Shown: one piece after another, positions 1 through 64,000 of the stretch
How positions within the stretch are numbered: position 1 is the stretch's first letter
Layout: the number at the start of each line of letters is the position of its first letter
NCBI GenBank assembly: GCA_913055605.1
Contig: CAJXKJ010000002.1
Location: 62,001-126,000, forward strand
Origin: an uncultured Euryhalocaulis sp.
Lineage (GTDB): Bacteria; Pseudomonadota; Alphaproteobacteria; Caulobacterales; Maricaulaceae
Length of the DNA stretch: 64,000 nucleotides
Direction: 5' to 3'
Program-made: the position numbers and the translations under genes
The notes under the pieces: generated by a model
Told to the model about the DNA's origin: nothing
What the model saw: only the letters and a program-made list of their open reading frames with translations
Databases searched by the model: none

Positions 1-408
1 ATGGAAATCGTGGGACAGCCACAGGCGCGTATTCTCGTGCGCGACGATATTGCCGCCGGCCGCGCCGACGGTCTCGTTGCTGCCGGTCTGTTCCAGGTGC
101 CAGTGGGTGTTGAACAGCGTCTTCACCCGGTCCTGCCCCGTCTCGCGCGCCAGATACTCCAGCAGCGCCACGGAATGTTCCTTTGCGCCGCCATCGACCA
201 GGACCAGCCCGTCCGCCTCGGCGCCCGCGACCACCGCGCCGCCCGCGCCGCGCACGGCGATCAGCCCGCCCGGCAGCTGCTCGGCGCTCAGCGCCGCGCC
301 CGCGGCCTCCTGCGCGAACGCGCCCCACGGCGCGCCAAGGGGCGCGGCCAGGGCCGCGCCGCCGGCGGCGGCTTTCAGAATGTCCCTGCGGCGGGGTCGG
401 TCGGTCAC
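1..408 (-). CDS. MBL-fold-like secreted protein, N-terminal part (continues beyond the window), twin-arginine-like signal
   Basis: Reverse-strand frame starting GTG at 408: MTDRPRRRDILKAAAGGAALAAP...FNTHWHLEQTGSNETVGAAGGNIVAHENTRLWLSHDFH; AGGAG upstream of GTG; paralogous to 9802..10737. Confidence 0.75.
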   Translation of the reverse strand, partial: MTDRPRRRDILKAAAGGAALAAPLGAPWGAFAQEAAGAALSAEQLPGGLIAVRGAGGAVVAGAEADGLVLVDGGAKEHSVALLEYLARETGQDRVKTLFNTHWHLEQTGSNETVGAAGGNIVAHENTRLWLSHDFH

Positions 409-608
409 GTCAACTCCTACGTAAGTCTATATTTTTCTTTATCTTTATATGGGGTCTGCGGGATCGTTATGCAATCGTTCCAGCGCCCGCCCGGTCCTCG
501 CCCTAAACGCCTGCGGGCATTGCCGGATTTCGGAAAAAGCTAGCACGAACCGGCCCACCGGGCAGGTTAAACCCCTGTCATCGGTTCAAATTTCGGGGAG
601 TTGGCGTC

Positions 609-1100
609 TCAGGCCAGAATCCAGCCGATCCGCCCCGCCGCGTCGCGCTGCGCGGCCTCCACCACGGCGCGCAGGGCGCTTTCATGGTCCGACTGGCCAC
701 TCGCGGCCCCCTCGCGGATCTCGAACCGGGCGCGCAGCCCGGATTCCGCCGCCGCCCCGCGCAGGATCAGATAATCCGCCCAGCGCGTCAGGCCGATCAC
801 CGGCGCGCCCCCCGTTTGCAGGCCCTGCAGGCGCGGCAGCAGCGCCCCGGTCCAGAAGCGCAGCGTATCGGCGCGCTCCGGGATCGCGGCCAGATGCGCC
901 CCGGCCAGATGCGCCATGCGGCGGGCCCGCGCCCCCTCGATCCCGGAATCGGTGACCAGCAGGGCCGCCGCGCCGCCGCGTCCCGCCCGTTCGGCGTCGC
1001 AGGCCTGCGCCGCGCCGGCCGAGGCCGCGGTCAGCGCCGCCCCCGCCGCCATCATCTGGCGGCGCGTCCATATCAGGCGCGGGTCGAAATCGGCGCTCAT
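609..1100 (-). CDS. Hypothetical secreted protein (Tat-like N-terminus)
   Basis: 163 aa ORF MSADFDPRLIWTRRQMMAAGAALTAASAGAAQAC; start overlaps the stop of the cytochrome gene (1097). Confidence 0.7.
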   Translation of the reverse strand: MSADFDPRLIWTRRQMMAAGAALTAASAGAAQACDAERAGRGGAAALLVTDSGIEGARARRMAHLAGAHLAAIPERADTLRFWTGALLPRLQGLQTGGAPVIGLTRWADYLILRGAAAESGLRARFEIREGAASGQSDHESALRAVVEAAQRDAAGRIGWILA

Positions 1101-1465
1101 TCGGAGTCCTCCTCAGCAGCGGCGGCGACCAGATAGTCGGAGATCGCGGCCAGCTGCGCGTCCGACACCTCGCCCCGGCTGATGCGCGGCATGTTGCCGA
1201 TGCCGTTACGGATCGCCGCCTCGATATAGTCCGGGGTCAGGATGTCGCGGTTTTCCAGCATCGGGCTGTTGGTCTGGTCGCGCTTGGCGATCAGGAACGT
1301 CCCCATGCCGGTCACCATGTTCGCCTCGCGGTGGCACATGGCGCATTTCTCGTCGAACAGCGCCCGGCCGCTCTCCTCTGCGGGCGTGCCCTGAAGGTCC
1401 TGACCCTGCGCGGCGCCGGCCAGCGCCAGCACGATCATGGCCGGAAGGAATCGTTTCGCGCTCAT
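1097..1465 (-). CDS. Class I cytochrome c, secreted
   Basis: Signal peptide plus CAMCH heme motif; overlaps neighbouring genes by 4 bp. Confidence 0.9.
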   Translation of the reverse strand: MSAKRFLPAMIVLALAGAAQGQDLQGTPAEESGRALFDEKCAMCHREANMVTGMGTFLIAKRDQTNSPMLENRDILTPDYIEAAIRNGIGNMPRISRGEVSDAQLAAISDYLVAAAAEEDSE

Positions 1466-3018
1466 GTGCGGCTGCTCCGGCGCTCGGCGGCCCAGACCCC
1501 GCTCTTGCCCGGCGACAGCACGCCATTGGGGTCCAGCGCGTCCTTCACCTTCTCGTTCAGGCGGCGCAGGGCGTGATCGTTGAAATCATAGGTGTCGGCG
1601 ATCAGGTCCATGTATTCGATATGGGCGCGGTACTCGCCATAGCCCTCGGCATGGGCGTCGGCGACCAGGGCGCGGAACATAGCGGTCACCCGCTCCACCA
1701 TCGCCGGGTCGTCCTTGTTGAACTGGATCGCGTTGACGTTGGTGATGTGGCGCTCCGCCATCGCGAAACTGCCCTGATAGTCGTGGTCGAACTCGTCGTA
1801 TCGCGCCTTGGTGCGCCGGAACTGGGCCATGGCCAGGTCGCCGCTGGCCGGCAGCGCGGGCGAATAGCCGATATGGCCGCCGCGCCCGCCGTGCCAGTTC
1901 ACGCTCTGCAGCGGCATGGTCATCGGCGCGCCGACCCAGGCGTCGCGCGTCATTTCCTGCCCCCGCGTCCAGGCCGGCGCCTCCAGCGACAGCAAATCGT
2001 GCTTCTCGAACTCGGCGCGGATGCGGTTGATGGCGGCCAGATTGATGTCCTCATAGCCGTAGACCCGCATCGACAGGCCCCACCAGCCCAGGCCGAACTG
2101 GGCGCGGATCTGGTCGATCACGTCGTCGGGCACCCGGCCCGGCCCGTCATACCATTCGTCGCGCCGCGTCAGGGCGGCGGCCACGCGCATCCAGTTGCCG
2201 AAACTGGGCGCCTGCTGCAGCAGGCCCTCGCGGCGGAATTTCGCCACCAGATCGACCGCCCAGCCGAGGTCGTCCGGGTTCGGCAGCTCCAGGTTCAGGC
2301 CGTGCATCGCCTCGGGCTCCGGCATCAGCCAGACGCCCGCCTTGGTCACCACGCCGAAATTGGACTGGAAGAACATCCCGTCCCAGGACGGGCCATAGCC
2401 ATAGGGGTGCAGCGTCCAGTTGGGGGAGCCGGCCATCGCGCCCATGCCGGTGCGCACCAGCTCGCCGTCCGGCAGCACCACCTCCAGCCCGTGCACCTTG
2501 GAGGCGTGATCGCCATAGGTCGTGTAGCCGACGCCGCGGTCCAGCGCGTTGCCGATCACGCTGCCCCAGCTGTTTCCCGGCACCGACAGCCAGAACGGCA
2601 GATTGTTCGCCTGCACATGATCGTAGAGGTCGAAGAAGCCGACGCCCGGCTCCAGCAGCGCGGTGCCGAACTCCTCGTCGATCTCGATCTTCTTCATGCG
2701 GGAAAGATCCAGGACGATGGTCCCGGACATCACCGGCGCCGCGCCGCCATAGCCGAAATTCTTGCCCCGGCTGATCACCCAGAGCGGCGTCTTGTGCACA
2801 TTCGCCGCGCGCACCACCGCCTGCACTTCCTCGGCGGTTTGCGGCGCCACGGCGGCGGCCGGCGCGTGCGCGTCCTGGTCCCAGGCGAACTGGTCCAGAT
2901 ACGTATCGCGGTCCAGATCGGTGGCCAGCACCCAGTCGTCGCCGACGATCCCGGCGAAGTCCTTCAGCGCCGCGTCGAACTGCGCGGCCGACAGGCCATC
3001 GGGCAGCACAAGTCTCAT
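1462..3018 (-). CDS. FAD-binding oxidase, vanillyl-alcohol oxidase / 4-cresol dehydrogenase (PCMH) family flavoprotein
   Basis: 518 aa; PGNSWGSVIGNALDRGVGYTTYGDH and GEYRAHIEYMD motifs typical of VAO/PCMH; coupled to a cytochrome c gene. Confidence 0.88.
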   Translation of the reverse strand: MRLVLPDGLSAAQFDAALKDFAGIVGDDWVLATDLDRDTYLDQFAWDQDAHAPAAAVAPQTAEEVQAVVRAANVHKTPLWVISRGKNFGYGGAAPVMSGTIVLDLSRMKKIEIDEEFGTALLEPGVGFFDLYDHVQANNLPFWLSVPGNSWGSVIGNALDRGVGYTTYGDHASKVHGLEVVLPDGELVRTGMGAMAGSPNWTLHPYGYGPSWDGMFFQSNFGVVTKAGVWLMPEPEAMHGLNLELPNPDDLGWAVDLVAKFRREGLLQQAPSFGNWMRVAAALTRRDEWYDGPGRVPDDVIDQIRAQFGLGWWGLSMRVYGYEDINLAAINRIRAEFEKHDLLSLEAPAWTRGQEMTRDAWVGAPMTMPLQSVNWHGGRGGHIGYSPALPASGDLAMAQFRRTKARYDEFDHDYQGSFAMAERHITNVNAIQFNKDDPAMVERVTAMFRALVADAHAEGYGEYRAHIEYMDLIADTYDFNDHALRRLNEKVKDALDPNGVLSPGKSGVWAAERRSSRT

Positions 3019-3098
3019 CGATTCCTCCCCGCGCCGAGCTTCTTGTCGGTCGCGCTGCAGGATGAGGTTACCGCCTTCGGGTCTGCGGCAAAACCGGC

Positions 3099-3404
3099 CT
3101 AGGCCGCGTTCAGGGTCGGGATCGCGGCAATCTCAGCGGCCAGGTCGGAATGCGCTTTCCGCAGGTCATACGTATCCTGCAAACGCAGCCAGATTTCAGG
3201 CCCGTTGCCGCACAGCTTTCCGATGCGCAGGGCCATCTGCGCGGTCACCGGCTGTTTCTCGTTGAGGATGTCGTAGAGCGACTGCCGGGAAATCCCCAGC
3301 AGGCTGGCAATCTCCGTCTTGGGGCGGCCAAGGGCCGGCAGCACATCCTCCCGCAGAATTTCACCCGGATGCACGGCCCGAAGGCCGGATTGGAGATCGG
3401 TCAT
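3099..3404 (-). CDS. higA: HigA-family antitoxin (XRE HTH)
   Basis: VHPGEILREDVLPALGRPKTEIASLLGISRQSLYDILNEKQPVTAQMALRIGK. Confidence 0.9.
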   Translation of the reverse strand: MTDLQSGLRAVHPGEILREDVLPALGRPKTEIASLLGISRQSLYDILNEKQPVTAQMALRIGKLCGNGPEIWLRLQDTYDLRKAHSDLAAEIAAIPTLNAA

Positions 3405-3445
3405 CTAGGCCTCCTGCCTCTCACGCCCGGCCAGTCCGCGCGCGT

Positions 3446-3724
3446 TCAGTGATAGTCCTCCAGATCGACATCCACGGCGTCTTCGCCGTCCCAGCCGAAT
3501 GTAATCCGCCAGTTGCCGCTGGCGTCGACCGCATAACGCCCCTTCGCCTCGCCTTTCAGCCCGTGAAAGCGATAACCGGGAAAGTTCATGTCTTCGGGCC
3601 GTCTGGCGGCGCCCAGCGCCGCCAGAATACGCTCGACGCGCGCGACATTCGGAACGGACAGTTTCGACGGATCGCCCTTCTGGACAAGCCGGCGCAACGC
3701 CTTGCTCCGGATCGAACGGATCAT
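3446..3724 (-). CDS. higB: RelE/HigB-family toxin
   Basis: MIRSIRSKALRRLVQKGDPSKL...FPGYRFHGLKGEAKGRYAVDASGNWRITFGWDGEDAVDVDLEDYH; sits directly upstream of higA. Confidence 0.9.
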   Translation of the reverse strand: MIRSIRSKALRRLVQKGDPSKLSVPNVARVERILAALGAARRPEDMNFPGYRFHGLKGEAKGRYAVDASGNWRITFGWDGEDAVDVDLEDYH

Positions 3725-3731
3725 CGCGTAA

Positions 3732-3760
3732 ATGTATGCCGATGCCTGACAAAATGTCAA
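3732..3760 (-). promoter_or_regulatory. Sigma70-like promoter for higBA
   Basis: On the minus strand TTGACA (3760-3755), 17-bp spacer, ATACAT (3737-3732); start codon A at 3724. Confidence 0.7.
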
Positions 3761-3767
3761 GTGGTAG

Positions 3768-3796
3768 TTGACACCCGTTGAACCGGCCGGAATAGT
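3768..3796 (+). promoter_or_regulatory. Divergent sigma70-like promoter for the DUF3237 gene
   Basis: TTGACA (3768-3773), 17-bp spacer, AATAGT (3791-3796), 25 bp before the ATG at 3822. Confidence 0.5.
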
Positions 3797-3821
3797 GGGC
3801 GCAAACATAAGGGGAAACGTT

Positions 3822-4322
3822 ATGGCCGACAGCGATCTGCCCAGCCCGCCGGGTCTCGAATTCGCGTTCGAGGTCCGCCTGAAATTCGAACGCCACGACA
3901 TGATCCCGGACACGCCCTTCGGCTTCGCCCGCGGCGCGGTCTATCTGGACGAGGGGGAGTTTGACGGCCCGCTCCTGCGCGGCACGGCGGTGCCGGCCTC
4001 CGGCGGCGACTGGGCGATCTTCCGCCCCGACGGCACGCTGCGGCTGGACGCCCGCTACATGCTGAAGGAAGCCGACGGCACGATCATCATGATCCACAAC
4101 CAGGGCTATCTCTGGGGCCGCCAGCCGGACACGATGGACAAGCTGCGCCGCTTCGGCTTCGAAAACGGGCCGGAGGTCGACCCTGACGAATATTATTTCC
4201 GCACCGCGCCGATCTTCGAGGCGCCGCAGGGCAAGCACGACTGGCTGACCCGGCACCTCTTCATCGGCGTCGGCCGGCGCGTCATCGGCGGCAACCAGAT
4301 CCGCTATTTCAAGGTTCTGTAA
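3822..4322 (+). CDS. DUF3237 domain-containing protein
   Basis: LEFAFEVRLKFE...GTAVPASGGDWAIFRPDGTLRLDARYMLKEADGTIIMIHNQGYL; AAGGGGAAA upstream. Confidence 0.85.
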   Translation: MADSDLPSPPGLEFAFEVRLKFERHDMIPDTPFGFARGAVYLDEGEFDGPLLRGTAVPASGGDWAIFRPDGTLRLDARYMLKEADGTIIMIHNQGYLWGRQPDTMDKLRRFGFENGPEVDPDEYYFRTAPIFEAPQGKHDWLTRHLFIGVGRRVIGGNQIRYFKVL

Positions 4323-4345
4323 GCGCCATCCTCGCCGAATGAAAA

Positions 4346-4374
4346 AAGCCCGGGCTTTCGGCCCGGGCTTTTCT
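4346..4374. terminator. Intrinsic terminator between convergent genes
   Basis: AAGCCCGGGC-TTTCG-GCCCGGGCTT perfect hairpin flanked by A-tract and T-tract. Confidence 0.9.
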
Positions 4375-4406
4375 GTTTGCGGATGGCGGTGCCTATTGCG
4401 CCAAGC

Positions 4407-5984
4407 CTATTGCGACAGCCCCGCCGTCACCTCGCCGCGGCCCGCGGCGATCAGTTCTTCGGTGGTCAGCGGCGCCTGACGCTCGGGCACGGGAATGCCC
4501 TGTTCGCGCATCGCCGCCTCGATCAGGTCCGCCATTTCGGGCAGCAGGCCGACGACATTATTGCCGCCAAAGCCCAGCCGGTCGGCGCGGCCCGTCGCAT
4601 AGTCGCGCGGGATCAGACCGCGGTCGTCCTCGGCCGTCAGGTCGGCGCCCTGGTCGATCAGGAATTGCGCGACCTTCAGGCGGTTGGCGCGCGCGGCCGA
4701 ATGCAGCGGCGCCTGGCCGCCCTGTCCGGCCTCGTTCACGTCCGCGCCGCCGTCCAGCAGGATGCCCATCGCCTCCACGACCGTATCCTCGGTCTTCATG
4801 CTGCCGCGCGTGCCGCCGGATCCGGCCGCCGCCGCGAAGGGCGTCAGGCCATAGCCGTTCGGAATGTCGATCCGCGCGCCCCGGTCGATCAGCAGCTGCA
4901 GCATCTCCAGATCGCCGCCATAGGCCGCGCGCAGAAGCGGCGTCGCCCCGGTGGTCAGCGCCTGATCGTCGGCGCCGCGGTCATAGACGATATTGCGCGG
5001 CGGCGGCGTGTTCTTCAGGCGGATATTCGGATCGGCGCCCCGGTCCAGCAGCATCGTCGCGATGTCCAGCCCGGTCGTCTCGTCCATGGACGGCAGGTCG
5101 GGACGGGCGCCCTGCGGCACCACGTTCATGTCAGCCGCGGCGTAGAGCGGGGTGCGGCCCCACCAGTCCCATTTGTTCACGTCGGCGCCGGCTTCGATCA
5201 GCGCCTTCGCCGCGTCGAACTTGAAATTCAGCAGCGCCGCGATCAGCGGCGTCGCGCCGTCCGGATCGGTGATGTCGGGATCGGCCCCGCCCGCGATCAG
5301 ATGGTCGATGCACGCCACGCAGCCTTCGCGCGCGGCGTAGAGCAGCGGCGACAGGCCGCCGGAGAACATTTCCTTGATGCGCGGTTCTGAGGTCAGGCGG
5401 CGCTCCCAGTCGCGAGCCGTGGCGCGGGCGTTCGGATCGGCCCCGGCCTCCAGCAGCACGTCGATCATCTCCGGCTGGCCCTGCGCGGCGGCCCACATCA
5501 GGGCGGTCTGGCCACCCCATTGCTCGCGCGCGTTCACGTCCGCGCCGGCGTCCAGCAGCAGCTCCGCCGCCGCGACATTGCCGGTGCGCGCCACCGCCAT
5601 CAGGGCGGTCTGGCCTTCGGGATTGGGGGATTCCGGATCGGCGCCGGCGTCCAGCAGCAGCTCGATGATGCCGGTATTGCCGACCGCCGCGGCTTCCTGC
5701 AGCGGCGTCACGCCATAATCGTTGGCGGCGTTCACGTCGGCCCGCTTGCGGATCAGCTGGCGCACCAGCTCCGCGTCCTCATAGTGCGCGGCCCACAGCA
5801 AAGCGGTGGAGCCGTCCGGCTCCGCCGCGTTGACGTCGACGCCGCGCTTCTTGGCCAGATCCATCGCCGCGTCGACATCGCGGCTCTTCACCGCGCCGAT
5901 CAGCGACGGGTCGTCGGCCGCGAGGGCGGCGGCCGGGGCGGCCGCCGTCAACAGCAGGGCAGCCGCCCAGGCTTTCATGATCAC
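4407..5984 (-). CDS. Secreted ankyrin-repeat protein
   Basis: Signal peptide and many ANK repeats (DGSTALLWAAHYEDAELVRQLI..., GGADVNEAGQGGQAPLHSAARANRLKVAQFLIDQGADL). Confidence 0.92.
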   Translation of the reverse strand: MIMKAWAAALLLTAAAPAAALAADDPSLIGAVKSRDVDAAMDLAKKRGVDVNAAEPDGSTALLWAAHYEDAELVRQLIRKRADVNAANDYGVTPLQEAAAVGNTGIIELLLDAGADPESPNPEGQTALMAVARTGNVAAAELLLDAGADVNAREQWGGQTALMWAAAQGQPEMIDVLLEAGADPNARATARDWERRLTSEPRIKEMFSGGLSPLLYAAREGCVACIDHLIAGGADPDITDPDGATPLIAALLNFKFDAAKALIEAGADVNKWDWWGRTPLYAAADMNVVPQGARPDLPSMDETTGLDIATMLLDRGADPNIRLKNTPPPRNIVYDRGADDQALTTGATPLLRAAYGGDLEMLQLLIDRGARIDIPNGYGLTPFAAAAGSGGTRGSMKTEDTVVEAMGILLDGGADVNEAGQGGQAPLHSAARANRLKVAQFLIDQGADLTAEDDRGLIPRDYATGRADRLGFGGNNVVGLLPEMADLIEAAMREQGIPVPERQAPLTTEELIAAGRGEVTAGLSQ

Positions 5985-7279
5985 ACCTCCGCCAGCACGC
6001 CGGTGGAGTCGCCGTGATGGTCTTTCTCCACCCCGGCGCGGTCCAGCATGGTCAGCATCAGGTTCGCCAGCGGCGTGTCCTGCGGATAGTTGACGTGCTG
6101 TCCGCCCTTCACCGCGCCGCCGGCCTTGCCGACCAGAACCGACGGGATCGGGTCGTTATTGTGCAGGTTCGAATTGGCCATGCCGGACCCGTACAGGACC
6201 AGCGAATTGTCCAGCAGCATGCCGTCCCCGTCCGGGGTTTCGGCCAGCTTGCCGGTGAACCGGGCGAAGGTGGACAGCAGCCATTGCTGCACGTTCGACA
6301 GACGCTCCTTCTTCGCCGGGTCGTCCTGGTGGTGCGACAGCGGGTGGAAGGCGTCGGACACGCCGATATTGTTGAACGTGCGCATCGACACTTCGCGGTC
6401 GGTCATGAAGGTGACCACGCGCGTCAGGTCCGCCTGATAGGCCAGCGCCCACAAATCGTACATCATGTTCAGGTGCTGCTCGAAATCGCTCGGGATGCCC
6501 ACCGGGGCTTCCGGGATGTCGAGGCCCGACATGTCCTGCGCCTGCAGCTTCTGCAGCTGGCTTTCGATCTCGCGCACGGAGTCCAGATAGTTCTCCATGG
6601 AGACCTTGTCGGCCTTGCCCAGGCTCGCTTTCAGCGAGGAGGCGTCCTCGGCCACCAGGTCCAGCAGGCTGCCGGTCTCGGCGACGATCGCCTCGCGCTC
6701 CTCGGCCGTGTCGCCTTGGCCGAACAGGCGGTAGAACAGCTTCCGCGGATTGGCTTCCATCGGCAGCCGCTGGCTCGGCGTGCGGAACGCGATCGTCGAG
6801 GCGTAGGAGCCGCTATTGGTGCCGCTCGCGGCGGTCGCCAGCTCCAGCGACGGGAACGGCGTTTCCTGGCCGATCCGCTGCGCGGCGATCTGGTCGACGG
6901 ACACGCCGTCTTCCGGATTACCGTTGCCTTCCGGCGCCACGTTCCGCAGCCAGGTGCCGGCCTTGATGCCGTGCGGGTCCGGGCTTTCGCCGGGCCTGTT
7001 GCGCAGGCCGCTGACCACGGTGACGTGGTCGCGATAGGGCTCCAGCGGCTTCAGAATCTTCGAGAATTCGAAGCCCGCGCCGGTCGCCCCGGGGCGCCAG
7101 TATTCCTGCACCGCGCCGTGCGGCACATAGACGAAGCCCAGCCGCTTCTTCGGCGCGGCGGCGGTCTGCGCCAGCGCCGTGGAGGCGGGAACCATCGCGT
7201 CCAGCAGCGGCAGCGCGATCGAGGCGCCGGCCCCGCGCAGCACGGTCCGCCGCGACAGATGGAGTTTGCGAATGTTCAT
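5981..7279 (-). CDS. DUF1552 domain-containing protein (Tat-like signal)
   Basis: SRRTVLRGAGASIALPLLDAMVP...RLGFVYVPHGAVQEYWRP...LVLYGSGMANSNLHNNDPIPSVLVGKAGG. Confidence 0.88.
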   Translation of the reverse strand: MNIRKLHLSRRTVLRGAGASIALPLLDAMVPASTALAQTAAAPKKRLGFVYVPHGAVQEYWRPGATGAGFEFSKILKPLEPYRDHVTVVSGLRNRPGESPDPHGIKAGTWLRNVAPEGNGNPEDGVSVDQIAAQRIGQETPFPSLELATAASGTNSGSYASTIAFRTPSQRLPMEANPRKLFYRLFGQGDTAEEREAIVAETGSLLDLVAEDASSLKASLGKADKVSMENYLDSVREIESQLQKLQAQDMSGLDIPEAPVGIPSDFEQHLNMMYDLWALAYQADLTRVVTFMTDREVSMRTFNNIGVSDAFHPLSHHQDDPAKKERLSNVQQWLLSTFARFTGKLAETPDGDGMLLDNSLVLYGSGMANSNLHNNDPIPSVLVGKAGGAVKGGQHVNYPQDTPLANLMLTMLDRAGVEKDHHGDSTGVLAEV

Positions 7280-7330
7280 CTGATTCCTCCTTTGGAATCT
7301 CTTCCCCTAATAGATTGGTATCGTTGGCCT

Positions 7331-9793
7331 TTATTGCAAGGACGCTTCTTGAACCTCTTCGGCGTCGGCCGCGGCTTTCATCGTGAACTGATCGCTGTTC
7401 ACCACGCCCAGGATGACGGACGAGAAGTGATAGTCGTCCTCCGCCGCCGCGTGCACGATCTCGCGGACGCGCGGCATGTCGCGATAGTCCAGAACCCGGC
7501 CGGTGGCGTACATCATCAGCTTCTGCGTGATGGTCTGCACGAACTGGTCGGGACGCTCCATCAGCGCCTCGCGCAGCTGGATCGGATCGGCCAGCGGATC
7601 GCCGTTCGGCATCACCGCGGAGCTGTCGATCGCGGTCCGCGCGAAGCGGTCCATTTCCCGCCAGCGCCCCGTGGCGTCGAAATTCTCCAGCACGAAGCCC
7701 AGCGGGTCCATGATGCCGTGGCAGGAATTGCACGACGGGTTGGCGCGGTGGGCGACCAGGCGCTCGCGCACGGTCAGCGGCTTTTCGCCTTCCTTGGTTT
7801 CGGGGAACGCCTCCACGTTCGGCGGCGGCGCCGCCGGCGGGGTGCCCATGATGTTTTCCAGCACATAGGCGCCGCGCAGCACCGGCGAGGTCCGGTTCGG
7901 ATAGGCCGCGCTCATCAGGATCGCGCCCTTGCCCAGCAGGCCGTAGCGCGCCGGATTGTCCAGCGTCACCTTGCGGAACCGGTCGCCCTTCACGTCGGTC
8001 ATGTCGTAGTGCAGGGCCAGGTCCTCGTTCGCGAAGGTGTAGTCCGCGGTCAGCAGGTCGGTGACCGGCTGGTCGTTGCGGAACACGTCGTCCACGAACA
8101 TGTGGATTTCCTGCACGAACAGCTCGCGGATATTGCCCGGCACGTCGGCGAAGATCATCGGGTCGGGATCGACCTCGCCCAGATGCGGGATATGCAGCCA
8201 CTGGTGCGCGAAATTGCTGGCCAGCGTTTCCGATTTCGGATCGGCCAGCATCCGGCGCACCTGCGCCTCCAGCACTTTCGGCTCGGTCAGGCGGCCCTCT
8301 TCGGCGACGCTCAGCAGCTCGTCGTCGGGAAGCGTCGACCACAGGAAGAAAGACAGGCGCGAGGCCAGCTCAAGATCGGTCAGCGGATAGGCCGCGCCCG
8401 GCTCCGCGTCGGCCGGGGTCGGCTCGGTGCGGTACAGGAATTTCGGGCTGGCCAGGATCGCGGTCAGCGCGCGGCGGATCGACAGGTCGAAGCCTTCGCT
8501 GGCGCTCGCCTGCTCCCACACGCCCATCAGCTCTTCCATGTCGCCGTCGGTGACGTCGCCGCGGAAGGCCAGGCGCGCGGTGTCGTGGATGATCTCCCGC
8601 GCGCAGTCCGCCTCCTGCGACGCGTCCTCCGGATAGCAGGTGAAGATCTTGTTGCGCGCCGGCGTCGGCGAAACCCCGGTCGGGTCGTACGGGCCCAGGA
8701 TTTCGAAGCTGTTCAGGCGGATGATGTTGTTGTTGCCGCCGCCCGGACGGATCGGGGAGAGCAGGCCCTCATGCTCCGCGAAGCTGCGGTGCAGGAAGGT
8801 CACCGCGACGGTGTGCGGGCCGGCTTCGGCGTCGAAACGGATGTCCTTCAGGCGCTGGTTGATCATGTCGACCGCCGGGTCGCCGATCTGGTCGATGGCG
8901 CGCAGGTCTTCGCCGCCGCCGATATCCAGCTCGAAGATTTTCTCGCCGTCATAGGTGGCGATGACGGTGTGCGTGAACTCCTGGTTCGCCACCCACAGGC
9001 GCTGCGCCAGATTGCCGATATTCAGGACGTACTCGCCGTCCGCCGGGAAATAGTGCTCGACCGCCATGCCGCCGCGCGTGCCCAGGGGCAGGCCCTCGAC
9101 ATGGGTCTCCTGGTCGCCGCTGTCGCCGGTGACGTTGTAGACCGCGCCGCCGGTGCGGGCGTTCGGGTCGCCGATCGCCTGCGCCGCGACGGTGCGGGCG
9201 GCGTTCAGCGACTGCTCCAGGAAGGACGGGGAGACGTTCAGCGCCTCGGCGATATTGTCGAAGCCGTCGGCGGAGGCGTCCTGCGGCAGCAGCGCCTCGG
9301 CCTCGACCTCGATGCCCAGCAGGTCGCGGATCGCGTTGGCGTATTCCTTCCGGTTCAGCCGGTGCAGCGGGACGTGGCCGACCCATTCCTGCATGCCGCC
9401 GACATGGTCCAGATAGGATTCCATCCAGCCGACGAATTCATAGCGCGCGGCGTCGTCGGGCATCGCCTCGGCGCTGATCGGCGGCATCAGGGAGCCGCGC
9501 AGCTTCTCCACCGCGTGCTCCCAGACGGCCGCGTCCTCGGCGACCATGTCCATCGACATGGTGTCGAACGCGATCCCGCCGGCCCAGTCGGTGAAGTTGT
9601 GACACTCCACGCAATACTGGTTCACGAATTCGAATTTTTCGTCGCCCTGGTCGATCGCGTCGAAGGTCGCGGCGGCTTCCTCCGCGTCGATCTCGGCCGG
9701 GTGCGTTTCGTCGCCGTGCGCAAGGGCTGGCGCGGCGGCCAGCAGCGCGGGGACGGCGGCGAAGGCGAACAGGGAATTACGGCGCATGGTCAT
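7331..9793 (-). CDS. DUF1592/DUF1588/DUF1585-type secreted protein with two heme-binding motifs
   Basis: CVECH near the N-terminus, CNSCHGIMDPLGFVLENFDATGRWR near the C-terminus; paired with DUF1552. Confidence 0.88.
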   Translation of the reverse strand: MTMRRNSLFAFAAVPALLAAAPALAHGDETHPAEIDAEEAAATFDAIDQGDEKFEFVNQYCVECHNFTDWAGGIAFDTMSMDMVAEDAAVWEHAVEKLRGSLMPPISAEAMPDDAARYEFVGWMESYLDHVGGMQEWVGHVPLHRLNRKEYANAIRDLLGIEVEAEALLPQDASADGFDNIAEALNVSPSFLEQSLNAARTVAAQAIGDPNARTGGAVYNVTGDSGDQETHVEGLPLGTRGGMAVEHYFPADGEYVLNIGNLAQRLWVANQEFTHTVIATYDGEKIFELDIGGGEDLRAIDQIGDPAVDMINQRLKDIRFDAEAGPHTVAVTFLHRSFAEHEGLLSPIRPGGGNNNIIRLNSFEILGPYDPTGVSPTPARNKIFTCYPEDASQEADCAREIIHDTARLAFRGDVTDGDMEELMGVWEQASASEGFDLSIRRALTAILASPKFLYRTEPTPADAEPGAAYPLTDLELASRLSFFLWSTLPDDELLSVAEEGRLTEPKVLEAQVRRMLADPKSETLASNFAHQWLHIPHLGEVDPDPMIFADVPGNIRELFVQEIHMFVDDVFRNDQPVTDLLTADYTFANEDLALHYDMTDVKGDRFRKVTLDNPARYGLLGKGAILMSAAYPNRTSPVLRGAYVLENIMGTPPAAPPPNVEAFPETKEGEKPLTVRERLVAHRANPSCNSCHGIMDPLGFVLENFDATGRWREMDRFARTAIDSSAVMPNGDPLADPIQLREALMERPDQFVQTITQKLMMYATGRVLDYRDMPRVREIVHAAAEDDYHFSSVILGVVNSDQFTMKAAADAEEVQEASLQ

Positions 9794-9801
9794 AACTCTT
9801 C

Positions 9802-10737
9802 TCACGGTATCGCGCCCAGGCGGGGATTGCCCCGCAGGTGCGCGTAAAAGGAATGATAGGCGAGGTCCGCGAAGCGGTCGGCGTCCGCCCATTCGGGGTG
9901 ATAGTCCCCGGTCGGGTCCGCCGCGATCGCCTCTTCCGGGCTGAACGAGCTCTTCAGGGAGGTCGCCAGCCGGTCGTAAATCTCGCTGTACATGTCGAAC
10001 TGGGCCTGCAGATCGGCCTTGGTCATCAGCGGGCCGCTGCCCGGCACGATGACGGTGTCGTCGTCCGCGACCTCCAGCAGGATTTCATAGGAATCCAGCG
10101 CGCCGCCCAGATATCCGGCGCTGCGCCAGTCCATCATGTTCCAGCCGTCATTGATCACCGCCCCGCCGGCCGCCAGCACATTGGCGCCCGGGAAATAGGC
10201 GTAGACGTCGCCGTCGGTGTGGGCCTGGGGCAGATAGCCGACGCGGATTTCGTCCTCGCCGAAGGGCAGGACGCCGCCCTCGTCGTAATACTGCACGTTC
10301 GGCACGGCGGCCGCCGGCAGCGGCGCCAGGTCGCCCACGATCTCGTTGTCCGTCCCGTGCTTCAGATATTGCAGGGTGAAGTCATGGGCGGCGATCTGCG
10401 CACCCTGCTCGCCCGCCGTTTCGTTCAGCCCGATCCGGTCGGGGTGCCAGTGCGTGACGACCAGCTGTGCGATATTATCCTGGCCGGTCTCGGCCCGGAT
10501 AAAGTCCAGCAGCGCGTCAGCGTTTTCGGCGGAGCCGCCGTCGACCAGCGTCAGCCCGGCCGCGTCGGCGCCGACCAGCACATTGCCGTCGGGGCCGCTG
10601 ACGACCGTCAGATCGTCGGTCAGGTCCTGCGCGGTGAAATCGGCGGCGGAGGCGGGCGCGGCGATGGCGGCCAGCGCCAGCCCCGCGGCGACCGCCGCGC
10701 AGACCGTCAGGCTGTTTTTCCGCATCGTCATCGTCAT
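9802..10737 (-). CDS. MBL-fold-like secreted hydrolase with degenerate metal motif
   Basis: Signal peptide; LVVTHWHPDRIGLNE...PGANVLAAGGAVINDGW...VPGSGPLMTKADL. Confidence 0.8.
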   Translation of the reverse strand: MTMTMRKNSLTVCAAVAAGLALAAIAAPASAADFTAQDLTDDLTVVSGPDGNVLVGADAAGLTLVDGGSAENADALLDFIRAETGQDNIAQLVVTHWHPDRIGLNETAGEQGAQIAAHDFTLQYLKHGTDNEIVGDLAPLPAAAVPNVQYYDEGGVLPFGEDEIRVGYLPQAHTDGDVYAYFPGANVLAAGGAVINDGWNMMDWRSAGYLGGALDSYEILLEVADDDTVIVPGSGPLMTKADLQAQFDMYSEIYDRLATSLKSSFSPEEAIAADPTGDYHPEWADADRFADLAYHSFYAHLRGNPRLGAIP

Positions 10738-11090
10738 CCTGCCTATCGTTCGTAATGACCGGTTCGGACCGGCTCTTTCCGGCTTTCTGCCTATCATCAC
10801 ATGGGTTCAAACTCCACAAACCGCAATTAACGCGCCCCCACCGCGGGGTTAAATATACTTAATCGCCAGAACGGTTTCCGGCCCGTCCGGGTCCGGAAAA
10901 ACCGCACCTTTCCGGGCGTTTCCGGGGCCCGCTGAACGCCGGTTCACATCGCCCGCATACCCCTCTGCGCCGATCTGCCGCGCCCGTCCCGCCGCCCCGG
11001 GCGCCGCCTTCGGGCCGCCGCCTTGGCGCCGCGCCGGAACGGGGCGACAATTCCGCCAAAGGCCGGACACACGGCCCGGGGAGGAATGCC

Positions 11091-13250
11091 ATGATCCACG
11101 CTGTGCGCCGCCGCGCGGCTCTGCTTGCCCATACGGGCCTCGTTCTGGGCGTCTCGGGCGCCGCTTTCGCCCAATCGGCCGGCGCCCAGTCGGCCGATGC
11201 TCAGTCCGCGCCGGAATTCACCGCCGATCAGGCCGCGGCCGGCGAGGCCGCCTATGTCCAGAACTGCGCGCTCTGCCACGGCCCGGCGATGGGCGGCGGG
11301 CCGTTCGGCCCGGCCCTGAAGGGCGAGGCGTTCCAGGCCCGCTGGGGCGCCGCGCCGCTGTCGGACCTCGCCGAATACATCCACAATTCCATGCCGCCGG
11401 CCGCGCCGGGCAGCCTGCCCGATCAGCTCTATGCCGACGTGCTGGCCTATCAGATGCAGCAGAACGGCGCGGAGCCCGGCGCCGGCGCCCTGCCCGCGGA
11501 CGTCACGCAACTGGCCGCCATGATCGTGCCGGGGGAGGCGACCGCCAGCGGCGATCCGGAGGCCCGCTCCTTCGCCAGCATGACCACGCGCGGCCGCATC
11601 CCCGAATGGCCCGCCGCGCCGGACCGCTTCGCGGACTACACGCCGGTGACCGAGGAGATGCTGTCCAGCCCGCCCGACGGCGACTGGCTCAGCTGGCGGC
11701 GCAGCCACCGCGCCCAGGGTTTCTCGCCCCTCGAAGAGATCGACCGGGACAATGTCGGCGATCTGCGCCTGGCCTGGTCGCTGGCCCTGCCCGCCGGCCC
11801 GAACCTGAACGAGCCGCTGGTGCGGGGCGGCGTGATGTACGTCTTCTCTTACGGCGACGAGGTCTATGCGCTCGACGCCGCCACCGGAGACCAGCTCTGG
11901 CGCTACAAGCGGCATCTGCCGGAAACCGGCGTCCAGCTCGCCTCGAAAAAGACCATGGCGCTGTATGGCGACAAGCTGTTCGTCGCCACCTCCGACCTGC
12001 ACATGCTGGCGCTGGACGCGCGCACGGGCCGGATGGTCTGGGATCGCGCGATCACCGACCGGGCGAATTTCCGCATCACCGGCGGGCCGCTGGCGGCCGA
12101 CGGCGTGGTCATGCAGGGCATTGTCGGCCAGGGCGCCGGCGGCGGCCTGATCGCCGGCTTCGACGCCGAAACCGGGGAGCGGATGTGGACCTTCAACACC
12201 GTGGCCCAAGGCGACGACCCCAACGCCGACACCTGGAACGGCCAGCCGGAGGAGGAGCGCAGCGGCGGCTCGGTCTGGACCTCCGGCTCCTACGACGCCG
12301 AAACCGGCCTCGCCTTTTTCGGCCCCGCCCCGACCTATGACACCGCGCCTCTGCGCTGGCGGCGGGAGGGGGAGAATAACGACGCCCTCTATACCGACAC
12401 CACGCTCGCCCTCGACCCGAAGACCGGCGAATTGCGCTGGTATTTCCAGCACATGAAGAACGACCAGTGGGACATGGACTGGGCGTTCGAGCGGGTGATC
12501 GCCGATCTCGGCATGGACGGCGGAACCCGCAAGGTGATCATGACCTCCGGCAAGGAGGGCCTGTTCGACGTGCTGGACGCCGAAACCGGCGCCTATCTGA
12601 AGACCATCGACATGGGCCTGCAGAACTTCGTCACCGCCATCGACCCCGAAACGGGCGACAAGACGATCGACCCGGACATGCTGCCCGGCCGGCGCGACGA
12701 CACCTTCGTGCTCTGCCCCTATGGCGGCGGCGGGCGCAACTGGCTCGCCACGTCGTTCGATAGCGCCGCCTCCACCCTCTATGTCGTCGCCCAGGATTTC
12801 TGCACCGACGTCACCCCCGCGCCGGAGGGCGAGGGCTTCCTGACCGCCGGCGCAAACATGGAAATCACGCCCCGGCCGGACAGCGACGGCCGCTACGGCC
12901 TCGTTCAGGCGATGGACATGCAGACCGGCGAGGTGCTGTGGCAAGCCCGCCAGCGGGCGCCGCAGACCACCGGCGTCCTGTCCACCGCCGGGGGCCTGGT
13001 CTTCGCCGGCGCCATCGACCGCAATTTCACCGCCTATGACGGCGACACCGGCGACATATTGTGGCGCGCCGGCCTGACCGACGTACCGAACGGCGCCCCG
13101 GTCAGCTACGCGGTCGACGGCAAACAATATGTCGCGATGGGCGTCGGCTACGGCAGCTCCGTCACCGCCGCCTTCTCCGGCACGGTGCCGGAGATCGACA
13201 TGCCCCCGGTGCGCTCCAGCGCCGTCTATGTCTTCGCCCTGCCGGACTAG
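11091..13250 (+). CDS. PQQ-dependent dehydrogenase with N-terminal cytochrome c domain
   Basis: N-terminal CALCHG motif followed by PQQ beta-propeller (YALDAATGDQLWRY, NDQWDMDWAFE, QTGEVLWQARQRAPQTTGVLSTAGGLVFAG). Confidence 0.9.
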   Translation: MIHAVRRRAALLAHTGLVLGVSGAAFAQSAGAQSADAQSAPEFTADQAAAGEAAYVQNCALCHGPAMGGGPFGPALKGEAFQARWGAAPLSDLAEYIHNSMPPAAPGSLPDQLYADVLAYQMQQNGAEPGAGALPADVTQLAAMIVPGEATASGDPEARSFASMTTRGRIPEWPAAPDRFADYTPVTEEMLSSPPDGDWLSWRRSHRAQGFSPLEEIDRDNVGDLRLAWSLALPAGPNLNEPLVRGGVMYVFSYGDEVYALDAATGDQLWRYKRHLPETGVQLASKKTMALYGDKLFVATSDLHMLALDARTGRMVWDRAITDRANFRITGGPLAADGVVMQGIVGQGAGGGLIAGFDAETGERMWTFNTVAQGDDPNADTWNGQPEEERSGGSVWTSGSYDAETGLAFFGPAPTYDTAPLRWRREGENNDALYTDTTLALDPKTGELRWYFQHMKNDQWDMDWAFERVIADLGMDGGTRKVIMTSGKEGLFDVLDAETGAYLKTIDMGLQNFVTAIDPETGDKTIDPDMLPGRRDDTFVLCPYGGGGRNWLATSFDSAASTLYVVAQDFCTDVTPAPEGEGFLTAGANMEITPRPDSDGRYGLVQAMDMQTGEVLWQARQRAPQTTGVLSTAGGLVFAGAIDRNFTAYDGDTGDILWRAGLTDVPNGAPVSYAVDGKQYVAMGVGYGSSVTAAFSGTVPEIDMPPVRSSAVYVFALPD

Positions 13251-13254
13251 CTTT

Positions 13255-13330
13255 CCCTTCCCCCCTCGTGGGGGAAGGGCAGCCGGCTCCGGGACGCCTC
13301 CGGCGTCCCGCGTCGAGCCGGCGGGATGAG
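13255..13330. repeat. REP/BIME-like multi-palindromic intergenic element
   Basis: CCCTTCCCCC..GGGGGAAGGG (13255-13264/13270-13279) followed by nested GCCGGCTC[GGGACGCC..GGCGTCCC]GAGCCGGC (13282-13322) and GGGATGAGG. Confidence 0.7.
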
Positions 13331-13355
13331 GTGGCCTCCAGCACCCGCTAACGAA

Positions 13356-13383
13356 AACGGCCGCGCCCTAGAGCGCGGCCGTT
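13356..13383. terminator. Bidirectional intrinsic terminator
   Basis: AACGGCCGCGC-CCTAGA-GCGCGGCCGTT between convergent genes. Confidence 0.8.
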
Positions 13384-13404
13384 CCGTTCGCGGATGACGA
13401 TCCG

Positions 13405-14502
13405 CTATTCGATGGACGACAGGAACGGGATGAACACTTCGGTGGCGATCTCGCCGTTGTTCAGTTCCTCGTTCATGAAGTGGCCGTTGCCCTCGATGCC
13501 GTAATCCACCAGCCGCGCCAGCTCGGCGTCCGCGCCCAGCTGGTTCAGCGTATGGACCGAGCAATGCACGCTCGGCGTGAACATCGGGAAGGATTTCGGC
13601 GACACCACGAACAGCACCTTCTTGTCGGCGTATGCCGGCACGGTGCGCACGCTGTCTTCCGGCTGCAGGCTGCACGGGGCCAGGCCTTCGCCTTCCGGCG
13701 CCTGCGCCTCGGTCGCGACGGCCTCGCCCTCGGCCAGCGGCGGCTCGAAGCCGATCAGCGGGCTGAGGTTCTCCGTGATCCCCATCGCCGGCTCGATGGC
13801 CAGAACGCCCTTCACCAGGTCCGGGCGCGCCGCCATGGCCAGCCAGCCCGAAGGCCCGCCGGCGCTGTGCGTGACGATGATCGCCGGGCCGATCCGGTCC
13901 AGCAGCTCGGCCAGGTTCTCCTGCAGCACGGCCATGGAGACGGTCGGGCCGGGCTCGGAGCTGGCGGTGTGCTGGATCAGCTCCTCGCTGTCCGCCGCGC
14001 CGCCGCCCGGATACTGCTCGGACTGGACGGTGAAGGTATTGGCGATGAACTGGGTCGTCGCCGGCGCGCCGAGGTCTCCGTAGAACTGGGAGTTCGGCGA
14101 GCGGCCATGCGCCGGCCGGTCGACGAAATAGACGTCGAACCCGTCGGCCAGGAAATAGTCCAGCCAGCCGTCGCGGCCGTCCGGCGTGCCCATATAGTCG
14201 GTCGCCTGACCGCCGCCGCCATGCACCAGCACCAGCGGATAGGGGTGGCGCGGCTCGGCCGCCAGCTGGAAACCGACATACATCTGGCCGTCTACGGCCG
14301 TGCCCGGCCCCGGCGGCACGCCCAGGCCCAGCATGCCGTTCTCGACCTCGGTCGCGCGCGCGCCGACCCAGAAGAAGCCCTGGTCGCGCAGGCTGATCGG
14401 CCCGGCTTCGCCGCCCGCCGCTGCGGGCTGGGACGCCAGCATCGCGCCGGCGGCCAGCGCCCCGGCGGCCGCGAACGTCCGCAAATGGTGTTTCAACGTC
14501 AT
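13405..14502 (-). CDS. Secreted alpha/beta hydrolase
   Basis: Signal peptide; PLVLVHGGGGQATDYMGTPDGRDGW, ADGFDVYFVDRPAHGRS, IIVTHSAGGPSGW. Confidence 0.85.
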   Translation of the reverse strand: MTLKHHLRTFAAAGALAAGAMLASQPAAAGGEAGPISLRDQGFFWVGARATEVENGMLGLGVPPGPGTAVDGQMYVGFQLAAEPRHPYPLVLVHGGGGQATDYMGTPDGRDGWLDYFLADGFDVYFVDRPAHGRSPNSQFYGDLGAPATTQFIANTFTVQSEQYPGGGAADSEELIQHTASSEPGPTVSMAVLQENLAELLDRIGPAIIVTHSAGGPSGWLAMAARPDLVKGVLAIEPAMGITENLSPLIGFEPPLAEGEAVATEAQAPEGEGLAPCSLQPEDSVRTVPAYADKKVLFVVSPKSFPMFTPSVHCSVHTLNQLGADAELARLVDYGIEGNGHFMNEELNNGEIATEVFIPFLSSIE

Positions 14503-14562
14503 GGACTGTTCTCCCGTCCTGGTAATTTTGTCTGCGTTTCGTCTGGTTGTCTGAGCAGGATC

Positions 14563-14925
14563 CTACGGATCCATCACCGTTCCGTCTGGCAGGGTCGCAT
14601 CGACCCACGCCGCCGCCGGGCGGCCGTCCACATGCGGCCGGCCGCGCACGGTCACTTCCATGCCCGGCGGGAAGGTGTTCCGGCCGATCCCCTTGCGCAT
14701 CAGCGTGCCCGGGCCTTCGGCCTCGAAGCCCCAGTTCGTGGTCGTGCCGTCCTCGTTCTCGACCTCGATGATCAGCCAGCTGTGCGGGTTGGTGTACTGA
14801 AACTCCACCACCGTGCCCTTGTACTCATTGACGATTTCGCGCTCGAACATCGCCACCGAATGGTGCGCCGCCGCGGCGCCGGCCGTCGCGGCCAGAACCG
14901 CCCCGGCGATCAGAACATGTTTCAT
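14563..14925 (-). CDS. DUF6152-like small secreted protein
   Basis: MKHVLIAGAVLAATAGAAAAHHSVAMFEREIVNEYKGTVVEFQYTNPHSWLIIEV. Confidence 0.8.
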   Translation of the reverse strand: MKHVLIAGAVLAATAGAAAAHHSVAMFEREIVNEYKGTVVEFQYTNPHSWLIIEVENEDGTTTNWGFEAEGPGTLMRKGIGRNTFPPGMEVTVRGRPHVDGRPAAAWVDATLPDGTVMDP

Positions 14926-14956
14926 TGCGTTTGCCCTCCCTTGCATCCGCACGCGC

Positions 14957-15916
14957 CTATTCCTCGATCAGGCCTTCTTCCGCGGCCTCGTCGAACATCA
15001 GCCAGGTTTCCGGGTCGGTCAGGTCCGTCGCCCCGTCCTGTCCGGGCAGCGCGCCGAAATCCGATCCGCCCTCTGCGGTGCGCACCACCGGCTGGTTCTC
15101 CGCGCACGACCACTGGGCCAGGCGCAGATCGCCGCCCATGTCGTCCACCTTCTGGTACCAGCGGATGAAATGATGCGGCTCCAGCAGCGCCTCGGAGTCG
15201 TACAGGCTCGCCTTCACCTGCATCAGCCCGTCGTCCAGCATGGTCCACTCTTCATAGAGTTCGGCCTCTTCGCTGATCGCCGGCTGCTCCCGCTGCAGCA
15301 GATTGTGCTTCATATTGTTGGTGTGGATGACCAGCGTGCCGTCATCCCAGAAGCCGATGGAGTCCCCCTCCCACAGCGGATAGGCGAAATCCTCGGAGAT
15401 ATGGCCGCGCCCGTCGGTATAGATCCGGCGGACCTCGTTCATCATCTCGTTGATCAGCAGCGTCTTGTCCGGCATCGGATAGAATTCGCGCATGAACGGC
15501 TCGACCAGCCAGCGCGGCATCCCCGCCGGCAGGCAATAGGTCAGCGGGTCGAAATCGTTGCCCGCCTCGCCCTGCCGGATGCGCATCTCATGCTCGGCGG
15601 CATAGCGCGGGGTCAGCTTCATCGTCGTGGTGGTGGCGAAGCCGCGCCCGCTCATCTGCTCGCCCGGCCGCAGGGAGAAATAGAAGCCCTGGCCGGAGGC
15701 CTGCTCCCAGATCCCGGACCAGTCCGGCAGATTGTCTTCGTCGGATTCGCCGCCCGCCGCCTCGAACCGCGCCTGATACTGCGCCCAGGCGGAATCGTAT
15801 TGCCCCGGGTCCCAGGTCGTCTCCAGCGTCGGCGGCGCGCCGAACTGGGCCAATGCGGGCGACGCGATCAGCATCGCGCCCGCGGCCGCCGCGGCGGCCT
15901 TCCAAATTCCGGCCAT
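14957..15916 (-). CDS. Secreted protein of unknown function, in cluster with the DUF6152-like gene
   Basis: Signal peptide MAGIWKAAAAAAGAMLIASPALAQ; WEGDSIGFWDDGTLVIHTNN. Confidence 0.75.
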   Translation of the reverse strand: MAGIWKAAAAAAGAMLIASPALAQFGAPPTLETTWDPGQYDSAWAQYQARFEAAGGESDEDNLPDWSGIWEQASGQGFYFSLRPGEQMSGRGFATTTTMKLTPRYAAEHEMRIRQGEAGNDFDPLTYCLPAGMPRWLVEPFMREFYPMPDKTLLINEMMNEVRRIYTDGRGHISEDFAYPLWEGDSIGFWDDGTLVIHTNNMKHNLLQREQPAISEEAELYEEWTMLDDGLMQVKASLYDSEALLEPHHFIRWYQKVDDMGGDLRLAQWSCAENQPVVRTAEGGSDFGALPGQDGATDLTDPETWLMFDEAAEEGLIEE

Positions 15917-16153
15917 TGTCCTCCCCTTACGCTCTTTTATCGGTGCGCTTTTGCGCTTGCCGGAAACACTACACCAGTTCCGCACGCCTGCGCCATGTCA
16001 GCCGTGAGGGCGCGCCCGCCCGCGCCCGATGCAAACGCGGACGCGCGCACGCATTGCCGAAACCCGCGTTCTGCGCAAAGCTCCGCCGGTCTACAGAGGC
16101 CGCCCGGCCGCGCGATGCGGTCAGAGGACAGGCCCGGAGATGGGGAGGATCGT

Positions 16154-17938
16154 ATGGGCCATGGTCTCGCATGGGCGGCGTCTGCCGCCATCATCGCACT
16201 CGCATCCGCGGCCTATGGCCAGGACGCGCCGCTTATCCCGCAGGACCCCTCGGCGATCGAGCCGGTCCCGGTGCGCGACACCGCCACGGGCCTGACGCCG
16301 GTCACCGACGCCATGCTGCTGGAACCCGATCCGGCCGACTGGCTGATGTGGCGCCGCACGCTGGACTCCCTCGGCTATTCGCCGCTGGACCAGATCAACC
16401 GGGGCAATGTCGACGATCTGCGCATGAGCTGGACGCGCGGCCTGCCCGAAGGCTCCATGGAAGGCACGCCGCTGGTGCATGACGGCGTCTTGTTCTTCCC
16501 CAACGCGTTCGACGTGATCCAGGCCATCGACGCGGTCACCGGGGACCTGATCTGGGAATATCGCGGCGACGTGCCGGAGGACTGGAACACCTATTTCCCG
16601 GCCTCCGACATCAACCGCAACATCGCCATCTATGACGGCCTGATCATCGCATCCAGCATGGACAGCCAGATGTACGCGCTGTCCGCCGAGACCGGCGAGC
16701 TGGTCTGGAAAACCCCGGTCCGCGACTATCGCCAGGGCTCGCAACAGAGCTCCGGCCCCATCGTCGCCGACGGCAAGGTCTTCTCCAGCCGCGGCTGCGA
16801 GCCGGAAGGCGGGCCTGAAGCCTGCGTCATCACCGCCCATGACGCCCTGACGGGAACGGAGCTGTGGCGCACCCAGACCATCCCGAAACCCGGCGAGCCC
16901 GGCGACGAGACCTGGGGCGGCGTGCCCTACGAGGACCGCATCCATGTCGGCGCATGGATGGTGCCCAGCTTCGATCCGGAGCTGAACCTGATCTTCGTCG
17001 GCACATCGGTCACCGCGCCGACGCCGAAATTCGAGCTGGCGGGCAACGAATACACATATCTCTATCACAACTCGACGCTGGCGCTGGACGCCGACACCGG
17101 CGCCATCGTCTGGCACTACCAGCACGTCGTCGACCACTGGGACATCGACCACCCGTTCGAGCGGCTGGTGCTGGAGACCGAACTGGCGCCCGATCCGGAC
17201 GCGGTCGACTGGATCAATCCGGACATCGACCCGGGCGAGACGCGCAAGGTCATCACCGGCATCCCCGGCAAGACCGGCATCGTCTACACGCTGGACGCGG
17301 CCACCGGCGAATTCCTCTGGGCCCGTCCGACCGTCTATCAGAACCTGGTGTCGGACATCGACGGGGCGACCGGCGCGGTGACCAACAACCCGGACGCGGT
17401 GATGCACGAATATGGCGGCCGGGTGACCGCCTGCCCCAGCGCCCAGGGCGGCAAGAACTGGCAGGCCGGCGCCTACAGCCCCGACAGCGGCATGATGTAT
17501 TTCCCGCTGCAGAACACCTGTTCGGAAGTCACCGCCGTTCCGGCGGATCCGGACAATTTCGGCCTGTACGGCATCCGCACGCGCGCCCAGCCCTCCCCGG
17601 CCGGAAACAATATCGGCTCGATCCACGCCATCGACGTGAAGACCGGGCGCACCGGCTGGACGTTCCAGAACCGCGCCCCGGCCATGTCGCTGCTGACCAC
17701 CGGCGGCGGCCTGCTGTTCGGCGGCGACGGCGCAGGCCGTTTCCGCGCCTTCGACCAGTCCAGCGGCGAGGTGTTGTGGGAAATCAATCTGGGCTCCGCC
17801 GTCACCGGCTATCCGGTCACCTATTCGGTGGACGGACAGCAATATGTGGCCGTGGCCACCGGCACGGCGCGCACCGCGCTCGCCCCCGACATCCGCCCGT
17901 CCCAGACCAACAATCTGTTCGTGTTCGAGCTGCCATGA
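16154..17938 (+). CDS. PQQ-dependent dehydrogenase without fused cytochrome
   Basis: Signal peptide plus propeller motifs (QAIDAVTGDLIWEYRGD, VDHWDIDHPFERL, MSLLTTGGGLLFGGDGAGRFRAFDQSSGEVLWEI). Confidence 0.9.
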   Translation: MGHGLAWAASAAIIALASAAYGQDAPLIPQDPSAIEPVPVRDTATGLTPVTDAMLLEPDPADWLMWRRTLDSLGYSPLDQINRGNVDDLRMSWTRGLPEGSMEGTPLVHDGVLFFPNAFDVIQAIDAVTGDLIWEYRGDVPEDWNTYFPASDINRNIAIYDGLIIASSMDSQMYALSAETGELVWKTPVRDYRQGSQQSSGPIVADGKVFSSRGCEPEGGPEACVITAHDALTGTELWRTQTIPKPGEPGDETWGGVPYEDRIHVGAWMVPSFDPELNLIFVGTSVTAPTPKFELAGNEYTYLYHNSTLALDADTGAIVWHYQHVVDHWDIDHPFERLVLETELAPDPDAVDWINPDIDPGETRKVITGIPGKTGIVYTLDAATGEFLWARPTVYQNLVSDIDGATGAVTNNPDAVMHEYGGRVTACPSAQGGKNWQAGAYSPDSGMMYFPLQNTCSEVTAVPADPDNFGLYGIRTRAQPSPAGNNIGSIHAIDVKTGRTGWTFQNRAPAMSLLTTGGGLLFGGDGAGRFRAFDQSSGEVLWEINLGSAVTGYPVTYSVDGQQYVAVATGTARTALAPDIRPSQTNNLFVFELP

Positions 17939-18345
17939 GACCAGCCCTCGCCGCGCTCGCCTTTCTGACGGCCGCGTCCGGGGCGTCCGCCGCCACGGTG
18001 CAGGACGGCGTGTTCAGCGCCGGCCAGGCCGAGCGCGGCCGGGCGGTCTATGCCGACCGCTGCGTCCTCTGCCATGGCGAGCGGATGGAGGGCACGATGA
18101 ACGCCCCGCCGTTGGCCGATATCGGCTTCGTCTTCGTCTGGGACGGACGGCCGCTGAGCGAGCTGTTCGATTTCACCAAGACGATGATGCCGCCGGCCGA
18201 GATCGGCTCGCTGAAGGACCAGGAAATCGCCGACATCACCGCCGCGATTCTGGACGCCAACGGCTTCCCGCAGGGGCCGGAGGCCACTGAGCTGCCCGGC
18301 GACGCGGCGGCCCTTGCGGCGATCACCATCGTCCGCGGCGAATAG
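17935..18345 (+). CDS. Cytochrome c, predicted electron acceptor of the upstream PQQ dehydrogenase
   Basis: ATGA overlap with the upstream gene; signal peptide; CVLCHG; MMPP. Confidence 0.88.
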   Translation: MRPALAALAFLTAASGASAATVQDGVFSAGQAERGRAVYADRCVLCHGERMEGTMNAPPLADIGFVFVWDGRPLSELFDFTKTMMPPAEIGSLKDQEIADITAAILDANGFPQGPEATELPGDAAALAAITIVRGE

Positions 18346-18517
18346 ACGGATATTGCCGCGGCATTACGGCGCTGCGCCCGCCCGGCCGGTTGCATTGACT
18401 CGCGCCGCAGCCGCGCTCTACTTCTTTTTCACAAGAAAATGCGCTCCGGCTGCTTTGCCGGCGCCGCCGTTGCGCGAATGCAGGCAGTGACGGCAGTCAA
18501 TTGGGGAGAGACTTCAG

Positions 18518-19480
18518 ATGTCGGATTCGGAACGGATCAAAGGACTTCATCACGTTACCCTCTGCACCGGCAGCGCGCAGGGCGACGTGGACCTGTTTTA
18601 CAAGGTGCTGGGCATGAGCCTGGTGAAGCGCACGCTTCTCTATGACGGCGCGGCCCCCATCCTTCACCTGTATTTCGGCAACGAAACCGGCGACGCCGGC
18701 ACGCTGACAACGGTCTTCCCGTTCCGTCAGACCGGCAAGAAGGCCAAGCGCGGCGCCGGCCAGCTCAGCGCCATCTCCTATTCGATCCCGCCGGGCTCGA
18801 TCGACGCTTTCTGGAAAGAGCATCTGGAAAAGCACGACATCCCGGGCATCGAGAAGGCGGAGCGTTTCGGCCAGAAGCTGCTGAAATTCGTCCACCCCGA
18901 TTGCGGCGTGGAGTTCGAGCTGGTCGAGGAAGAAAACGACGACCGCAAGGCCTTCAAGTCCGACGTGGTGCCGGAGCAATACGCCATCCGCGGCTTCCAT
19001 TCCTGGACCGTCATGGCGCGCGAGCTGGACGACATGCACGCCTTCATGAACGAGGCCTGGAACTACAAGAAGCTGGGCTCCGACGGCGACTACACCCGCT
19101 ATGTCGTCGGCAAGGGCGACGCCGCGCACATCATCGACCTGCACCAGCAGAAAGAGGCGCCGACCGGCTCCTGGTTCTATGGCGAAGGCATGATCCACCA
19201 CGGCGCCTTCCATGTGGACGACTATGACGTGCAGGAGCAGGTGAAATTCGATGTCGAGGGTCTGGGCTTCACCGACTTCTCCGACCGCAAGCACCGCGGC
19301 TATTTCGAATCCATCTATGTCCGCACGCCGGGCGGCGCCCTGTTCGAGGCGACCGTGAGCCTCGGCTTCACCTCCGACGAGCCGGCCGACAAGCTGGGAC
19401 GCGAATTCATCGTCTCCCCGCAATTCGAGGAGCAGAAGGAAGAGCTTCTGCGCCGCGTGAACGAGCCGATCGATATGTAA
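18518..19480 (+). CDS. VOC-family ring-cleaving dioxygenase
   Basis: IKGLHHVTLCTGSAQ...GMIHHGAFHV...GGALFEATVSLGF (H/H/E ligands plausible). Confidence 0.82.
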   Translation: MSDSERIKGLHHVTLCTGSAQGDVDLFYKVLGMSLVKRTLLYDGAAPILHLYFGNETGDAGTLTTVFPFRQTGKKAKRGAGQLSAISYSIPPGSIDAFWKEHLEKHDIPGIEKAERFGQKLLKFVHPDCGVEFELVEEENDDRKAFKSDVVPEQYAIRGFHSWTVMARELDDMHAFMNEAWNYKKLGSDGDYTRYVVGKGDAAHIIDLHQQKEAPTGSWFYGEGMIHHGAFHVDDYDVQEQVKFDVEGLGFTDFSDRKHRGYFESIYVRTPGGALFEATVSLGFTSDEPADKLGREFIVSPQFEEQKEELLRRVNEPIDM

Positions 19481-19506
19481 TCGCTGGCATACAGCGAAAT
19501 GTTCGG

Positions 19507-19534
19507 AACGGGGGCGCATCGCGCCCCCGTTTTG
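19507..19534 (+). terminator. Intrinsic terminator
   Basis: AACGGGGGCGC-ATC-GCGCCCCCGTTTTG hairpin. Confidence 0.85.
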
Positions 19535-19591
19535 ATTCAGCCCCTTACCGCCCGCGTGCTATATCCGCCCCGCAATCAGGGGGAGGATGCG

Positions 19592-20551
19592 ATGACCCGC
19601 AAGATCTGTCTCATGGCGGCCGGCGCGCTGGCGCTGGCGGCCTGCGGCGACCGGACAGCCGCAGAGGCCGAGGCCCCTTCCGCTCCGGAGCCGGAAATGG
19701 CCGAAACGGACATGGCGGCGGCGGACATGGCCGCTCCCGTCGATTGCGCCCGGGACTGCCTGACCAGCCTGATCGACCAGTATCTGGCGGCGCTCACCGC
19801 CGGCGACCCGGCCGTCCTGCCGCTGGCCTCCCATGTCCGCTTCACCGAGGACCAGACCGACATGGAGATCGGCGAAGGGCTCTGGGCCGGCGACGTCGCC
19901 CTCACCGACTACCGCTTCGACATCATCGACGTGCAGGAGGAGATCGCGGCCTCCCTGGTGACGGCCCAGGAAAACGGAAACCCCGTCCTGCTTGCCTTGC
20001 GCCTGATCACCCAGGACGGCGTGATCGAGGGGGTGGAGACCTTGGTCGTGCGCTCCGCCGAGGAAGGCATGATCTTCAATATCGACGCCATCCAGACCCT
20101 CAGCGACGCGATGGCCTATACGCCCACGGCCGGGGAGCGGATGGACCGTCAGGCCATGCTGGACGCCGCCATCCGCTATCCCCGCGGGCTGCAGGTCGGC
20201 AGTTTCGTGGAATCCGACGTGCCCTTCAGCGCGGACGCCTACCGGTTCGAGAACGGCATGCTGATGGCCGGTCCGGGCTGCACGTTTTTCCCCGGCTGCG
20301 AGGCCATCAAGGAACAGAGCATCCCGACCCTCGCCGGCCTCGCCTATCACACGAGCGCCATCGACGAGGAACAGGGCGTCGTCCTGATCCGCATGGATTT
20401 CGGCCCCGGCTCGATCATGCCGGCCCCCGGCCGGGACGAGAACACGTCGCTGTCGGTGTTCGAGGCGTTCAAGGTCTGGGGCGGCGAAGTCCACGCCGTG
20501 GAGGCCTTCATGGAGATCAAACCCGCCGACCAGCCCCTCGGCTGGCGCTAG
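19592..20551 (+). CDS. Hypothetical lipoprotein
   Basis: Lipobox MTRKICLMAAGALALAACGD; GGGGAGG upstream. Confidence 0.75.
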   Translation: MTRKICLMAAGALALAACGDRTAAEAEAPSAPEPEMAETDMAAADMAAPVDCARDCLTSLIDQYLAALTAGDPAVLPLASHVRFTEDQTDMEIGEGLWAGDVALTDYRFDIIDVQEEIAASLVTAQENGNPVLLALRLITQDGVIEGVETLVVRSAEEGMIFNIDAIQTLSDAMAYTPTAGERMDRQAMLDAAIRYPRGLQVGSFVESDVPFSADAYRFENGMLMAGPGCTFFPGCEAIKEQSIPTLAGLAYHTSAIDEEQGVVLIRMDFGPGSIMPAPGRDENTSLSVFEAFKVWGGEVHAVEAFMEIKPADQPLGWR

Positions 20552-20570
20552 GCGCTTTCCTCCGCCAAGA

Positions 20571-20602
20571 AAAAAGGGCGGGCCGCACGGCCCGCCCTTT
20601 TT
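20571..20602. terminator. Bidirectional intrinsic terminator
   Basis: AAAAAGGGCGGGCC-GCAC-GGCCCGCCCTTTTT between convergent genes. Confidence 0.92.
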
Positions 20603-20620
20603 GTTCGATCCGGCCCGGCC

Positions 20621-21772
20621 CTACGCCGCCTTGGGCCAGTATTTCTTGGTGGCGATCGCCGCGCCGTCGGCCAGCGCCTTCAGCTTGGCGTAGACCACGT
20701 CGATATCGACCCCGCCCATGCCGACATGGATGGAGAAGCCGCAATCGACGCCGGCCACCACGTTCTCGCGCCCGACCAGATCGGCATAGCGGCCGATGCG
20801 CTGGGCGATCAGCTCGGGGTGCTCGATATAGGTGGATTGCGGCTCGATCATGCCGGGCACCAGAACCTTGCCCTCGGGCAGCTTCACGTCCTCGAACAGC
20901 GCCCATTCATGGGCGTGGCGCGGATTGGCCGCCTCGATCAGATAGGCGTGCGGCTTGGCCTGCCAGGCCAGGTCGATGATGTCCTTCAGCGGGATGTCGC
21001 AATGGTGCGGGCCCGGATAATTGCCCCAGCAGAAATGCATGCGCAGCTGCTCGGCCGGGATGTTCCGCACCGAATGGTTCAGCGCCTCGATATGCAGCTG
21101 GAAGATCTTCCGGAATTCCTCGGTCGACATGTCCTGATAGTGGACGTGCCGCCCCATCGCGAGGTCGGGACAGTCCAGCTGCACGATGGCGCCGGCGTTC
21201 GCGATCGCCTCGTATTCGTGCTGCATCGCGTCGGCGATGGCGTACACGTATTCCTCGTGGGATTTGTAATATTCGTTCTTGAAGAAGAACGAGATCACGC
21301 CCGGGCTGGCGGCGCTGGTGAAGATGCCGTGCGCGCCGTATTTCTTCGCTTTCTCGGCCAGCCGGTCCATGTCGTGCTTGGCGGCGTCGAAATCGGCGAC
21401 GCTGATTTCCGCGTTACAGCCCGGCGTGCGGCGGTGCTTGCGGCCCGGGTCGTCGGTGACCTTGGCCATGGTGCGCGGGAAATCCTGAAGGTCCTGGAAC
21501 GGATAGGAATTGCCCGATCCGCCAAACCCGTTCAGCCGCTGCAACACATAGGTGGCGTAGGACGGCTTGGACAGTTCGCCGTCATTGACGATATCGATCC
21601 CGGCCTCGACCTGCCGGCGCACCGAGTCGTCGATGGATTCGGTGATCTTGGCTTCCAGCGCGTCCTTGTCGACCTCTTCGCCCTTCTGGGTGGCGATGAC
21701 CATTTCGATCAGGTCGTCGGGCCGCGGCAGACTGCCGGTATGGGTGGTCAGGAAACGGTCGACGCTATGCAT
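20621..21772 (-). CDS. Cobalamin-independent methionine synthase (MetE C-terminal domain)-like methyltransferase
   Basis: FLTTHTGSLPRP...MHFCWGNYPGPHHCDIPLKDI...VVAGVDCGFS; Zn ligand pattern HxC...C retained. Confidence 0.85.
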   Translation of the reverse strand: MHSVDRFLTTHTGSLPRPDDLIEMVIATQKGEEVDKDALEAKITESIDDSVRRQVEAGIDIVNDGELSKPSYATYVLQRLNGFGGSGNSYPFQDLQDFPRTMAKVTDDPGRKHRRTPGCNAEISVADFDAAKHDMDRLAEKAKKYGAHGIFTSAASPGVISFFFKNEYYKSHEEYVYAIADAMQHEYEAIANAGAIVQLDCPDLAMGRHVHYQDMSTEEFRKIFQLHIEALNHSVRNIPAEQLRMHFCWGNYPGPHHCDIPLKDIIDLAWQAKPHAYLIEAANPRHAHEWALFEDVKLPEGKVLVPGMIEPQSTYIEHPELIAQRIGRYADLVGRENVVAGVDCGFSIHVGMGGVDIDVVYAKLKALADGAAIATKKYWPKAA

Positions 21773-21911
21773 GGTCTGTCTCTCCCCGGGGTGGACGCTT
21801 TTTCTGCCTGTGTAGCTAACGCAAATGCGCCCCAGCGCCAATCGCCGCCCCGCGCATGAGTTACCGGTCCGGGCTTGATGCCGGGGCGCGCGCCGGGTCA
21901 CATGCGCGCCC

Positions 21912-22973
21912 ATGATCGCCCCGTTCGTCCATAACGGCCTGCCCGGCCGCGTCGTTTTCGGCCCCGGCCGGCTCGCCGCCGCCGGTGAAGAGGTCGAAGC
22001 CCTCGGCAAATCCGCCCTCGTCCTGTCCACGCCCGGTCAGGAACAGATGGGCCGGGATCTGGCCGCACAGCTGGGATCGCTGGCCGCCGGCGTCTTCCCC
22101 GGCGCCGCCATGCACACGCCGACGGACGTGACGGCCAAGGCGATGGCGGCGCTGAAGGAATCCGGCGCCGACGTGCTGGTCTCCATCGGCGGCGGCTCCA
22201 CGGTCGGCCTCGGCAAGGCGCTGGCCCTGCGCACAGACCTGCCGCATCTGGCCATCGCCACCACCTATGCCGGCTCGGAAATGACCCCGATCATCGGCCA
22301 GACCGAAAACGGCGTGAAAACCACCCAGCGGGACATGAAGATCCTGCCCGAAACCGTGATCTACGACCCGGACCTGACGCACGGCCTGCCGGTGGACGTG
22401 TCGGCCGCCAGCGGCCTGAACGCCATCGCCCATTCGGTGGAGGGCCTGTATTCGCGCGACGGCAATCCGGTGATCTCCCTGATGGCGGAGGAAGGCGTGC
22501 GCGCCCTCGCCGCCGCCCTGCCCGGCATCGCCGCCGACCCGACGGACCCAGAGGCGCGGACCGGGGCGCTGTACGGCGCCTGGCTGTGCGGCGTCGTGCT
22601 GTCGCTGGCCGGCATGGCCCTGCACCACAAGCTCTGTCACACGCTGGGCGGCAGCTTCAACCTGCCCCACGCCCAGACCCACGCCATCGTCCTGCCCTAT
22701 GCGCTCGCCTATAACGCCCCCGGCGCGCCGGACGCGGTAGCCGCCCTGCGTCGCGCTTTGGGCGCCAACGACCCCGCTTTGCGCCTGTGGGAGATCGGGC
22801 GCCAGACCGGCGTTCCGCACGGGCTGAAGGCGCTCGGCATGCAGCAGGCGGACGTGGCGAAAGCCGCCGACATCGCCGCGCAGAACCCATACTGGAATCC
22901 CGTGCCGGTGGAGCGCGAGGCGATCGAGATCCTGATCGCGCGCGCCTGGGAGGGCTCGCCCCCGCAATCCTGA
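21912..22973 (+). CDS. Maleylacetate reductase / iron-containing alcohol dehydrogenase
   Basis: VVFGPGRL...VSIGGGSTVGLGKALAL...TTYAGSEMTPIIGQTENGVKTT...SGLNAIAHSVEGLYS...HHKLCHTLGGSFNLPHAQTHAIVLPY. Confidence 0.9.
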   Translation: MIAPFVHNGLPGRVVFGPGRLAAAGEEVEALGKSALVLSTPGQEQMGRDLAAQLGSLAAGVFPGAAMHTPTDVTAKAMAALKESGADVLVSIGGGSTVGLGKALALRTDLPHLAIATTYAGSEMTPIIGQTENGVKTTQRDMKILPETVIYDPDLTHGLPVDVSAASGLNAIAHSVEGLYSRDGNPVISLMAEEGVRALAAALPGIAADPTDPEARTGALYGAWLCGVVLSLAGMALHHKLCHTLGGSFNLPHAQTHAIVLPYALAYNAPGAPDAVAALRRALGANDPALRLWEIGRQTGVPHGLKALGMQQADVAKAADIAAQNPYWNPVPVEREAIEILIARAWEGSPPQS

Positions 22974-22984
22974 TCCGGCGCGCA

Positions 22985-23035
22985 CAGCGTCGCCGGTTTC
23001 CGCCCCGGGCGGCGCGCAGCGTCGCCGGTTTCCGC
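22985..23035. repeat. Short direct repeat, two copies
   Basis: CAGCGTCGCCGGTTTCCGC at 22985-23003 and 23017-23035. Confidence 0.85.
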
Positions 23036-23092
23036 TTTGCCCCCGCGCGCCTAAGATGGCGCAAAGACCGCAGCGTCTTTGGGGGAGGACAT

Positions 23093-24118
23093 ATGCGCGG
23101 GGCCCGCGGCGGACGCACGATCCGCCCCATTCTGTCCGCAATGCTGACCATGGCGCTCTGCGCAGCCGGCGCGGCCGCGCCGGCGCACGCCGCCGACATG
23201 CTGGGCATCGCGACCTCCAGCCCCGGCTCGGTCTATCACTCCGCCGGCACCGCCATCGCCACGGTCGCTAATCATGAGGCCGGCCTGCAGATGACGGTGC
23301 AGGCCTTCGCCAGCCCCAATGTCTATCTGGCCGGCGTGAACACGGGCCAGGTCGCCTTCGGCGTCTCCAATTCCGGCGACGCCCAGCTCGCCTCCGCCGG
23401 GGAGCAGCATTTCGCCGGCCGCCAGATGCCCAAGCTGCGCGCCGTCGCCGTGCTCTTCCCGCTGCGCCAGGCGATCTATGTGCGGAAGGATTCCCCGATC
23501 CGCTCCATCGCGGATTTGCGCGGCCGGCGCTTGCCCACCGGCTTCGCCGGGCAGAAGACCATCGTGCCCCTGTTCGACGCGGTGCTGGCGACGGACGGCC
23601 TGACGGTCGCCGATCTGGACGAGGTGCGCGTGCCCAATATCGTCGGCGGCGCCAACGCCTTCATGGAAGGCAGCGCCGACGCCTTCTTCTTCGCCCTCGG
23701 CGCGGCGAAAGTGCGGGAGGCCGACGCCTCCGTCGGCGGCATCCGCGCTCTGCCCCTGACCAACACGCCCGAAAGCCTCGCCGCGCTGCAGGCGATCTGG
23801 CCCGCCGGCTATCTCAGCGAGGCGCGGCCCGGACCTGCCAATACCGGCGTGCTGGAGCCGGTCTTCATGATGACCCACGACGCCATCATCATGACCGGCG
23901 CCGACACGCCGGACGCGGCCGTCTACGCCCTGGTCCGCGCCCTGCACGAAAACCCGGACGCGCTCGCCGGCGCCTTCGCCCCGTTCCGCAATTTCGCGCC
24001 GGACCGGATGATTTCCGACATTCCCGGCGTCCAGTGGCACCCCGGCGCGCTCGCCTATTACCGGGAGATCGGCCAGGACTCCGCCCTCGCACCGGAGGGC
24101 GGCGATGCAGCGCGATGA
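23093..24118 (+). CDS. TAXI-family TRAP transporter solute-binding protein
   Basis: Signal peptide; IATSSPGSVYHSAGTAIATVANH...LRGRRLPTGFAGQKTIVPLFDAVLA. Confidence 0.88.
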   Translation: MRGARGGRTIRPILSAMLTMALCAAGAAAPAHAADMLGIATSSPGSVYHSAGTAIATVANHEAGLQMTVQAFASPNVYLAGVNTGQVAFGVSNSGDAQLASAGEQHFAGRQMPKLRAVAVLFPLRQAIYVRKDSPIRSIADLRGRRLPTGFAGQKTIVPLFDAVLATDGLTVADLDEVRVPNIVGGANAFMEGSADAFFFALGAAKVREADASVGGIRALPLTNTPESLAALQAIWPAGYLSEARPGPANTGVLEPVFMMTHDAIIMTGADTPDAAVYALVRALHENPDALAGAFAPFRNFAPDRMISDIPGVQWHPGALAYYREIGQDSALAPEGGDAAR

Positions 24119-26090
24119 TCCCGTCTCGCCGGTCGAGACCCACGAACCGCCGCTGAAATCCCCCGCCTCGCGCTGGGCGGAAACCGTGCTCGCCTCGGCC
24201 CTGACGCTGGCCGCCATCGCTTGGGCGCTGGATCTGGTCACCGGCGTGGGGATCGAGCTGTACGACGCCCAGTTCTACGGCCTGATGATGACGCTGGCTT
24301 TACCGCTGGCCTTCATCGCTTTGCCGGCGAAGCGCCGCACGATGCGCACCGCGACGCCCTGGTACGACTGGATTCTGGCCGCCGCCGCCTTCGCCGCCAG
24401 CGCCTGGCTGATCGTCCGCTACGACTCGCTGGTCGATCTGGTCCTGACTCCGCCGGCCGAGGCGGTGATCCCCAGCGTCGTCCTGATCGCCCTGGCGCTG
24501 GAGGGGCTGCGCCGCGCCACCGGCTGGACGCTGCTGATCGTCAGCCTGGTCTTCATCGCCTATGCGCTGGTCGGCGGCGCCATTCCCGGCCGCGCGGGCG
24601 CCCAGCCGATCTATTGGGACCAACTCGCCGCCTATGTGACGCTGGACATCAACGGCATCCTCGGCTCTGCCCTCGCGGTGGCCACGACCATCGTCATCAT
24701 CTTCGTCTTTTTCGGCCATATCCTGACCCGCTCCGGCGGCTCGGCCTTCTTCACCGACGCCGCTTTGCTCGGCCTCGGCCGCATGCGCGGCGGCCCCGCC
24801 AAGGTGGCGGTCGTGGGCTCCGGCCTGATGGGCTCCATCTCCGGCAGCGCGGTCGCCAATGTCGTGGCGACCGGCACGGTCACCATCCCGATGATCCGCC
24901 GCGGCGGCTATCCCGCGCACAAGGCCGCGGCGATCGAGGCGGTGTCCTCCACCGGCGGCCAGCTGATGCCGCCGGTCATGGGCGCCTCCGCCTTCCTGAT
25001 GGCCGAATTCCTGGCCATTCCGTATTCGACGGTGATCGCCGCCGCCCTGATCCCGGGCGTGCTCTATTACATGGCCCTGTTCATCCAGGCCGATCTGGAT
25101 GCCGGGCGGCGCGGCGTCGGCGGCGTGGCTAAGGAGGCGCTGCCCCGGCGCGCCACCGTGGCGCGCGGGGTCTATTTCATCCTGCCCTTTGCGGTCCTGC
25201 TGCTGGCCATGGTCGTCCTGAACATGACGCCGCAAAAGGCCGCGCTGCTCGCCTGCGTCTTCACGGTCCTGCCCGCGCTGGTGTTCGGCTATGGCGGGGA
25301 GCGGCCGTCTTTGCGCCAGCTCGCCAGCTCCGTGCGCACCGCCGGCATGGCCTCGCTGGAGATCATCCTGATCTGCGTGGCGGCGGGCATCGTGATCGGC
25401 GTGCTGTCGGTCAGCGGGCTCAGCTTCAATCTCACCTATTCGCTGGTGGAGGTCGGGGGCGGATCGCTGCTGCTGCTTCTGCTGCTGGCCGGCGCGGTCA
25501 GCATCGTGCTCGGCATGGGCCTGCCCACGGTCGGCGTCTATGTGCTGCTGGCCGCCCTGGTCGCCCCGGCGCTGGTCAGCGCGGGCGTGGAGCCGATCGC
25601 CGCGCATCTCTACGTGATCTATTTCGGCATGATGTCGATGATCACCCCGCCCATCGCCATCGCCGCCTTCGCCGCCGCCGGTCTTGCAAAAGCCGACCCG
25701 ATGAGCACGGCCTGGTCCTCGGTCAGCTTCGGCTGGATCGCCTATCTGGTGCCGGTCCTGTTCGTGCTGTCCCCGACCCTGCTGCTGATCGGGGAGCCGC
25801 TGGACATCCTGATCGCGATCGTCACTGCGGGGACCGGCGTCTGGCTGGTCTCCATCGCCATCGCCGGCTTCTTCGTCCGAATCCTGCCGCCGCCGATGCG
25901 CATCGCCTTCGCCGCCGCCGGTCTGGCCGCGCTGGTGCCCGCCGGCGCCTTCCCGGGCGCCGGCCTGACCGACATCGCCGGCGTGCTGGCCGGCGCGGCG
26001 CTGATCGTCTGGGAGTTGCGCGCCCGCGCCGGCGCCGCCCCGGAAACCCGGACGGACCCGCAGCCCGAACCGCAATCGGAGCAGACATGA
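24105..26090 (+). CDS. TRAP transporter fused permease
   Basis: 661 aa polytopic protein; GSGLMGSISGSAVANVVATGTVTIPMIRRGGYPAHKAAAIEAVSSTGGQLMPPVMGASAFLMAEFL. Confidence 0.93.
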   Translation: MQRDDPVSPVETHEPPLKSPASRWAETVLASALTLAAIAWALDLVTGVGIELYDAQFYGLMMTLALPLAFIALPAKRRTMRTATPWYDWILAAAAFAASAWLIVRYDSLVDLVLTPPAEAVIPSVVLIALALEGLRRATGWTLLIVSLVFIAYALVGGAIPGRAGAQPIYWDQLAAYVTLDINGILGSALAVATTIVIIFVFFGHILTRSGGSAFFTDAALLGLGRMRGGPAKVAVVGSGLMGSISGSAVANVVATGTVTIPMIRRGGYPAHKAAAIEAVSSTGGQLMPPVMGASAFLMAEFLAIPYSTVIAAALIPGVLYYMALFIQADLDAGRRGVGGVAKEALPRRATVARGVYFILPFAVLLLAMVVLNMTPQKAALLACVFTVLPALVFGYGGERPSLRQLASSVRTAGMASLEIILICVAAGIVIGVLSVSGLSFNLTYSLVEVGGGSLLLLLLLAGAVSIVLGMGLPTVGVYVLLAALVAPALVSAGVEPIAAHLYVIYFGMMSMITPPIAIAAFAAAGLAKADPMSTAWSSVSFGWIAYLVPVLFVLSPTLLLIGEPLDILIAIVTAGTGVWLVSIAIAGFFVRILPPPMRIAFAAAGLAALVPAGAFPGAGLTDIAGVLAGAALIVWELRARAGAAPETRTDPQPEPQSEQT

Positions 26091-26455
26091 CCGACATTCC
26101 AGAAGAGATCGCCCGGCCGGTGGAGGACTATCTCCGCGGCGCCTATCACGGCGACGCGAACCGGCTGACCCGCGCCTTCCATCCGGAGGCGCATATCGTC
26201 GGCTTCCTGGGCGAGATGTATCTGGACGAGCCCGCGCCGGACTTCACCGCCCGCCTCGCCGCCGAGGAAAGCGAGGAGGCCGCCGGCCATGCCTATGACA
26301 AGCGCATCCTCAGCGCCGAGTGGACGGAGAACACCGCGATGGTCGCGGCGGAGAACAACGTCCATGGCCGCCGCTTCATCGACTATCTGCTGCTGATGAA
26401 AATCGACGGGCGCTGGGTCATCCGCAACAAGATCTACACGACGCCCCCGAAATGA
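26087..26455 (+). CDS. SnoaL/NTF2-like (lumazine-binding-like) protein
   Basis: Small alpha+beta barrel pattern: VEDYLRGAYHGDANRLTRAFHPEAHIVGFLGEMYLDEPAPDF; ATGA coupling. Confidence 0.82.
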   Translation: MTDIPEEIARPVEDYLRGAYHGDANRLTRAFHPEAHIVGFLGEMYLDEPAPDFTARLAAEESEEAAGHAYDKRILSAEWTENTAMVAAENNVHGRRFIDYLLLMKIDGRWVIRNKIYTTPPK

Positions 26456-26979
26456 GACGCGCCCTCCTCGCCTTCGCCATCCTGCTGACGCCGCTCGCCG
26501 CCGCCGCGCAGGACGCTTCGGCCATGGCGGCGCTGGAGCGGCTGGAGGCCGAGCGCGCCATCGAACGCGCGCTGATCGAATACGGCCGCGCCACCGACGA
26601 GGGCGATTTCGACGCCTATGTCGGCCTGTTCGCGGAGGACGGCGCCTGGATCGGCGGCATGGGCGTGTTCGAGGGTCGCGCCGCCATCCGCCGGATGCTG
26701 GAGGATTTCCTGACCCCCGGCCCGCGCGAACGGCTGACGACCTTTCACCTGATGACCAACCCGCAGATCGAGATCGCGCCCGACGGCGCACACGCAACCT
26801 CCGTCAGCCGCTGGACCTTCTTCATGACCGGGCCGGACGGCGCGCCCCGCCCCGCCATGGCCGGGCGCTATTTCGACGACTGGGTGCGCGTCGACGGCCA
26901 ATGGCTGATCGCCCGGCGCGAGGCCCCGGCGGACATCCCGTTCGACGACCTTTCCGGCGACCGGAACCAGGCCCCCTAA
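26452..26979 (+). CDS. Secreted SnoaL/NTF2-like protein
   Basis: Signal peptide; IERALIEYGRATDEGDFDAYVGLFAEDGAWIGGMGVFEGRAAIRRML. Confidence 0.85.
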   Translation: MRRALLAFAILLTPLAAAAQDASAMAALERLEAERAIERALIEYGRATDEGDFDAYVGLFAEDGAWIGGMGVFEGRAAIRRMLEDFLTPGPRERLTTFHLMTNPQIEIAPDGAHATSVSRWTFFMTGPDGAPRPAMAGRYFDDWVRVDGQWLIARREAPADIPFDDLSGDRNQAP

Positions 26980-27079
26980 GGCCCGCTTCCGCTTCATACC
27001 GGCGCGCCCTGCGTGTAGGCTCCCCGCCAATGAGAGAAATGCGGACCGCCCCGGCGGCCCGTACGGGGAGGACAGGCGA

Positions 27080-29152
27080 ATGGATTTTCGCGCATTTCGC
27101 ATCGCCGCGGCCGCCGCCGCGCTGACGGCTATCGCCGCGCCGGCGCTGGCCCAAAGTGACGCCGCGCGCATCGACGCGCTGGGCGCGCGGGTCGAGCGGC
27201 TCGGCGCCGAGGCCCAGCGGGTCGAGGACATCAACGACATCGCCCGCATCGTCCGGGCCTATGGCTATTATCTGGACAAGGGCTTCTGGGCGGAGGCCGC
27301 CGGCCTGTTCGCCGAGGACGGCGCGCTGGAGGTCGGGGTCGACGGCGTCTATCGCGGCCGGGACCGCATCCATGAGGCCATCGCCGGCTATAATCGCGGG
27401 ATCGCGGGGGCGGAGCCCGGCCTGCCCTTCGGCCAGTTCAACCACCATATGCAGCTCCAGCCCGTCGTCACCATCGCCCCCGACGGCATGACGGCCAAGG
27501 CGCGCTCGCGCGAATGGGCCCTGCTTGGCCAGTACGAGGACTTCGCCGCCTGGAGCACGGCGGTCATGGAGACCGATTTCCGCAAGGAAAACGGCGTCTG
27601 GAAGATTGCGTATCGCCGCATCTTCACCGAGTTCGAGGCCCCCTATCAGGGCGGTTGGGCCTCGCTGACGCCGAAACGGCCCAGCGACTGGCAGAGCGAT
27701 GTCGGCGAGCGGTTCCCGCCGGACGAGCCGCCGACCGAAATGTACGCGCCCTTCCCGGACGTCTTCGTCCCGCCCTTCCACTATGAGCCGGGCGAGATCG
27801 GCCGCACCGCCGTTCTGCAAACCGCGTCTTCGGACGCCGGCGGCGAGATCGGCGCGCTGGAGGCCGCGGCGGACCAAGTGGCCGCCCGCATCGCCATCGC
27901 GGCATCGGAGCGCGCCATCGAAAACCTTCAGGGCGCCTATGGCTATTATGTCGACAAGGGCATGTGGACCGAGGCCGCCAGCCTGTTCTCCGCCGACGGC
28001 ACCTATGAGTTCGGCCAGAGCGGCGTTTATGTCGGCCGGGACCGGGTGAAGGACGGCCTGTCCTTGATGGGGCCGGAGGGCCTGGAGCAAGGCCAGCTCA
28101 ACAACTACCCGATGCTCCAGCCCATCGTGACCGTCGCGCCGGACAACAGGACCGCCCGCGCCCGCTGGCGCAGCGACGTCCAGCTGTCCCGCGGCGGCGA
28201 AGGCCGCTGGGGCGGCGGCCTCTACGACATGGAATATGTCAACGAGGGCGGCGTCTGGCGCATCTCCAAGCTCCATTATTACGTCGTGATGTGGGGCGAT
28301 TATGACGAGGGCTGGACGCGCAAGCCGATCCCGATGGATCCGCCCAGCGCGGAAAACCCGCCCGACCGTCCGCCGACGCTGGAATACGAGTCCCTGCCGA
28401 AGGCGATCTTCGTCCCCTACCACTACGACCATCCGGTGCGCGAAGGCACGCCGATCCACGACATCGCCGTGCCGCAGGCCGAAGGCGCGCTCGGCGAAAT
28501 CGCCGAGCGGCTGACGGCGCTGGAGGACCGCGCCACGCATCTGGTGGACGTCACCGCCGTGGAGCGGCTGCAGCGCGCCTATGGCTATTATGTCGACCAG
28601 GCCCAGTGGCACGACGTCGCCGATCTGTGGACCGAGGACGGCACGCTGGAAATCGGCGGCCGCGGCGTCTTCCTCGGCCGCGAGCGCGTGCGCGAATACA
28701 TGCTGAAGGCGTTCGGCGACCCGGGCCGCGGCGACGGCCTGCTGATCGACCACCAGCAATTCCAGGTGCTCGCCACCGTGAACCCCGACGGCCGCACGGC
28801 GGAGGCCCGCGCCACCGCCTTCGTGATGTCGTCCGGCGGCTGGGGCGACTGCTATTACGAGAACGATTATGTGAAGGAAGACGGCATCTGGAAGATGAAG
28901 GTGCTGCACGGCCCCTTCAACATGTATTCCGGATACGCCATCGGCTGGGTCGACGACGTGATCCTGAACACCTATCCGGAAAAATTCCCGCCGCCGCCCG
29001 ACCTTCCGCCCTCGGTCGTCTATCTGGCCTATCCCAGTTACTACGCCGAGCCGTTCCACTATCCGAACCCGGTGACGGGCGAGATGGCCCCTCCGCCGCA
29101 TCCCGCGGCGGGCGGCGAGGCCTTCTTCCGGATCGCCGCCGGCGGCGAGTAA
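27080..29152 (+). CDS. Secreted protein with three tandem SnoaL/NTF2-like domains
   Basis: Three matching blocks: AYGYYLDKGFWAEAAGLFAEDGALEVG.., AYGYYVDKGMWTEAASLFSADGTYEFG.., AYGYYVDQAQWHDVADLWTEDGTLEIG.. Confidence 0.88.
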   Translation: MDFRAFRIAAAAAALTAIAAPALAQSDAARIDALGARVERLGAEAQRVEDINDIARIVRAYGYYLDKGFWAEAAGLFAEDGALEVGVDGVYRGRDRIHEAIAGYNRGIAGAEPGLPFGQFNHHMQLQPVVTIAPDGMTAKARSREWALLGQYEDFAAWSTAVMETDFRKENGVWKIAYRRIFTEFEAPYQGGWASLTPKRPSDWQSDVGERFPPDEPPTEMYAPFPDVFVPPFHYEPGEIGRTAVLQTASSDAGGEIGALEAAADQVAARIAIAASERAIENLQGAYGYYVDKGMWTEAASLFSADGTYEFGQSGVYVGRDRVKDGLSLMGPEGLEQGQLNNYPMLQPIVTVAPDNRTARARWRSDVQLSRGGEGRWGGGLYDMEYVNEGGVWRISKLHYYVVMWGDYDEGWTRKPIPMDPPSAENPPDRPPTLEYESLPKAIFVPYHYDHPVREGTPIHDIAVPQAEGALGEIAERLTALEDRATHLVDVTAVERLQRAYGYYVDQAQWHDVADLWTEDGTLEIGGRGVFLGRERVREYMLKAFGDPGRGDGLLIDHQQFQVLATVNPDGRTAEARATAFVMSSGGWGDCYYENDYVKEDGIWKMKVLHGPFNMYSGYAIGWVDDVILNTYPEKFPPPPDLPPSVVYLAYPSYYAEPFHYPNPVTGEMAPPPHPAAGGEAFFRIAAGGE

Positions 29153-29158
29153 GCGGGA

Positions 29159-30052
29159 TCAGTCGCCGAGCGGCAGCAGCGTGATCGCGTTCTGCTGAAG
29201 CTGGGGGACCAGCACGACATTGCGCGTGTCGTCGTATCCCAGCGAGGCCGGCTGCTCGATCGTGTCGCTGATCAGCGTGGATTCGCCGTCCAGCCCGACG
29301 CGATAGATGCCCGGCCCGAACGGATCGGACACGATATAACCGTCGTCCAGAATGACGACGCCGTCATAGCCGCCGTCGGGCAGGGTGATGGTCTGCTCCA
29401 CCTCGCCGCTGTCGGGCGACAGCATGACCAGCATCGGCGCGGCCACCGCGCCCAGCACGATGCGCCCGTCATTGTCGATCTCCAGCCCGTTCGGCCGCTG
29501 CAGCGCCTCGCCCTCGGCAAACACGCTGACCGTCCCGTCCGGCGAGATCTGGATGACGCGCCAGCTCTCCGGCTCCTCGCTGCCCATGTCGCTGACATAG
29601 ACCGTGCCGTCCGCCGCGACTTCCAGATCGTTCAGGAAGCCGGCGTTCTCCACCATATGGGCGGCCACCGGCTCGCGGCTCTCCAGGTCGAAGACGCGCA
29701 CATAGGGGCTGTCGGCGACATACAGCATGCCGTCATGCACCCCGGTGCCCAGCGCATTGGCCAGCGGCGCGTCGTCGCTGCCCTCGATGAAGCGCAGCTC
29801 CGCGATCGTGCCGTCCGGATTCACCGCGCTGATAAAGCCGTCATTGTCCGGCCCGAACCCGCCGACATTGCCGACCAGATAGCGGTCGCCCTCGGGGTCG
29901 TAGACCACGCTTTCGGGGTTGGAGAATCCGGTCACCTGCACCGCCTCGGCGGGCGCGGCGGCCCCGGCATCCGCGCTCGGTGCGTCCGCATCCTGTCCGC
30001 AGGCGCCGATCAGCGCCGCCGCGGCCAGCGGCAAAATCCGTGTCGTCTTCAT
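29159..30052 (-). CDS. SMP-30/gluconolactonase-like (NHL-type) lipoprotein
   Basis: Lipobox LIGACGQ; FSNPESVVYDPEGDRYLVGN...FLNDLEVAADGTVYVSDM...QRPNGLEIDNDGRIVLG. Confidence 0.82.
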   Translation of the reverse strand: MKTTRILPLAAAALIGACGQDADAPSADAGAAAPAEAVQVTGFSNPESVVYDPEGDRYLVGNVGGFGPDNDGFISAVNPDGTIAELRFIEGSDDAPLANALGTGVHDGMLYVADSPYVRVFDLESREPVAAHMVENAGFLNDLEVAADGTVYVSDMGSEEPESWRVIQISPDGTVSVFAEGEALQRPNGLEIDNDGRIVLGAVAAPMLVMLSPDSGEVEQTITLPDGGYDGVVILDDGYIVSDPFGPGIYRVGLDGESTLISDTIEQPASLGYDDTRNVVLVPQLQQNAITLLPLGD

Positions 30053-30129
30053 ATGATCCTCCCCGTGCGCGCCGCGATCCGGCGGCCCGCCTGTCCCGTT
30101 CCCCAACATACAGCAAGCGCCCCGTTCAA

Positions 30130-30672
30130 CTAGGGCGCGCCATTTTCCCAGTCCGCGCGCACGGCCGGAAAGCCCTGCATCGCCATGTCGTTGACCAGGC
30201 GGCGGACGGCGAAGCGCCATCCCGCCTCGGTCCGCGTGAATTCGTCGACATAGCGCCCGGCCAGCACCGGCTTGGGCGCGCCGTCAGGGCCGGGGCTGAC
30301 GAAGATCCAGCGCGACACGGCGCTGGCCGCGTCGCCGTCCAGGGTCACCGCGATATTGCCGACGATATGGAAATCGCTGGTCCAGACCGCGCCGGAGCCC
30401 TCGCCGAAGCTGGCCACCATCGCCGCCTCGATCGCCTCCGGCCCCACGACCGGCGCGCCGCCGCCGCCATGCCATTCCCCGTCTTCGGCGAACAGCGCGG
30501 CAAAGGCGTCATACTCCTTGGCGTCCAGATGGCGGCCATAGTCCAGGATCAGCCGCTCGATCGCCGCCTCGTCGGCCAGCGCCTGCACCCGCGCCGCGAC
30601 GTCCCCCTGCTGCGCCGCACCCGCACAGGGCGCGGCGGCGATCAGCAGCGCTGCAGCCAGCACGCGCCTCAT
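30130..30672 (-). CDS. Secreted SnoaL/NTF2-like protein
   Basis: Signal peptide; IERLILDYGRHLDAKEYDAFAALFAEDGEWHGGGG; start overlaps stop of 30669..32816. Confidence 0.85.
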   Translation of the reverse strand: MRRVLAAALLIAAAPCAGAAQQGDVAARVQALADEAAIERLILDYGRHLDAKEYDAFAALFAEDGEWHGGGGAPVVGPEAIEAAMVASFGEGSGAVWTSDFHIVGNIAVTLDGDAASAVSRWIFVSPGPDGAPKPVLAGRYVDEFTRTEAGWRFAVRRLVNDMAMQGFPAVRADWENGAP

Positions 30673-32816
30673 TGCGGGTCGGGCACGACCGGCACCGGCG
30701 CGTTCGCGGCGGCCTCTTCGCGCGCTGCCGCCTCGGCCTGGCTGATGTCCAGAAAGTCCTCGTTGGCGCGGGCGATGATATAGGCGTGCACCGCCTCGAT
30801 CTCGTCCTCGCTCAGCACGTCCTCGAAATCCGGCATGCCCTGCTCCAGACGCGCGCCCGTCACGATCTCCGCGAACTGGGCGTGCTCCTCCGGCGTCAGG
30901 ATGCGCAGATCGCGGTCGGACCCGCGTACCTCCACCCCGTGGCACAGCCGGCAATTATCGGCATAGACCTGCCGCCCGTGCTCGATCGTGTCTTCGGACG
31001 CCATGATCGGCGGCGGCGCGGCGATCACGAACTCGGCCTCTTTCAACTCCGGCAGCGTTTCTGTCGCGCCCAGCTTGAACACCAGCAGGCGCGCCGCGGC
31101 GCGCTGGGTGTTGCGGGACTCGTTGCGGCTTTCCACCGCCGCCTGACCGCCGCCCCAGCCCGCCGGCAGCGCGATATATTGCTCGCCCCCGGCCAGATAG
31201 GTCATCGGCGCGGCGATCGGCGTGGTCTGGACCGGCATTTCCCACAGCTTTTCGCCGGTGTCGGCCGTATAGGCGGCGAAGGTCTGGTCGGGCGTGCCCT
31301 CGAGCACCAGATTGCCGGCGGTCGACAGCACCCCGGTCATGCCCAGGCGCGAATGCTGGACGCGCCAGCGCTCTTCCTGCGCCACCGGGTCCCATGCCGT
31401 CAGCCAGCCATTGGCGCGCTCGGCCGCGTACTCGTTCATTTCCTGGATCGCGTGCGGGTCGCCCGCGCCGCCGAAGGACAGGCCCGCGTTCGGGCGCAGC
31501 CGCCGCGGCTCGAAACTGTCCGCCAGGCCGACGATGAAATGCTGTTCCTGCGCGGCGAAATACACCAGGCCCGTGTCGGGATTGAAGGACATGGGCGTCC
31601 AGTTATGACCGCCCCCCGGCCCCGGCGTCATCAGATAGGGCGTGTCGCTGGGGAAGGCGTCCGGAACGATGTCCGGCCGCCCGGTCTCCATGTCGATCCC
31701 GGTCGCCCAGGTGTTCGGCACGAAGGTCTCGGCGGAGATCAGCTCCCCCGTCGCCCGGTCCAGCACATAGAAGAAGCCGTTCTTCGGCGCCTGCATGATC
31801 ACCTGACGCTCTTCGCCCGCGATCTCCAGATCGGCCAGGATGAAGGGCGCGGTGGCGGTGTAGTCCCAGGTCTCGTGCGGCGCGGTCTGGTAGTGCCAGG
31901 CGTATTCGCCGGTGTCGGCGTCGACCGCCACGATCGAGGCCAGGAACAGATTGTCCCCCTTGCCCTCGCTGCGATATTCCCAGGCCAGCGGCGATCCGTT
32001 GCCGGTGCCGATATAGACGAGGTTCAGCTCCGGGTCGTAGGCCAGCCCGTCCCAGGCCGTGCCGCCTCCGCCCAGCGTCCACCATTCGCCGGACCAGGTC
32101 TCCGCCGCCATCTCCATCGCGGCGTTCTCGAACCCCTCCGCCGGATTGCCGGGCACGGTATAGAACCGCCACAGGAATTCGCCGGTCTCCGCGTCATAGG
32201 CGCCGACATAGCCGCGCACGCCCAGATCCGCCCCGCCGTTGCCGATCACCACCTTGCCGTCGAACACGCGCGGCGCCCCGGTGATGGAATAGGGCCAGTC
32301 CATATTGTCGAAGGTCTGGGTCTCCCACACCGGCTCGCCGGTCGCGGCGTCCAGCGCGATCAGCCGCCCGTCCAGCGTGGCGATAATGATCTTGCCGTTC
32401 CAGGCCGCCAGCCCCCGGCTGACCGGCTCGCAACAGGCATAGCGGCCCCATTCCCGCGCCACTTCGGGATCGTATTTCCACAACAGCTCGCCCGTCGCCC
32501 CGTCGAAGGCGTAGGTGACGTTCCAGGCGCTGGGCAGGTACAGCACGCCATCAATGGCCAGGGGCGTGGCCTCCACGCCCCGGAACGTCTCCAGATCGTG
32601 GAACCAGGCCAGGCCCAGCTCGCCGACATTCTCGTCGTCGATGCCGTCCAGCGGGGAATAATAGGTCTCGTCATAGGTCCGGCCGACGGTCAGCCAGTCG
32701 CCCGGCGTCTGGTCCGCCGCGGCGATCCGCGCGGAATCCACGTCCGCCGGCTGGGCCAGCGCCGCCCCGGCGCACGCCAGGCTCGCGGCCAGCGCCGCTG
32801 CAATCCGGGTGTTCAT
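30669..32816 (-). CDS. Quinohemoprotein PQQ-dependent dehydrogenase with C-terminal cytochrome c
   Basis: Vicinal Cys YACCEPVSRG, ETWDYTATAPFILADLE, C-terminal CRLCHG. Confidence 0.93.
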   Translation of the reverse strand: MNTRIAAALAASLACAGAALAQPADVDSARIAAADQTPGDWLTVGRTYDETYYSPLDGIDDENVGELGLAWFHDLETFRGVEATPLAIDGVLYLPSAWNVTYAFDGATGELLWKYDPEVAREWGRYACCEPVSRGLAAWNGKIIIATLDGRLIALDAATGEPVWETQTFDNMDWPYSITGAPRVFDGKVVIGNGGADLGVRGYVGAYDAETGEFLWRFYTVPGNPAEGFENAAMEMAAETWSGEWWTLGGGGTAWDGLAYDPELNLVYIGTGNGSPLAWEYRSEGKGDNLFLASIVAVDADTGEYAWHYQTAPHETWDYTATAPFILADLEIAGEERQVIMQAPKNGFFYVLDRATGELISAETFVPNTWATGIDMETGRPDIVPDAFPSDTPYLMTPGPGGGHNWTPMSFNPDTGLVYFAAQEQHFIVGLADSFEPRRLRPNAGLSFGGAGDPHAIQEMNEYAAERANGWLTAWDPVAQEERWRVQHSRLGMTGVLSTAGNLVLEGTPDQTFAAYTADTGEKLWEMPVQTTPIAAPMTYLAGGEQYIALPAGWGGGQAAVESRNESRNTQRAAARLLVFKLGATETLPELKEAEFVIAAPPPIMASEDTIEHGRQVYADNCRLCHGVEVRGSDRDLRILTPEEHAQFAEIVTGARLEQGMPDFEDVLSEDEIEAVHAYIIARANEDFLDISQAEAAAREEAAANAPVPVVPDPQ

Positions 32817-32944
32817 GTCCTCCCCCACTTTCAGTCCAGTGGCTGTATTGCCTGACGAAATACGCCATCGGCCGGGTTTTCTCCAACCCCGCCGCGATCT
32901 TTCACCGGCAGCGGCCGCCATTGATGCCGGACGGCGGCGGGACT

Positions 32945-34261
32945 ATGGAATCAAAGGCAAGCAGGCGACGTTACATGACCGTTACTGAATCCGATCCCGA
33001 TCCGGCCCTCGCCGCCGCCACGGCGCGCGAGATCGACCGGGTGCGCCGCGAGGGCGGGCTGGGCGAATCCGGCCGCCTGCGGGAGCTGTTCGACTTCCTT
33101 GTCGAACGGTCCGGGGATCCCTTGCCGCCAAAGGAAGTGGAGATCGCGGTCGCCGTCTTCGGCAAGCCGGAAACCGACACGCTGAAGGACGATCCGGTCG
33201 CCCGCGTCTATGTCCACCGGCTGCGCAAGCGGCTGGACGAATTCTACCGACGGGAAGGCGCGCCGGACGGCGTGCGCCTGGACGTGCCGAAGGGCCAGTA
33301 CCGCGTCGTGGGCCAGCGCGTGGGCGGGGACGCGCCCGCCGCCTCCGCCGGGTCCGGCCCGGATTTCGGCCGCCTGCGCCCCGGCGCATGGCGCCTGCTG
33401 GCCGCCGGGGCGGCGGCGCTGGTGCTGCTCAATATCGCGGCCTGGGCCGTTCTGGGCGGCCGGGACGCGGAGCCCGTGTCCGCGCATCCGATCTGGGCGC
33501 CGATGGCCAATACCGGCCGGCCGCTCGTGATCGTCGCCGGCGACTATTACATGTTCGGCGATTACGGGGATTCCCCATTCCTGCGCCGCCTGGTCCGCGA
33601 CTTCACCATCAATTCGCGCGAGGAGCTTCTGCGCCGCCGGATGGAGAATGCGGAGGACTATGACCGCTATACCGACGTCAATCTGCAATACCTGCCGGTC
33701 TCGGTCGCCTATGCGATGGCGCGGATCATGCCCGGCGCGCCGGACAAGCCGACCCGCACGGTTCTGGCCTCCGACCTGACGCCGGAAATGCTGCGCGATT
33801 ACGACGTGCTCTATATCGGCCTGCTGTCCGGCCTCGGCATGCTGCGCGACCCGGTCTTCGCCCGCTCCCGCTTCGCGGTCGGCGATTCCTATGACGAGAT
33901 GGTCGATACGGAGACCGACACCGCCTATTTCAGCGAGGGCTTCGCCACGGACTCCTATGACGGGATGTACCGGGACTACGGCTTCTTCTCCAGTTTCGAC
34001 GGCCCGGCCGGCAACCGCATCGTGGTGATCGCCGGCGCCCGCGACGCCGGCGTCAGCGGCGTGGCGGAGCGGCTGTCCAGCCCGGCGGCCTACGCCGCGC
34101 TCCAGGACGCGGCGGGCGATTCCGGCGCCTTCGAGGCCCTGTACGAGGTCGAGGGCCAGCAGAATGTCAGCCTGGACGCCCGGCTGCTGGCCGCCGCGCC
34201 GGTGGACAGCGGCGCCATCTGGGCGTTCGACGGCCCGGCCCGCGAATTCCCGGCGGAATAA
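32945..34261 (+). CDS. Membrane-anchored winged-helix DNA-binding protein with large C-terminal extracytoplasmic domain
   Basis: DPVARVYVHRLRKRLDEFYRREGAPDGVRLDVPKGQYRVV winged-helix-like segment; single TM LLAAGAAALVLLNIAAWAVL; start choice uncertain (32921/32945/32975). Confidence 0.75.
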   Translation: MESKASRRRYMTVTESDPDPALAAATAREIDRVRREGGLGESGRLRELFDFLVERSGDPLPPKEVEIAVAVFGKPETDTLKDDPVARVYVHRLRKRLDEFYRREGAPDGVRLDVPKGQYRVVGQRVGGDAPAASAGSGPDFGRLRPGAWRLLAAGAAALVLLNIAAWAVLGGRDAEPVSAHPIWAPMANTGRPLVIVAGDYYMFGDYGDSPFLRRLVRDFTINSREELLRRRMENAEDYDRYTDVNLQYLPVSVAYAMARIMPGAPDKPTRTVLASDLTPEMLRDYDVLYIGLLSGLGMLRDPVFARSRFAVGDSYDEMVDTETDTAYFSEGFATDSYDGMYRDYGFFSSFDGPAGNRIVVIAGARDAGVSGVAERLSSPAAYAALQDAAGDSGAFEALYEVEGQQNVSLDARLLAAAPVDSGAIWAFDGPAREFPAE

Positions 34262-34289
34262 GGCGCCGCGGCCGTCATGGCTAACGGGG

Positions 34290-34319
34290 CGTAAATGCCC
34301 GGAATTGCTGGCATTTACG
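34290..34319. promoter_or_regulatory. Perfect inverted repeat upstream of the pilin operon
   Basis: CGTAAATGCC-10 nt-GGCATTTACG, no T-tract following. Confidence 0.5.
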
Positions 34320-34373
34320 TGATTTCAATGCCTTCCAACCCATAAAGACGCTCAAACAAAAGCGTTCGGGTGG

Positions 34374-35012
34374 ATGGATATGAGCAGGCGGCAGCGGGGC
34401 TTTACCCTCGTGGAGCTGATGATCGTCGTCACGATCATCGGCATCCTGTCGGCGATCGCGGCGCCGATGTTCCTGGGCTATCTGCGCGAGGCCCATCTGA
34501 ACGAGGCGCGCCCCTATCTTCTCGAAATCGCGACCAAGCAGCGCGCCTATAAATACCGCAACGGCGCCTATTGCTGCGACGGCGAAAGCGGGCTGGACGA
34601 GTCCGATTACGCGCCCGAACTGGGCGTCGACCTGAACGAGGTCGGCAATTTCTGTTTCGCCGTGATCTGCCGCGATTCCTCGCTCTGCGAAAACCCGACA
34701 TCGACCAGCTTCATCGCCGCCTCGGAATCCGGAGACCCGACTGTGGAGTTCGAGGTCTGGGCCATCCTGCGGGACACCGCGACGGCCAGCGTTTCCGGTC
34801 CGAACAACGCCACCTGCCGGATGGACAGCGACAAGCAGGACCCGACCGGCTGGGTCGCCGCCGCCAATTCCGGACAGGCCGGGCGTCAGGGCCGCGCCAT
34901 CGTCTACCGCTATCCCGCCCCGCCCAACGGCCGGGACGCGGTGAACGGCGCCGACGGCGTGCGCATGAACTGGGTGGAGGGCGTCAGTGTCGCGCACGCC
35001 CTCACCCCGTAA
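34374..35012 (+). CDS. Type IV prepilin-like protein
   Basis: RRQRGFTLVELMIVVTIIGILSAIAAPMFLGYLREAHLNEARPYLLEIATKQRAYK; PilD cleavage site. Confidence 0.92.
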   Translation: MDMSRRQRGFTLVELMIVVTIIGILSAIAAPMFLGYLREAHLNEARPYLLEIATKQRAYKYRNGAYCCDGESGLDESDYAPELGVDLNEVGNFCFAVICRDSSLCENPTSTSFIAASESGDPTVEFEVWAILRDTATASVSGPNNATCRMDSDKQDPTGWVAAANSGQAGRQGRAIVYRYPAPPNGRDAVNGADGVRMNWVEGVSVAHALTP

Positions 35013-35685
35013 GACGCGCGCCCGGCGGGCGCAGCGCGGTTTCACCCTTGTCGAGGTGATGGCGGCGGGCGTGATCCTGTCGATCTTCGTGCTGGGCGTC
35101 AGCGGCCTGTGGCGCGCCTCGACCAACCAGGTCTCCGACCTGATGGTCCGCCAGAAGGCCGTCTTCGCCCTGAACGCGGAGATGGAGCGCCTGACCGCGC
35201 TCTACAGCTACACGACGTTCGGCGTGAACGGCCCGGTCAGCACGACCAATTATTCCGGCGGCCTGCTGCCGACCCACCGCCTGATCTATCCGCTCGACAT
35301 GGACGATTACATGGACGGGGACGACGACAACGATTTCGTCACCAGCTCCTTCTCGTCGTTCCGCGACGATTCCGAATTCCTCGTCTATGTCGACCGCAGC
35401 TACTGGACCTACAACAACCGCGCCTATGTCTGGCTCGACCGCGACAGGAACGTCGCCGCGCGCCTGTCCTGGATCACCAATGACATCAATGTCGTGTTCT
35501 GCATCGGGGCGGACAATTGCTCCTGCCACGATTTCGACGGCTCCAGCAGTCCGCTGTTCAAGGATTATTGCCGCTATCTGACCCTGTATCTGGAATATCC
35601 GTACCGCTCGGATTCCGACGGCGACATGACCGCCGGCCCGGGTCTGCAGTCGCTCTCGCTCAAGACCATCGTGGGCCGCCTGTGA
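34987..35685 (+). CDS. PilV-like minor pilin (GTG start)
   Basis: AQRGFTLVEVMAAGVILSIFVLGVSGLWRAS. Confidence 0.88.
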   Translation: MSRTPSPRKTRARRAQRGFTLVEVMAAGVILSIFVLGVSGLWRASTNQVSDLMVRQKAVFALNAEMERLTALYSYTTFGVNGPVSTTNYSGGLLPTHRLIYPLDMDDYMDGDDDNDFVTSSFSSFRDDSEFLVYVDRSYWTYNNRAYVWLDRDRNVAARLSWITNDINVVFCIGADNCSCHDFDGSSSPLFKDYCRYLTLYLEYPYRSDSDGDMTAGPGLQSLSLKTIVGRL

Positions 35686-36281
35686 GCCGCCGCGCCGCCC
35701 CCCGCGCCCAGCGCGGCTTTACGCTGTTCGAGCTGATGGCCGCTGTGACGATCAGCGCCGCGGTGCTGGCCCCCGCGATGGCGCTAATGTTCGCGGCCAT
35801 GGAATGGTCGACCCAGTCCGCCAGCCAGATCCGGCTGAACCAGCAGGCGCGCCTGATGCAGAGCGCGCTGATGGACGGCATGGCCACCACCTCCTCCGGC
35901 AAGGACGGCGTCAATTACGCCTACGGCCTGCGCGGCCGCGAAGAGGCGCCCAGCGGCAAGTGGAGCAACGGCTACACGCTGCGCTATCGCAGCAACAATA
36001 TCTGGGTCGAGGGCGACACGTTCACGACCATGACCGTGTCCTGCACCGATGTCGCCGATCCGCTGCCGGCCTGCTCCGGCCCCGGCGTCCAGCAGGTCGA
36101 CGGCTATCTGGCGCTGGAGCCCGAGGTGGAGGACGACGAGCGCAGCGTCGACGACCGCACGGTGGAGGTCACCCTCACCATCGTCGACCCGTTCGAGGCC
36201 CAGCGCCTGGAGAACCCGCGCGAGGTCACGGAGACCTATCGCCTGATCGCCACCATGATGCGCGACGAGAACGATCCATGA
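35682..36281 (+). CDS. PilW/PulJ-like minor pilin (GTG start)
   Basis: AQRGFTLFELMAAVTISAAVLAPAMALMFAAMEWS. Confidence 0.88.
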   Translation: MSRRAAPRAQRGFTLFELMAAVTISAAVLAPAMALMFAAMEWSTQSASQIRLNQQARLMQSALMDGMATTSSGKDGVNYAYGLRGREEAPSGKWSNGYTLRYRSNNIWVEGDTFTTMTVSCTDVADPLPACSGPGVQQVDGYLALEPEVEDDERSVDDRTVEVTLTIVDPFEAQRLENPREVTETYRLIATMMRDENDP

Positions 36282-36883
36282 GCCGGCAATCCGAACGCGG
36301 CAACGTGATCGCGGCGGTGACGGTGATCGGCGCCGCCAGCACGCTGGCTTTGTCCGCCCTGATGAACAATTCGGTGGGGATCGAGGCCCGCGCCATCGAA
36401 CAGAATCTGGCCGAGACCCGCGCCTATTGGGCGTCGATGGGCCATTTCCGCTACGCCATGGCCCGCACGCGCTACAGCGCGGCCTGCGGCCAGTGGTGGG
36501 GATGCGTGGAAAGCGAAACCGCGACCGACGCGATGAAGGCCGCGACGCTGAATTCCTATCTGGGCGAAATCTCGTCCCTGCGGACCTTCACCTATCCGGA
36601 GGAGGACAGCGACTATTTCCTGCGCCTGACCTTCACCGCCGCGCCGGACGAGGACCCCTCGCGCAAGGATTATAGCGGCTGGCTGAAAATCCGCAGCGCG
36701 CTGAACGGCGCGCAGGGCGACGTGCCGGTGCTGAACGATCTGGGCGACTCCATCCCCATGTACGAAATCCGCTTCTGCCTGGGCGAGGATCCGGGCGACG
36801 AGTGCGAAAAGATCAACAAGGACAATGGCGGGCGCTTCAAAAAAGGCGTCCAGGTGAACCGGTTCAGCCGCCTGCCGGGATAG
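36278..36883 (+). CDS. PilX/GspK-like minor pilin-like protein
   Basis: MSRQSERGNVIAAVTVIGAASTLALSALMNNSVG; position in minor-pilin cluster; ATGA-type overlap. Confidence 0.7.
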   Translation: MSRQSERGNVIAAVTVIGAASTLALSALMNNSVGIEARAIEQNLAETRAYWASMGHFRYAMARTRYSAACGQWWGCVESETATDAMKAATLNSYLGEISSLRTFTYPEEDSDYFLRLTFTAAPDEDPSRKDYSGWLKIRSALNGAQGDVPVLNDLGDSIPMYEIRFCLGEDPGDECEKINKDNGGRFKKGVQVNRFSRLPG

Positions 36884-36982
36884 GGCGGGTTCACCCTGCC
36901 GATTAAGCCGGTCTTAAGCGGCGCGGACCAATCTGGCGCGCGCGGCCCCTGTGCCGGCCGCAGGAGGACCCCGGTCACGCCC

Positions 36983-37342
36983 ATGACGCCGGAAACCGCC
37001 ACGCCCGAAGGGGCCGAACAGCGCCGCGAACGCCGCTACAAGGTCGATCTGTGGGGGGAAATCCGCTTCGAGGACGGAGCGATCCCCGTCCGGATCGGCG
37101 ATCTGTCGGCCTCCGGCGCCTTTCTCTATATGGAAAATCCGCCCCCGCGCGGCTGCGTCGTCACCCTGCACATCCAGGACTACGGCGATATCGAGGTGGA
37201 GATCATGCACGCCTCGGATTCCTATTGCGGCGTGGCGATGAAGAATCCGGCGGCCCATCGCGGCCCGCTGCTGGAATGGCTGCGCCAGGAAGTGCTGGTC
37301 GACGCCGAAACCGGATGGGCGGCCCAGGCCGGACCCCGGTGA
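36983..37342 (+). CDS. PilZ domain protein (predicted c-di-GMP binding)
   Basis: RRERRYKVDLWGEIRF...GDLSASGAFLYM (RxxxR and DxSxxG). Confidence 0.9.
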   Translation: MTPETATPEGAEQRRERRYKVDLWGEIRFEDGAIPVRIGDLSASGAFLYMENPPPRGCVVTLHIQDYGDIEVEIMHASDSYCGVAMKNPAAHRGPLLEWLRQEVLVDAETGWAAQAGPR

Positions 37343-38163
37343 GCGAAGCGGCGCTTCTGACGGCGATCGTCCTGACATTCGCGGGCCTGACGGGCCTCGC
37401 GATCGGCAGTTTCCTGAACGTCCTGATCGCGCGCACCCCGCGCCTGATCGACGCCGCCGATGGCGGCGGCCCCGCCTATGTCCTGCGCGGCCTTGCCTGG
37501 CCGCCTTCGCAATGCGGCCATTGCGGCCAGCGCCTGTCCTGGCGCGACAATATCCCCGCCGCCTCCTGGCTGATCCTGCGCGGCCGCTGCCGCAACTGCG
37601 GGACCGCCTATGGCGCGCGCTATCTGTTTGTCGAACTGGCCGGGGCGGCCATCGCAATCACCGCCGCCGCCGCCTTCGGCCCGACCGGCCAGGCCGTGCT
37701 GATCGCTTTGTTCGGCATGGGGCTGCTGGCCCTGATCCTGATCGATCTGGAAGAACAATTGCTGCCGGACGTGATCGTCGCCCCGCTGCTGGCCCTCGGC
37801 CTTTTGTGGCAGGCGCTTTATGGCGCGGGTCTGGTCGACGGCCTGCTCGGCGCGGCGGCGGCCTTCGCCGTGCTGTGGGCGATCCGCGCGGCCTATAAGC
37901 TCTATGCGGGCGTCGAGGGGATGGGGTTCGGCGATCTGAAATTCGCCGCCATGCTGGGCGCCTGGACCGGCCTCGCCGCGATCCCGGCGGCGCTGTTCAT
38001 CGCCTTCGCCGCCGGCGCGGTGGTCAGCCTGACTTTGATGGTGCTTGGAAAGATGCGGCGCGATACGCCCGCCCCGTTCGGTCCGTTCCTGGCCGCTGGC
38101 GCGCTCGCCGTCCTGGCCGTTCCGGCCCTGCCCGCCGCGCTCGCGCGCCTCTCGGGCTTCTAG
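37339..38163 (+). CDS. pilD: Prepilin peptidase
   Basis: IGSFLNVLIARTPR, CGHCGQRLSWRDNIPAASWLILRGRCRNC, GMGFGDLKFAAMLGAWTG; GTG start at 37339. Confidence 0.95.
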   Translation: MSEAALLTAIVLTFAGLTGLAIGSFLNVLIARTPRLIDAADGGGPAYVLRGLAWPPSQCGHCGQRLSWRDNIPAASWLILRGRCRNCGTAYGARYLFVELAGAAIAITAAAAFGPTGQAVLIALFGMGLLALILIDLEEQLLPDVIVAPLLALGLLWQALYGAGLVDGLLGAAAAFAVLWAIRAAYKLYAGVEGMGFGDLKFAAMLGAWTGLAAIPAALFIAFAAGAVVSLTLMVLGKMRRDTPAPFGPFLAAGALAVLAVPALPAALARLSGF

Positions 38164-38170
38164 GCGGCGT

Positions 38171-39034
38171 CTAGTCCAGCGCGGCGGAGCGGCGCGGACC
38201 GTCCTCCAGCGGCGGCAGCGGAAAGACCTCCACCGGAATCGGCAGCAGCAGGCCCGACCACAACAGGCCGTCCTCCTCTCCGATTCCCGCCGTGTCGCGC
38301 AGATGGATCCCGTCCTCCGGCGCGGCTTCGGACACCACAACCGGCGCGGCGGGCGCGGGCGACGGCGCCAGGTCGTAATGCATCAGCACGCGCGACTGCG
38401 CGGCCATCGCCCCGTATTTATATTCCATGCGCACGTAATTCCGCGCCTCGGGGCTGTACCACCAGCGTTCGAAACCGGTCCAGTTGGAGTCCAGGCTGCG
38501 CGTGCGCCAGACGATGACCCAGCAATCGAACGTGCCCGCCGGCACGGTGATCTGGTCCCGCCCCTCCACCGACCAGGACGTGGCGTGCACCACCGTCTCG
38601 CCGTTCTTCAGATATTCGCGCTGGAAGGTCAGCGGCCGCTCCAGGCTCAGCTCCGTCCCCTCATAGGGGGAGATGGTGCGGTAGATCGACTGGCGGATGC
38701 CGTCCGGCCCCACCGAATCCTGCCGCAGGAACCCGAAGCGGGAGAACCACTGCCCCGGCGCGTCCAGCCGCTCGAACACGGTCAGCAGCCCGTTCGTCGA
38801 CGACACGCGGATATTATAGCCGTCGCTGTAGCGCCACTCGGAGCCCTCGCGCCATTGCGGCGCGGGCAGCACTTCCAGAGACGGTTCGGCCGCCGCCTGC
38901 GGCGTGATCGTGATGACCGGGAATTCCGTTTCCTGCGCCAGCGCCCCGGCCGCCGACAGGACCAGCACGGCGCCCGCCAGCAATCCGGTCCGCAGGCTGC
39001 GAGGCTTTCGGCTCTGGCGTGTGGTGCGGGTCAT
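38171..39034 (-). CDS. Secreted protein of unknown function at the 3' end of the pilus operon
   Basis: Signal peptide; TFQREYLKNGETVVHATSWSVEGRDQITVPAGTFDCWVIVWRTRS. Confidence 0.72.
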   Translation of the reverse strand: MTRTTRQSRKPRSLRTGLLAGAVLVLSAAGALAQETEFPVITITPQAAAEPSLEVLPAPQWREGSEWRYSDGYNIRVSSTNGLLTVFERLDAPGQWFSRFGFLRQDSVGPDGIRQSIYRTISPYEGTELSLERPLTFQREYLKNGETVVHATSWSVEGRDQITVPAGTFDCWVIVWRTRSLDSNWTGFERWWYSPEARNYVRMEYKYGAMAAQSRVLMHYDLAPSPAPAAPVVVSEAAPEDGIHLRDTAGIGEEDGLLWSGLLLPIPVEVFPLPPLEDGPRRSAALD

Positions 39035-39046
39035 CGTCGGCTCGTC

Positions 39047-39475
39047 CTATCGCCCTTCCGGCTGCCAGCCGGCGGCCAGAATCTCGCCGCCGGGCGCGAT
39101 TTCGGCGACATAGAATTGCGGCGCGGCGTCCAGATCCTGCACCGATTCCGGGCGCGGCGCGGCGCGCACGCGCAGATTGCCGGAGGGCAGCGGCTCGGCC
39201 TCGAACACATAGTCGCCGATCGGAAAGCCCCGCCAGGGCAGGTCCAGATAATTCCGGTCCTGCTCGATATCGGCCGGGGCGATCGGCGCGAACGCGCCGC
39301 TTTCCGCATGCACGGCCGCCTCGCGTTCCACGATCTGGCGCACCGCCTCCTCCACCCGTCCCTGCCGCTCGGCCTGCTCGGCCCTGTCGCCCGCCGGCAT
39401 CACGAAGGCCGCGACGGCCAGGCCCGCCGCCAGGATCAGGGCTGCGGCCGCGGCTGCCAGAACGACCCGGCCCAT
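39047..39475 (-). CDS. Small single-TM protein of the pilus operon
   Basis: MGRVVLAAAAAALILAAGLAVAAFVMP; adjacent to secretin. Confidence 0.65.
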   Translation of the reverse strand: MGRVVLAAAAAALILAAGLAVAAFVMPAGDRAEQAERQGRVEEAVRQIVEREAAVHAESGAFAPIAPADIEQDRNYLDLPWRGFPIGDYVFEAEPLPSGNLRVRAAPRPESVQDLDAAPQFYVAEIAPGGEILAAGWQPEGR

Positions 39476-39479
39476 CGCG

Positions 39480-41420
39480 TCACTCGTCTTCCGACATGAC
39501 GGTGACATCGACCGGCGTGGTCGCCCGGCGCATGTCCGGCGCGTCGGGGCCGTATTGCGTGGCCAGCACGCGCCGCTGCTGGTCGATATAGTCCTGCGAG
39601 CCGATGCGCACCGCGATGTCGTCCTGCAGCACGGCCTGCTCTGTCACCACGTGCGGGGTGATGAAGAAGATCGTCTCGCGCATCGATTCCGACTCGCTGG
39701 TCGTGCGGAACAGCGCGCCCAGGACCGGAATCTCCTTCAGGCCCGGAACCCCGCTTTCGCTGTCGATCCGCGTGCCGTCGAACAGGCCGCCGACCACATA
39801 GGTCGCCCCGTTCGGCACCAGCACATTGGTCTGCACTTCCTGCGAGGACACGTCGATCTGGCCGAACGAGCCGCTGCCCGGCGCGGAATTCTCCGCCCGC
39901 AGATCCAGCCGCACCAGCGATTCCGACTGCGCGGTCTCCGCTGGCACGATGGACGGCGTGATCTCCAGCGTCAGCCCGGTCTGGATTTCCTGCAGGCCCA
40001 CCCCGCCGGTGCCGCCGCCCTCCAGCCGCGTGTCGACCTGCACATAGATGTTCTGCGCCCGCGTGATGCGCGCGGTGATGTTGTCCAGCGTCACCAGGCG
40101 CGGCGCCGACAGGATGCGCACCCGGTCCTCGCTCGCCAGCGCGGTCAGCGAGGCCTGCAGCGCCGCCTCCTGCCCGCGCACGATGAAGGAGGCCGACGGC
40201 GCGAAATCGGGCAGCAGGTTCAGCGCGTCCAGCCCGTTGCTGTCGAACCGGTCGCTGCCGTCGGTCGGATTTCCGATCGGGCTGCCGGTCACCCCGCTGT
40301 CGAACCCGATACTGCCGGGCGTGGAGCCCGGATTGAGCAGCGAGCCGCGCAGCGCCAGGCCCAGCTGCCGCCCCACCCCGATATCGGCGTTGGCGATGAT
40401 GACCTCGATCTGGACCATCTGCAGCGGCCGGTCGAGCTGCAGGATCAGGCTGCGCACCTGTTCGATCTGCTCGCGCGAGCCCTGCACCACGACCGAATTG
40501 GTGCGCTGGTCGATGGAGATGCGCGGCGGCGGCTCATAGGCCGCGACCCACATGTTCGGATCGTCGCCCGAGCGCGCGCCCTGCACCATCGGCTCCTGCC
40601 CCATCAGCGCGTAGAGCGTGTCGGCGATGCCCGGCACCGTGACCTCCCGGCCCTGGAAGGTCCGGGTCGACGGGCCGACATTGGCGAAGCGCAGCGGGAT
40701 CACCTCGACCTCCTGCGGCGCCAGCACGACCGGCGGCGGGGCCGGCGCGGGCGGCGGCGCGGCGGCGGCGACCGGCTCGGGTCCGCCCTGCGGCCCGTCT
40801 TCCTGATCGGCCAGCGCCATCAGCAGGTCCGGCCGCATCGTGGTCAGCAGGCCGGTAATCCGGTTCACCCGCGCCCGGTCGCCGGAAATCGTGATGGTCT
40901 CGCCGAATGCGTCATAGGACACCCCGCCCAGACCGAGGCCCAGGCTGATCAGCGCCTCGCTCAGCTGGTCGTAGGATTCCTGGTCCAGCGGCAGCGACAC
41001 CTGCTGCTGCGCGAAATCGGCGGGCCCGGAGCGCGAGGTGACCATCACCGTCCGCGTCGTCGGGTCGTAGGTATAGGCCAGGTCGTATTGCTGGATCAGC
41101 TGGTCGAACGCGGTGGCGATCGGCACCCGGTCCAGCTGGAACGAGATCGGCCCCTGCACGTCCGGCCCGAACACGACCGACAGGCCGTTCGCCTGCAAAA
41201 TGCTGCGCAGCACGTTGCGGATGTCGTCGTTCGACGAGGTGCGGCTGATCACCAGCGTCGCGTTCCAGGGAATGTCGGAGCTCTGGGCCGGCGCGGCGGC
41301 CGGAACGGCCAGCGCCGTCGCCGCCAGCAGGGCGGCGGCCAGCGCCGCACGCGCCGCGCGTCCGCCTCTGTCCGCAGGGCGCAGCGCCCGTGCTGAACTA
41401 CGGTCCCCGCGCGCGCCCAT
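39480..41420 (-). CDS. Type IV pilus / MSHA-type secretin (PilQ/MshL-like)
   Basis: LSVVFGPDVQGPISFQLDRVPIATAFDQLIQQYDLAYTYD; VPNGATYVVGGLFDGTRIDSESGVPGLKEIPVLGALFRTTSESESMRETIFFITPHVV. Confidence 0.93.
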   Translation of the reverse strand: MGARGDRSSARALRPADRGGRAARAALAAALLAATALAVPAAAPAQSSDIPWNATLVISRTSSNDDIRNVLRSILQANGLSVVFGPDVQGPISFQLDRVPIATAFDQLIQQYDLAYTYDPTTRTVMVTSRSGPADFAQQQVSLPLDQESYDQLSEALISLGLGLGGVSYDAFGETITISGDRARVNRITGLLTTMRPDLLMALADQEDGPQGGPEPVAAAAPPPAPAPPPVVLAPQEVEVIPLRFANVGPSTRTFQGREVTVPGIADTLYALMGQEPMVQGARSGDDPNMWVAAYEPPPRISIDQRTNSVVVQGSREQIEQVRSLILQLDRPLQMVQIEVIIANADIGVGRQLGLALRGSLLNPGSTPGSIGFDSGVTGSPIGNPTDGSDRFDSNGLDALNLLPDFAPSASFIVRGQEAALQASLTALASEDRVRILSAPRLVTLDNITARITRAQNIYVQVDTRLEGGGTGGVGLQEIQTGLTLEITPSIVPAETAQSESLVRLDLRAENSAPGSGSFGQIDVSSQEVQTNVLVPNGATYVVGGLFDGTRIDSESGVPGLKEIPVLGALFRTTSESESMRETIFFITPHVVTEQAVLQDDIAVRIGSQDYIDQQRRVLATQYGPDAPDMRRATTPVDVTVMSEDE

Positions 41421-41502
41421 GCGAATCATCCCCCCGCCAGTCAGGCTGGAAGAATACCGCATTTTGTGGCGCCGCAGGAAAAGACCGGCTGATTTAGTGC
41501 AG

Positions 41503-42306
41503 TTAGCTGTGGAGTTCGCAGAGCACGGCAGTGAGATTGTCGCGCCCGCCGCGCTCCAGCCCCAGCGAGATCAGCGCATCGCCCGCCGCCTCCATGGAGG
41601 CGCGATGATCGGCCAGCACGGTCTCGATCTCTTCATTGTCCATTTCGCCGCACACCCCGTCGGTGCAGATCAGCAGACGGTCGCCGGTGTCGGGGAAGAA
41701 GCTGTGCAGGTCGGGCTTCACCCGTTCGGACACGCCCAGCGCCTGCAGGATATATTTCTGCGACGGCGCCTCGCCGATCTCGCCGCCGCGGCGCCATTCC
41801 TCATAGGCCGAATGGTCCCGCGTCATCTGCAGCAGGCGATAGCCGCGCACGCGGTACACCCGGCTGTCGCCGACATGGAAGACCGTGGCGAAGGAGTCCG
41901 CGCCCAGCGGCGCCCAGACCCCGGCGATGGTCGCGCCGCTGCGCAGGCGCCGCTCGACCCGCCCGACATTGTGCGCCCGGATCCGGTCGTGCGCCGCCGC
42001 GATGGCGCGCCGCACATGGTTTTCGCGCGCCAGCCGCGCGGCGGCGTCGATGCCGTCCTGCAGGCCGTGCGTCATCGCGTCGTTCAGGCATTCGGCGAGA
42101 CACGCCACCGCCTCGCGGCTCGCCTGCCCGCCGCCCAGATGGCCGCCGACCCCGTCGGCGACGACCGCAAGCCCGATCTCGCCATGGACCAGCCAGGAAT
42201 CCTGGTTTTCCTTCTGCACGCGCCCGGCGTGCGTGACGCCGTAGGCGGTGAACCGCGCCGCCGGAACGATCTCGCCAAGCGTCAGTGTCTTGTCCATGAC
42301 AGTCAT
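41503..42306 (-). CDS. PP2C-family Ser/Thr phosphatase
   Basis: GRVQKENQDSWLVHGEIGLAVVADGVGGHLGG...VFHVGDSRVYRVRG...LLICTDGVCGEM...GGRDNLTAVL. Confidence 0.95.
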   Translation of the reverse strand: MTVMDKTLTLGEIVPAARFTAYGVTHAGRVQKENQDSWLVHGEIGLAVVADGVGGHLGGGQASREAVACLAECLNDAMTHGLQDGIDAAARLARENHVRRAIAAAHDRIRAHNVGRVERRLRSGATIAGVWAPLGADSFATVFHVGDSRVYRVRGYRLLQMTRDHSAYEEWRRGGEIGEAPSQKYILQALGVSERVKPDLHSFFPDTGDRLLICTDGVCGEMDNEEIETVLADHRASMEAAGDALISLGLERGGRDNLTAVLCELHS

Positions 42307-43100
42307 CCGCGGTCCGCCAGCGTGTAGCGGAAGCCGACCGTGTATTGCCGCTCGCCGTCGGGGCCGGTTTCGCCCAGCGTCACGGTGTCCTCGTCGATCG
42401 TCTGCACCACGCGGCCGTCGATCCGGTCGCCGACGCGATAGTCGCGGTTGTCGATCGTCGCGATGCGCATGTCGCCGATCTGCGACACGCCCGTCAGGTG
42501 ATGCACCCAGGTGAGGTCGGCTGAGCCCGCTTCCGGGCGCCAGGACACCATGCCATTCCAGGCGCCGAACGGGTTGCGCGGCGGCTGTTCGCGCAGCGCC
42601 GCCTCGAACTGCACCGCATCGGCAAAGCTGTGCGCCGGCGGCAGATCGCTTTCGCGGAACGCCAGGGACAGGGGCAGCAGGCCGTTCGGCCCGGGCCCGC
42701 CCAGCTCCATCTCCACGATCTCCACCGACAGGCTCTCGAACCGGGCCAGGAAGCGGATCAGGTCGGAATAGGAGCCTTCAAGGCTCAGGCGGAACGTCTC
42801 GGACCCCGGCGCCAGCGGCGCCAGCTCGGTCAGGCGCACCTGAACGTTCACCGCGATCTCCTGCGCCCGCGCCATCAATTGGGGGACGGTCAGGTCGATC
42901 GCCCGGCCGGAAATCTCTTCGGTCGCGCCGGCCGCCGCCGCCGCGTTCTCGCGCTCGGCGCGCAGCGCCGCCATCATCTGCGACAGCTCGCGCGCGGCCT
43001 CTTTCTTCGGCGCCACATGGGCGGCCCAGACATAGCCCTGCGCCGCGATGGCCAGCACGGCCAGCGCAACGCCCAGAACGATTGCGTGAATCCGGGTCAT
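42303..43100 (-). CDS. PilO/MshJ-like pilus biogenesis protein
   Basis: N-terminal TM, coiled coil, IRFLARFESLSVEIVEMEL; position after PilMN; overlaps neighbours by 4 bp. Confidence 0.75.
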   Translation of the reverse strand: MTRIHAIVLGVALAVLAIAAQGYVWAAHVAPKKEAARELSQMMAALRAERENAAAAAGATEEISGRAIDLTVPQLMARAQEIAVNVQVRLTELAPLAPGSETFRLSLEGSYSDLIRFLARFESLSVEIVEMELGGPGPNGLLPLSLAFRESDLPPAHSFADAVQFEAALREQPPRNPFGAWNGMVSWRPEAGSADLTWVHHLTGVSQIGDMRIATIDNRDYRVGDRIDGRVVQTIDEDTVTLGETGPDGERQYTVGFRYTLADRG

Positions 43101-44914
43101 TCGCCGTCCTCCCGGATCGCCAGCACGGTGAAGCGCGCGCCCGCCACATCCTGTTCGTCCGGCGCGCCGACGCCGCCGAACTCCACGCGCGGGAAGGCGG
43201 TGGCGAAGACGCTGTCCTTGTCCAGCCGGTCGATAAAGCCCGCGACCAGGCGCAGATCGCCCCCGGCCTCCTCGGGCAGCAGCCCGTCCAGCTGCAGCAC
43301 GCGCTGGCCGCTGTTGGTGTCCTCGCCGCTGTTCAGCGTCATGCCGGTCAGCCGCATGCCGGGCAGCATCGCCCCGCCGATCGACACCATGTTCTGCGCC
43401 CAGGACGCGCCGCGCGCGCCGGCCAGCGTCGGTCCGGCGGTCTCGGTGGCGTCCGATTGCGCGGACAGTTCGGCGACCAGCGTTCCATAGGCCGCGCTGC
43501 GCCGGTCCAGCGTCTTTTGCGCCGGGCCGATCACGTAATTGACGTTCAGGATCACGGCCAGCACCGCCGCGGCGGCCACGAAGAAGGCCGGCGCGATCCA
43601 GGCCGGCCGGCCCGGCGCGTCGTCGCCGTCACTGTCCTTGCGCAGCGCGGAGAATTTGCTCATCAGGCCGCCCTCCTCTTCTGCGCGCGCGGTCTTCTGA
43701 TCGGCACCGTTGCGGCGGTTGGCGGCGCGCCGGTTGCGCGGCGGGTCGGCCCGGCGGAACGCGCCGTTTTCGAACTGATAGGGCTCGTTGCCGGCCTTCA
43801 ACAGGCCGGACCGGACGCCTTCCAGAAGGTTCAGCGCGTGGGCGGACTCCATCGCCCCGTCCAGCACCGGCTCGCGCGCGTCGACCGGCAGGCCCAGCGC
43901 GTCGGACAGGAACTGGTCCAGCCCGGCCAGCGGCGGCCCGGTGAACTCCAGGTCCAGCTTCGCGGGCCGGTCGGCATAGCGTTCGAACTGGTAGTATTCG
44001 AGCGTCGCGGCCACTTCCGAATAAAGCTCGCGCTGGAACGGCGCCAGCGCCGTCAGACCCAGCGTGCGGTGCTCGGGCGGCAGTTCGGGCGACAGCACGG
44101 CCTCCACCGGCGCGAAGCGCACCCGTTCGGACAGCGCCGTGCAGGCCCGGTCCAGCGGCAGGCCGAACGCCCGCGCATAGCGCGATGCGGCGGTCAGCGC
44201 CCCCACCGGCACCTGGCGGGACGTGATCACTCCGCTTTGCGGCGTGTACAGCGTAATCGTCGAGAAATAGCCGTGGACGCGGACCGACATCGCGGCCTCG
44301 TCGCCGGCGTCCAGCGCCGGCGCGCCGGCCGGGGCGACCAGTTTCAGCGCCGTGGCCTTCGCGCCCAGCGGGAAGAACAGCGCCTCCATCCGCTCTTCGG
44401 GCAGATAGGCGATGGCGCGCCGCTCCAGCTCCTTCGCCCCGGTCTCGCCATAGGGGCGGGAGCTGAACACGACGGGCCGGCCGCCGCTCTGCTGCACGCC
44501 GAACTGGCGCAGGGCGCGCGGCTCGAAATTCGACAGCTTCGCGGCGCGGTGATCGGTCAGATACAGGTCCGGATCGTCCACCAACATCAGCACGCTGGTG
44601 ATGTTTTCCTCCAGCAGCGGCGTCCCCATCGGGGCCGACGCCGCGGCATGGGCCAGCGCGTGGGTCGGGTCGGCGCCGTCGCGGTCGACGCACAGGAAGC
44701 GGTGCGCCTGCGCCTTCACCTGTCCGGCGCGGTCCAGCAGCGCCAGGCGGTAGCCGACATCGCTGACGCTGATGACCAGCGCCAGCTCCTCGCCGGAATG
44801 GCCGTCATTCGAATTGCGCGCGCCCTCGCCGGAGAACGCGCCGATCAGCCGGGCGCCCAGCGAGCCCAGATCCTGGTTCGCCCAGGCCGGAAGGATGTGT
44901 TCGAGCTTGCGCAT
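43097..44914 (-). CDS. PilM-PilN-like fusion protein
   Basis: N-terminal actin-like/PilM region, then APAFFVAAAAVLAVILNVNYV TM segment and PilN-like domain (GAMLPGMRLTGMTLNSG..LQLDGLLPEEAGGDLRLVAGFIDRLDK). Confidence 0.78.
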   Translation of the reverse strand: MRKLEHILPAWANQDLGSLGARLIGAFSGEGARNSNDGHSGEELALVISVSDVGYRLALLDRAGQVKAQAHRFLCVDRDGADPTHALAHAAASAPMGTPLLEENITSVLMLVDDPDLYLTDHRAAKLSNFEPRALRQFGVQQSGGRPVVFSSRPYGETGAKELERRAIAYLPEERMEALFFPLGAKATALKLVAPAGAPALDAGDEAAMSVRVHGYFSTITLYTPQSGVITSRQVPVGALTAASRYARAFGLPLDRACTALSERVRFAPVEAVLSPELPPEHRTLGLTALAPFQRELYSEVAATLEYYQFERYADRPAKLDLEFTGPPLAGLDQFLSDALGLPVDAREPVLDGAMESAHALNLLEGVRSGLLKAGNEPYQFENGAFRRADPPRNRRAANRRNGADQKTARAEEEGGLMSKFSALRKDSDGDDAPGRPAWIAPAFFVAAAAVLAVILNVNYVIGPAQKTLDRRSAAYGTLVAELSAQSDATETAGPTLAGARGASWAQNMVSIGGAMLPGMRLTGMTLNSGEDTNSGQRVLQLDGLLPEEAGGDLRLVAGFIDRLDKDSVFATAFPRVEFGGVGAPDEQDVAGARFTVLAIREDGE

Positions 44915-44923
44915 CGGCGGCCC

Positions 44924-47146
44924 CTAAGCGCTCGAGACCAGCGGAACGCGCGGCTTTCCGGACGCGGCGCTGGCGCCCGGCGGCGGCGGGCACGCGGTGA
45001 ACCGCACGCCGCCCACCTCGATCTGCACGTTCACCGGCATCGGCGCGCGGCGATGGAACGCCAGGCCGCCGATCATCGCCGGACCGGCGCCGTCCGGCGT
45101 GATCCAGTAGCCGCCTTCGTCATATTCGATATGCGCGACCGAATCCGCCGTCGCGCTGTCGGCCTGCAGCGCGCAGTCCGGCGCGGCGCCCAGTGTGATG
45201 CGCGAGCCCAGCACGATCCAGCGGCGGCGGGTCTCCTCCGCCCAGCTCGACCAGCGGATTTCCGCCGCGGCCTTCTCGATCTTCGCCTCGTCCACCGTGA
45301 AGCGCGCCAGCACCGCGTCCGGGTCGCGCTTGCCGCGGATCAGGCGCAGCGCCACCGGCGGACAGGAGTCCGGGTCGCGCCCGATGCGCAGCTCGCTGGT
45401 CCCCTCGGGCAGCAGCTCGGCCTGGCCGGCCTCCAGCGGGACGCCGTTCATCAGATTGCCGTTGGTGCTGCCCAGATCCTCGACCAGCCAGTCGCCGTTG
45501 CGGGCATAGACGCTCAGATTGCGTTCGCCGCGGGAGAACCAGCGGCAATTGGTGGCGATGTCGACCGCCCCGCCGGCCGCGCCGCGGCCCACGACTGCGG
45601 GTTTTCCGGCGATCAGGCGTACCGGGTCGCCGCCCTCGATATCCAGATCGACCGGGCTGGCGGCCAGAAGCTCGCGCTCCAGCAGCCGCTCCAGCTGGGC
45701 CAGACGGTCCGCCACGGTCGGGCTGGACGCCTTGCTCTCCAGGCACAGCCGCGCCTCGTGACAGGCGGCCAGCGCCTCCAGCGGCTTGCCCTTCATCACC
45801 AGGCTGGGGATGCGGCGCACGACTTCGTGCACCGGGTCCAGCGACGGATCGGGGAAGGACGCGTCCGGGTCGATCACCAGCGTCTCGTCGGCTTCCGGCG
45901 CCGCGGCGATGATCTCGGACAGCAGCGCCTGGATGACGCCGATCTTGGAGTTGGACGGGGCGACCACGGCCTGGGTCCGGTCGGTCAGCGACCCAGCCCG
46001 CCGCGACCATTCCTCGAAAAAGGCCGGGATGCGGTCGGCCGTCATCGGACGGCTGATGAAATAGCCCTGGGCGTAATCGCAGCCGAAAGAGCGCAGCTGT
46101 TCGAACGCCTGCTCGGTCTCCACGCCCTCGGCCACGACCTTCAGCCCGATGCGCCGCGCCATCGACGCGGTCGTCTCGATCAGGGCGCGCGCCTCCTCGC
46201 TGTCGGCGAGGTCCATGACGAAGCTCTTGTCCAGCTTCAGCTCCCCGAAGGGCAGCTTGTAGAGATTGGCCAGCGACGAGAAGCCGGTGCCGAAATCGTC
46301 GATGCTGAGCGTGAAGCCCTTCAGCCGCAGCCGGGTCAGCACGTCCAGCGCCGCGCTGTTCTCCGCGCCCATCGAGCTTTCGGTGATCTCCAGCGTCACG
46401 TCTTCGGGCGAAACGCCGAATTCCTCGCAGCGCTCCAGGAACTGCGTGCTCCAGACATTGTCGTTCAGCAGCAGCGGCGAAACATTGATCGCGGCGACCA
46501 GATGCAGGCCCGCGGCGCGCCAGGCGGCGAGGTCCGCGAACACCTGACGGGTGACGGAGTCGGTCAGCTGCTGGATCAGGCCGCTATTCTCGGCGACCGA
46601 AATGAACTGGTCGGGATAGACGTCGCCCAGCTCCGGATGGCGCAGACGCACCAGCGCCTCGACGGAATAGCGGGGCTCCGACGGCGGATCGAACGGCACC
46701 TTGGGCTGGTATTCCACGCGCAGGAAATTCTGCTCGATACTGTCCTGCAGATTGGTCGCGGTGATGTCCGTCCGGTCCTTCGGCGCCTCGGCCAGGCAGG
46801 CTTTCAGCGTGTCCTCGTCGAACTTGTCGTTGCGCACGACCCGGACGTTGAATTGTTTGGATCGGGCCAGCCGCTCGGTCGACTGGGCGGTCTTGGCGTC
46901 CAGCCCGGTGACGATCAGCACCGCCGCCTCCGGCGCCGCCGTGCACAGCTTTTCGATCAGCTCGAAACCGCCGCCGGCGCGGCCGACCACGTCCACGACA
47001 ACCGCCTTCACGTCGCCCTTGGCCAGCGCCTCGTCCAGCGCGGCCGGCGAATCCAGGCGCAGCGCGTCCATCTTCATGCGCGCGGCGCACGCCGCAGCGG
47101 TATCCGCGACGCCAGAATCGTCGTGCAGGATCGCAATCTTAGGCAT
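44924..47146 (-). CDS. REC-EAL-FHA signalling protein (c-di-GMP phosphodiesterase)
   Basis: REC-like N-terminus; EAL with VEALVR, AINVSP, EITESS, IDDFGTG, KLDKSF, VAEGVET; FHA with VVGRG...LVEDLGSTNGNLMNGV and a second FHA-like segment. Confidence 0.93.
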   Translation of the reverse strand: MPKIAILHDDSGVADTAAACAARMKMDALRLDSPAALDEALAKGDVKAVVVDVVGRAGGGFELIEKLCTAAPEAAVLIVTGLDAKTAQSTERLARSKQFNVRVVRNDKFDEDTLKACLAEAPKDRTDITATNLQDSIEQNFLRVEYQPKVPFDPPSEPRYSVEALVRLRHPELGDVYPDQFISVAENSGLIQQLTDSVTRQVFADLAAWRAAGLHLVAAINVSPLLLNDNVWSTQFLERCEEFGVSPEDVTLEITESSMGAENSAALDVLTRLRLKGFTLSIDDFGTGFSSLANLYKLPFGELKLDKSFVMDLADSEEARALIETTASMARRIGLKVVAEGVETEQAFEQLRSFGCDYAQGYFISRPMTADRIPAFFEEWSRRAGSLTDRTQAVVAPSNSKIGVIQALLSEIIAAAPEADETLVIDPDASFPDPSLDPVHEVVRRIPSLVMKGKPLEALAACHEARLCLESKASSPTVADRLAQLERLLERELLAASPVDLDIEGGDPVRLIAGKPAVVGRGAAGGAVDIATNCRWFSRGERNLSVYARNGDWLVEDLGSTNGNLMNGVPLEAGQAELLPEGTSELRIGRDPDSCPPVALRLIRGKRDPDAVLARFTVDEAKIEKAAAEIRWSSWAEETRRRWIVLGSRITLGAAPDCALQADSATADSVAHIEYDEGGYWITPDGAGPAMIGGLAFHRRAPMPVNVQIEVGGVRFTACPPPPGASAASGKPRVPLVSSA

Positions 47147-47259
47147 TTCGGCGTTTTCGCCTTTTTAACCCCACCAAGGGGCGGGATCATGCGCCCGCAC
47201 CGGGAAACACCGGGTTAAAATCGCTGCACAGCGGGCGCCCGCAGGCGCCGGAAACAGCG

Positions 47260-48303
47260 TCAGGTGGAGACGCCGGAAATCTCGAAAACCGGCAGGAACG
47301 CGGCGATCAGCATGCCGGCGATCAGCGCCCCGATCACCGACGTCATGATCGGGTTCATCAGGGAGATCGCGGCGTCCAGACGCTGCACCCACAGGCTCTC
47401 GAAATAGTTCGCGACAGAGCGCAGCGGCTCGGACAGCTCGCCGGTCTTTTCCCCGGCGGAGATCATCTGCTGCACCACGCCCTGGAACAGTTTGTGGCGG
47501 GCGAAGGCCTGGGCGATGCCCTTGCCGTTCTCGATCTCGTCGGCGACCGCGTACAGGCTCTGCTCGACGAATTTATTGTTGCTGGCCGGCGCGGCGACGC
47601 GGATCGCGTCGATCAGCGAAACCGCGTTCTGCACCTGAATGCTCAGCGTGTGGGCGAAGCGCGCCAGCGCCTCCAGCCGCCACAGCGAACCCAGAACCGG
47701 CACCTTCAGCTTCCAGGTGTCGATCGTCATGCGCCCGGATTCGGTGCGCGACCACAGGATCCAGCCCAGCACCGCCAGGCCGATCCCGCCGAAAATGTAT
47801 TGCCAGGACGAGGAATACAGGTCGCCCAGCCCCAGCACCGCGCGCGTCGGCGCCGGCAGCGGCCGGTCGAACTGGCTGAACAGCTTCTCGAACCGGGGCA
47901 GGATGCCGAACACCATGGCGTGGAACACGCCGACCAGCGCCATTAGCAGCACGCCCGGATACAGCATCGCGGTGCGCACTTTTTTGCGCACATGGTCCAG
48001 CCCGGTCAGATAGTTGCCGATCTCGTGCAGCGCCTGTTCCAGCTGGCCGGTCTGCATGCCGGCGCGCACCACGCCCACATAGGTGGAGTTGAAGATGCGC
48101 GGGTGGTCGGCCAGCGCCCGGTCGAACTCCAGCCCGGTGCGCACCTTGTCCAGGATGTCGCTGATGGCGTTGCGGAACCGGCCTTTCGGCGCCTCGCGCG
48201 ACAGGCTTTCCAGCGCCTGCACCAGCGGCAGGTTGGACCGCACCATGGCGGAAAACTGCTTGGTGAAGATCAGCAGTTCGGAACTGGAGGCGCCGCCTAT
48301 CAT
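47260..48303 (-). CDS. PilC/GspF/MshG-like inner membrane platform protein
   Basis: FTKQFSAMVRSNLPLVQALESLSREAPKG...MISAGEKTGELSEPLRSVANYFE. Confidence 0.95.
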   Translation of the reverse strand: MIGGASSSELLIFTKQFSAMVRSNLPLVQALESLSREAPKGRFRNAISDILDKVRTGLEFDRALADHPRIFNSTYVGVVRAGMQTGQLEQALHEIGNYLTGLDHVRKKVRTAMLYPGVLLMALVGVFHAMVFGILPRFEKLFSQFDRPLPAPTRAVLGLGDLYSSSWQYIFGGIGLAVLGWILWSRTESGRMTIDTWKLKVPVLGSLWRLEALARFAHTLSIQVQNAVSLIDAIRVAAPASNNKFVEQSLYAVADEIENGKGIAQAFARHKLFQGVVQQMISAGEKTGELSEPLRSVANYFESLWVQRLDAAISLMNPIMTSVIGALIAGMLIAAFLPVFEISGVST

Positions 48304-48313
48304 GGCTCCGCCC

Positions 48314-50494
48314 TCACGCGTCCCCGAACACGCGGATCAGCTCGGAGAAGGTCGTGCGGCCTTCCTCGACCAGCGCCATGCCGTTCTGGATCATCGTGGT
48401 GAAGCCGGCCTGGTGGGCCAGCTTGCGCAGCTCGTCGCTGTCGAAATGCTCCGACACGATCAGCTTGCGCATGTCGGTGCTGACCGGGACCATTTCGAAC
48501 ACCGGCTGGCGGCCGGAATAGCCGGTATGGCGGCAGTGCGGACAGCCGGTCGGCTGCACCACCGGCATGTTGTCGTCGATCTCGATGCCCATGCGCTCCA
48601 GCTTTTCCAGGCTGACGCCCTCGTTGCGGAGCTTGCGCATGATCTCGCGCCCCTCGACCAGCGTGGAGCACTGGTTGCAGGTCACCCGCACCAGGCGCTG
48701 CGACAGGGTCAGGGACAGCGCCGCGGCGACCAGATACGGGTCGATCTTCATGTCCAGCAGGCGCGTGATGACGCTCAGGCAGTCATTGGCGTGGATCGTG
48801 GAGAACACGACGTGGCCGGTCAGGGCGGCCTGAACCGCCATGTGGCCGGTCTCGCGGTCGCGGCACTCCCCGACCATGATGACGTCCGGGTCCTGACGCA
48901 GCACGGTGCGCAGGCCGGCGGCGAAGGTCAGGTTGATCTTGTCGTTCACCTGCATCTGGTGAACGCCGTTCAGCCGGTATTCGACCGGATCCTCGATGGT
49001 CACGACATTGCGCTGCACGCGGTCGACCGCGGTCAGGAAGGAATACAGCGTCGTGGTCTTGCCGGAGCCGGTCGGCCCGCCGATCAGGATCAGGCCGTGC
49101 GGCGCGTTGATCTTGTCCAGGATGGTGCGCAGGTTCGAGTCGCGCAGGCCGAGCTGTTCCGGGCTCGGGCGCAGCGCCGTCTCGTCCAGCAGGCGCATCA
49201 CGACCTTCTCGCCCAGCACCGTCGGCAGGGTGGAGACGCGGACGTCCAGCGGCGATTTGCGGATCATCACGCTGATGCGGCCGTCCTGCGGGCGGCGGCG
49301 CTCGGCCACGTCCATCTGGGCCAGCACCTTGATGCGCGACACCACCGCCGAATGCAGCTCCAGCGGCATCCGGCTTTCCTCGTGCATCAGGCCGTCGATC
49401 CGGGCGCGGATCAGCATCCCGTCCTCGGTCGGCTCGATATGGATGTCGGAGGCTTTCTGGTTCTGGCAGCGCTGCAGGATGTAATCCACGATCAGCGGCA
49501 CGTCGGCCGTAAGCGGCTGGTCCAGCAACATGTTTTCCTGCTGCCAGGACACGTCGATCGGCACGAAATTCTCGTCGCCCCGGCGCGGCGCCTCGACCCG
49601 TGTCTTCAGCCCCGCCAGCACCTCGTAGAACACTTCGGGCAGCACCACGACCGGCTCCACCGGCCGGCCGGTCTGGCCGCGCAGCCAGTCGCGCAGCACC
49701 AGGTCGAACGGGTCCAGCATGGCGCAGGGCGCGCGCTCGGCCCCGGCCTCGGATTTCAGCAGCAGCACGCCGCGCGTGTCGGCGCATTTGGCGTCCAGCC
49801 ACTCCACTTCCTCGATGGCGGAGGCCAACTCGTCGCGCGTGGCGATGAAGCGCATGCCCTCCTGCTCGGCCAGCACCCGGTACAGGCTGGCGTCGGAGGC
49901 GGCGTGGCCGTCGGCGGCCAGCGCCTGGAAAAAGGTCACGCCCTGTTCGCGGGCGCGCAGGGCGATGGACACCGCGTCGCGCTCCAGCAGCGCGCTGGAG
50001 GCGACCAGCCGCCGCGCGACCGGACCCAGAACGCCGCCGCCATTGTCTTCGGGCCTGGCGGCCCCGGCGCCGCCCGCGGCGCCGCGCGCCTGGATTTCCT
50101 TCAGGTCGGACAGGCGGCGGATGACCGAGCCGTCCTCGGCCCAGGCCGCCGGCAGCGGCCGCTCGGTCTGCACCGGCGGCTGCGCCGCGTCCTCCACCGT
50201 GGTGATCTTCGGCGCCGGCGCCGGATCGCCCAGCGCGGAGCCCAGCGTCACGTCGTCGCCGACCACGACCGTCGCGTCGTCCTCGGCCTGCGAGGTCTGC
50301 GTCGTCTGCGTGGGCCGCGCCGGCGCGGGTTCGGCGCCGCCGTCCAGCACCACCGTGGCGTCGTCGCTCTCCGCCTGCGGCGCAGGCGCGTCATCGCCCA
50401 GAACGACCGTGGGGTCGTCTTCGGCGGCGGCCGATGCCTCGTCGCCGAGGACGATCGTGGCGTCGTCGTCGTTTTTGGGTTTGGGGGCGGCCAT
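48314..50494 (-). CDS. PilB/GspE/MshE-like pilus assembly ATPase with repeat-containing N-terminal tail
   Basis: Walker A ILIGGPTGSGKTTTLYSF, VTIEDPVEYRLNGVHQMQVN, CNQC...CPHC; N-terminal DDATIVLGD repeats. Confidence 0.96.
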   Translation of the reverse strand: MAAPKPKNDDDATIVLGDEASAAAEDDPTVVLGDDAPAPQAESDDATVVLDGGAEPAPARPTQTTQTSQAEDDATVVVGDDVTLGSALGDPAPAPKITTVEDAAQPPVQTERPLPAAWAEDGSVIRRLSDLKEIQARGAAGGAGAARPEDNGGGVLGPVARRLVASSALLERDAVSIALRAREQGVTFFQALAADGHAASDASLYRVLAEQEGMRFIATRDELASAIEEVEWLDAKCADTRGVLLLKSEAGAERAPCAMLDPFDLVLRDWLRGQTGRPVEPVVVLPEVFYEVLAGLKTRVEAPRRGDENFVPIDVSWQQENMLLDQPLTADVPLIVDYILQRCQNQKASDIHIEPTEDGMLIRARIDGLMHEESRMPLELHSAVVSRIKVLAQMDVAERRRPQDGRISVMIRKSPLDVRVSTLPTVLGEKVVMRLLDETALRPSPEQLGLRDSNLRTILDKINAPHGLILIGGPTGSGKTTTLYSFLTAVDRVQRNVVTIEDPVEYRLNGVHQMQVNDKINLTFAAGLRTVLRQDPDVIMVGECRDRETGHMAVQAALTGHVVFSTIHANDCLSVITRLLDMKIDPYLVAAALSLTLSQRLVRVTCNQCSTLVEGREIMRKLRNEGVSLEKLERMGIEIDDNMPVVQPTGCPHCRHTGYSGRQPVFEMVPVSTDMRKLIVSEHFDSDELRKLAHQAGFTTMIQNGMALVEEGRTTFSELIRVFGDA

Positions 50495-50504
50495 GGTCTG
50501 CGCC

Positions 50505-52094
50505 CTAGGCTTCGAACGCGATGCGGAAGCCGAGATCGGCGCGGCGCTCGCCGGCCGGGGCGCGATGGCGGAAGCCGCAGCGCCCGGTCATGGACGGGCT
50601 ATCGAAGCCGCCGCCGCGGATCGCGCGCATGTCCGGCCCGCCCTCGGCGACCGGGTCCTGCGCGTCCGCGGGCATGGATTTCAGATAGGCGTCGTCCCAC
50701 GGGTCGGCGCACCATTCCCAGACATTGCCGCAGAAATCGCTGAGGCCCCATCCGTTGTCGCCGGTGGGATAGGCGCCGACCGGCGTCGGCGCGGCGCATA
50801 CCCCGTCGATATTGGCCTGGCTGTTCAGCGGACGCGCCTCGCCCCAGGGCCAGGCGCTGTCGGCCGCCCCGGCGCGCGCGGCCGCTTCCCATTCCATTTC
50901 CGTGGGCAGGCGCCCGCCCGCCCATTTGGCGTAGGCGCTGGCGTCTTCCCAGCTGACCATGACGACCGGCTGGTCGTCGGCGGCGAAGCGCGGATGGCCC
51001 ATCAGGGCCGGCGCGGCGTAGCCGGTCGCCTGCAGGAAGGCGCGGTACTGGGCGTTGGTCACCGGCGTGCGCGCGATGCGGAAGGCCGACAGGCGCACCT
51101 TGCGGTGCGGCTGGTCGCAGGCGCGCAGCGCGCCGCCGCGCTCGCCCACGGGCCAGGCGCCTTCGGGAACCGCATAGGCGTCCTCGCGCAGATCGGCCGA
51201 CTTTTCGCCATGGGCAAACGGGTCGCGCAGGCGCACGCGGTCCAGGATCGCCCCGGCCTCGGCGGCGGTCTGGGGCCGCTTGTCCGGGTCGTGATCCAGC
51301 ATCTGCAGGACCAGCCGGTCCAGTTCGGGCGGCAGCGCGGCGCAGAAGGCGCTCGGCGGCGCGATGTCCTCGGGCCGGAAGACCGGCAGCGCGCCGGTGC
51401 GCGCGGCGTCCTTCAGGCTGCACGGCGGGATATGGCCGCCGGTCAGAAGCTCATAGGCGATCATGCCCATCGCATAGATGTCGGCGCGCCGGTCCACCTC
51501 GTCGGGGGTCAGCAGCTGCTCCGGCGCCATGTATTTCGGCGTGCCGCCCTGCAGCGCGGAGGCCGCGTCCTGCTCGGGCAGGGAGCTCAGGCCGAAATCC
51601 ATCACGATCGGCTGGGCGATGTCGTTGTTCTTGATGAAGACGTTGGCCGGCTTCAGGTCGCGGTGCGTGATCTGGGAGTGCGCGAAGTCCAGCGCCGCGG
51701 TCAGCTTGCGCAGCACCGTCATGCGCTGCTCGATGGTTTCCAGAAGGCGGCTGTCATGGGCCTGCATCCAGGCCTTCAGGTCGGACCCTTCGATCAGGTC
51801 CATCACGATGCCGACGCCCTGCGGGCCTTCGTACAGATCGTGGATCGCGCAGATATTCGGGTGGCGCAGCTTGCGGGAGATCAGGACTTCCCGGCGAAGC
51901 GAGGCGACATAGCGGGTGTCCCCGGCATGCACCTGTTTGAGGATTTTGATGGCGAGCGGAACGCCCAGCTCGCTGTCATAGACCTTGAAGACGTCGGCGG
52001 ACCCGCCGCGACCGATCAGGCTCCAGTCAGAGAAGCGATCGGCAGGCGCGCTGCGCCCGCCTGCCGATTCTGCCTCAACCCCTGTGCGCTGCAT
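50505..52094 (-). CDS. Ser/Thr protein kinase with C-terminal SUMF1/FGE-like domain
   Basis: IGRGGSADVFKVY, LAIKIL, ITHRDLKPANVFI, MDFGLS, YMAPEQ; then TPVTNAQYRAFL..WAGGRLPTEMEWEAAAR..NVWEWCADPW..RGGGFD..RHRAPAGERRADLGFRIA. Confidence 0.95.
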   Translation of the reverse strand: MQRTGVEAESAGGRSAPADRFSDWSLIGRGGSADVFKVYDSELGVPLAIKILKQVHAGDTRYVASLRREVLISRKLRHPNICAIHDLYEGPQGVGIVMDLIEGSDLKAWMQAHDSRLLETIEQRMTVLRKLTAALDFAHSQITHRDLKPANVFIKNNDIAQPIVMDFGLSSLPEQDAASALQGGTPKYMAPEQLLTPDEVDRRADIYAMGMIAYELLTGGHIPPCSLKDAARTGALPVFRPEDIAPPSAFCAALPPELDRLVLQMLDHDPDKRPQTAAEAGAILDRVRLRDPFAHGEKSADLREDAYAVPEGAWPVGERGGALRACDQPHRKVRLSAFRIARTPVTNAQYRAFLQATGYAAPALMGHPRFAADDQPVVMVSWEDASAYAKWAGGRLPTEMEWEAAARAGAADSAWPWGEARPLNSQANIDGVCAAPTPVGAYPTGDNGWGLSDFCGNVWEWCADPWDDAYLKSMPADAQDPVAEGGPDMRAIRGGGFDSPSMTGRCGFRHRAPAGERRADLGFRIAFEA

Positions 52095-52134
52095 GACGGC
52101 CCCGTATTCAAGCGTCAGCGGTCAGCCGCCCGTC

Positions 52135-52722
52135 CTATTCCTCGCCGGCGCAGGACGTACAGGTCGCGGTGGCCGCGCCCGCAGCGGAGCAATAGCCGCC
52201 GGCCGTCGCGCCGGTCAGGTCGGTTTCCCCGTTGATGTAGGGAATTCGGTTCATCTTGCCGTCCCAGCCAGCGGCGCTGGTGGAGGCGCTGGACCACAGG
52301 ACCATGCCGCCCTCGACGGACGCGCCGTCCAGGCCGGTGGCCGTGATGCAGTAGACCACCTCGCCGGTCAGCGGGCCGCCGGTGGCGACGATCGCGTCCA
52401 CTTCGTATTCGAAGCTGGAGCCCGGATTGGCTTCGATGGTCGGGATAAGGGCGGTCAGCGTGCCCGTGCCGTCCGGCTCGACGGTCAGACCGTCGACTTC
52501 GGCCTGCACATCGGCCGCCGACTTCAGCTGCGACTGCGCATAGCCGTCCAGGCCGGCGATGATCTTGCCGGCGGTCTGGGACACTTCAGCGGTCGAGCTG
52601 GTGCGGACATACGTGAAGAGGCGCGGAATACCCACCGCGGCCAGAATTCCGATGATGGTCACCGCGACCATCAGTTCAACGAGGGTGAAGCCTCGCTGCT
52701 TGCGCTTGGACGTCGGTTGCAT
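52135..52722 (-). CDS. Type IV major-pilin-like prepilin
   Basis: KQRGFTLVELMVAVTIIGILAAVGIPRLFTYVRTSSTAEVSQTAGKIIAGLDGYAQSQ. Confidence 0.93.
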   Translation of the reverse strand: MQPTSKRKQRGFTLVELMVAVTIIGILAAVGIPRLFTYVRTSSTAEVSQTAGKIIAGLDGYAQSQLKSAADVQAEVDGLTVEPDGTGTLTALIPTIEANPGSSFEYEVDAIVATGGPLTGEVVYCITATGLDGASVEGGMVLWSSASTSAAGWDGKMNRIPYINGETDLTGATAGGYCSAAGAATATCTSCAGEE

Positions 52723-53367
52723 GACGAATACTCCCCTAGAAAGCCGTGCAGCCCGGCAAACCTAGGGAAAAGGCCTTAATTTCAAGTTGATGCGCCCCGT
52801 GCGCCCGTTAGGAAGTCCTAAAATTGGACTAAGAAAACCCCCGGGCTTTTCAACGTGCTGGACCCGTTGCGGTTTTCCCCCGGAAGGGCCTCTCCAAGCC
52901 GCCGTTCCGCCCCTGCCGGATGGCGGAAGCGCCCCGGGCGCATAGGACCCCGTTAACGATCCGGACGAGGTGGATGGTTTATTGCGCGATTGTAATGATG
53001 GAATTTCAGCCGCCGGACGGTTGCGGCTGCAACTTCGATCAAGTTTTCGCCGCAACGCCTTAACATTTGTTGTTCTGCTGCGGTTTTTCGGCCCTTTCCC
53101 GCCCCTCCGCCGGAACTCCGCCGCCCGGCAATACGTATCTCCTGCGGGACAGTTGGAGCATCTCGAACAATCCGGGCGGGCGGACGCCGCGCCCAGGCGA
53201 TGATCCACGGCCCGGCGGGATTGGCGACCGGTTGGGACATGGCGGTGAAGGGCGAAAAACAGAAAAGCGCTGGCCCCCGCCCTTCGCAGGTGCAACATAT
53301 AGGGGCGCAGGCGCGGGACCGGTCGCAGGATGCGGCCGGACGCCGGGCCGGGATCATTCGGAGACTG

Positions 53368-54852
53368 ATGACCGCAGAAGGTCCAGGATCGCGATTAGTG
53401 GTTGTGTCCAACCGGGTTCCCGCCGATGCGGACAACCCGGGCGGGCTGGCGGTGGCGCTGAAAGACGCGCTGTCGGGGCGGGAGAGCCTCTGGTTCGGGT
53501 GGAGCGGGGACATCTCCGCGGACACCGAAACGGTGCGCACCGTGACCCGCGGCCAGGCCGCCTTCGCCGTCACCGACCTCACCCAGGAAGAGCATGACGG
53601 CTATTACGCCGGCTATTCCAACCGCGCCCTGTGGCCGGCCTTCCATTACCGGCTCGACCTCAGCGAATTCGAAGAGTCCGATTTCCGCGCTTATATGGCC
53701 GTCAATGCGCGCTTCGCCCGCCAGATCGCGGAGCTGCTGCGCCCGGACGACATCATCTGGATCCACGACTACCACCTGATCCCGCTGGCCGAGGCGCTGC
53801 GCGCCCTCGGCGTGACCAACGCGATCGGCTTTTTCAGCCATATCCCCTTCCCGCCGCCCGAACTCTTCCAGGCCATCCCCCAGCACCGGGAGCTCGCGGC
53901 CGGCCTGATGGCCTGCAATCTGGTCGGCTTCCAGTCGCGCCGGGACCGCGCGAATTTCGAGCGCTACATGATCGAGAAGGCGAACGGCATCTGGATGCCG
54001 GACGGCCGCGTCGGCGCTTTCGGCTCGATCAGCCGCGCCATGGCCTTCCCCATCGCGATCGAGGTCGACAGCTTCGCCGAGACCGCCCGCGCGGGGGCGC
54101 AGATGGACACCGCCAGGCGCATGATGGCGGCCGCGCGCGGCCATGCCATCATCCTGGGCGTCGACCGGATGGACTATTCCAAGGGCCTGCCGGAGCGGCT
54201 GGGCGCAATCGGCGAACTCTTCGCCCGCCATCCGGAGCTGTGCGGCCACGCCACCCTGCTGCAGATCGCCCCGGTCAGCCGCGGCGGCGTGGAGGCCTAC
54301 GCCCATCTGCGCGAGGAGATCGAGGGCCTGGTCGGCCATATCAACGGCGAATACGCCCAGATCGACTGGGCGCCGATCCATTTCATGGCCCAGGGCCTGC
54401 CGCGGGAGGAACTGGCCGGCCTGCTGCGCCTGGCGCGCGTCGGCCTGGTGACGCCGCTGCGCGACGGCATGAATCTGGTGGCCAAGGAATATGTCGCCGC
54501 CCAGGACCCGGACGATCCGGGCGTCTTGGTGCTGTCCGAATTCGCCGGCGCGGCCGAACAGCTGACCGGCGCCCTGATCGTCAATCCGCACGACATGCGC
54601 GAACAAGCCGAGTCGATCCGCCGCGCGCTGGAGATGGATCTGACCGAACGGCGGGAGCGTCACGCCGCGATGATGGAGGTGCTGCACCAGTACGACTCGG
54701 CCTGGTGGTGCGCCAGCTTCCTCGACGCGCTGGAAAAGAGCCGCGAGGGCGGCGAGTCCGACGGCCTGCGCACCGCGTTCGGCGGCGACGGCTCGGGCGG
54801 CGGATCGGGCGCCTCCATGCACAGCGCCGCAGCCGGCCGCCTGACAGCCTGA
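53368..54852 (+). CDS. otsA: Alpha,alpha-trehalose-phosphate synthase
   Basis: VVVSNRVP, GWSGD, WIHDYHLIPLAEALR, IGFFSHIPFPPPELF, GVDRMDYSKGLPERL, ATLLQIAPVSRG, RDGMNLVAKEYVAAQ. Confidence 0.96.
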   Translation: MTAEGPGSRLVVVSNRVPADADNPGGLAVALKDALSGRESLWFGWSGDISADTETVRTVTRGQAAFAVTDLTQEEHDGYYAGYSNRALWPAFHYRLDLSEFEESDFRAYMAVNARFARQIAELLRPDDIIWIHDYHLIPLAEALRALGVTNAIGFFSHIPFPPPELFQAIPQHRELAAGLMACNLVGFQSRRDRANFERYMIEKANGIWMPDGRVGAFGSISRAMAFPIAIEVDSFAETARAGAQMDTARRMMAAARGHAIILGVDRMDYSKGLPERLGAIGELFARHPELCGHATLLQIAPVSRGGVEAYAHLREEIEGLVGHINGEYAQIDWAPIHFMAQGLPREELAGLLRLARVGLVTPLRDGMNLVAKEYVAAQDPDDPGVLVLSEFAGAAEQLTGALIVNPHDMREQAESIRRALEMDLTERRERHAAMMEVLHQYDSAWWCASFLDALEKSREGGESDGLRTAFGGDGSGGGSGASMHSAAAGRLTA

Positions 54853-54885
54853 CGACCTGGCGGCCTGACCCTCTCCCCGTTCTCC

Positions 54886-55929
54886 TCAGCCCTGCGGCGC
54901 CGGATTTTGCGGCGCCGGTTCCTGCAGAGAGGCGTCGCGCTGCGGCTCGTCCGGCGCGGCCGGATGGATCGGCGGCCCGGAGTCCGGCGGCGCGTCGCGC
55001 GAAATCTGCGCCTCGGCCCGCATCCGGGGCAGCGCCTCGGGCGCGTTTTCCTGCAGCCAGTCGATCATCTTCTCCCGCACGTAACAGCGCAGATCCCACG
55101 CCTCCGGCGATGTGCGCGAACTGGCCAGCGCGCGCAGCTGGATCGTGTGCTCGGTCGTCTCGGTGACCTGCAGCACCTTCACCTGTCCGTCCCACAGATC
55201 GGTGCTGTCCAGAATCCGGTCCAGCTCCTCGCGCATCGCGGCGACCGGCGCGCGATAATCGAGCGACCAGAAGATCGACCCGATGATGGTCGCCGACCGG
55301 TGGGTCCAGTTCTGGAACGGCGTGTCGATGAAATAGCGCAGCGGCACCACCAGCCGGCGCAGATCCCAGATGCGGATCACGACATGGAACAGGCCGATCT
55401 CCTCGATCCAGCCCCACTCGCCCTCCACCACCACCGCGTCCTCGATCCGCATCGGCTGGGTGAAGGCGATCTGCAGCCCGGCGATCAGATTGGACAGCAC
55501 CGGCTGCGCCGCGATGCCGATGGCGATGCCCGCGATCCCGGCGGAGGCGAAGATCGACACCCCGATCTGCCGCGCCCAGGGAATGGCGGTCAGCGCCGCG
55601 GCGAGCGTCAGCGTCACGATAACCACCGCCCACATCCGGCGCAGCACGCGCAGCCGGGTGGCGATCTGGCGCGCCTTCAGATTGTCCGCGACGTCCAGGT
55701 TCAGCTTTCTGAGCCGCCGGCCCAGGAACATGTCGCCGACCGCGTACACGCCCCATCCCACCGCCAGCACGATCAGGATGCGCGCCGCGATGCGCAGCGG
55801 ACCGGTGATCCGCTCGTCGACGGCGAAACTGTCCAGCGCGATGATCAGCGCGATAGCGAGCACCGCCAGAACCGCCGGCGAGCGCAGGCGCGCCAGAATG
55901 CGCCGGATGATGTCGCGTTTTTTCTCCAT
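54886..55929 (-). CDS. MscS-family mechanosensitive ion channel
   Basis: FASAGIAGIAIGIAAQPVLSNLIAGLQIAFTQPMRIEDAVVVEGEWGWIEEIGLFHVVIRIWDLRRLVVPLRYFI. Confidence 0.95.
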   Translation of the reverse strand: MEKKRDIIRRILARLRSPAVLAVLAIALIIALDSFAVDERITGPLRIAARILIVLAVGWGVYAVGDMFLGRRLRKLNLDVADNLKARQIATRLRVLRRMWAVVIVTLTLAAALTAIPWARQIGVSIFASAGIAGIAIGIAAQPVLSNLIAGLQIAFTQPMRIEDAVVVEGEWGWIEEIGLFHVVIRIWDLRRLVVPLRYFIDTPFQNWTHRSATIIGSIFWSLDYRAPVAAMREELDRILDSTDLWDGQVKVLQVTETTEHTIQLRALASSRTSPEAWDLRCYVREKMIDWLQENAPEALPRMRAEAQISRDAPPDSGPPIHPAAPDEPQRDASLQEPAPQNPAPQG

Positions 55930-56003
55930 ACCCCTCGCCGGTCCCGTTTCTGTGCAAGCGGAACGCCGGGAAAAAGTTCCCCGCTCTCGACCTCGGCGTC
56001 CAA

Positions 56004-56822
56004 ATGCTGAACCTTAGGCCAGAAACCGGCGGAATGCGCACAGGCGGAGACGGCGTGGCGAACGTATCGGGACAGGCGGCGGAGGACGGGCTCGCGGCGC
56101 GCGGCGCGCCGGAGCTTTCCCCCGGGGGCGACGCGCTGTTCCTCGACTATGACGGCACGCTGACCGAGATCGTGGAAATCCCCGGCGACGCCATCCTCAG
56201 CGAGCCACGGCGCATCATCCTCGCCCGCGTGGCGGCGCGGATGAGCGGGGCCGTGGCGATCCTCAGCGGCCGCGCGGTGCTGGACCTGACGCGGCAGGTG
56301 TCGGCAGAGCTCTGGCGCGTGGGCAGCCACGGCGTCCACGCCGCCGCGCCCGGCGATCCGGGCGACGGGCCGCAGGACGCTCCGCCCCCCGCCCTGCTCG
56401 CCGCGGCCGAAGACGCCGCCCGCGCCCATCAGGGCGTGCTGGTGGAGATGAAACCGGGTGGCCTCGCGCTGCATTACCGCCAGAACCCCGAAGCGGGCCC
56501 GGCCTGCGACGCGGCGATGGAGGCGGCGATGAAGGACGCCCCCGGCCATATCCTGCAATACGGAAAGATGGTGGTGGAGGCGCGCCCGAAGGGCGCCGAC
56601 AAGGGCCATGCGCTGCGCCGGCTGATGGAGACCGATCCGTTCCGCGGCCGCCGCCCGGTCATGGTCGGCGACGACCTGACCGACGAGGCGGCGATGCGCG
56701 CCGCGCTCGATCTCGGCGGTGCGGCGGTGAAGGTCGGCGAGGGGGACAGCGTCGCGCCGCGCCGCTTGAAGAATCCCGCCGCCGTGTATGAATGGCTGGA
56801 GCGGACTCTCGAGGGGACATAA
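56004..56822 (+). CDS. otsB: Trehalose-6-phosphate phosphatase
   Basis: ALFLDYDGTLTEI...VAILSGRAVLDL...GSHGVH...KGHALRRLMETDPFRGRRPVMVGDDLTDEAAM; exact start uncertain. Confidence 0.92.
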   Translation: MLNLRPETGGMRTGGDGVANVSGQAAEDGLAARGAPELSPGGDALFLDYDGTLTEIVEIPGDAILSEPRRIILARVAARMSGAVAILSGRAVLDLTRQVSAELWRVGSHGVHAAAPGDPGDGPQDAPPPALLAAAEDAARAHQGVLVEMKPGGLALHYRQNPEAGPACDAAMEAAMKDAPGHILQYGKMVVEARPKGADKGHALRRLMETDPFRGRRPVMVGDDLTDEAAMRAALDLGGAAVKVGEGDSVAPRRLKNPAAVYEWLERTLEGT

Positions 56823-56826
56823 CGCG

Positions 56827-58599
56827 TTGACGCAGACTCTGGACCTGGCGGTGATCGGCAACGGCACGATCGCGGCGCTTATCGACCCCAAGGGGGAAAT
56901 CGTCTGGCACTGCCGCCCCCGCCTGGACGGCGACCCGGTGTTCAACTCCCTGGTCGGCGGCGAGGGCCGGTTCGGGATCGAGCTCGCCAATCTGGCCGAC
57001 TGCCGCCAGGCCTATGTGCCCAACACCGCCATCGTGCGCACCGTGCTGGAAGACGCCGAAGGCAACGCGCTGGAGATCGTGGACTACGCCCCGCGCTTCC
57101 AGGCGCGCGGCCGCTATTTCCGGCCCCAGACGCTGGTCCGCACCATCACCCCGATCAAGGGCTCGCCCACCGTCACCGTGCGGCTGAACCCGGTGGAGCT
57201 GTGGGGCTATCAGAAGATGCGCGCGGTGCGCGGGATCAGCCACGCCACGTTCGGCGACATGGGCTCGGGCTTCCGCGTCACCACCGACGCGCCGCTGTCC
57301 TATGTGATGGAGCAGCGCCCCTTCATCCTGACCCGCCCGATCAGCTTCGTGCTCGGCCCGGACGAGCCGCTTTCGGAATCCCCCTACACGATCGCGCGCG
57401 ACTGGATGGAGCGGACCGAGGCCTACTGGAAGCGCTGGACCCAGCGCCTCGGCCTGCCGCTGCAGCACCAGGACGCGGTGATCCGCGCCTCCATCACGCT
57501 GAAGATGTGCGTCTACGAGGAAACCGGCGGCGTCGTGGCGGCGCTGACCACCTCCATTCCCGAACACGCCGGCTCCCAGCGCAACTGGGACTACCGCCTG
57601 TGCTGGCTGCGCGACGCCTATTTCACCGTCGCGGCGCTGAACCGGCTCTCGGCCGTCGGCACGATGGAGCATTATCTGGAATGGCTCTCCAACGTCATGG
57701 CCCAGTCGCCGGACGGCTATGTCCAGCCGGTGCTGGGCGTGGGTCTGGAGACCAATCTGCAGGAATATATCGTCGACATGCTGCCCGGTTATCGCGGCAT
57801 GGGTCCGGTCCGCCGCGGCAACCAGGCCGCCGAGCAGATCCAGCACGACGTCTATGGCCACATGATCCTGGCCACCGCCCAGGCCTTTTTCGACCGCCGC
57901 CTGCTGCGCCCGCCGGGCAGTTTCGAGTTCGGCCTCTTGGAGCGGATGGGCGAGCGCGCCTTCGCCGTGCACGACCAGCCCGACGCCGGCATCTGGGAAT
58001 ACCGCACACGCGCGCGCGTCCACACCTCTTCGGCGCTGATGTGCTGGGCCGGCTGCGACCGGCTGGCCAAGATCGCCGCCCATATGGGCGAGGAGGCCAA
58101 GGCCACCGACTGGCGCGACAAGGCGAACAAGATCAAAGAGACGATCCTGGAGCGCGCCTGGAACGACAAGCTGAAATGCTTCGTCGGCGCCTATGAGGGC
58201 GACACGCTCGACGCCTCCGTCCTGCTGATGGCGGAGATCGGCTTCCTCGACCCGCTCGACCCCCGCTTCGTCGGCACGGTCGACGCGGTGGAGCGCGACC
58301 TGCGTCAGGGCAGCCACGTCTTCCGCTACGCCGAGCCGGACGATTTCGGCGCGCCGGAGACATCCTTCACCGTCTGCGCCTTCTGGCATGTCGACGCGCT
58401 GTATCGCGTCGGCCGCTATGACGAGGCGCGGGAGCTGCTGGACGGCGTGCTGGCGCGGCGCAATTCGCACGGCCTGCTGTCGGAGGATGCGGACATCAAG
58501 ACCGGCGAGCTGTGGGGCAATTTCCCCCAGACCTATTCGATGGTCGGCATCATCAACTCCGCCTCGCTCACCTCCCGCCCGTGGTCGAGCGTGGTCTGA
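56827..58599 (+). CDS. Glycoside hydrolase family 15 (glucoamylase/trehalase-like), TTG start
   Basis: LDLAVIGNGTIAALIDPKGEIVWHCRPRLDGDPVF...SQRNWDYRLCWLRDAYFTVAAL...GNFPQTYSMVGIINSA. Confidence 0.93.
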   Translation: MTQTLDLAVIGNGTIAALIDPKGEIVWHCRPRLDGDPVFNSLVGGEGRFGIELANLADCRQAYVPNTAIVRTVLEDAEGNALEIVDYAPRFQARGRYFRPQTLVRTITPIKGSPTVTVRLNPVELWGYQKMRAVRGISHATFGDMGSGFRVTTDAPLSYVMEQRPFILTRPISFVLGPDEPLSESPYTIARDWMERTEAYWKRWTQRLGLPLQHQDAVIRASITLKMCVYEETGGVVAALTTSIPEHAGSQRNWDYRLCWLRDAYFTVAALNRLSAVGTMEHYLEWLSNVMAQSPDGYVQPVLGVGLETNLQEYIVDMLPGYRGMGPVRRGNQAAEQIQHDVYGHMILATAQAFFDRRLLRPPGSFEFGLLERMGERAFAVHDQPDAGIWEYRTRARVHTSSALMCWAGCDRLAKIAAHMGEEAKATDWRDKANKIKETILERAWNDKLKCFVGAYEGDTLDASVLLMAEIGFLDPLDPRFVGTVDAVERDLRQGSHVFRYAEPDDFGAPETSFTVCAFWHVDALYRVGRYDEARELLDGVLARRNSHGLLSEDADIKTGELWGNFPQTYSMVGIINSASLTSRPWSSVV

Positions 58600-58672
58600 A
58601 ACGGCGGGTCACGGTTAAGGCAGAGTCACAGGGCGCGGGAACCGCTTCCCTACAGGCGCCGTTTCCCGCCTT

Positions 58673-58978
58673 ATGACCGACCCGCGCAAACAGGCCCGAG
58701 AGAACGCCCGGCCGGCTGTGGATTTCCACGACCCGACCGCGCAAGGCGGCTATGTCCCGCACCGCGACAATCTCGTGATCGCGCCGGAGCGCGCCTATCA
58801 GTCGCCGCAGGCCGTGCTGGCGGATTCGCGCCTGTCGGCGACGCAGAAGCGCGCCGTCCTGGTGGCCTGGCGGGACAAGGAAATCCGCCTCGCCAATCCC
58901 CCGGGCGGGGAGGGCGTGGACACCGGCGGCGACACGCTGCGCGCGGTCGAGGACAGCCTGAAACGCCTCGCCGGCTGA
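58673..58978 (+). CDS. Hypothetical protein, 101 aa
   Basis: Intact ORF with start after a short gap; no recognised domain. Confidence 0.6.
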   Translation: MTDPRKQARENARPAVDFHDPTAQGGYVPHRDNLVIAPERAYQSPQAVLADSRLSATQKRAVLVAWRDKEIRLANPPGGEGVDTGGDTLRAVEDSLKRLAG

Positions 58979-58987
58979 GCGTTCCCC

Positions 58988-59899
58988 CTAGACCGCTTCG
59001 ATAAAGATGAATTCGGCCGCCGGCGCGCGGTCCTTGATCGCGGCCTCCAGCGTCCGCACCTCGCCGCGCATGCGCTCGGCGCTCCAGTCGTGCGGCGCGT
59101 TCACCTCCATCGCCACCAGCAGGCGCCGCGGCCCCAGATGGATGGTCATCAGCCGGCTCTGGGTGAACGGGCTGTCCTCCACCGCCGACTCGATCGCCTG
59201 CTGAACCTCGGGCCGCGCCGCCTCGCCGATCAGCAGCCCCTTGGTCTCGATCGCCAGCAGCACGGCGGTCAGCGCCAGGATCGCGCCGATGCCCAGCGAC
59301 CCCAGCGCGTCGAACATCATGTTGCCGGTGATCTGGCTGGCCAGCACGCCGCCCGCCGCCACCAGCAGGCCCAGCAGCGCCGCCGAATCCTCGAACAGCA
59401 CCACAAAGACCGACGGGTCTTTCGATTCCCGCACCGCGCGCATCAGGGAATGCCCCTTGATCCGCGTGCGGTTGAATTCCTTATAGGCGACCATCCAGGC
59501 GAACGCCTCGACCACGGCCGCGAAGCCCAGCACCAGATAGTTCACCCAGGGCCGCGACAACTCCTGCGGGTCGTGCAGCTTGTGCCAGCCCTCATAGAAG
59601 GACACCCCCGACCCCAGCGCGAACAGCAGCACCGCGACGACGAAGGCGTAGAAATAGATTTCCATGCCGTAGCCGAACGGGTGGCGCGCGCTGGCGGGCC
59701 GCGCCGCCTGTCCGAACCCGAACAGCATCAGCGCCTGATTGCCGGTGTCGACGAGCGAGTGGACGCCCTCGCTGAACATGGCGGAGCTTCCGGTCAGCGC
59801 CCCGGCCACGAATTTCGCGATGGCGATGGCCAGATTGCCCGCCCCGGCCGCCAGCACGACGCGAACCTGGCCGTGATTGTGCTCCGATCCCACGCGCAT
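58988..59899 (-). CDS. Cation diffusion facilitator family transporter
   Basis: FVAGALTGSSAMFSEGVHSLVDTGNQALMLFG...HPFGYGMEIYFYAFVVAVLLFALG. Confidence 0.94.
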   Translation of the reverse strand: MRVGSEHNHGQVRVVLAAGAGNLAIAIAKFVAGALTGSSAMFSEGVHSLVDTGNQALMLFGFGQAARPASARHPFGYGMEIYFYAFVVAVLLFALGSGVSFYEGWHKLHDPQELSRPWVNYLVLGFAAVVEAFAWMVAYKEFNRTRIKGHSLMRAVRESKDPSVFVVLFEDSAALLGLLVAAGGVLASQITGNMMFDALGSLGIGAILALTAVLLAIETKGLLIGEAARPEVQQAIESAVEDSPFTQSRLMTIHLGPRRLLVAMEVNAPHDWSAERMRGEVRTLEAAIKDRAPAAEFIFIEAV

Positions 59900-60056
59900 G
59901 CGCGTCTCCGTCTTGCCGCCCGTCTTGAACCGCGTGCCCTTTGAACAGCGCGGCGCACACAGGGTTCCGGAACCGGCGCGCCCGCCCGTTGTTCAATAGC
60001 GCGGACATCATGGGCGGCGAAATGCCAGACAAGGCCGGATCAGACAGGCTCGGACA

Positions 60057-61064
60057 ATGACGCCGGAAGAGGCGCAGGCGCGCGCCCGGGCCGCCGGCCT
60101 GCGCTATGTCGATCCGGACTCCCTGCCTCTGCAGCGCCAGAAACGCGGCCGCGGCTTTTCCTATCTCAACGGCGAACGGACGCCGCTTCGCGACCGGAGC
60201 CTTCGCGCGCGGCTGAACGGCCTCGCCGTCCCGCCGGCCTGGACGGAGGTGCGCCTGGCCCGCGATCCCCTCGCCCATATCCAGGCCGTGGGGCGCGACG
60301 CCGACGGAAGGCGGCAATACCGCTATCACCCGCTCTGGACCGAAAGCGGCGCGGCGGTGAAGGCCGCGCGCCTGACCGCGCTCGGCGCCGCGCTCCACGA
60401 TCTGCGCGGCTCCGTCGCCGCGCAATTGCGCCGGCGCACGGTCGACCGCGACTTCGCCATGGGCTGCGCCCTCGCCTTGCTCGACCGCGCCGGCCTGCGC
60501 GTCGGCTACGCCGAATATTGCCGGGAGACCGGCGGCCGCGGGGCCATGACGCTGCAGCGCCGCCACGTGAAGATCGCGGACGGGGAACTGACCCTGTCCT
60601 TCTTCGGCAAGAGCGGAAAACGCATCCGCCGCACCATCGCGGACCCCGACCTCGCCGCTGCGCTCGCGCGGCTGCGGGAGGCCGGCGGGTCCGACCTGTT
60701 CAGCTGGGGCCGCGGCGGCGATGCGCTGCTGACCGCGGACGACGTCAACGCGCATCTGCACGCAGCCGCCGGCGGCCAGACCAGCGCGCGCGATTTCCGC
60801 ACCCTGCGCGCCAGCGCCCATGTCGCCGGCGCGATGCAGGGCGCCGGCGGCGACCCGGCGCGCGATTTGCGCGCGGCGATCGGTCAGGCCGCGGACTATC
60901 TGGCCAATACCCGGGCGGTCTGCCGCGCCTCCTATGTCCATCCGGCGGTTCAGGCGGCGTTTCTGGACGACGCGCTGGAGCGCGCGTCTTTGTTCGCCGG
61001 TCCCCCGCGACGGGGGCTGGACCGCGCCGAGACCGCCCTGATGCGGATTCTGGAGCGGACCTAG
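60057..61064 (+). CDS. DNA topoisomerase IB (poxvirus/bacterial type)
   Basis: LRYVDPDSLPLQRQKRGRGFSYLNGERTPLRDRSLRARLNGLAVPPAWTEVRLARDPLAHIQAVGRDADGRRQYRYHPLW; TSARDFRTLRAS. Confidence 0.94.
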   Translation: MTPEEAQARARAAGLRYVDPDSLPLQRQKRGRGFSYLNGERTPLRDRSLRARLNGLAVPPAWTEVRLARDPLAHIQAVGRDADGRRQYRYHPLWTESGAAVKAARLTALGAALHDLRGSVAAQLRRRTVDRDFAMGCALALLDRAGLRVGYAEYCRETGGRGAMTLQRRHVKIADGELTLSFFGKSGKRIRRTIADPDLAAALARLREAGGSDLFSWGRGGDALLTADDVNAHLHAAAGGQTSARDFRTLRASAHVAGAMQGAGGDPARDLRAAIGQAADYLANTRAVCRASYVHPAVQAAFLDDALERASLFAGPPRRGLDRAETALMRILERT

Positions 61065-61144
61065 GGCCGGCCTGTTTCGCCCGCGCCGGTGTCGCGCCGC
61101 GACGGACGATGGCATCTTGGCCGGAACAGCTTAGACAAGGGGCC

Positions 61145-61975
61145 ATGACCGACCTGTCCGAACATTTGCTGGCGGAGATCGAGGACGAGGCCGCGCGCCT
61201 TGCCGCGCTCGCCGGGGCGGAGATCGCCTCCACCATCGGCCGCTCCCTGGCGGTCCGCTACAAGACCGGCGGCGAGGACGAGACCCAGATGCGCAACCCG
61301 GTCTCGGAGGTCGACCACCATGTCGAGTCGCTGATCCGCAGCGAGCTCGCCGGCCGCTTCCCCGACCACGACATTATCGGGGAGGAGATCGACGAGCGTC
61401 CGGGCGCAAACGACGATTTCATCTGGGTCATCGACCCGGTCGACGGCACGTCGAATTTCGTGAACGGCTTCCCGATCTATTCGGCGTCCATCGGCGTCCT
61501 GCACAAGGGCCGCCCGGTCGCCGGCGCGGTCTGGTGCTCGACCAGCCATGCGCTCCGCCCCGGCGTCTATCATGCGCGCGAGGGCGGGAATCTGCGCTTC
61601 GACGCCCAGACCCTGCACCGCCCCGGCAAGGATCAGGTCAAGCGCCGCCTGGTCAGCGTGCCGCCCACCGTGCGCGGGCTGAAGCGCTGGGACGTGCGCA
61701 AGACCGGCTCGGCCGCCATCGACTGCGTCTTCGCCGCCGCCGGGATGCTGGAGGTCGCGCGCTTCGACCGGCTCAGCCTGTGGGACGTCGCGGGCGGCGC
61801 GGCGCTCGGCCGCGCGGCCGGCTGCACCGTGATGACGCGCGGAAAAAACGGCTGGGAGCCGCTGGAGCGCTTCGCCGCGCCGGACGGCGACACCGGCCCG
61901 GGCGACCTGAAGCATTGGCGCGGCGCCATCCTGATCGGACAGCCCGACGCCATCGCCTCCGGCGCCTTTGACTGA
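61145..61975 (+). CDS. Inositol monophosphatase family protein
   Basis: DHDIIGEEIDE, VIDPVDGTSNFVNGFPIYSASIGVLHKGRPVAGAV, LWDVAGGAALGRAAGC. Confidence 0.94.
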   Translation: MTDLSEHLLAEIEDEAARLAALAGAEIASTIGRSLAVRYKTGGEDETQMRNPVSEVDHHVESLIRSELAGRFPDHDIIGEEIDERPGANDDFIWVIDPVDGTSNFVNGFPIYSASIGVLHKGRPVAGAVWCSTSHALRPGVYHAREGGNLRFDAQTLHRPGKDQVKRRLVSVPPTVRGLKRWDVRKTGSAAIDCVFAAAGMLEVARFDRLSLWDVAGGAALGRAAGCTVMTRGKNGWEPLERFAAPDGDTGPGDLKHWRGAILIGQPDAIASGAFD

Positions 61976-61996
61976 AATTTCGGCCGGAAGAAGCCT

Positions 61997-62632
61997 CTAG
62001 GACGCCAGCGCCATCGCGGCGCGCGCATTCTCCGTGATCGTGGCCCAGTCGCGCGCCTCGATCGCCTTGGCCGGCGCCACCCAGGACCCGCCGACGCAGG
62101 CCACATTGGGCAGTTTCAGATAGTCCGGCGCCAGCTCCCGCGAGATCCCGCCCGTGGGGCAGAACACCGCGTCCGGGAACGGCCCGGCCATCGCCGCCAG
62201 CCAGGCCGCCCCGCCGGATTGCTCAGCCGGGAAAAATTTCAGCCGCGTCATGCCCCGCGCCAGCATGCCGGACACTTCGGAGGGCGTGGCCACCCCCGGC
62301 AGGCACGCCATGCGCAGCGTGAACAGCGCCTCCAGCAGCGGCCCGTTAATCCCCGGCGTGACCAGGAATTCGGCGCCGGCGTCCGCCGCCCGGCCGACAT
62401 CGCGCGGGGTCAGCACCGTGCCGGCTCCCACCGACATCTCCGGCGCGGCCTTCTTGATCTCCCGGATCGCGTCCAGCGCCGCGGGCGTGCGCAGCGTCAC
62501 CTCGATCACCTTCACGCCGCCGGCCAGCAGCGCCTCGGCCAGCTCCCCCGCCGCGCCGGCGTCGTCGATCACCACGATCGGCATGACCGGCGACAGGGCC
62601 ATCGCCTCGTCCAGACTCCGCTTCTTGCTCAT
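61997..62632 (-). CDS. eda: KDPG aldolase (2-dehydro-3-deoxy-phosphogluconate aldolase)
   Basis: VKVIEVTLRTPAALDAI, VGAGTVLTPRD, FLVTPGIN, LKFFPAEQSGGAAWLAAMAGPFPDAVFCPTGGI. Confidence 0.95.
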   Translation of the reverse strand: MSKKRSLDEAMALSPVMPIVVIDDAGAAGELAEALLAGGVKVIEVTLRTPAALDAIREIKKAAPEMSVGAGTVLTPRDVGRAADAGAEFLVTPGINGPLLEALFTLRMACLPGVATPSEVSGMLARGMTRLKFFPAEQSGGAAWLAAMAGPFPDAVFCPTGGISRELAPDYLKLPNVACVGGSWVAPAKAIEARDWATITENARAAMALAS

Positions 62633-64000
62633 TGATCCCTCCCCCAGAACAGGCTGGCGCCGGATTCGGCGTCGCCCACGCCCCGGCGCAGCTCGGCGAA
62701 CAATTCGCGGCCCACGCCATGGTCGTTGCGTGCGAGATCGGGGACCGCGGGCTCTCGCGCCGCGAACTCGGCGGGATCGACCTTGATCTCCAGCCGGCCG
62801 GTCTCGGAATCGATACGGATCACGTCGCCGTCGCGCACCCGCGCGATGGCGCCGCCCGCCGCCCCCTCGGGCGACAGATGGATGGCGGCCGCGATCTTGC
62901 CGGACGCGCCGGACATGCGCCCGTCGGTCACCAGCCCCACCTTGCGCCCGCGCGCGCGCAGCCCGCTCAGCGCCGGGGTCAGGCCGTGCAGCTCCGGCAT
63001 GCCGTTGGCGCGGGGCCCCTGGAAGCGCACCACCGCCACCACGTCGCGGTCCAGCGCCCGCGTGCGGATCGCCTCGCGCAGCGTCTCCTGATCCTCGAAC
63101 ACCGCGGCGGGCGCCTCGATCACCCGGTCCTCCGGCGCCACCGCCGAAATCTTGATCACCGCCCGCCCCAGCGGCCCGTCCAGCACGCGCAAGCCCCCTT
63201 CGGCCTGGAACGGATCGTCCGCGGGGCGCAGCACGTCGCGGTCCAGCGTCTCGGCCGGCGGGTCGCGCCACACCAGCTCGCCGTCCTTCAGCACCGGCTC
63301 GCGCGCATAGGCGGCGAGCCCCTCGCCCGTCACCGTGGCGATGTCGGAATGGGCGAGCCCCGCCGCGATCAGCTCCCGCATCACGAAGGGCGTGCCGCCC
63401 GCCGCGTGGAAGTGGTTTATGTCGGCGTATCCGTTCGGATAGATCCGCGTCAGCTGCGGCGTCACCGCCGACAGGGCGGAAAAATCCTCCCACAGCACCG
63501 TATACCCCGCCGCCTTCGCAAAAGCCGGAATGTGGATCGTGTGATTGGTCGACCCGCCGGTCGCCAGCAGCGCCACCATCGCGTTGACGATTGCCCGCGC
63601 GTCAATCAGCCGCCCCATGGCGCGGGCATCGTCCCCCGCCGCCTCCAGCGCCAGTGACGTCGCCCGCCGCGTCAGCGCCGCGCGCAGCGGTCCGCCCGGA
63701 TTGACGAAGGCCGCCCCGGGCACGTGCAGCCCCATCGCCTCCATCATCATCTGGTTGGAGTTCGCGGTGCCGTAGAAGGTGCAGGTGCCCGCCGAGTGAT
63801 AGGACCGGCTCTCGGCCTGCATCAGCGCGTCGCGCCCGACCTTGCCCTCGGCGTATTCGGTGCGCACCCGCGCCTTTTCCTCGTTCGGCAGGCCGGTCGG
63901 CATCGGCCCCGCCGCCGCGAACACCACCGGCAGATGGCCGAAGGTCAGCGCCCCGATCAAAAGACCCGGCACGATCTTGTCGCATACGCCAAGGCAGATC
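62629..64000 (-). CDS. edd: Phosphogluconate dehydratase, C-terminal part (continues beyond the window)
   Basis: VCDKIVPGLLIGALTFGHLPVVFAAAGPMPTG, SAGTCTFYGTANSNQMMMEAMGLHVPGAAFV, GRMSGASGKIAAAIHL; frame open to the window edge. Confidence 0.95.
   Translation of the reverse strand, partial: ICLGVCDKIVPGLLIGALTFGHLPVVFAAAGPMPTGLPNEEKARVRTEYAEGKVGRDALMQAESRSYHSAGTCTFYGTANSNQMMMEAMGLHVPGAAFVNPGGPLRAALTRRATSLALEAAGDDARAMGRLIDARAIVNAMVALLATGGSTNHTIHIPAFAKAAGYTVLWEDFSALSAVTPQLTRIYPNGYADINHFHAAGGTPFVMRELIAAGLAHSDIATVTGEGLAAYAREPVLKDGELVWRDPPAETLDRDVLRPADDPFQAEGGLRVLDGPLGRAVIKISAVAPEDRVIEAPAAVFEDQETLREAIRTRALDRDVVAVVRFQGPRANGMPELHGLTPALSGLRARGRKVGLVTDGRMSGASGKIAAAIHLSPEGAAGGAIARVRDGDVIRIDSETGRLEIKVDPAEFAAREPAVPDLARNDHGVGRELFAELRRGVGDAESGASLFWGRDQ

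Follow-up and report, generated by a model that had tools for sequence, protein, structure and literature searches.

The window (the whole 64,000-nucleotide stretch of DNA analysed) carries a single minus-strand operon for a pilin, a Ser/Thr kinase–SUMF1 protein, a PilB-type ATPase, PilC, a receiver-fold–EAL–FHA protein, PilM/N/O-like proteins, a PP2C phosphatase and a secretin. This confirms the coordinates and order given for the pilus, kinase, PP2C and EAL–FHA genes in a preliminary description. The first gene encodes the major pilin (52135..52722; N_methyl in Pfam), and the kinase gene (50505..52094) lies directly upstream of pilB. The PilB/GspE-type assembly ATPase (48314..50494; Pfam T2SSE 405 bits, MshEN 28 bits) has an N-terminal extension of about 155 residues. 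Then come the PilC/GspF platform protein (47260..48303; T2SSF in Pfam), the EAL–FHA protein (44924..47146) and a PilM/PilN-like fusion (43097..44914), which is identified by a weak pilM match (23 bits), a hydrophobic segment near position 438 and conservation among relatives. A PilO/P-like protein (42303..43100) is assigned by position and homology with relatives. The PP2C-family Ser/Thr phosphatase (41503..42306; Pfam PP2C_2 48.6 bits) matches an Stp1/IreP-like model at 146 bits, below the cut-off of that model. The secretin (39480..41462; Pfam Secretin 133 bits) and a DUF3108-like protein (38171..39034), a conserved partner gene in most relatives, complete the minus-strand genes. On the plus strand are a prepilin peptidase (37342..38163; A24_N_bact and Peptidase_A24), a PilZ protein (36983..37342; 37.8 bits) and minor pilins with a short PilX-like gene (34374..36883; N_methyl in three, syntenic in G239).

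The components of a type IV pilus or type II-like machine are thus all represented: prepilins, prepilin peptidase, assembly ATPase, platform protein and secretin. A PF00437 search of the organism's own genome identified GspE, the operon PilB and one untyped 509-aa ATPase. Since no PilT-like ATPase was identified in that search, twitching, earlier proposed as a phenotype, is not a safe readout. GC content is 65–72% throughout with no clear break, and a compositionally foreign origin of the module was rejected.

The kinase protein combines Pkinase (143 bits, approximately residues 25–276) with FGE-sulfatase (175 bits), a SUMF1/FGE-like domain at residues 308–526. Kinase residues K50, E69, H144-R145-D146, K148, N151 and D166-F167-G168 are invariant across 14 relatives. 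No strong transmembrane segment was found in the protein (peak 19-residue hydropathy 0.88). By inspection, the first Cys of the catalytic pair is missing from its expected place in the SUMF1-domain segment IRGGGFDSPSMTGRCGF, so that a role as a formylglycine-generating enzyme appears unlikely.

Threonine repeats in the ATPase tail

The TIGR02538 alignment of PilB starts only at residue 160, leaving the N-terminal extension outside the model. The four DDxT[IV]V[LV] repeats previously noticed in this tail (50261..50470, minus strand) are real, with T13, T29, T47 and T75 as candidate phosphorylation sites. Shuffling the tail gives 0.06 expected sites against the four observed (p=0.0002). The DDxT[IV]V codon pattern matches five times in the window, against 0.02 expected, and six times in the 3.16 Mb genome. 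Four of these six matches fall within the PilB tail; one of the others is in GroEL, the second in a metallo-beta-lactamase-like protein whose N-terminus is signal-like.

PilB tails of kinase-bearing relatives are enriched about 38-fold in the broader motif [DE]xT[VIML][VLMIF], a pooled figure that counts related sequences as independent. The motif occurs 50 times in 3,321 aa of PilB N-terminal parts, versus 12 times in 30,751 aa of kinase, PilC, PilM/N, secretin and PilB core. Taken individually, 12 of 15 tails reach p<=0.0008 by shuffling; composition-preserving shuffles yield 0.01–0.23 sites per tail, compared with up to nine observed. The tails of the window and of locus L043 align poorly (32 identities), and the sites are nonetheless kept in both. 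Fourteen PilB/GspE ATPases from relatives without the kinase have a single site in 7,710 aa, and both the extension and its sites are missing from them. Three tails are poor in the strict motif: L049 carries a single copy, and L046 and L055 carry none.

Docking of an FHA domain on these sites had been argued from a preference for the residue at pT+3. That rationale is not general: the +3 residue is L or V in the window but R, A, E or S in relatives, and its use as a family-wide FHA specificity code was rejected. Conserved around the tail Thr are acidic residues at -4 to -2, Ala at -1 and hydrophobic residues at +1/+2, a pattern that looks more like a kinase signature.

The FHA–EAL protein and c-di-GMP

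Pfam matches, orthologues in L043 and L045 and structural models divide the 44924..47146 product into a receiver-fold domain, an EAL domain, a linker, FHA1 and a degenerate FHA2. The earlier label 'REC-EAL-FHA' holds for its last two parts. EAL (46046..46753, minus strand) scores 221 bits. FHA1 (45362..45628, minus strand) is weak by sequence (22.8 bits; Pfam cut-off 20.7), but the L043 orthologue scores 44.4 bits, the predicted structure is an FHA sandwich, and Foldseek matches it to the FHA structures of GarA, FhaA, OdhI and Rad53. The N-terminal 'REC', however, falls below the Pfam cut-off (13.9 versus 30.2 bits) and is receiver-like in the model, where residues 1–120 form an alternating five-strand/five-helix fold; the full-length model is poor (mean pLDDT 56) and was used for this N-terminal fold alone. 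The D52 position is Glu in L043, so this domain may be a pseudo-receiver.

FHA1 keeps G520-R521, S538-R539 and N562-G563, the GR...SR...N pocket residues expected of a phosphothreonine-binding FHA domain, and is predicted to be one; it lacks the His of the SRRH motif common in such domains. A second FHA-like sandwich in the model (44987..45229, minus strand) has no pocket residues; a tandem FHA arrangement also occurs in the cyclase–FHA proteins of L048. A fifth site, overlooked by the preliminary description, is T422 of the linker (A-D-E-T422-L-V-I, 45872..45892, minus strand), matching DDATIVL in L043 and L045. Equivalent sites (DETIF, DLTVM, DETIL) lie next to FHA in the histidine kinase (HK)–FHA and cyclase–FHA proteins, so that beyond PilB the motif recurs beside FHA in further proteins of these clusters.

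EAL residues E163 (of EAL itself), N221, E256, D283-D284, K304, E340 and Q360, which we take to be the catalytic and binding residues of such enzymes, are all present, and phosphodiesterase activity is predicted. The PilZ protein has intact RxxxR (RRERR) and DxSxxG (DLSASG) motifs. The MshEN c-di-GMP motif consists of two 24-residue RLGxx(L/V/I)2xxG... motifs (PMC5013675). Its published relaxed form is absent from the window PilB and 15 relatives; direct sensing of c-di-GMP by the ATPase was therefore rejected, and c-di-GMP would need to act via PilZ or elsewhere. The proposal that c-di-GMP belongs to the module stands as far as the intact EAL and PilZ motifs go, but EAL is restricted to the small clade of the window; in relatives the enzyme joined to FHA is a histidine kinase or a nucleotidyl cyclase. 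We regard the c-di-GMP arm as putative and confined to particular lineages.

The module in relatives

Of 19 loci, drawn from Alphaproteobacteria, Magnetococcia and one Gammaproteobacteria MAG, 18 have the kinase gene immediately upstream of pilB; the exception, L056, has a kinase copy not adjoining pilB. Nine loci (L048, L050–L054, L057, L059 and L136) encode an FHA–PilB fusion in which FHA precedes the repeats. FHA also occurs in trans: on EAL in the window, L043 and L045, on a histidine kinase in L047/G239 and G342, and on a nucleotidyl cyclase in L048. No FHA was found beside the kinase–PilB pair in L046, L049, L055 and L139, some of which are truncated loci, and PP2C was not detected in the Magnetococcales loci examined by BLAST with two queries. 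Pilus genes of G342 are on scattered contigs, yet HK–FHA with PP2C, kinase with PilB, and PilM/N are all kept.

Co-occurrence in relatives, on which the preliminary description had staked its case, was found: searches of 386 genomes of the class with the kinase and with the PilM/N-like protein recovered an identical set of three. The PilM/N-like query recovered no relatives from genome contigs. G000 and G239 each have a single FHA match, which lies within this operon, and none was found in eight family relatives searched. With the full EAL–FHA protein as query, EAL paralogues dominated the matches, occurring in every one of the 150 genomes in the order, and none of the matches was a full-length relative. 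The module is present in 3 of 386 genomes of the class, 8 of 399 of the phylum and 7 of 48 of Magnetococcia, a scattered distribution that suggests transfer or loss. Comparative genomics thus supports the claim that the kinase, the tail, FHA and PP2C are parts of one module, and the FHA–PilB fusions support action of FHA at the ATPase.

A candidate phosphothreonine switch

This rare pilus operon with its own kinase, phosphatase and phospho-reader, together with the reader–motor fusions of relatives, suggests an undescribed on/off or docking switch. A predicted kinase/phospho-tail/FHA/PP2C switch on the pilus motor is well supported by kinase–PilB adjacency, tail enrichment and FHA–PilB fusion. 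For the complete reading, a dedicated threonine-phosphorylation switch on one type IV pilus that includes docking, cargo delivery and PP2C reset, we estimate a probability of roughly two-thirds. We infer phosphorylation, docking, the direction of effect and the consequence for c-di-GMP as follows. (i) A ligand bound to the SUMF1-like domain may tune the cytosolic kinase. (ii) The kinase would phosphorylate [DE][DE]xT[hydrophobic]2 sites of the disordered PilB tail and of the FHA-protein linker. (iii) FHA would dock on the phosphorylated tail and so deliver a cargo to the motor. Here the cargo would be the EAL enzyme, lowering c-di-GMP in the vicinity of motor and PilZ protein; among relatives it would be a histidine kinase, a nucleotidyl cyclase or, where FHA is part of the motor, none. 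(iv) Once phosphorylated, T422 may itself engage FHA in cis, on the pattern of GarA, OdhI and DgcB. (v) PP2C would reset the switch.

An output variant compatible with this switch, in which the EAL–FHA protein is a c-di-GMP receptor or scaffold like FimX with PilZ and PilB and phosphorylation governs docking only, is a tentative possibility: it has the FimX–PilZ–PilB precedent (PMC8389850, PMC11656802), a FimX receiver domain likewise without Asp and the PilZ gene of the cluster in its favour, but every tested EAL catalytic residue is present and there is no GGDEF domain. Somewhat less probable is a self-switch of the GarA/OdhI/DgcB kind, in which the kinase mainly targets T422, FHA binds its own linker to switch EAL, and the PilB tail is a separate substrate acting by charge. 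The conserved T422, the sites flanking FHA in the HK–FHA and cyclase–FHA proteins, the best solved structural relatives (GarA, OdhI and DgcB FHA among them) and the activation of DgcB by its own phosphorylated N-terminal tail (PMC6733907) agree with this, but alone it leaves unexplained both FHA–PilB fusion ahead of the repeats and the strong multiplication of sites in the tail. A reading of the tail as a passive spacer, acidic and disordered, which might for instance bind basic platform proteins, with incidental Thr sites and a kinase directed at other proteins, fits its D/E-richness (10–22%) and the tails of L046 and L055 but is very improbable given the shuffling results, the 14 kinase-less relatives and the sites beside FHA in other proteins.

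The phosphothreonine switch might be one form of a modular platform, in which FHA adaptors with interchangeable enzymes read a kinase-written phosphothreonine tail scaffold, second-messenger or two-component outputs are lineage-specific, and FHA within the motor is an ancestral or alternative state; we regard this generalization as evenly balanced. Type IV pili are controlled via c-di-GMP, PilZ, FimX and two-component systems. If real, a built-in Ser/Thr kinase–FHA–PP2C loop on the assembly ATPase would be a further layer of control, parallel to the type VI secretion system (T6SS) pathway. Output-domain swaps on the FHA module and FHA–PilB fusions offer a concrete testable prediction on how signalling enzymes are held at the pilus motor.

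Comparison with known systems

A literature search on FHA or kinase control of PilB found nothing matching. A 2024 review of PilB cofactors mentions neither FHA nor a phosphatase, and the kinases in its relevant passages are histidine or sensor kinases. In the CpaF/TadA class III arrangement (FHA-IDR-CpaF; PMC12019362), as in the nine fusion relatives, FHA and then a disordered region precede a pilus ATPase. That ATPase belongs to a different (Tad) family, and the part of the account drawn on here describes no kinase, PP2C or repeat motif; the window ATPase scores 447–475 bits with PilB/GspE models versus 58 bits with the TadA model, and its FHA is in trans. FimX–PilZ–PilB and PdeK–PdeR (PMC8389850, PMC11656802) likewise unite a receiver-like EAL protein, a PilZ protein and PilB on one pilus, but without FHA, Ser/Thr kinase or phosphothreonine. 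Unlike FimX (REC-PAS-GGDEF-EAL), the window protein has neither PAS nor GGDEF, and its EAL residues are intact; unlike an MshE-type motor, the window PilB does not carry the two MshEN motifs.

DgcB of Bdellovibrio (FHA-GGDEF; PMC6733907) also controls a c-di-GMP enzyme, through an FHA domain that recognises a phospho-Thr within a disordered tail. It is a cyclase rather than a phosphodiesterase, the tail is its own, its kinase is unidentified and no pilus is involved. GarA and OdhI share an acidic Thr motif N-terminal to a structurally similar FHA, but they are inhibitors of metabolic enzymes rather than proteins of pili or of c-di-GMP signalling.

The T6SS threonine phosphorylation pathway comprises PpkA, PppA and Fha, and in Agrobacterium Fha binds phospho-TssL (PMC3953482). 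There, as here, a Ser/Thr kinase, a PP2C and an FHA protein are co-encoded in the locus of a cell-envelope machine, and in Agrobacterium the docking site of FHA is a phosphothreonine in one of the machine's components. Here, however, the machine is a type IV pilus, with pilus genes as neighbours also in relatives, and the putative acceptor is a motor ATPase with multiple repeats. FHA resides on EAL, histidine kinase or cyclase enzymes or is fused to the motor, and the kinase is predicted to be cytosolic with a SUMF1 domain. By analogy, the module would work like the T6SS threonine phosphorylation pathway but belong to type IV pili.

The pilus locus

The genes named in the preliminary description all lie at the coordinates it assigned, within a minus-strand run that extends beyond the limits it gave for the operon. 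The run starts with a pilin gene (52722-52135, minus strand), followed by those for the kinase-SUMF1 protein (50505-52094), the PilB ATPase (48314-50494), PilC, the EAL-FHA protein (44924-47146), PilM/N-like and PilO/P-like proteins, a PP2C phosphatase (41503-42306) and the secretin, then a short gene and a DUF3108-like gene. Gaps are at most 113 bases, or neighbours overlap slightly. The adjoining plus strand encodes a prepilin peptidase, a PilZ protein and minor pilins. From this content and these neighbours, the run is a near-complete pilus locus with internal signalling genes. No PilT-like retraction ATPase was identified in the genome, whose PF00437 proteins are GspE, this PilB and an untyped 509-aa frame (G000:C14:23990-24811). 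The flanking stretch 53200-58599, read by inspection only, includes genes resembling those for trehalose-phosphate synthase and phosphatase, an MscS channel and a glycoside hydrolase of family 15.

Threonine repeats of the PilB tail

About 155 residues of the window PilB precede the part matching known PilB models; the TIGR02538 match begins at residue 160. The four repeats previously described in this tail were borne out (DDDATIVL, DDPTVVL, DDATVVL and DDATVVV), against a mean of 0.06 sites in shuffles of the tail. Across the 3.16 Mb genome, six places fit the codon pattern for DDxT[IV]V. This tail accounts for four; of the remaining two, one falls in GroEL and one in a protein that resembles metallo-beta-lactamases and has a signal-like N-terminus. 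A looser motif is confined, within the operon, to the PilB tail, T422 in the EAL-FHA linker and the secretin C-terminus, to which a cytosolic kinase is not expected to have access.

Relatives were collected by a scan with a two-kinase alignment (L043-L059, full-length, 40-62% identity), and further ones were added from whole genomes. Many come from MAGs with contigs cut short, and as starts were set at the first ATG, GTG or TTG, some proteins may extend too far at the N-terminus. In kinase-linked loci, [DE]xT[VIML][VLMIF] occurs at 50 sites in 3,321 residues of PilB N-terminal parts, versus 12 in 30,751 residues of kinase, PilC, PilM/N, secretin and PilB core; the odds ratio of 38.6 (Fisher 2.5e-39) is overstated, since the sequences are related and the repeats duplicate. 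Taken singly, 12 of 15 tails are enriched by shuffling (p<=0.0008). In fourteen PilB/GspE ATPases without a link to the kinase, the N-terminal extension is short or missing, and their 7,710 residues contain a single site. For the clusters' FHA-bearing proteins the count is 11 in 3,749 residues, with most sites adjoining the FHA domain. Nine strict repeats, of DxDATVVRPR type, are present in the PilB of the Magnetococcales locus L052. Genes near that locus (L052:2472-5650 and 15394-15984) specify a cyclic-nucleotide-binding Ser/Thr kinase, an FHA protein that has four strict sites as well as a hydrophobic segment, and a small protein beginning with DEDDTTR repeats.

Conservation and FHA arrangements

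Of the co-occurrence envisaged in the preliminary description, the pairing of kinase and motor held: PilB is the next gene after the kinase in 18 of the 19 loci where that position can be read (window, L043, L045-L055, L057, L059, L136, L139, L150). The sole exception, a Rhodospirillales MAG's second copy of kinase-SUMF1 (L056:9833-11632), precedes DUF58 and transglutaminase-like genes. Among the loci compared, the REC-EAL-FHA protein is restricted to the window, L043 and L045, one supported clade; kinase and PilB trees concur on the window's clade. L045 (DHXL01000163.1) is titled Oxalobacteraceae, probably a binning or naming error; its PilB is almost identical to that of alphaproteobacterial L043. 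Kinase and PilM/N-like protein recover the identical 3 of 386 genomes of the class. In one relative (G342) the genes are dispersed over contigs, and kinase-PilB, PilM/N, PilO/P and a histidine kinase-FHA gene with PP2C are all kept.

Two other FHA arrangements were found. In nine loci (L048, L050-L054, L057, L059, L136) the PilB N-terminus itself carries the FHA as a fusion, ahead of the repeats. Elsewhere the FHA carries a different enzyme: a histidine kinase in G239 (L039/L047) and G342 (L171), or a nucleotidyl cyclase with tandem FHA domains in L048, whose PilB bears its own FHA as well. In G342 the histidine kinase-FHA gene is followed directly by PP2C (L171:3676-5696; pre-FHA site EDDLTVMDD), and the pair is not linked to the pilus motor genes. 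The L048 region (909-4006) holds two neighbouring tandem-FHA genes, with linker sites ADETILADP and SEDVTVLD; one contains a class III nucleotidyl cyclase domain (Pfam) and the other is cyclase-like by inspection only. No FHA was seen adjoining the kinase-PilB pair in L046, L049, L055 or L139, several contigs being cut; the genome of L139 (G551) has eight FHA matches away from the pair. The window's genome and G239 have exactly one FHA match each, both inside the pilus operon, and eight family relatives searched gave none.

Enzymes and putative reader domains

Kinase catalytic residues are unchanged in 14 relatives. The window kinase lacks a strong hydrophobic segment, and its SUMF1-like domain may bind a ligand. 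The EAL domain retains E163, N221, E256, D283-D284, K304, E340 and Q360, and FHA1 retains G520-R521, S538-R539 and N562. The FHA model (mean pLDDT 75; FHA1 strands about 85-94) resembles GarA, FhaA, OdhI, Rad53 and DgcB FHA structures, and a profile built from FHA domains of the family matches FhaA (TB39.8; 1e-14) and GarA (5e-13). A second FHA-like sandwich without pocket residues follows FHA1. Residues 1-120 of the EAL-FHA protein are modelled as an alternating strand-helix fold; phospho-signalling through this receiver-fold domain is doubtful, as D52 is Glu in L043.

Proposed mechanism

The best reading of this sequence-based evidence is a switch in which the kinase would write phosphothreonine on the PilB tail and on the linker of the FHA protein, the FHA would read the mark and PP2C would erase it. 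That many relatives have FHA fused to the motor implies that this is where the FHA acts. Its cargo in the window would be the EAL enzyme, which, together with the cluster's PilZ protein, could reduce c-di-GMP locally and alter the motor. However, the c-di-GMP motif (PMC5013675) is absent from the MshEN domain of the ATPase. Because other lineages place a histidine kinase or cyclase in this position, c-di-GMP looks like an exchangeable output of the writer-reader-eraser switch, not its core.

Comparison with known systems

The combination of kinase, FHA, PP2C and PilB was not found in the literature searched, whose coverage excludes most subscription journals; a 2024 review of PilB cofactors mentions neither FHA nor phosphatase (PMC11656802). 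In its operation the switch would resemble the T6SS threonine phosphorylation pathway (PMC3953482); membership of that pathway was rejected because machine and acceptor both differ. Class III CpaF of Tad systems carries an FHA on the disordered tail of a pilus ATPase and, unlike the window locus, has no kinase described in the part of that source available (PMC12019362). In DgcB, a phosphorylated tail controls a c-di-GMP enzyme through an FHA domain (PMC6733907).
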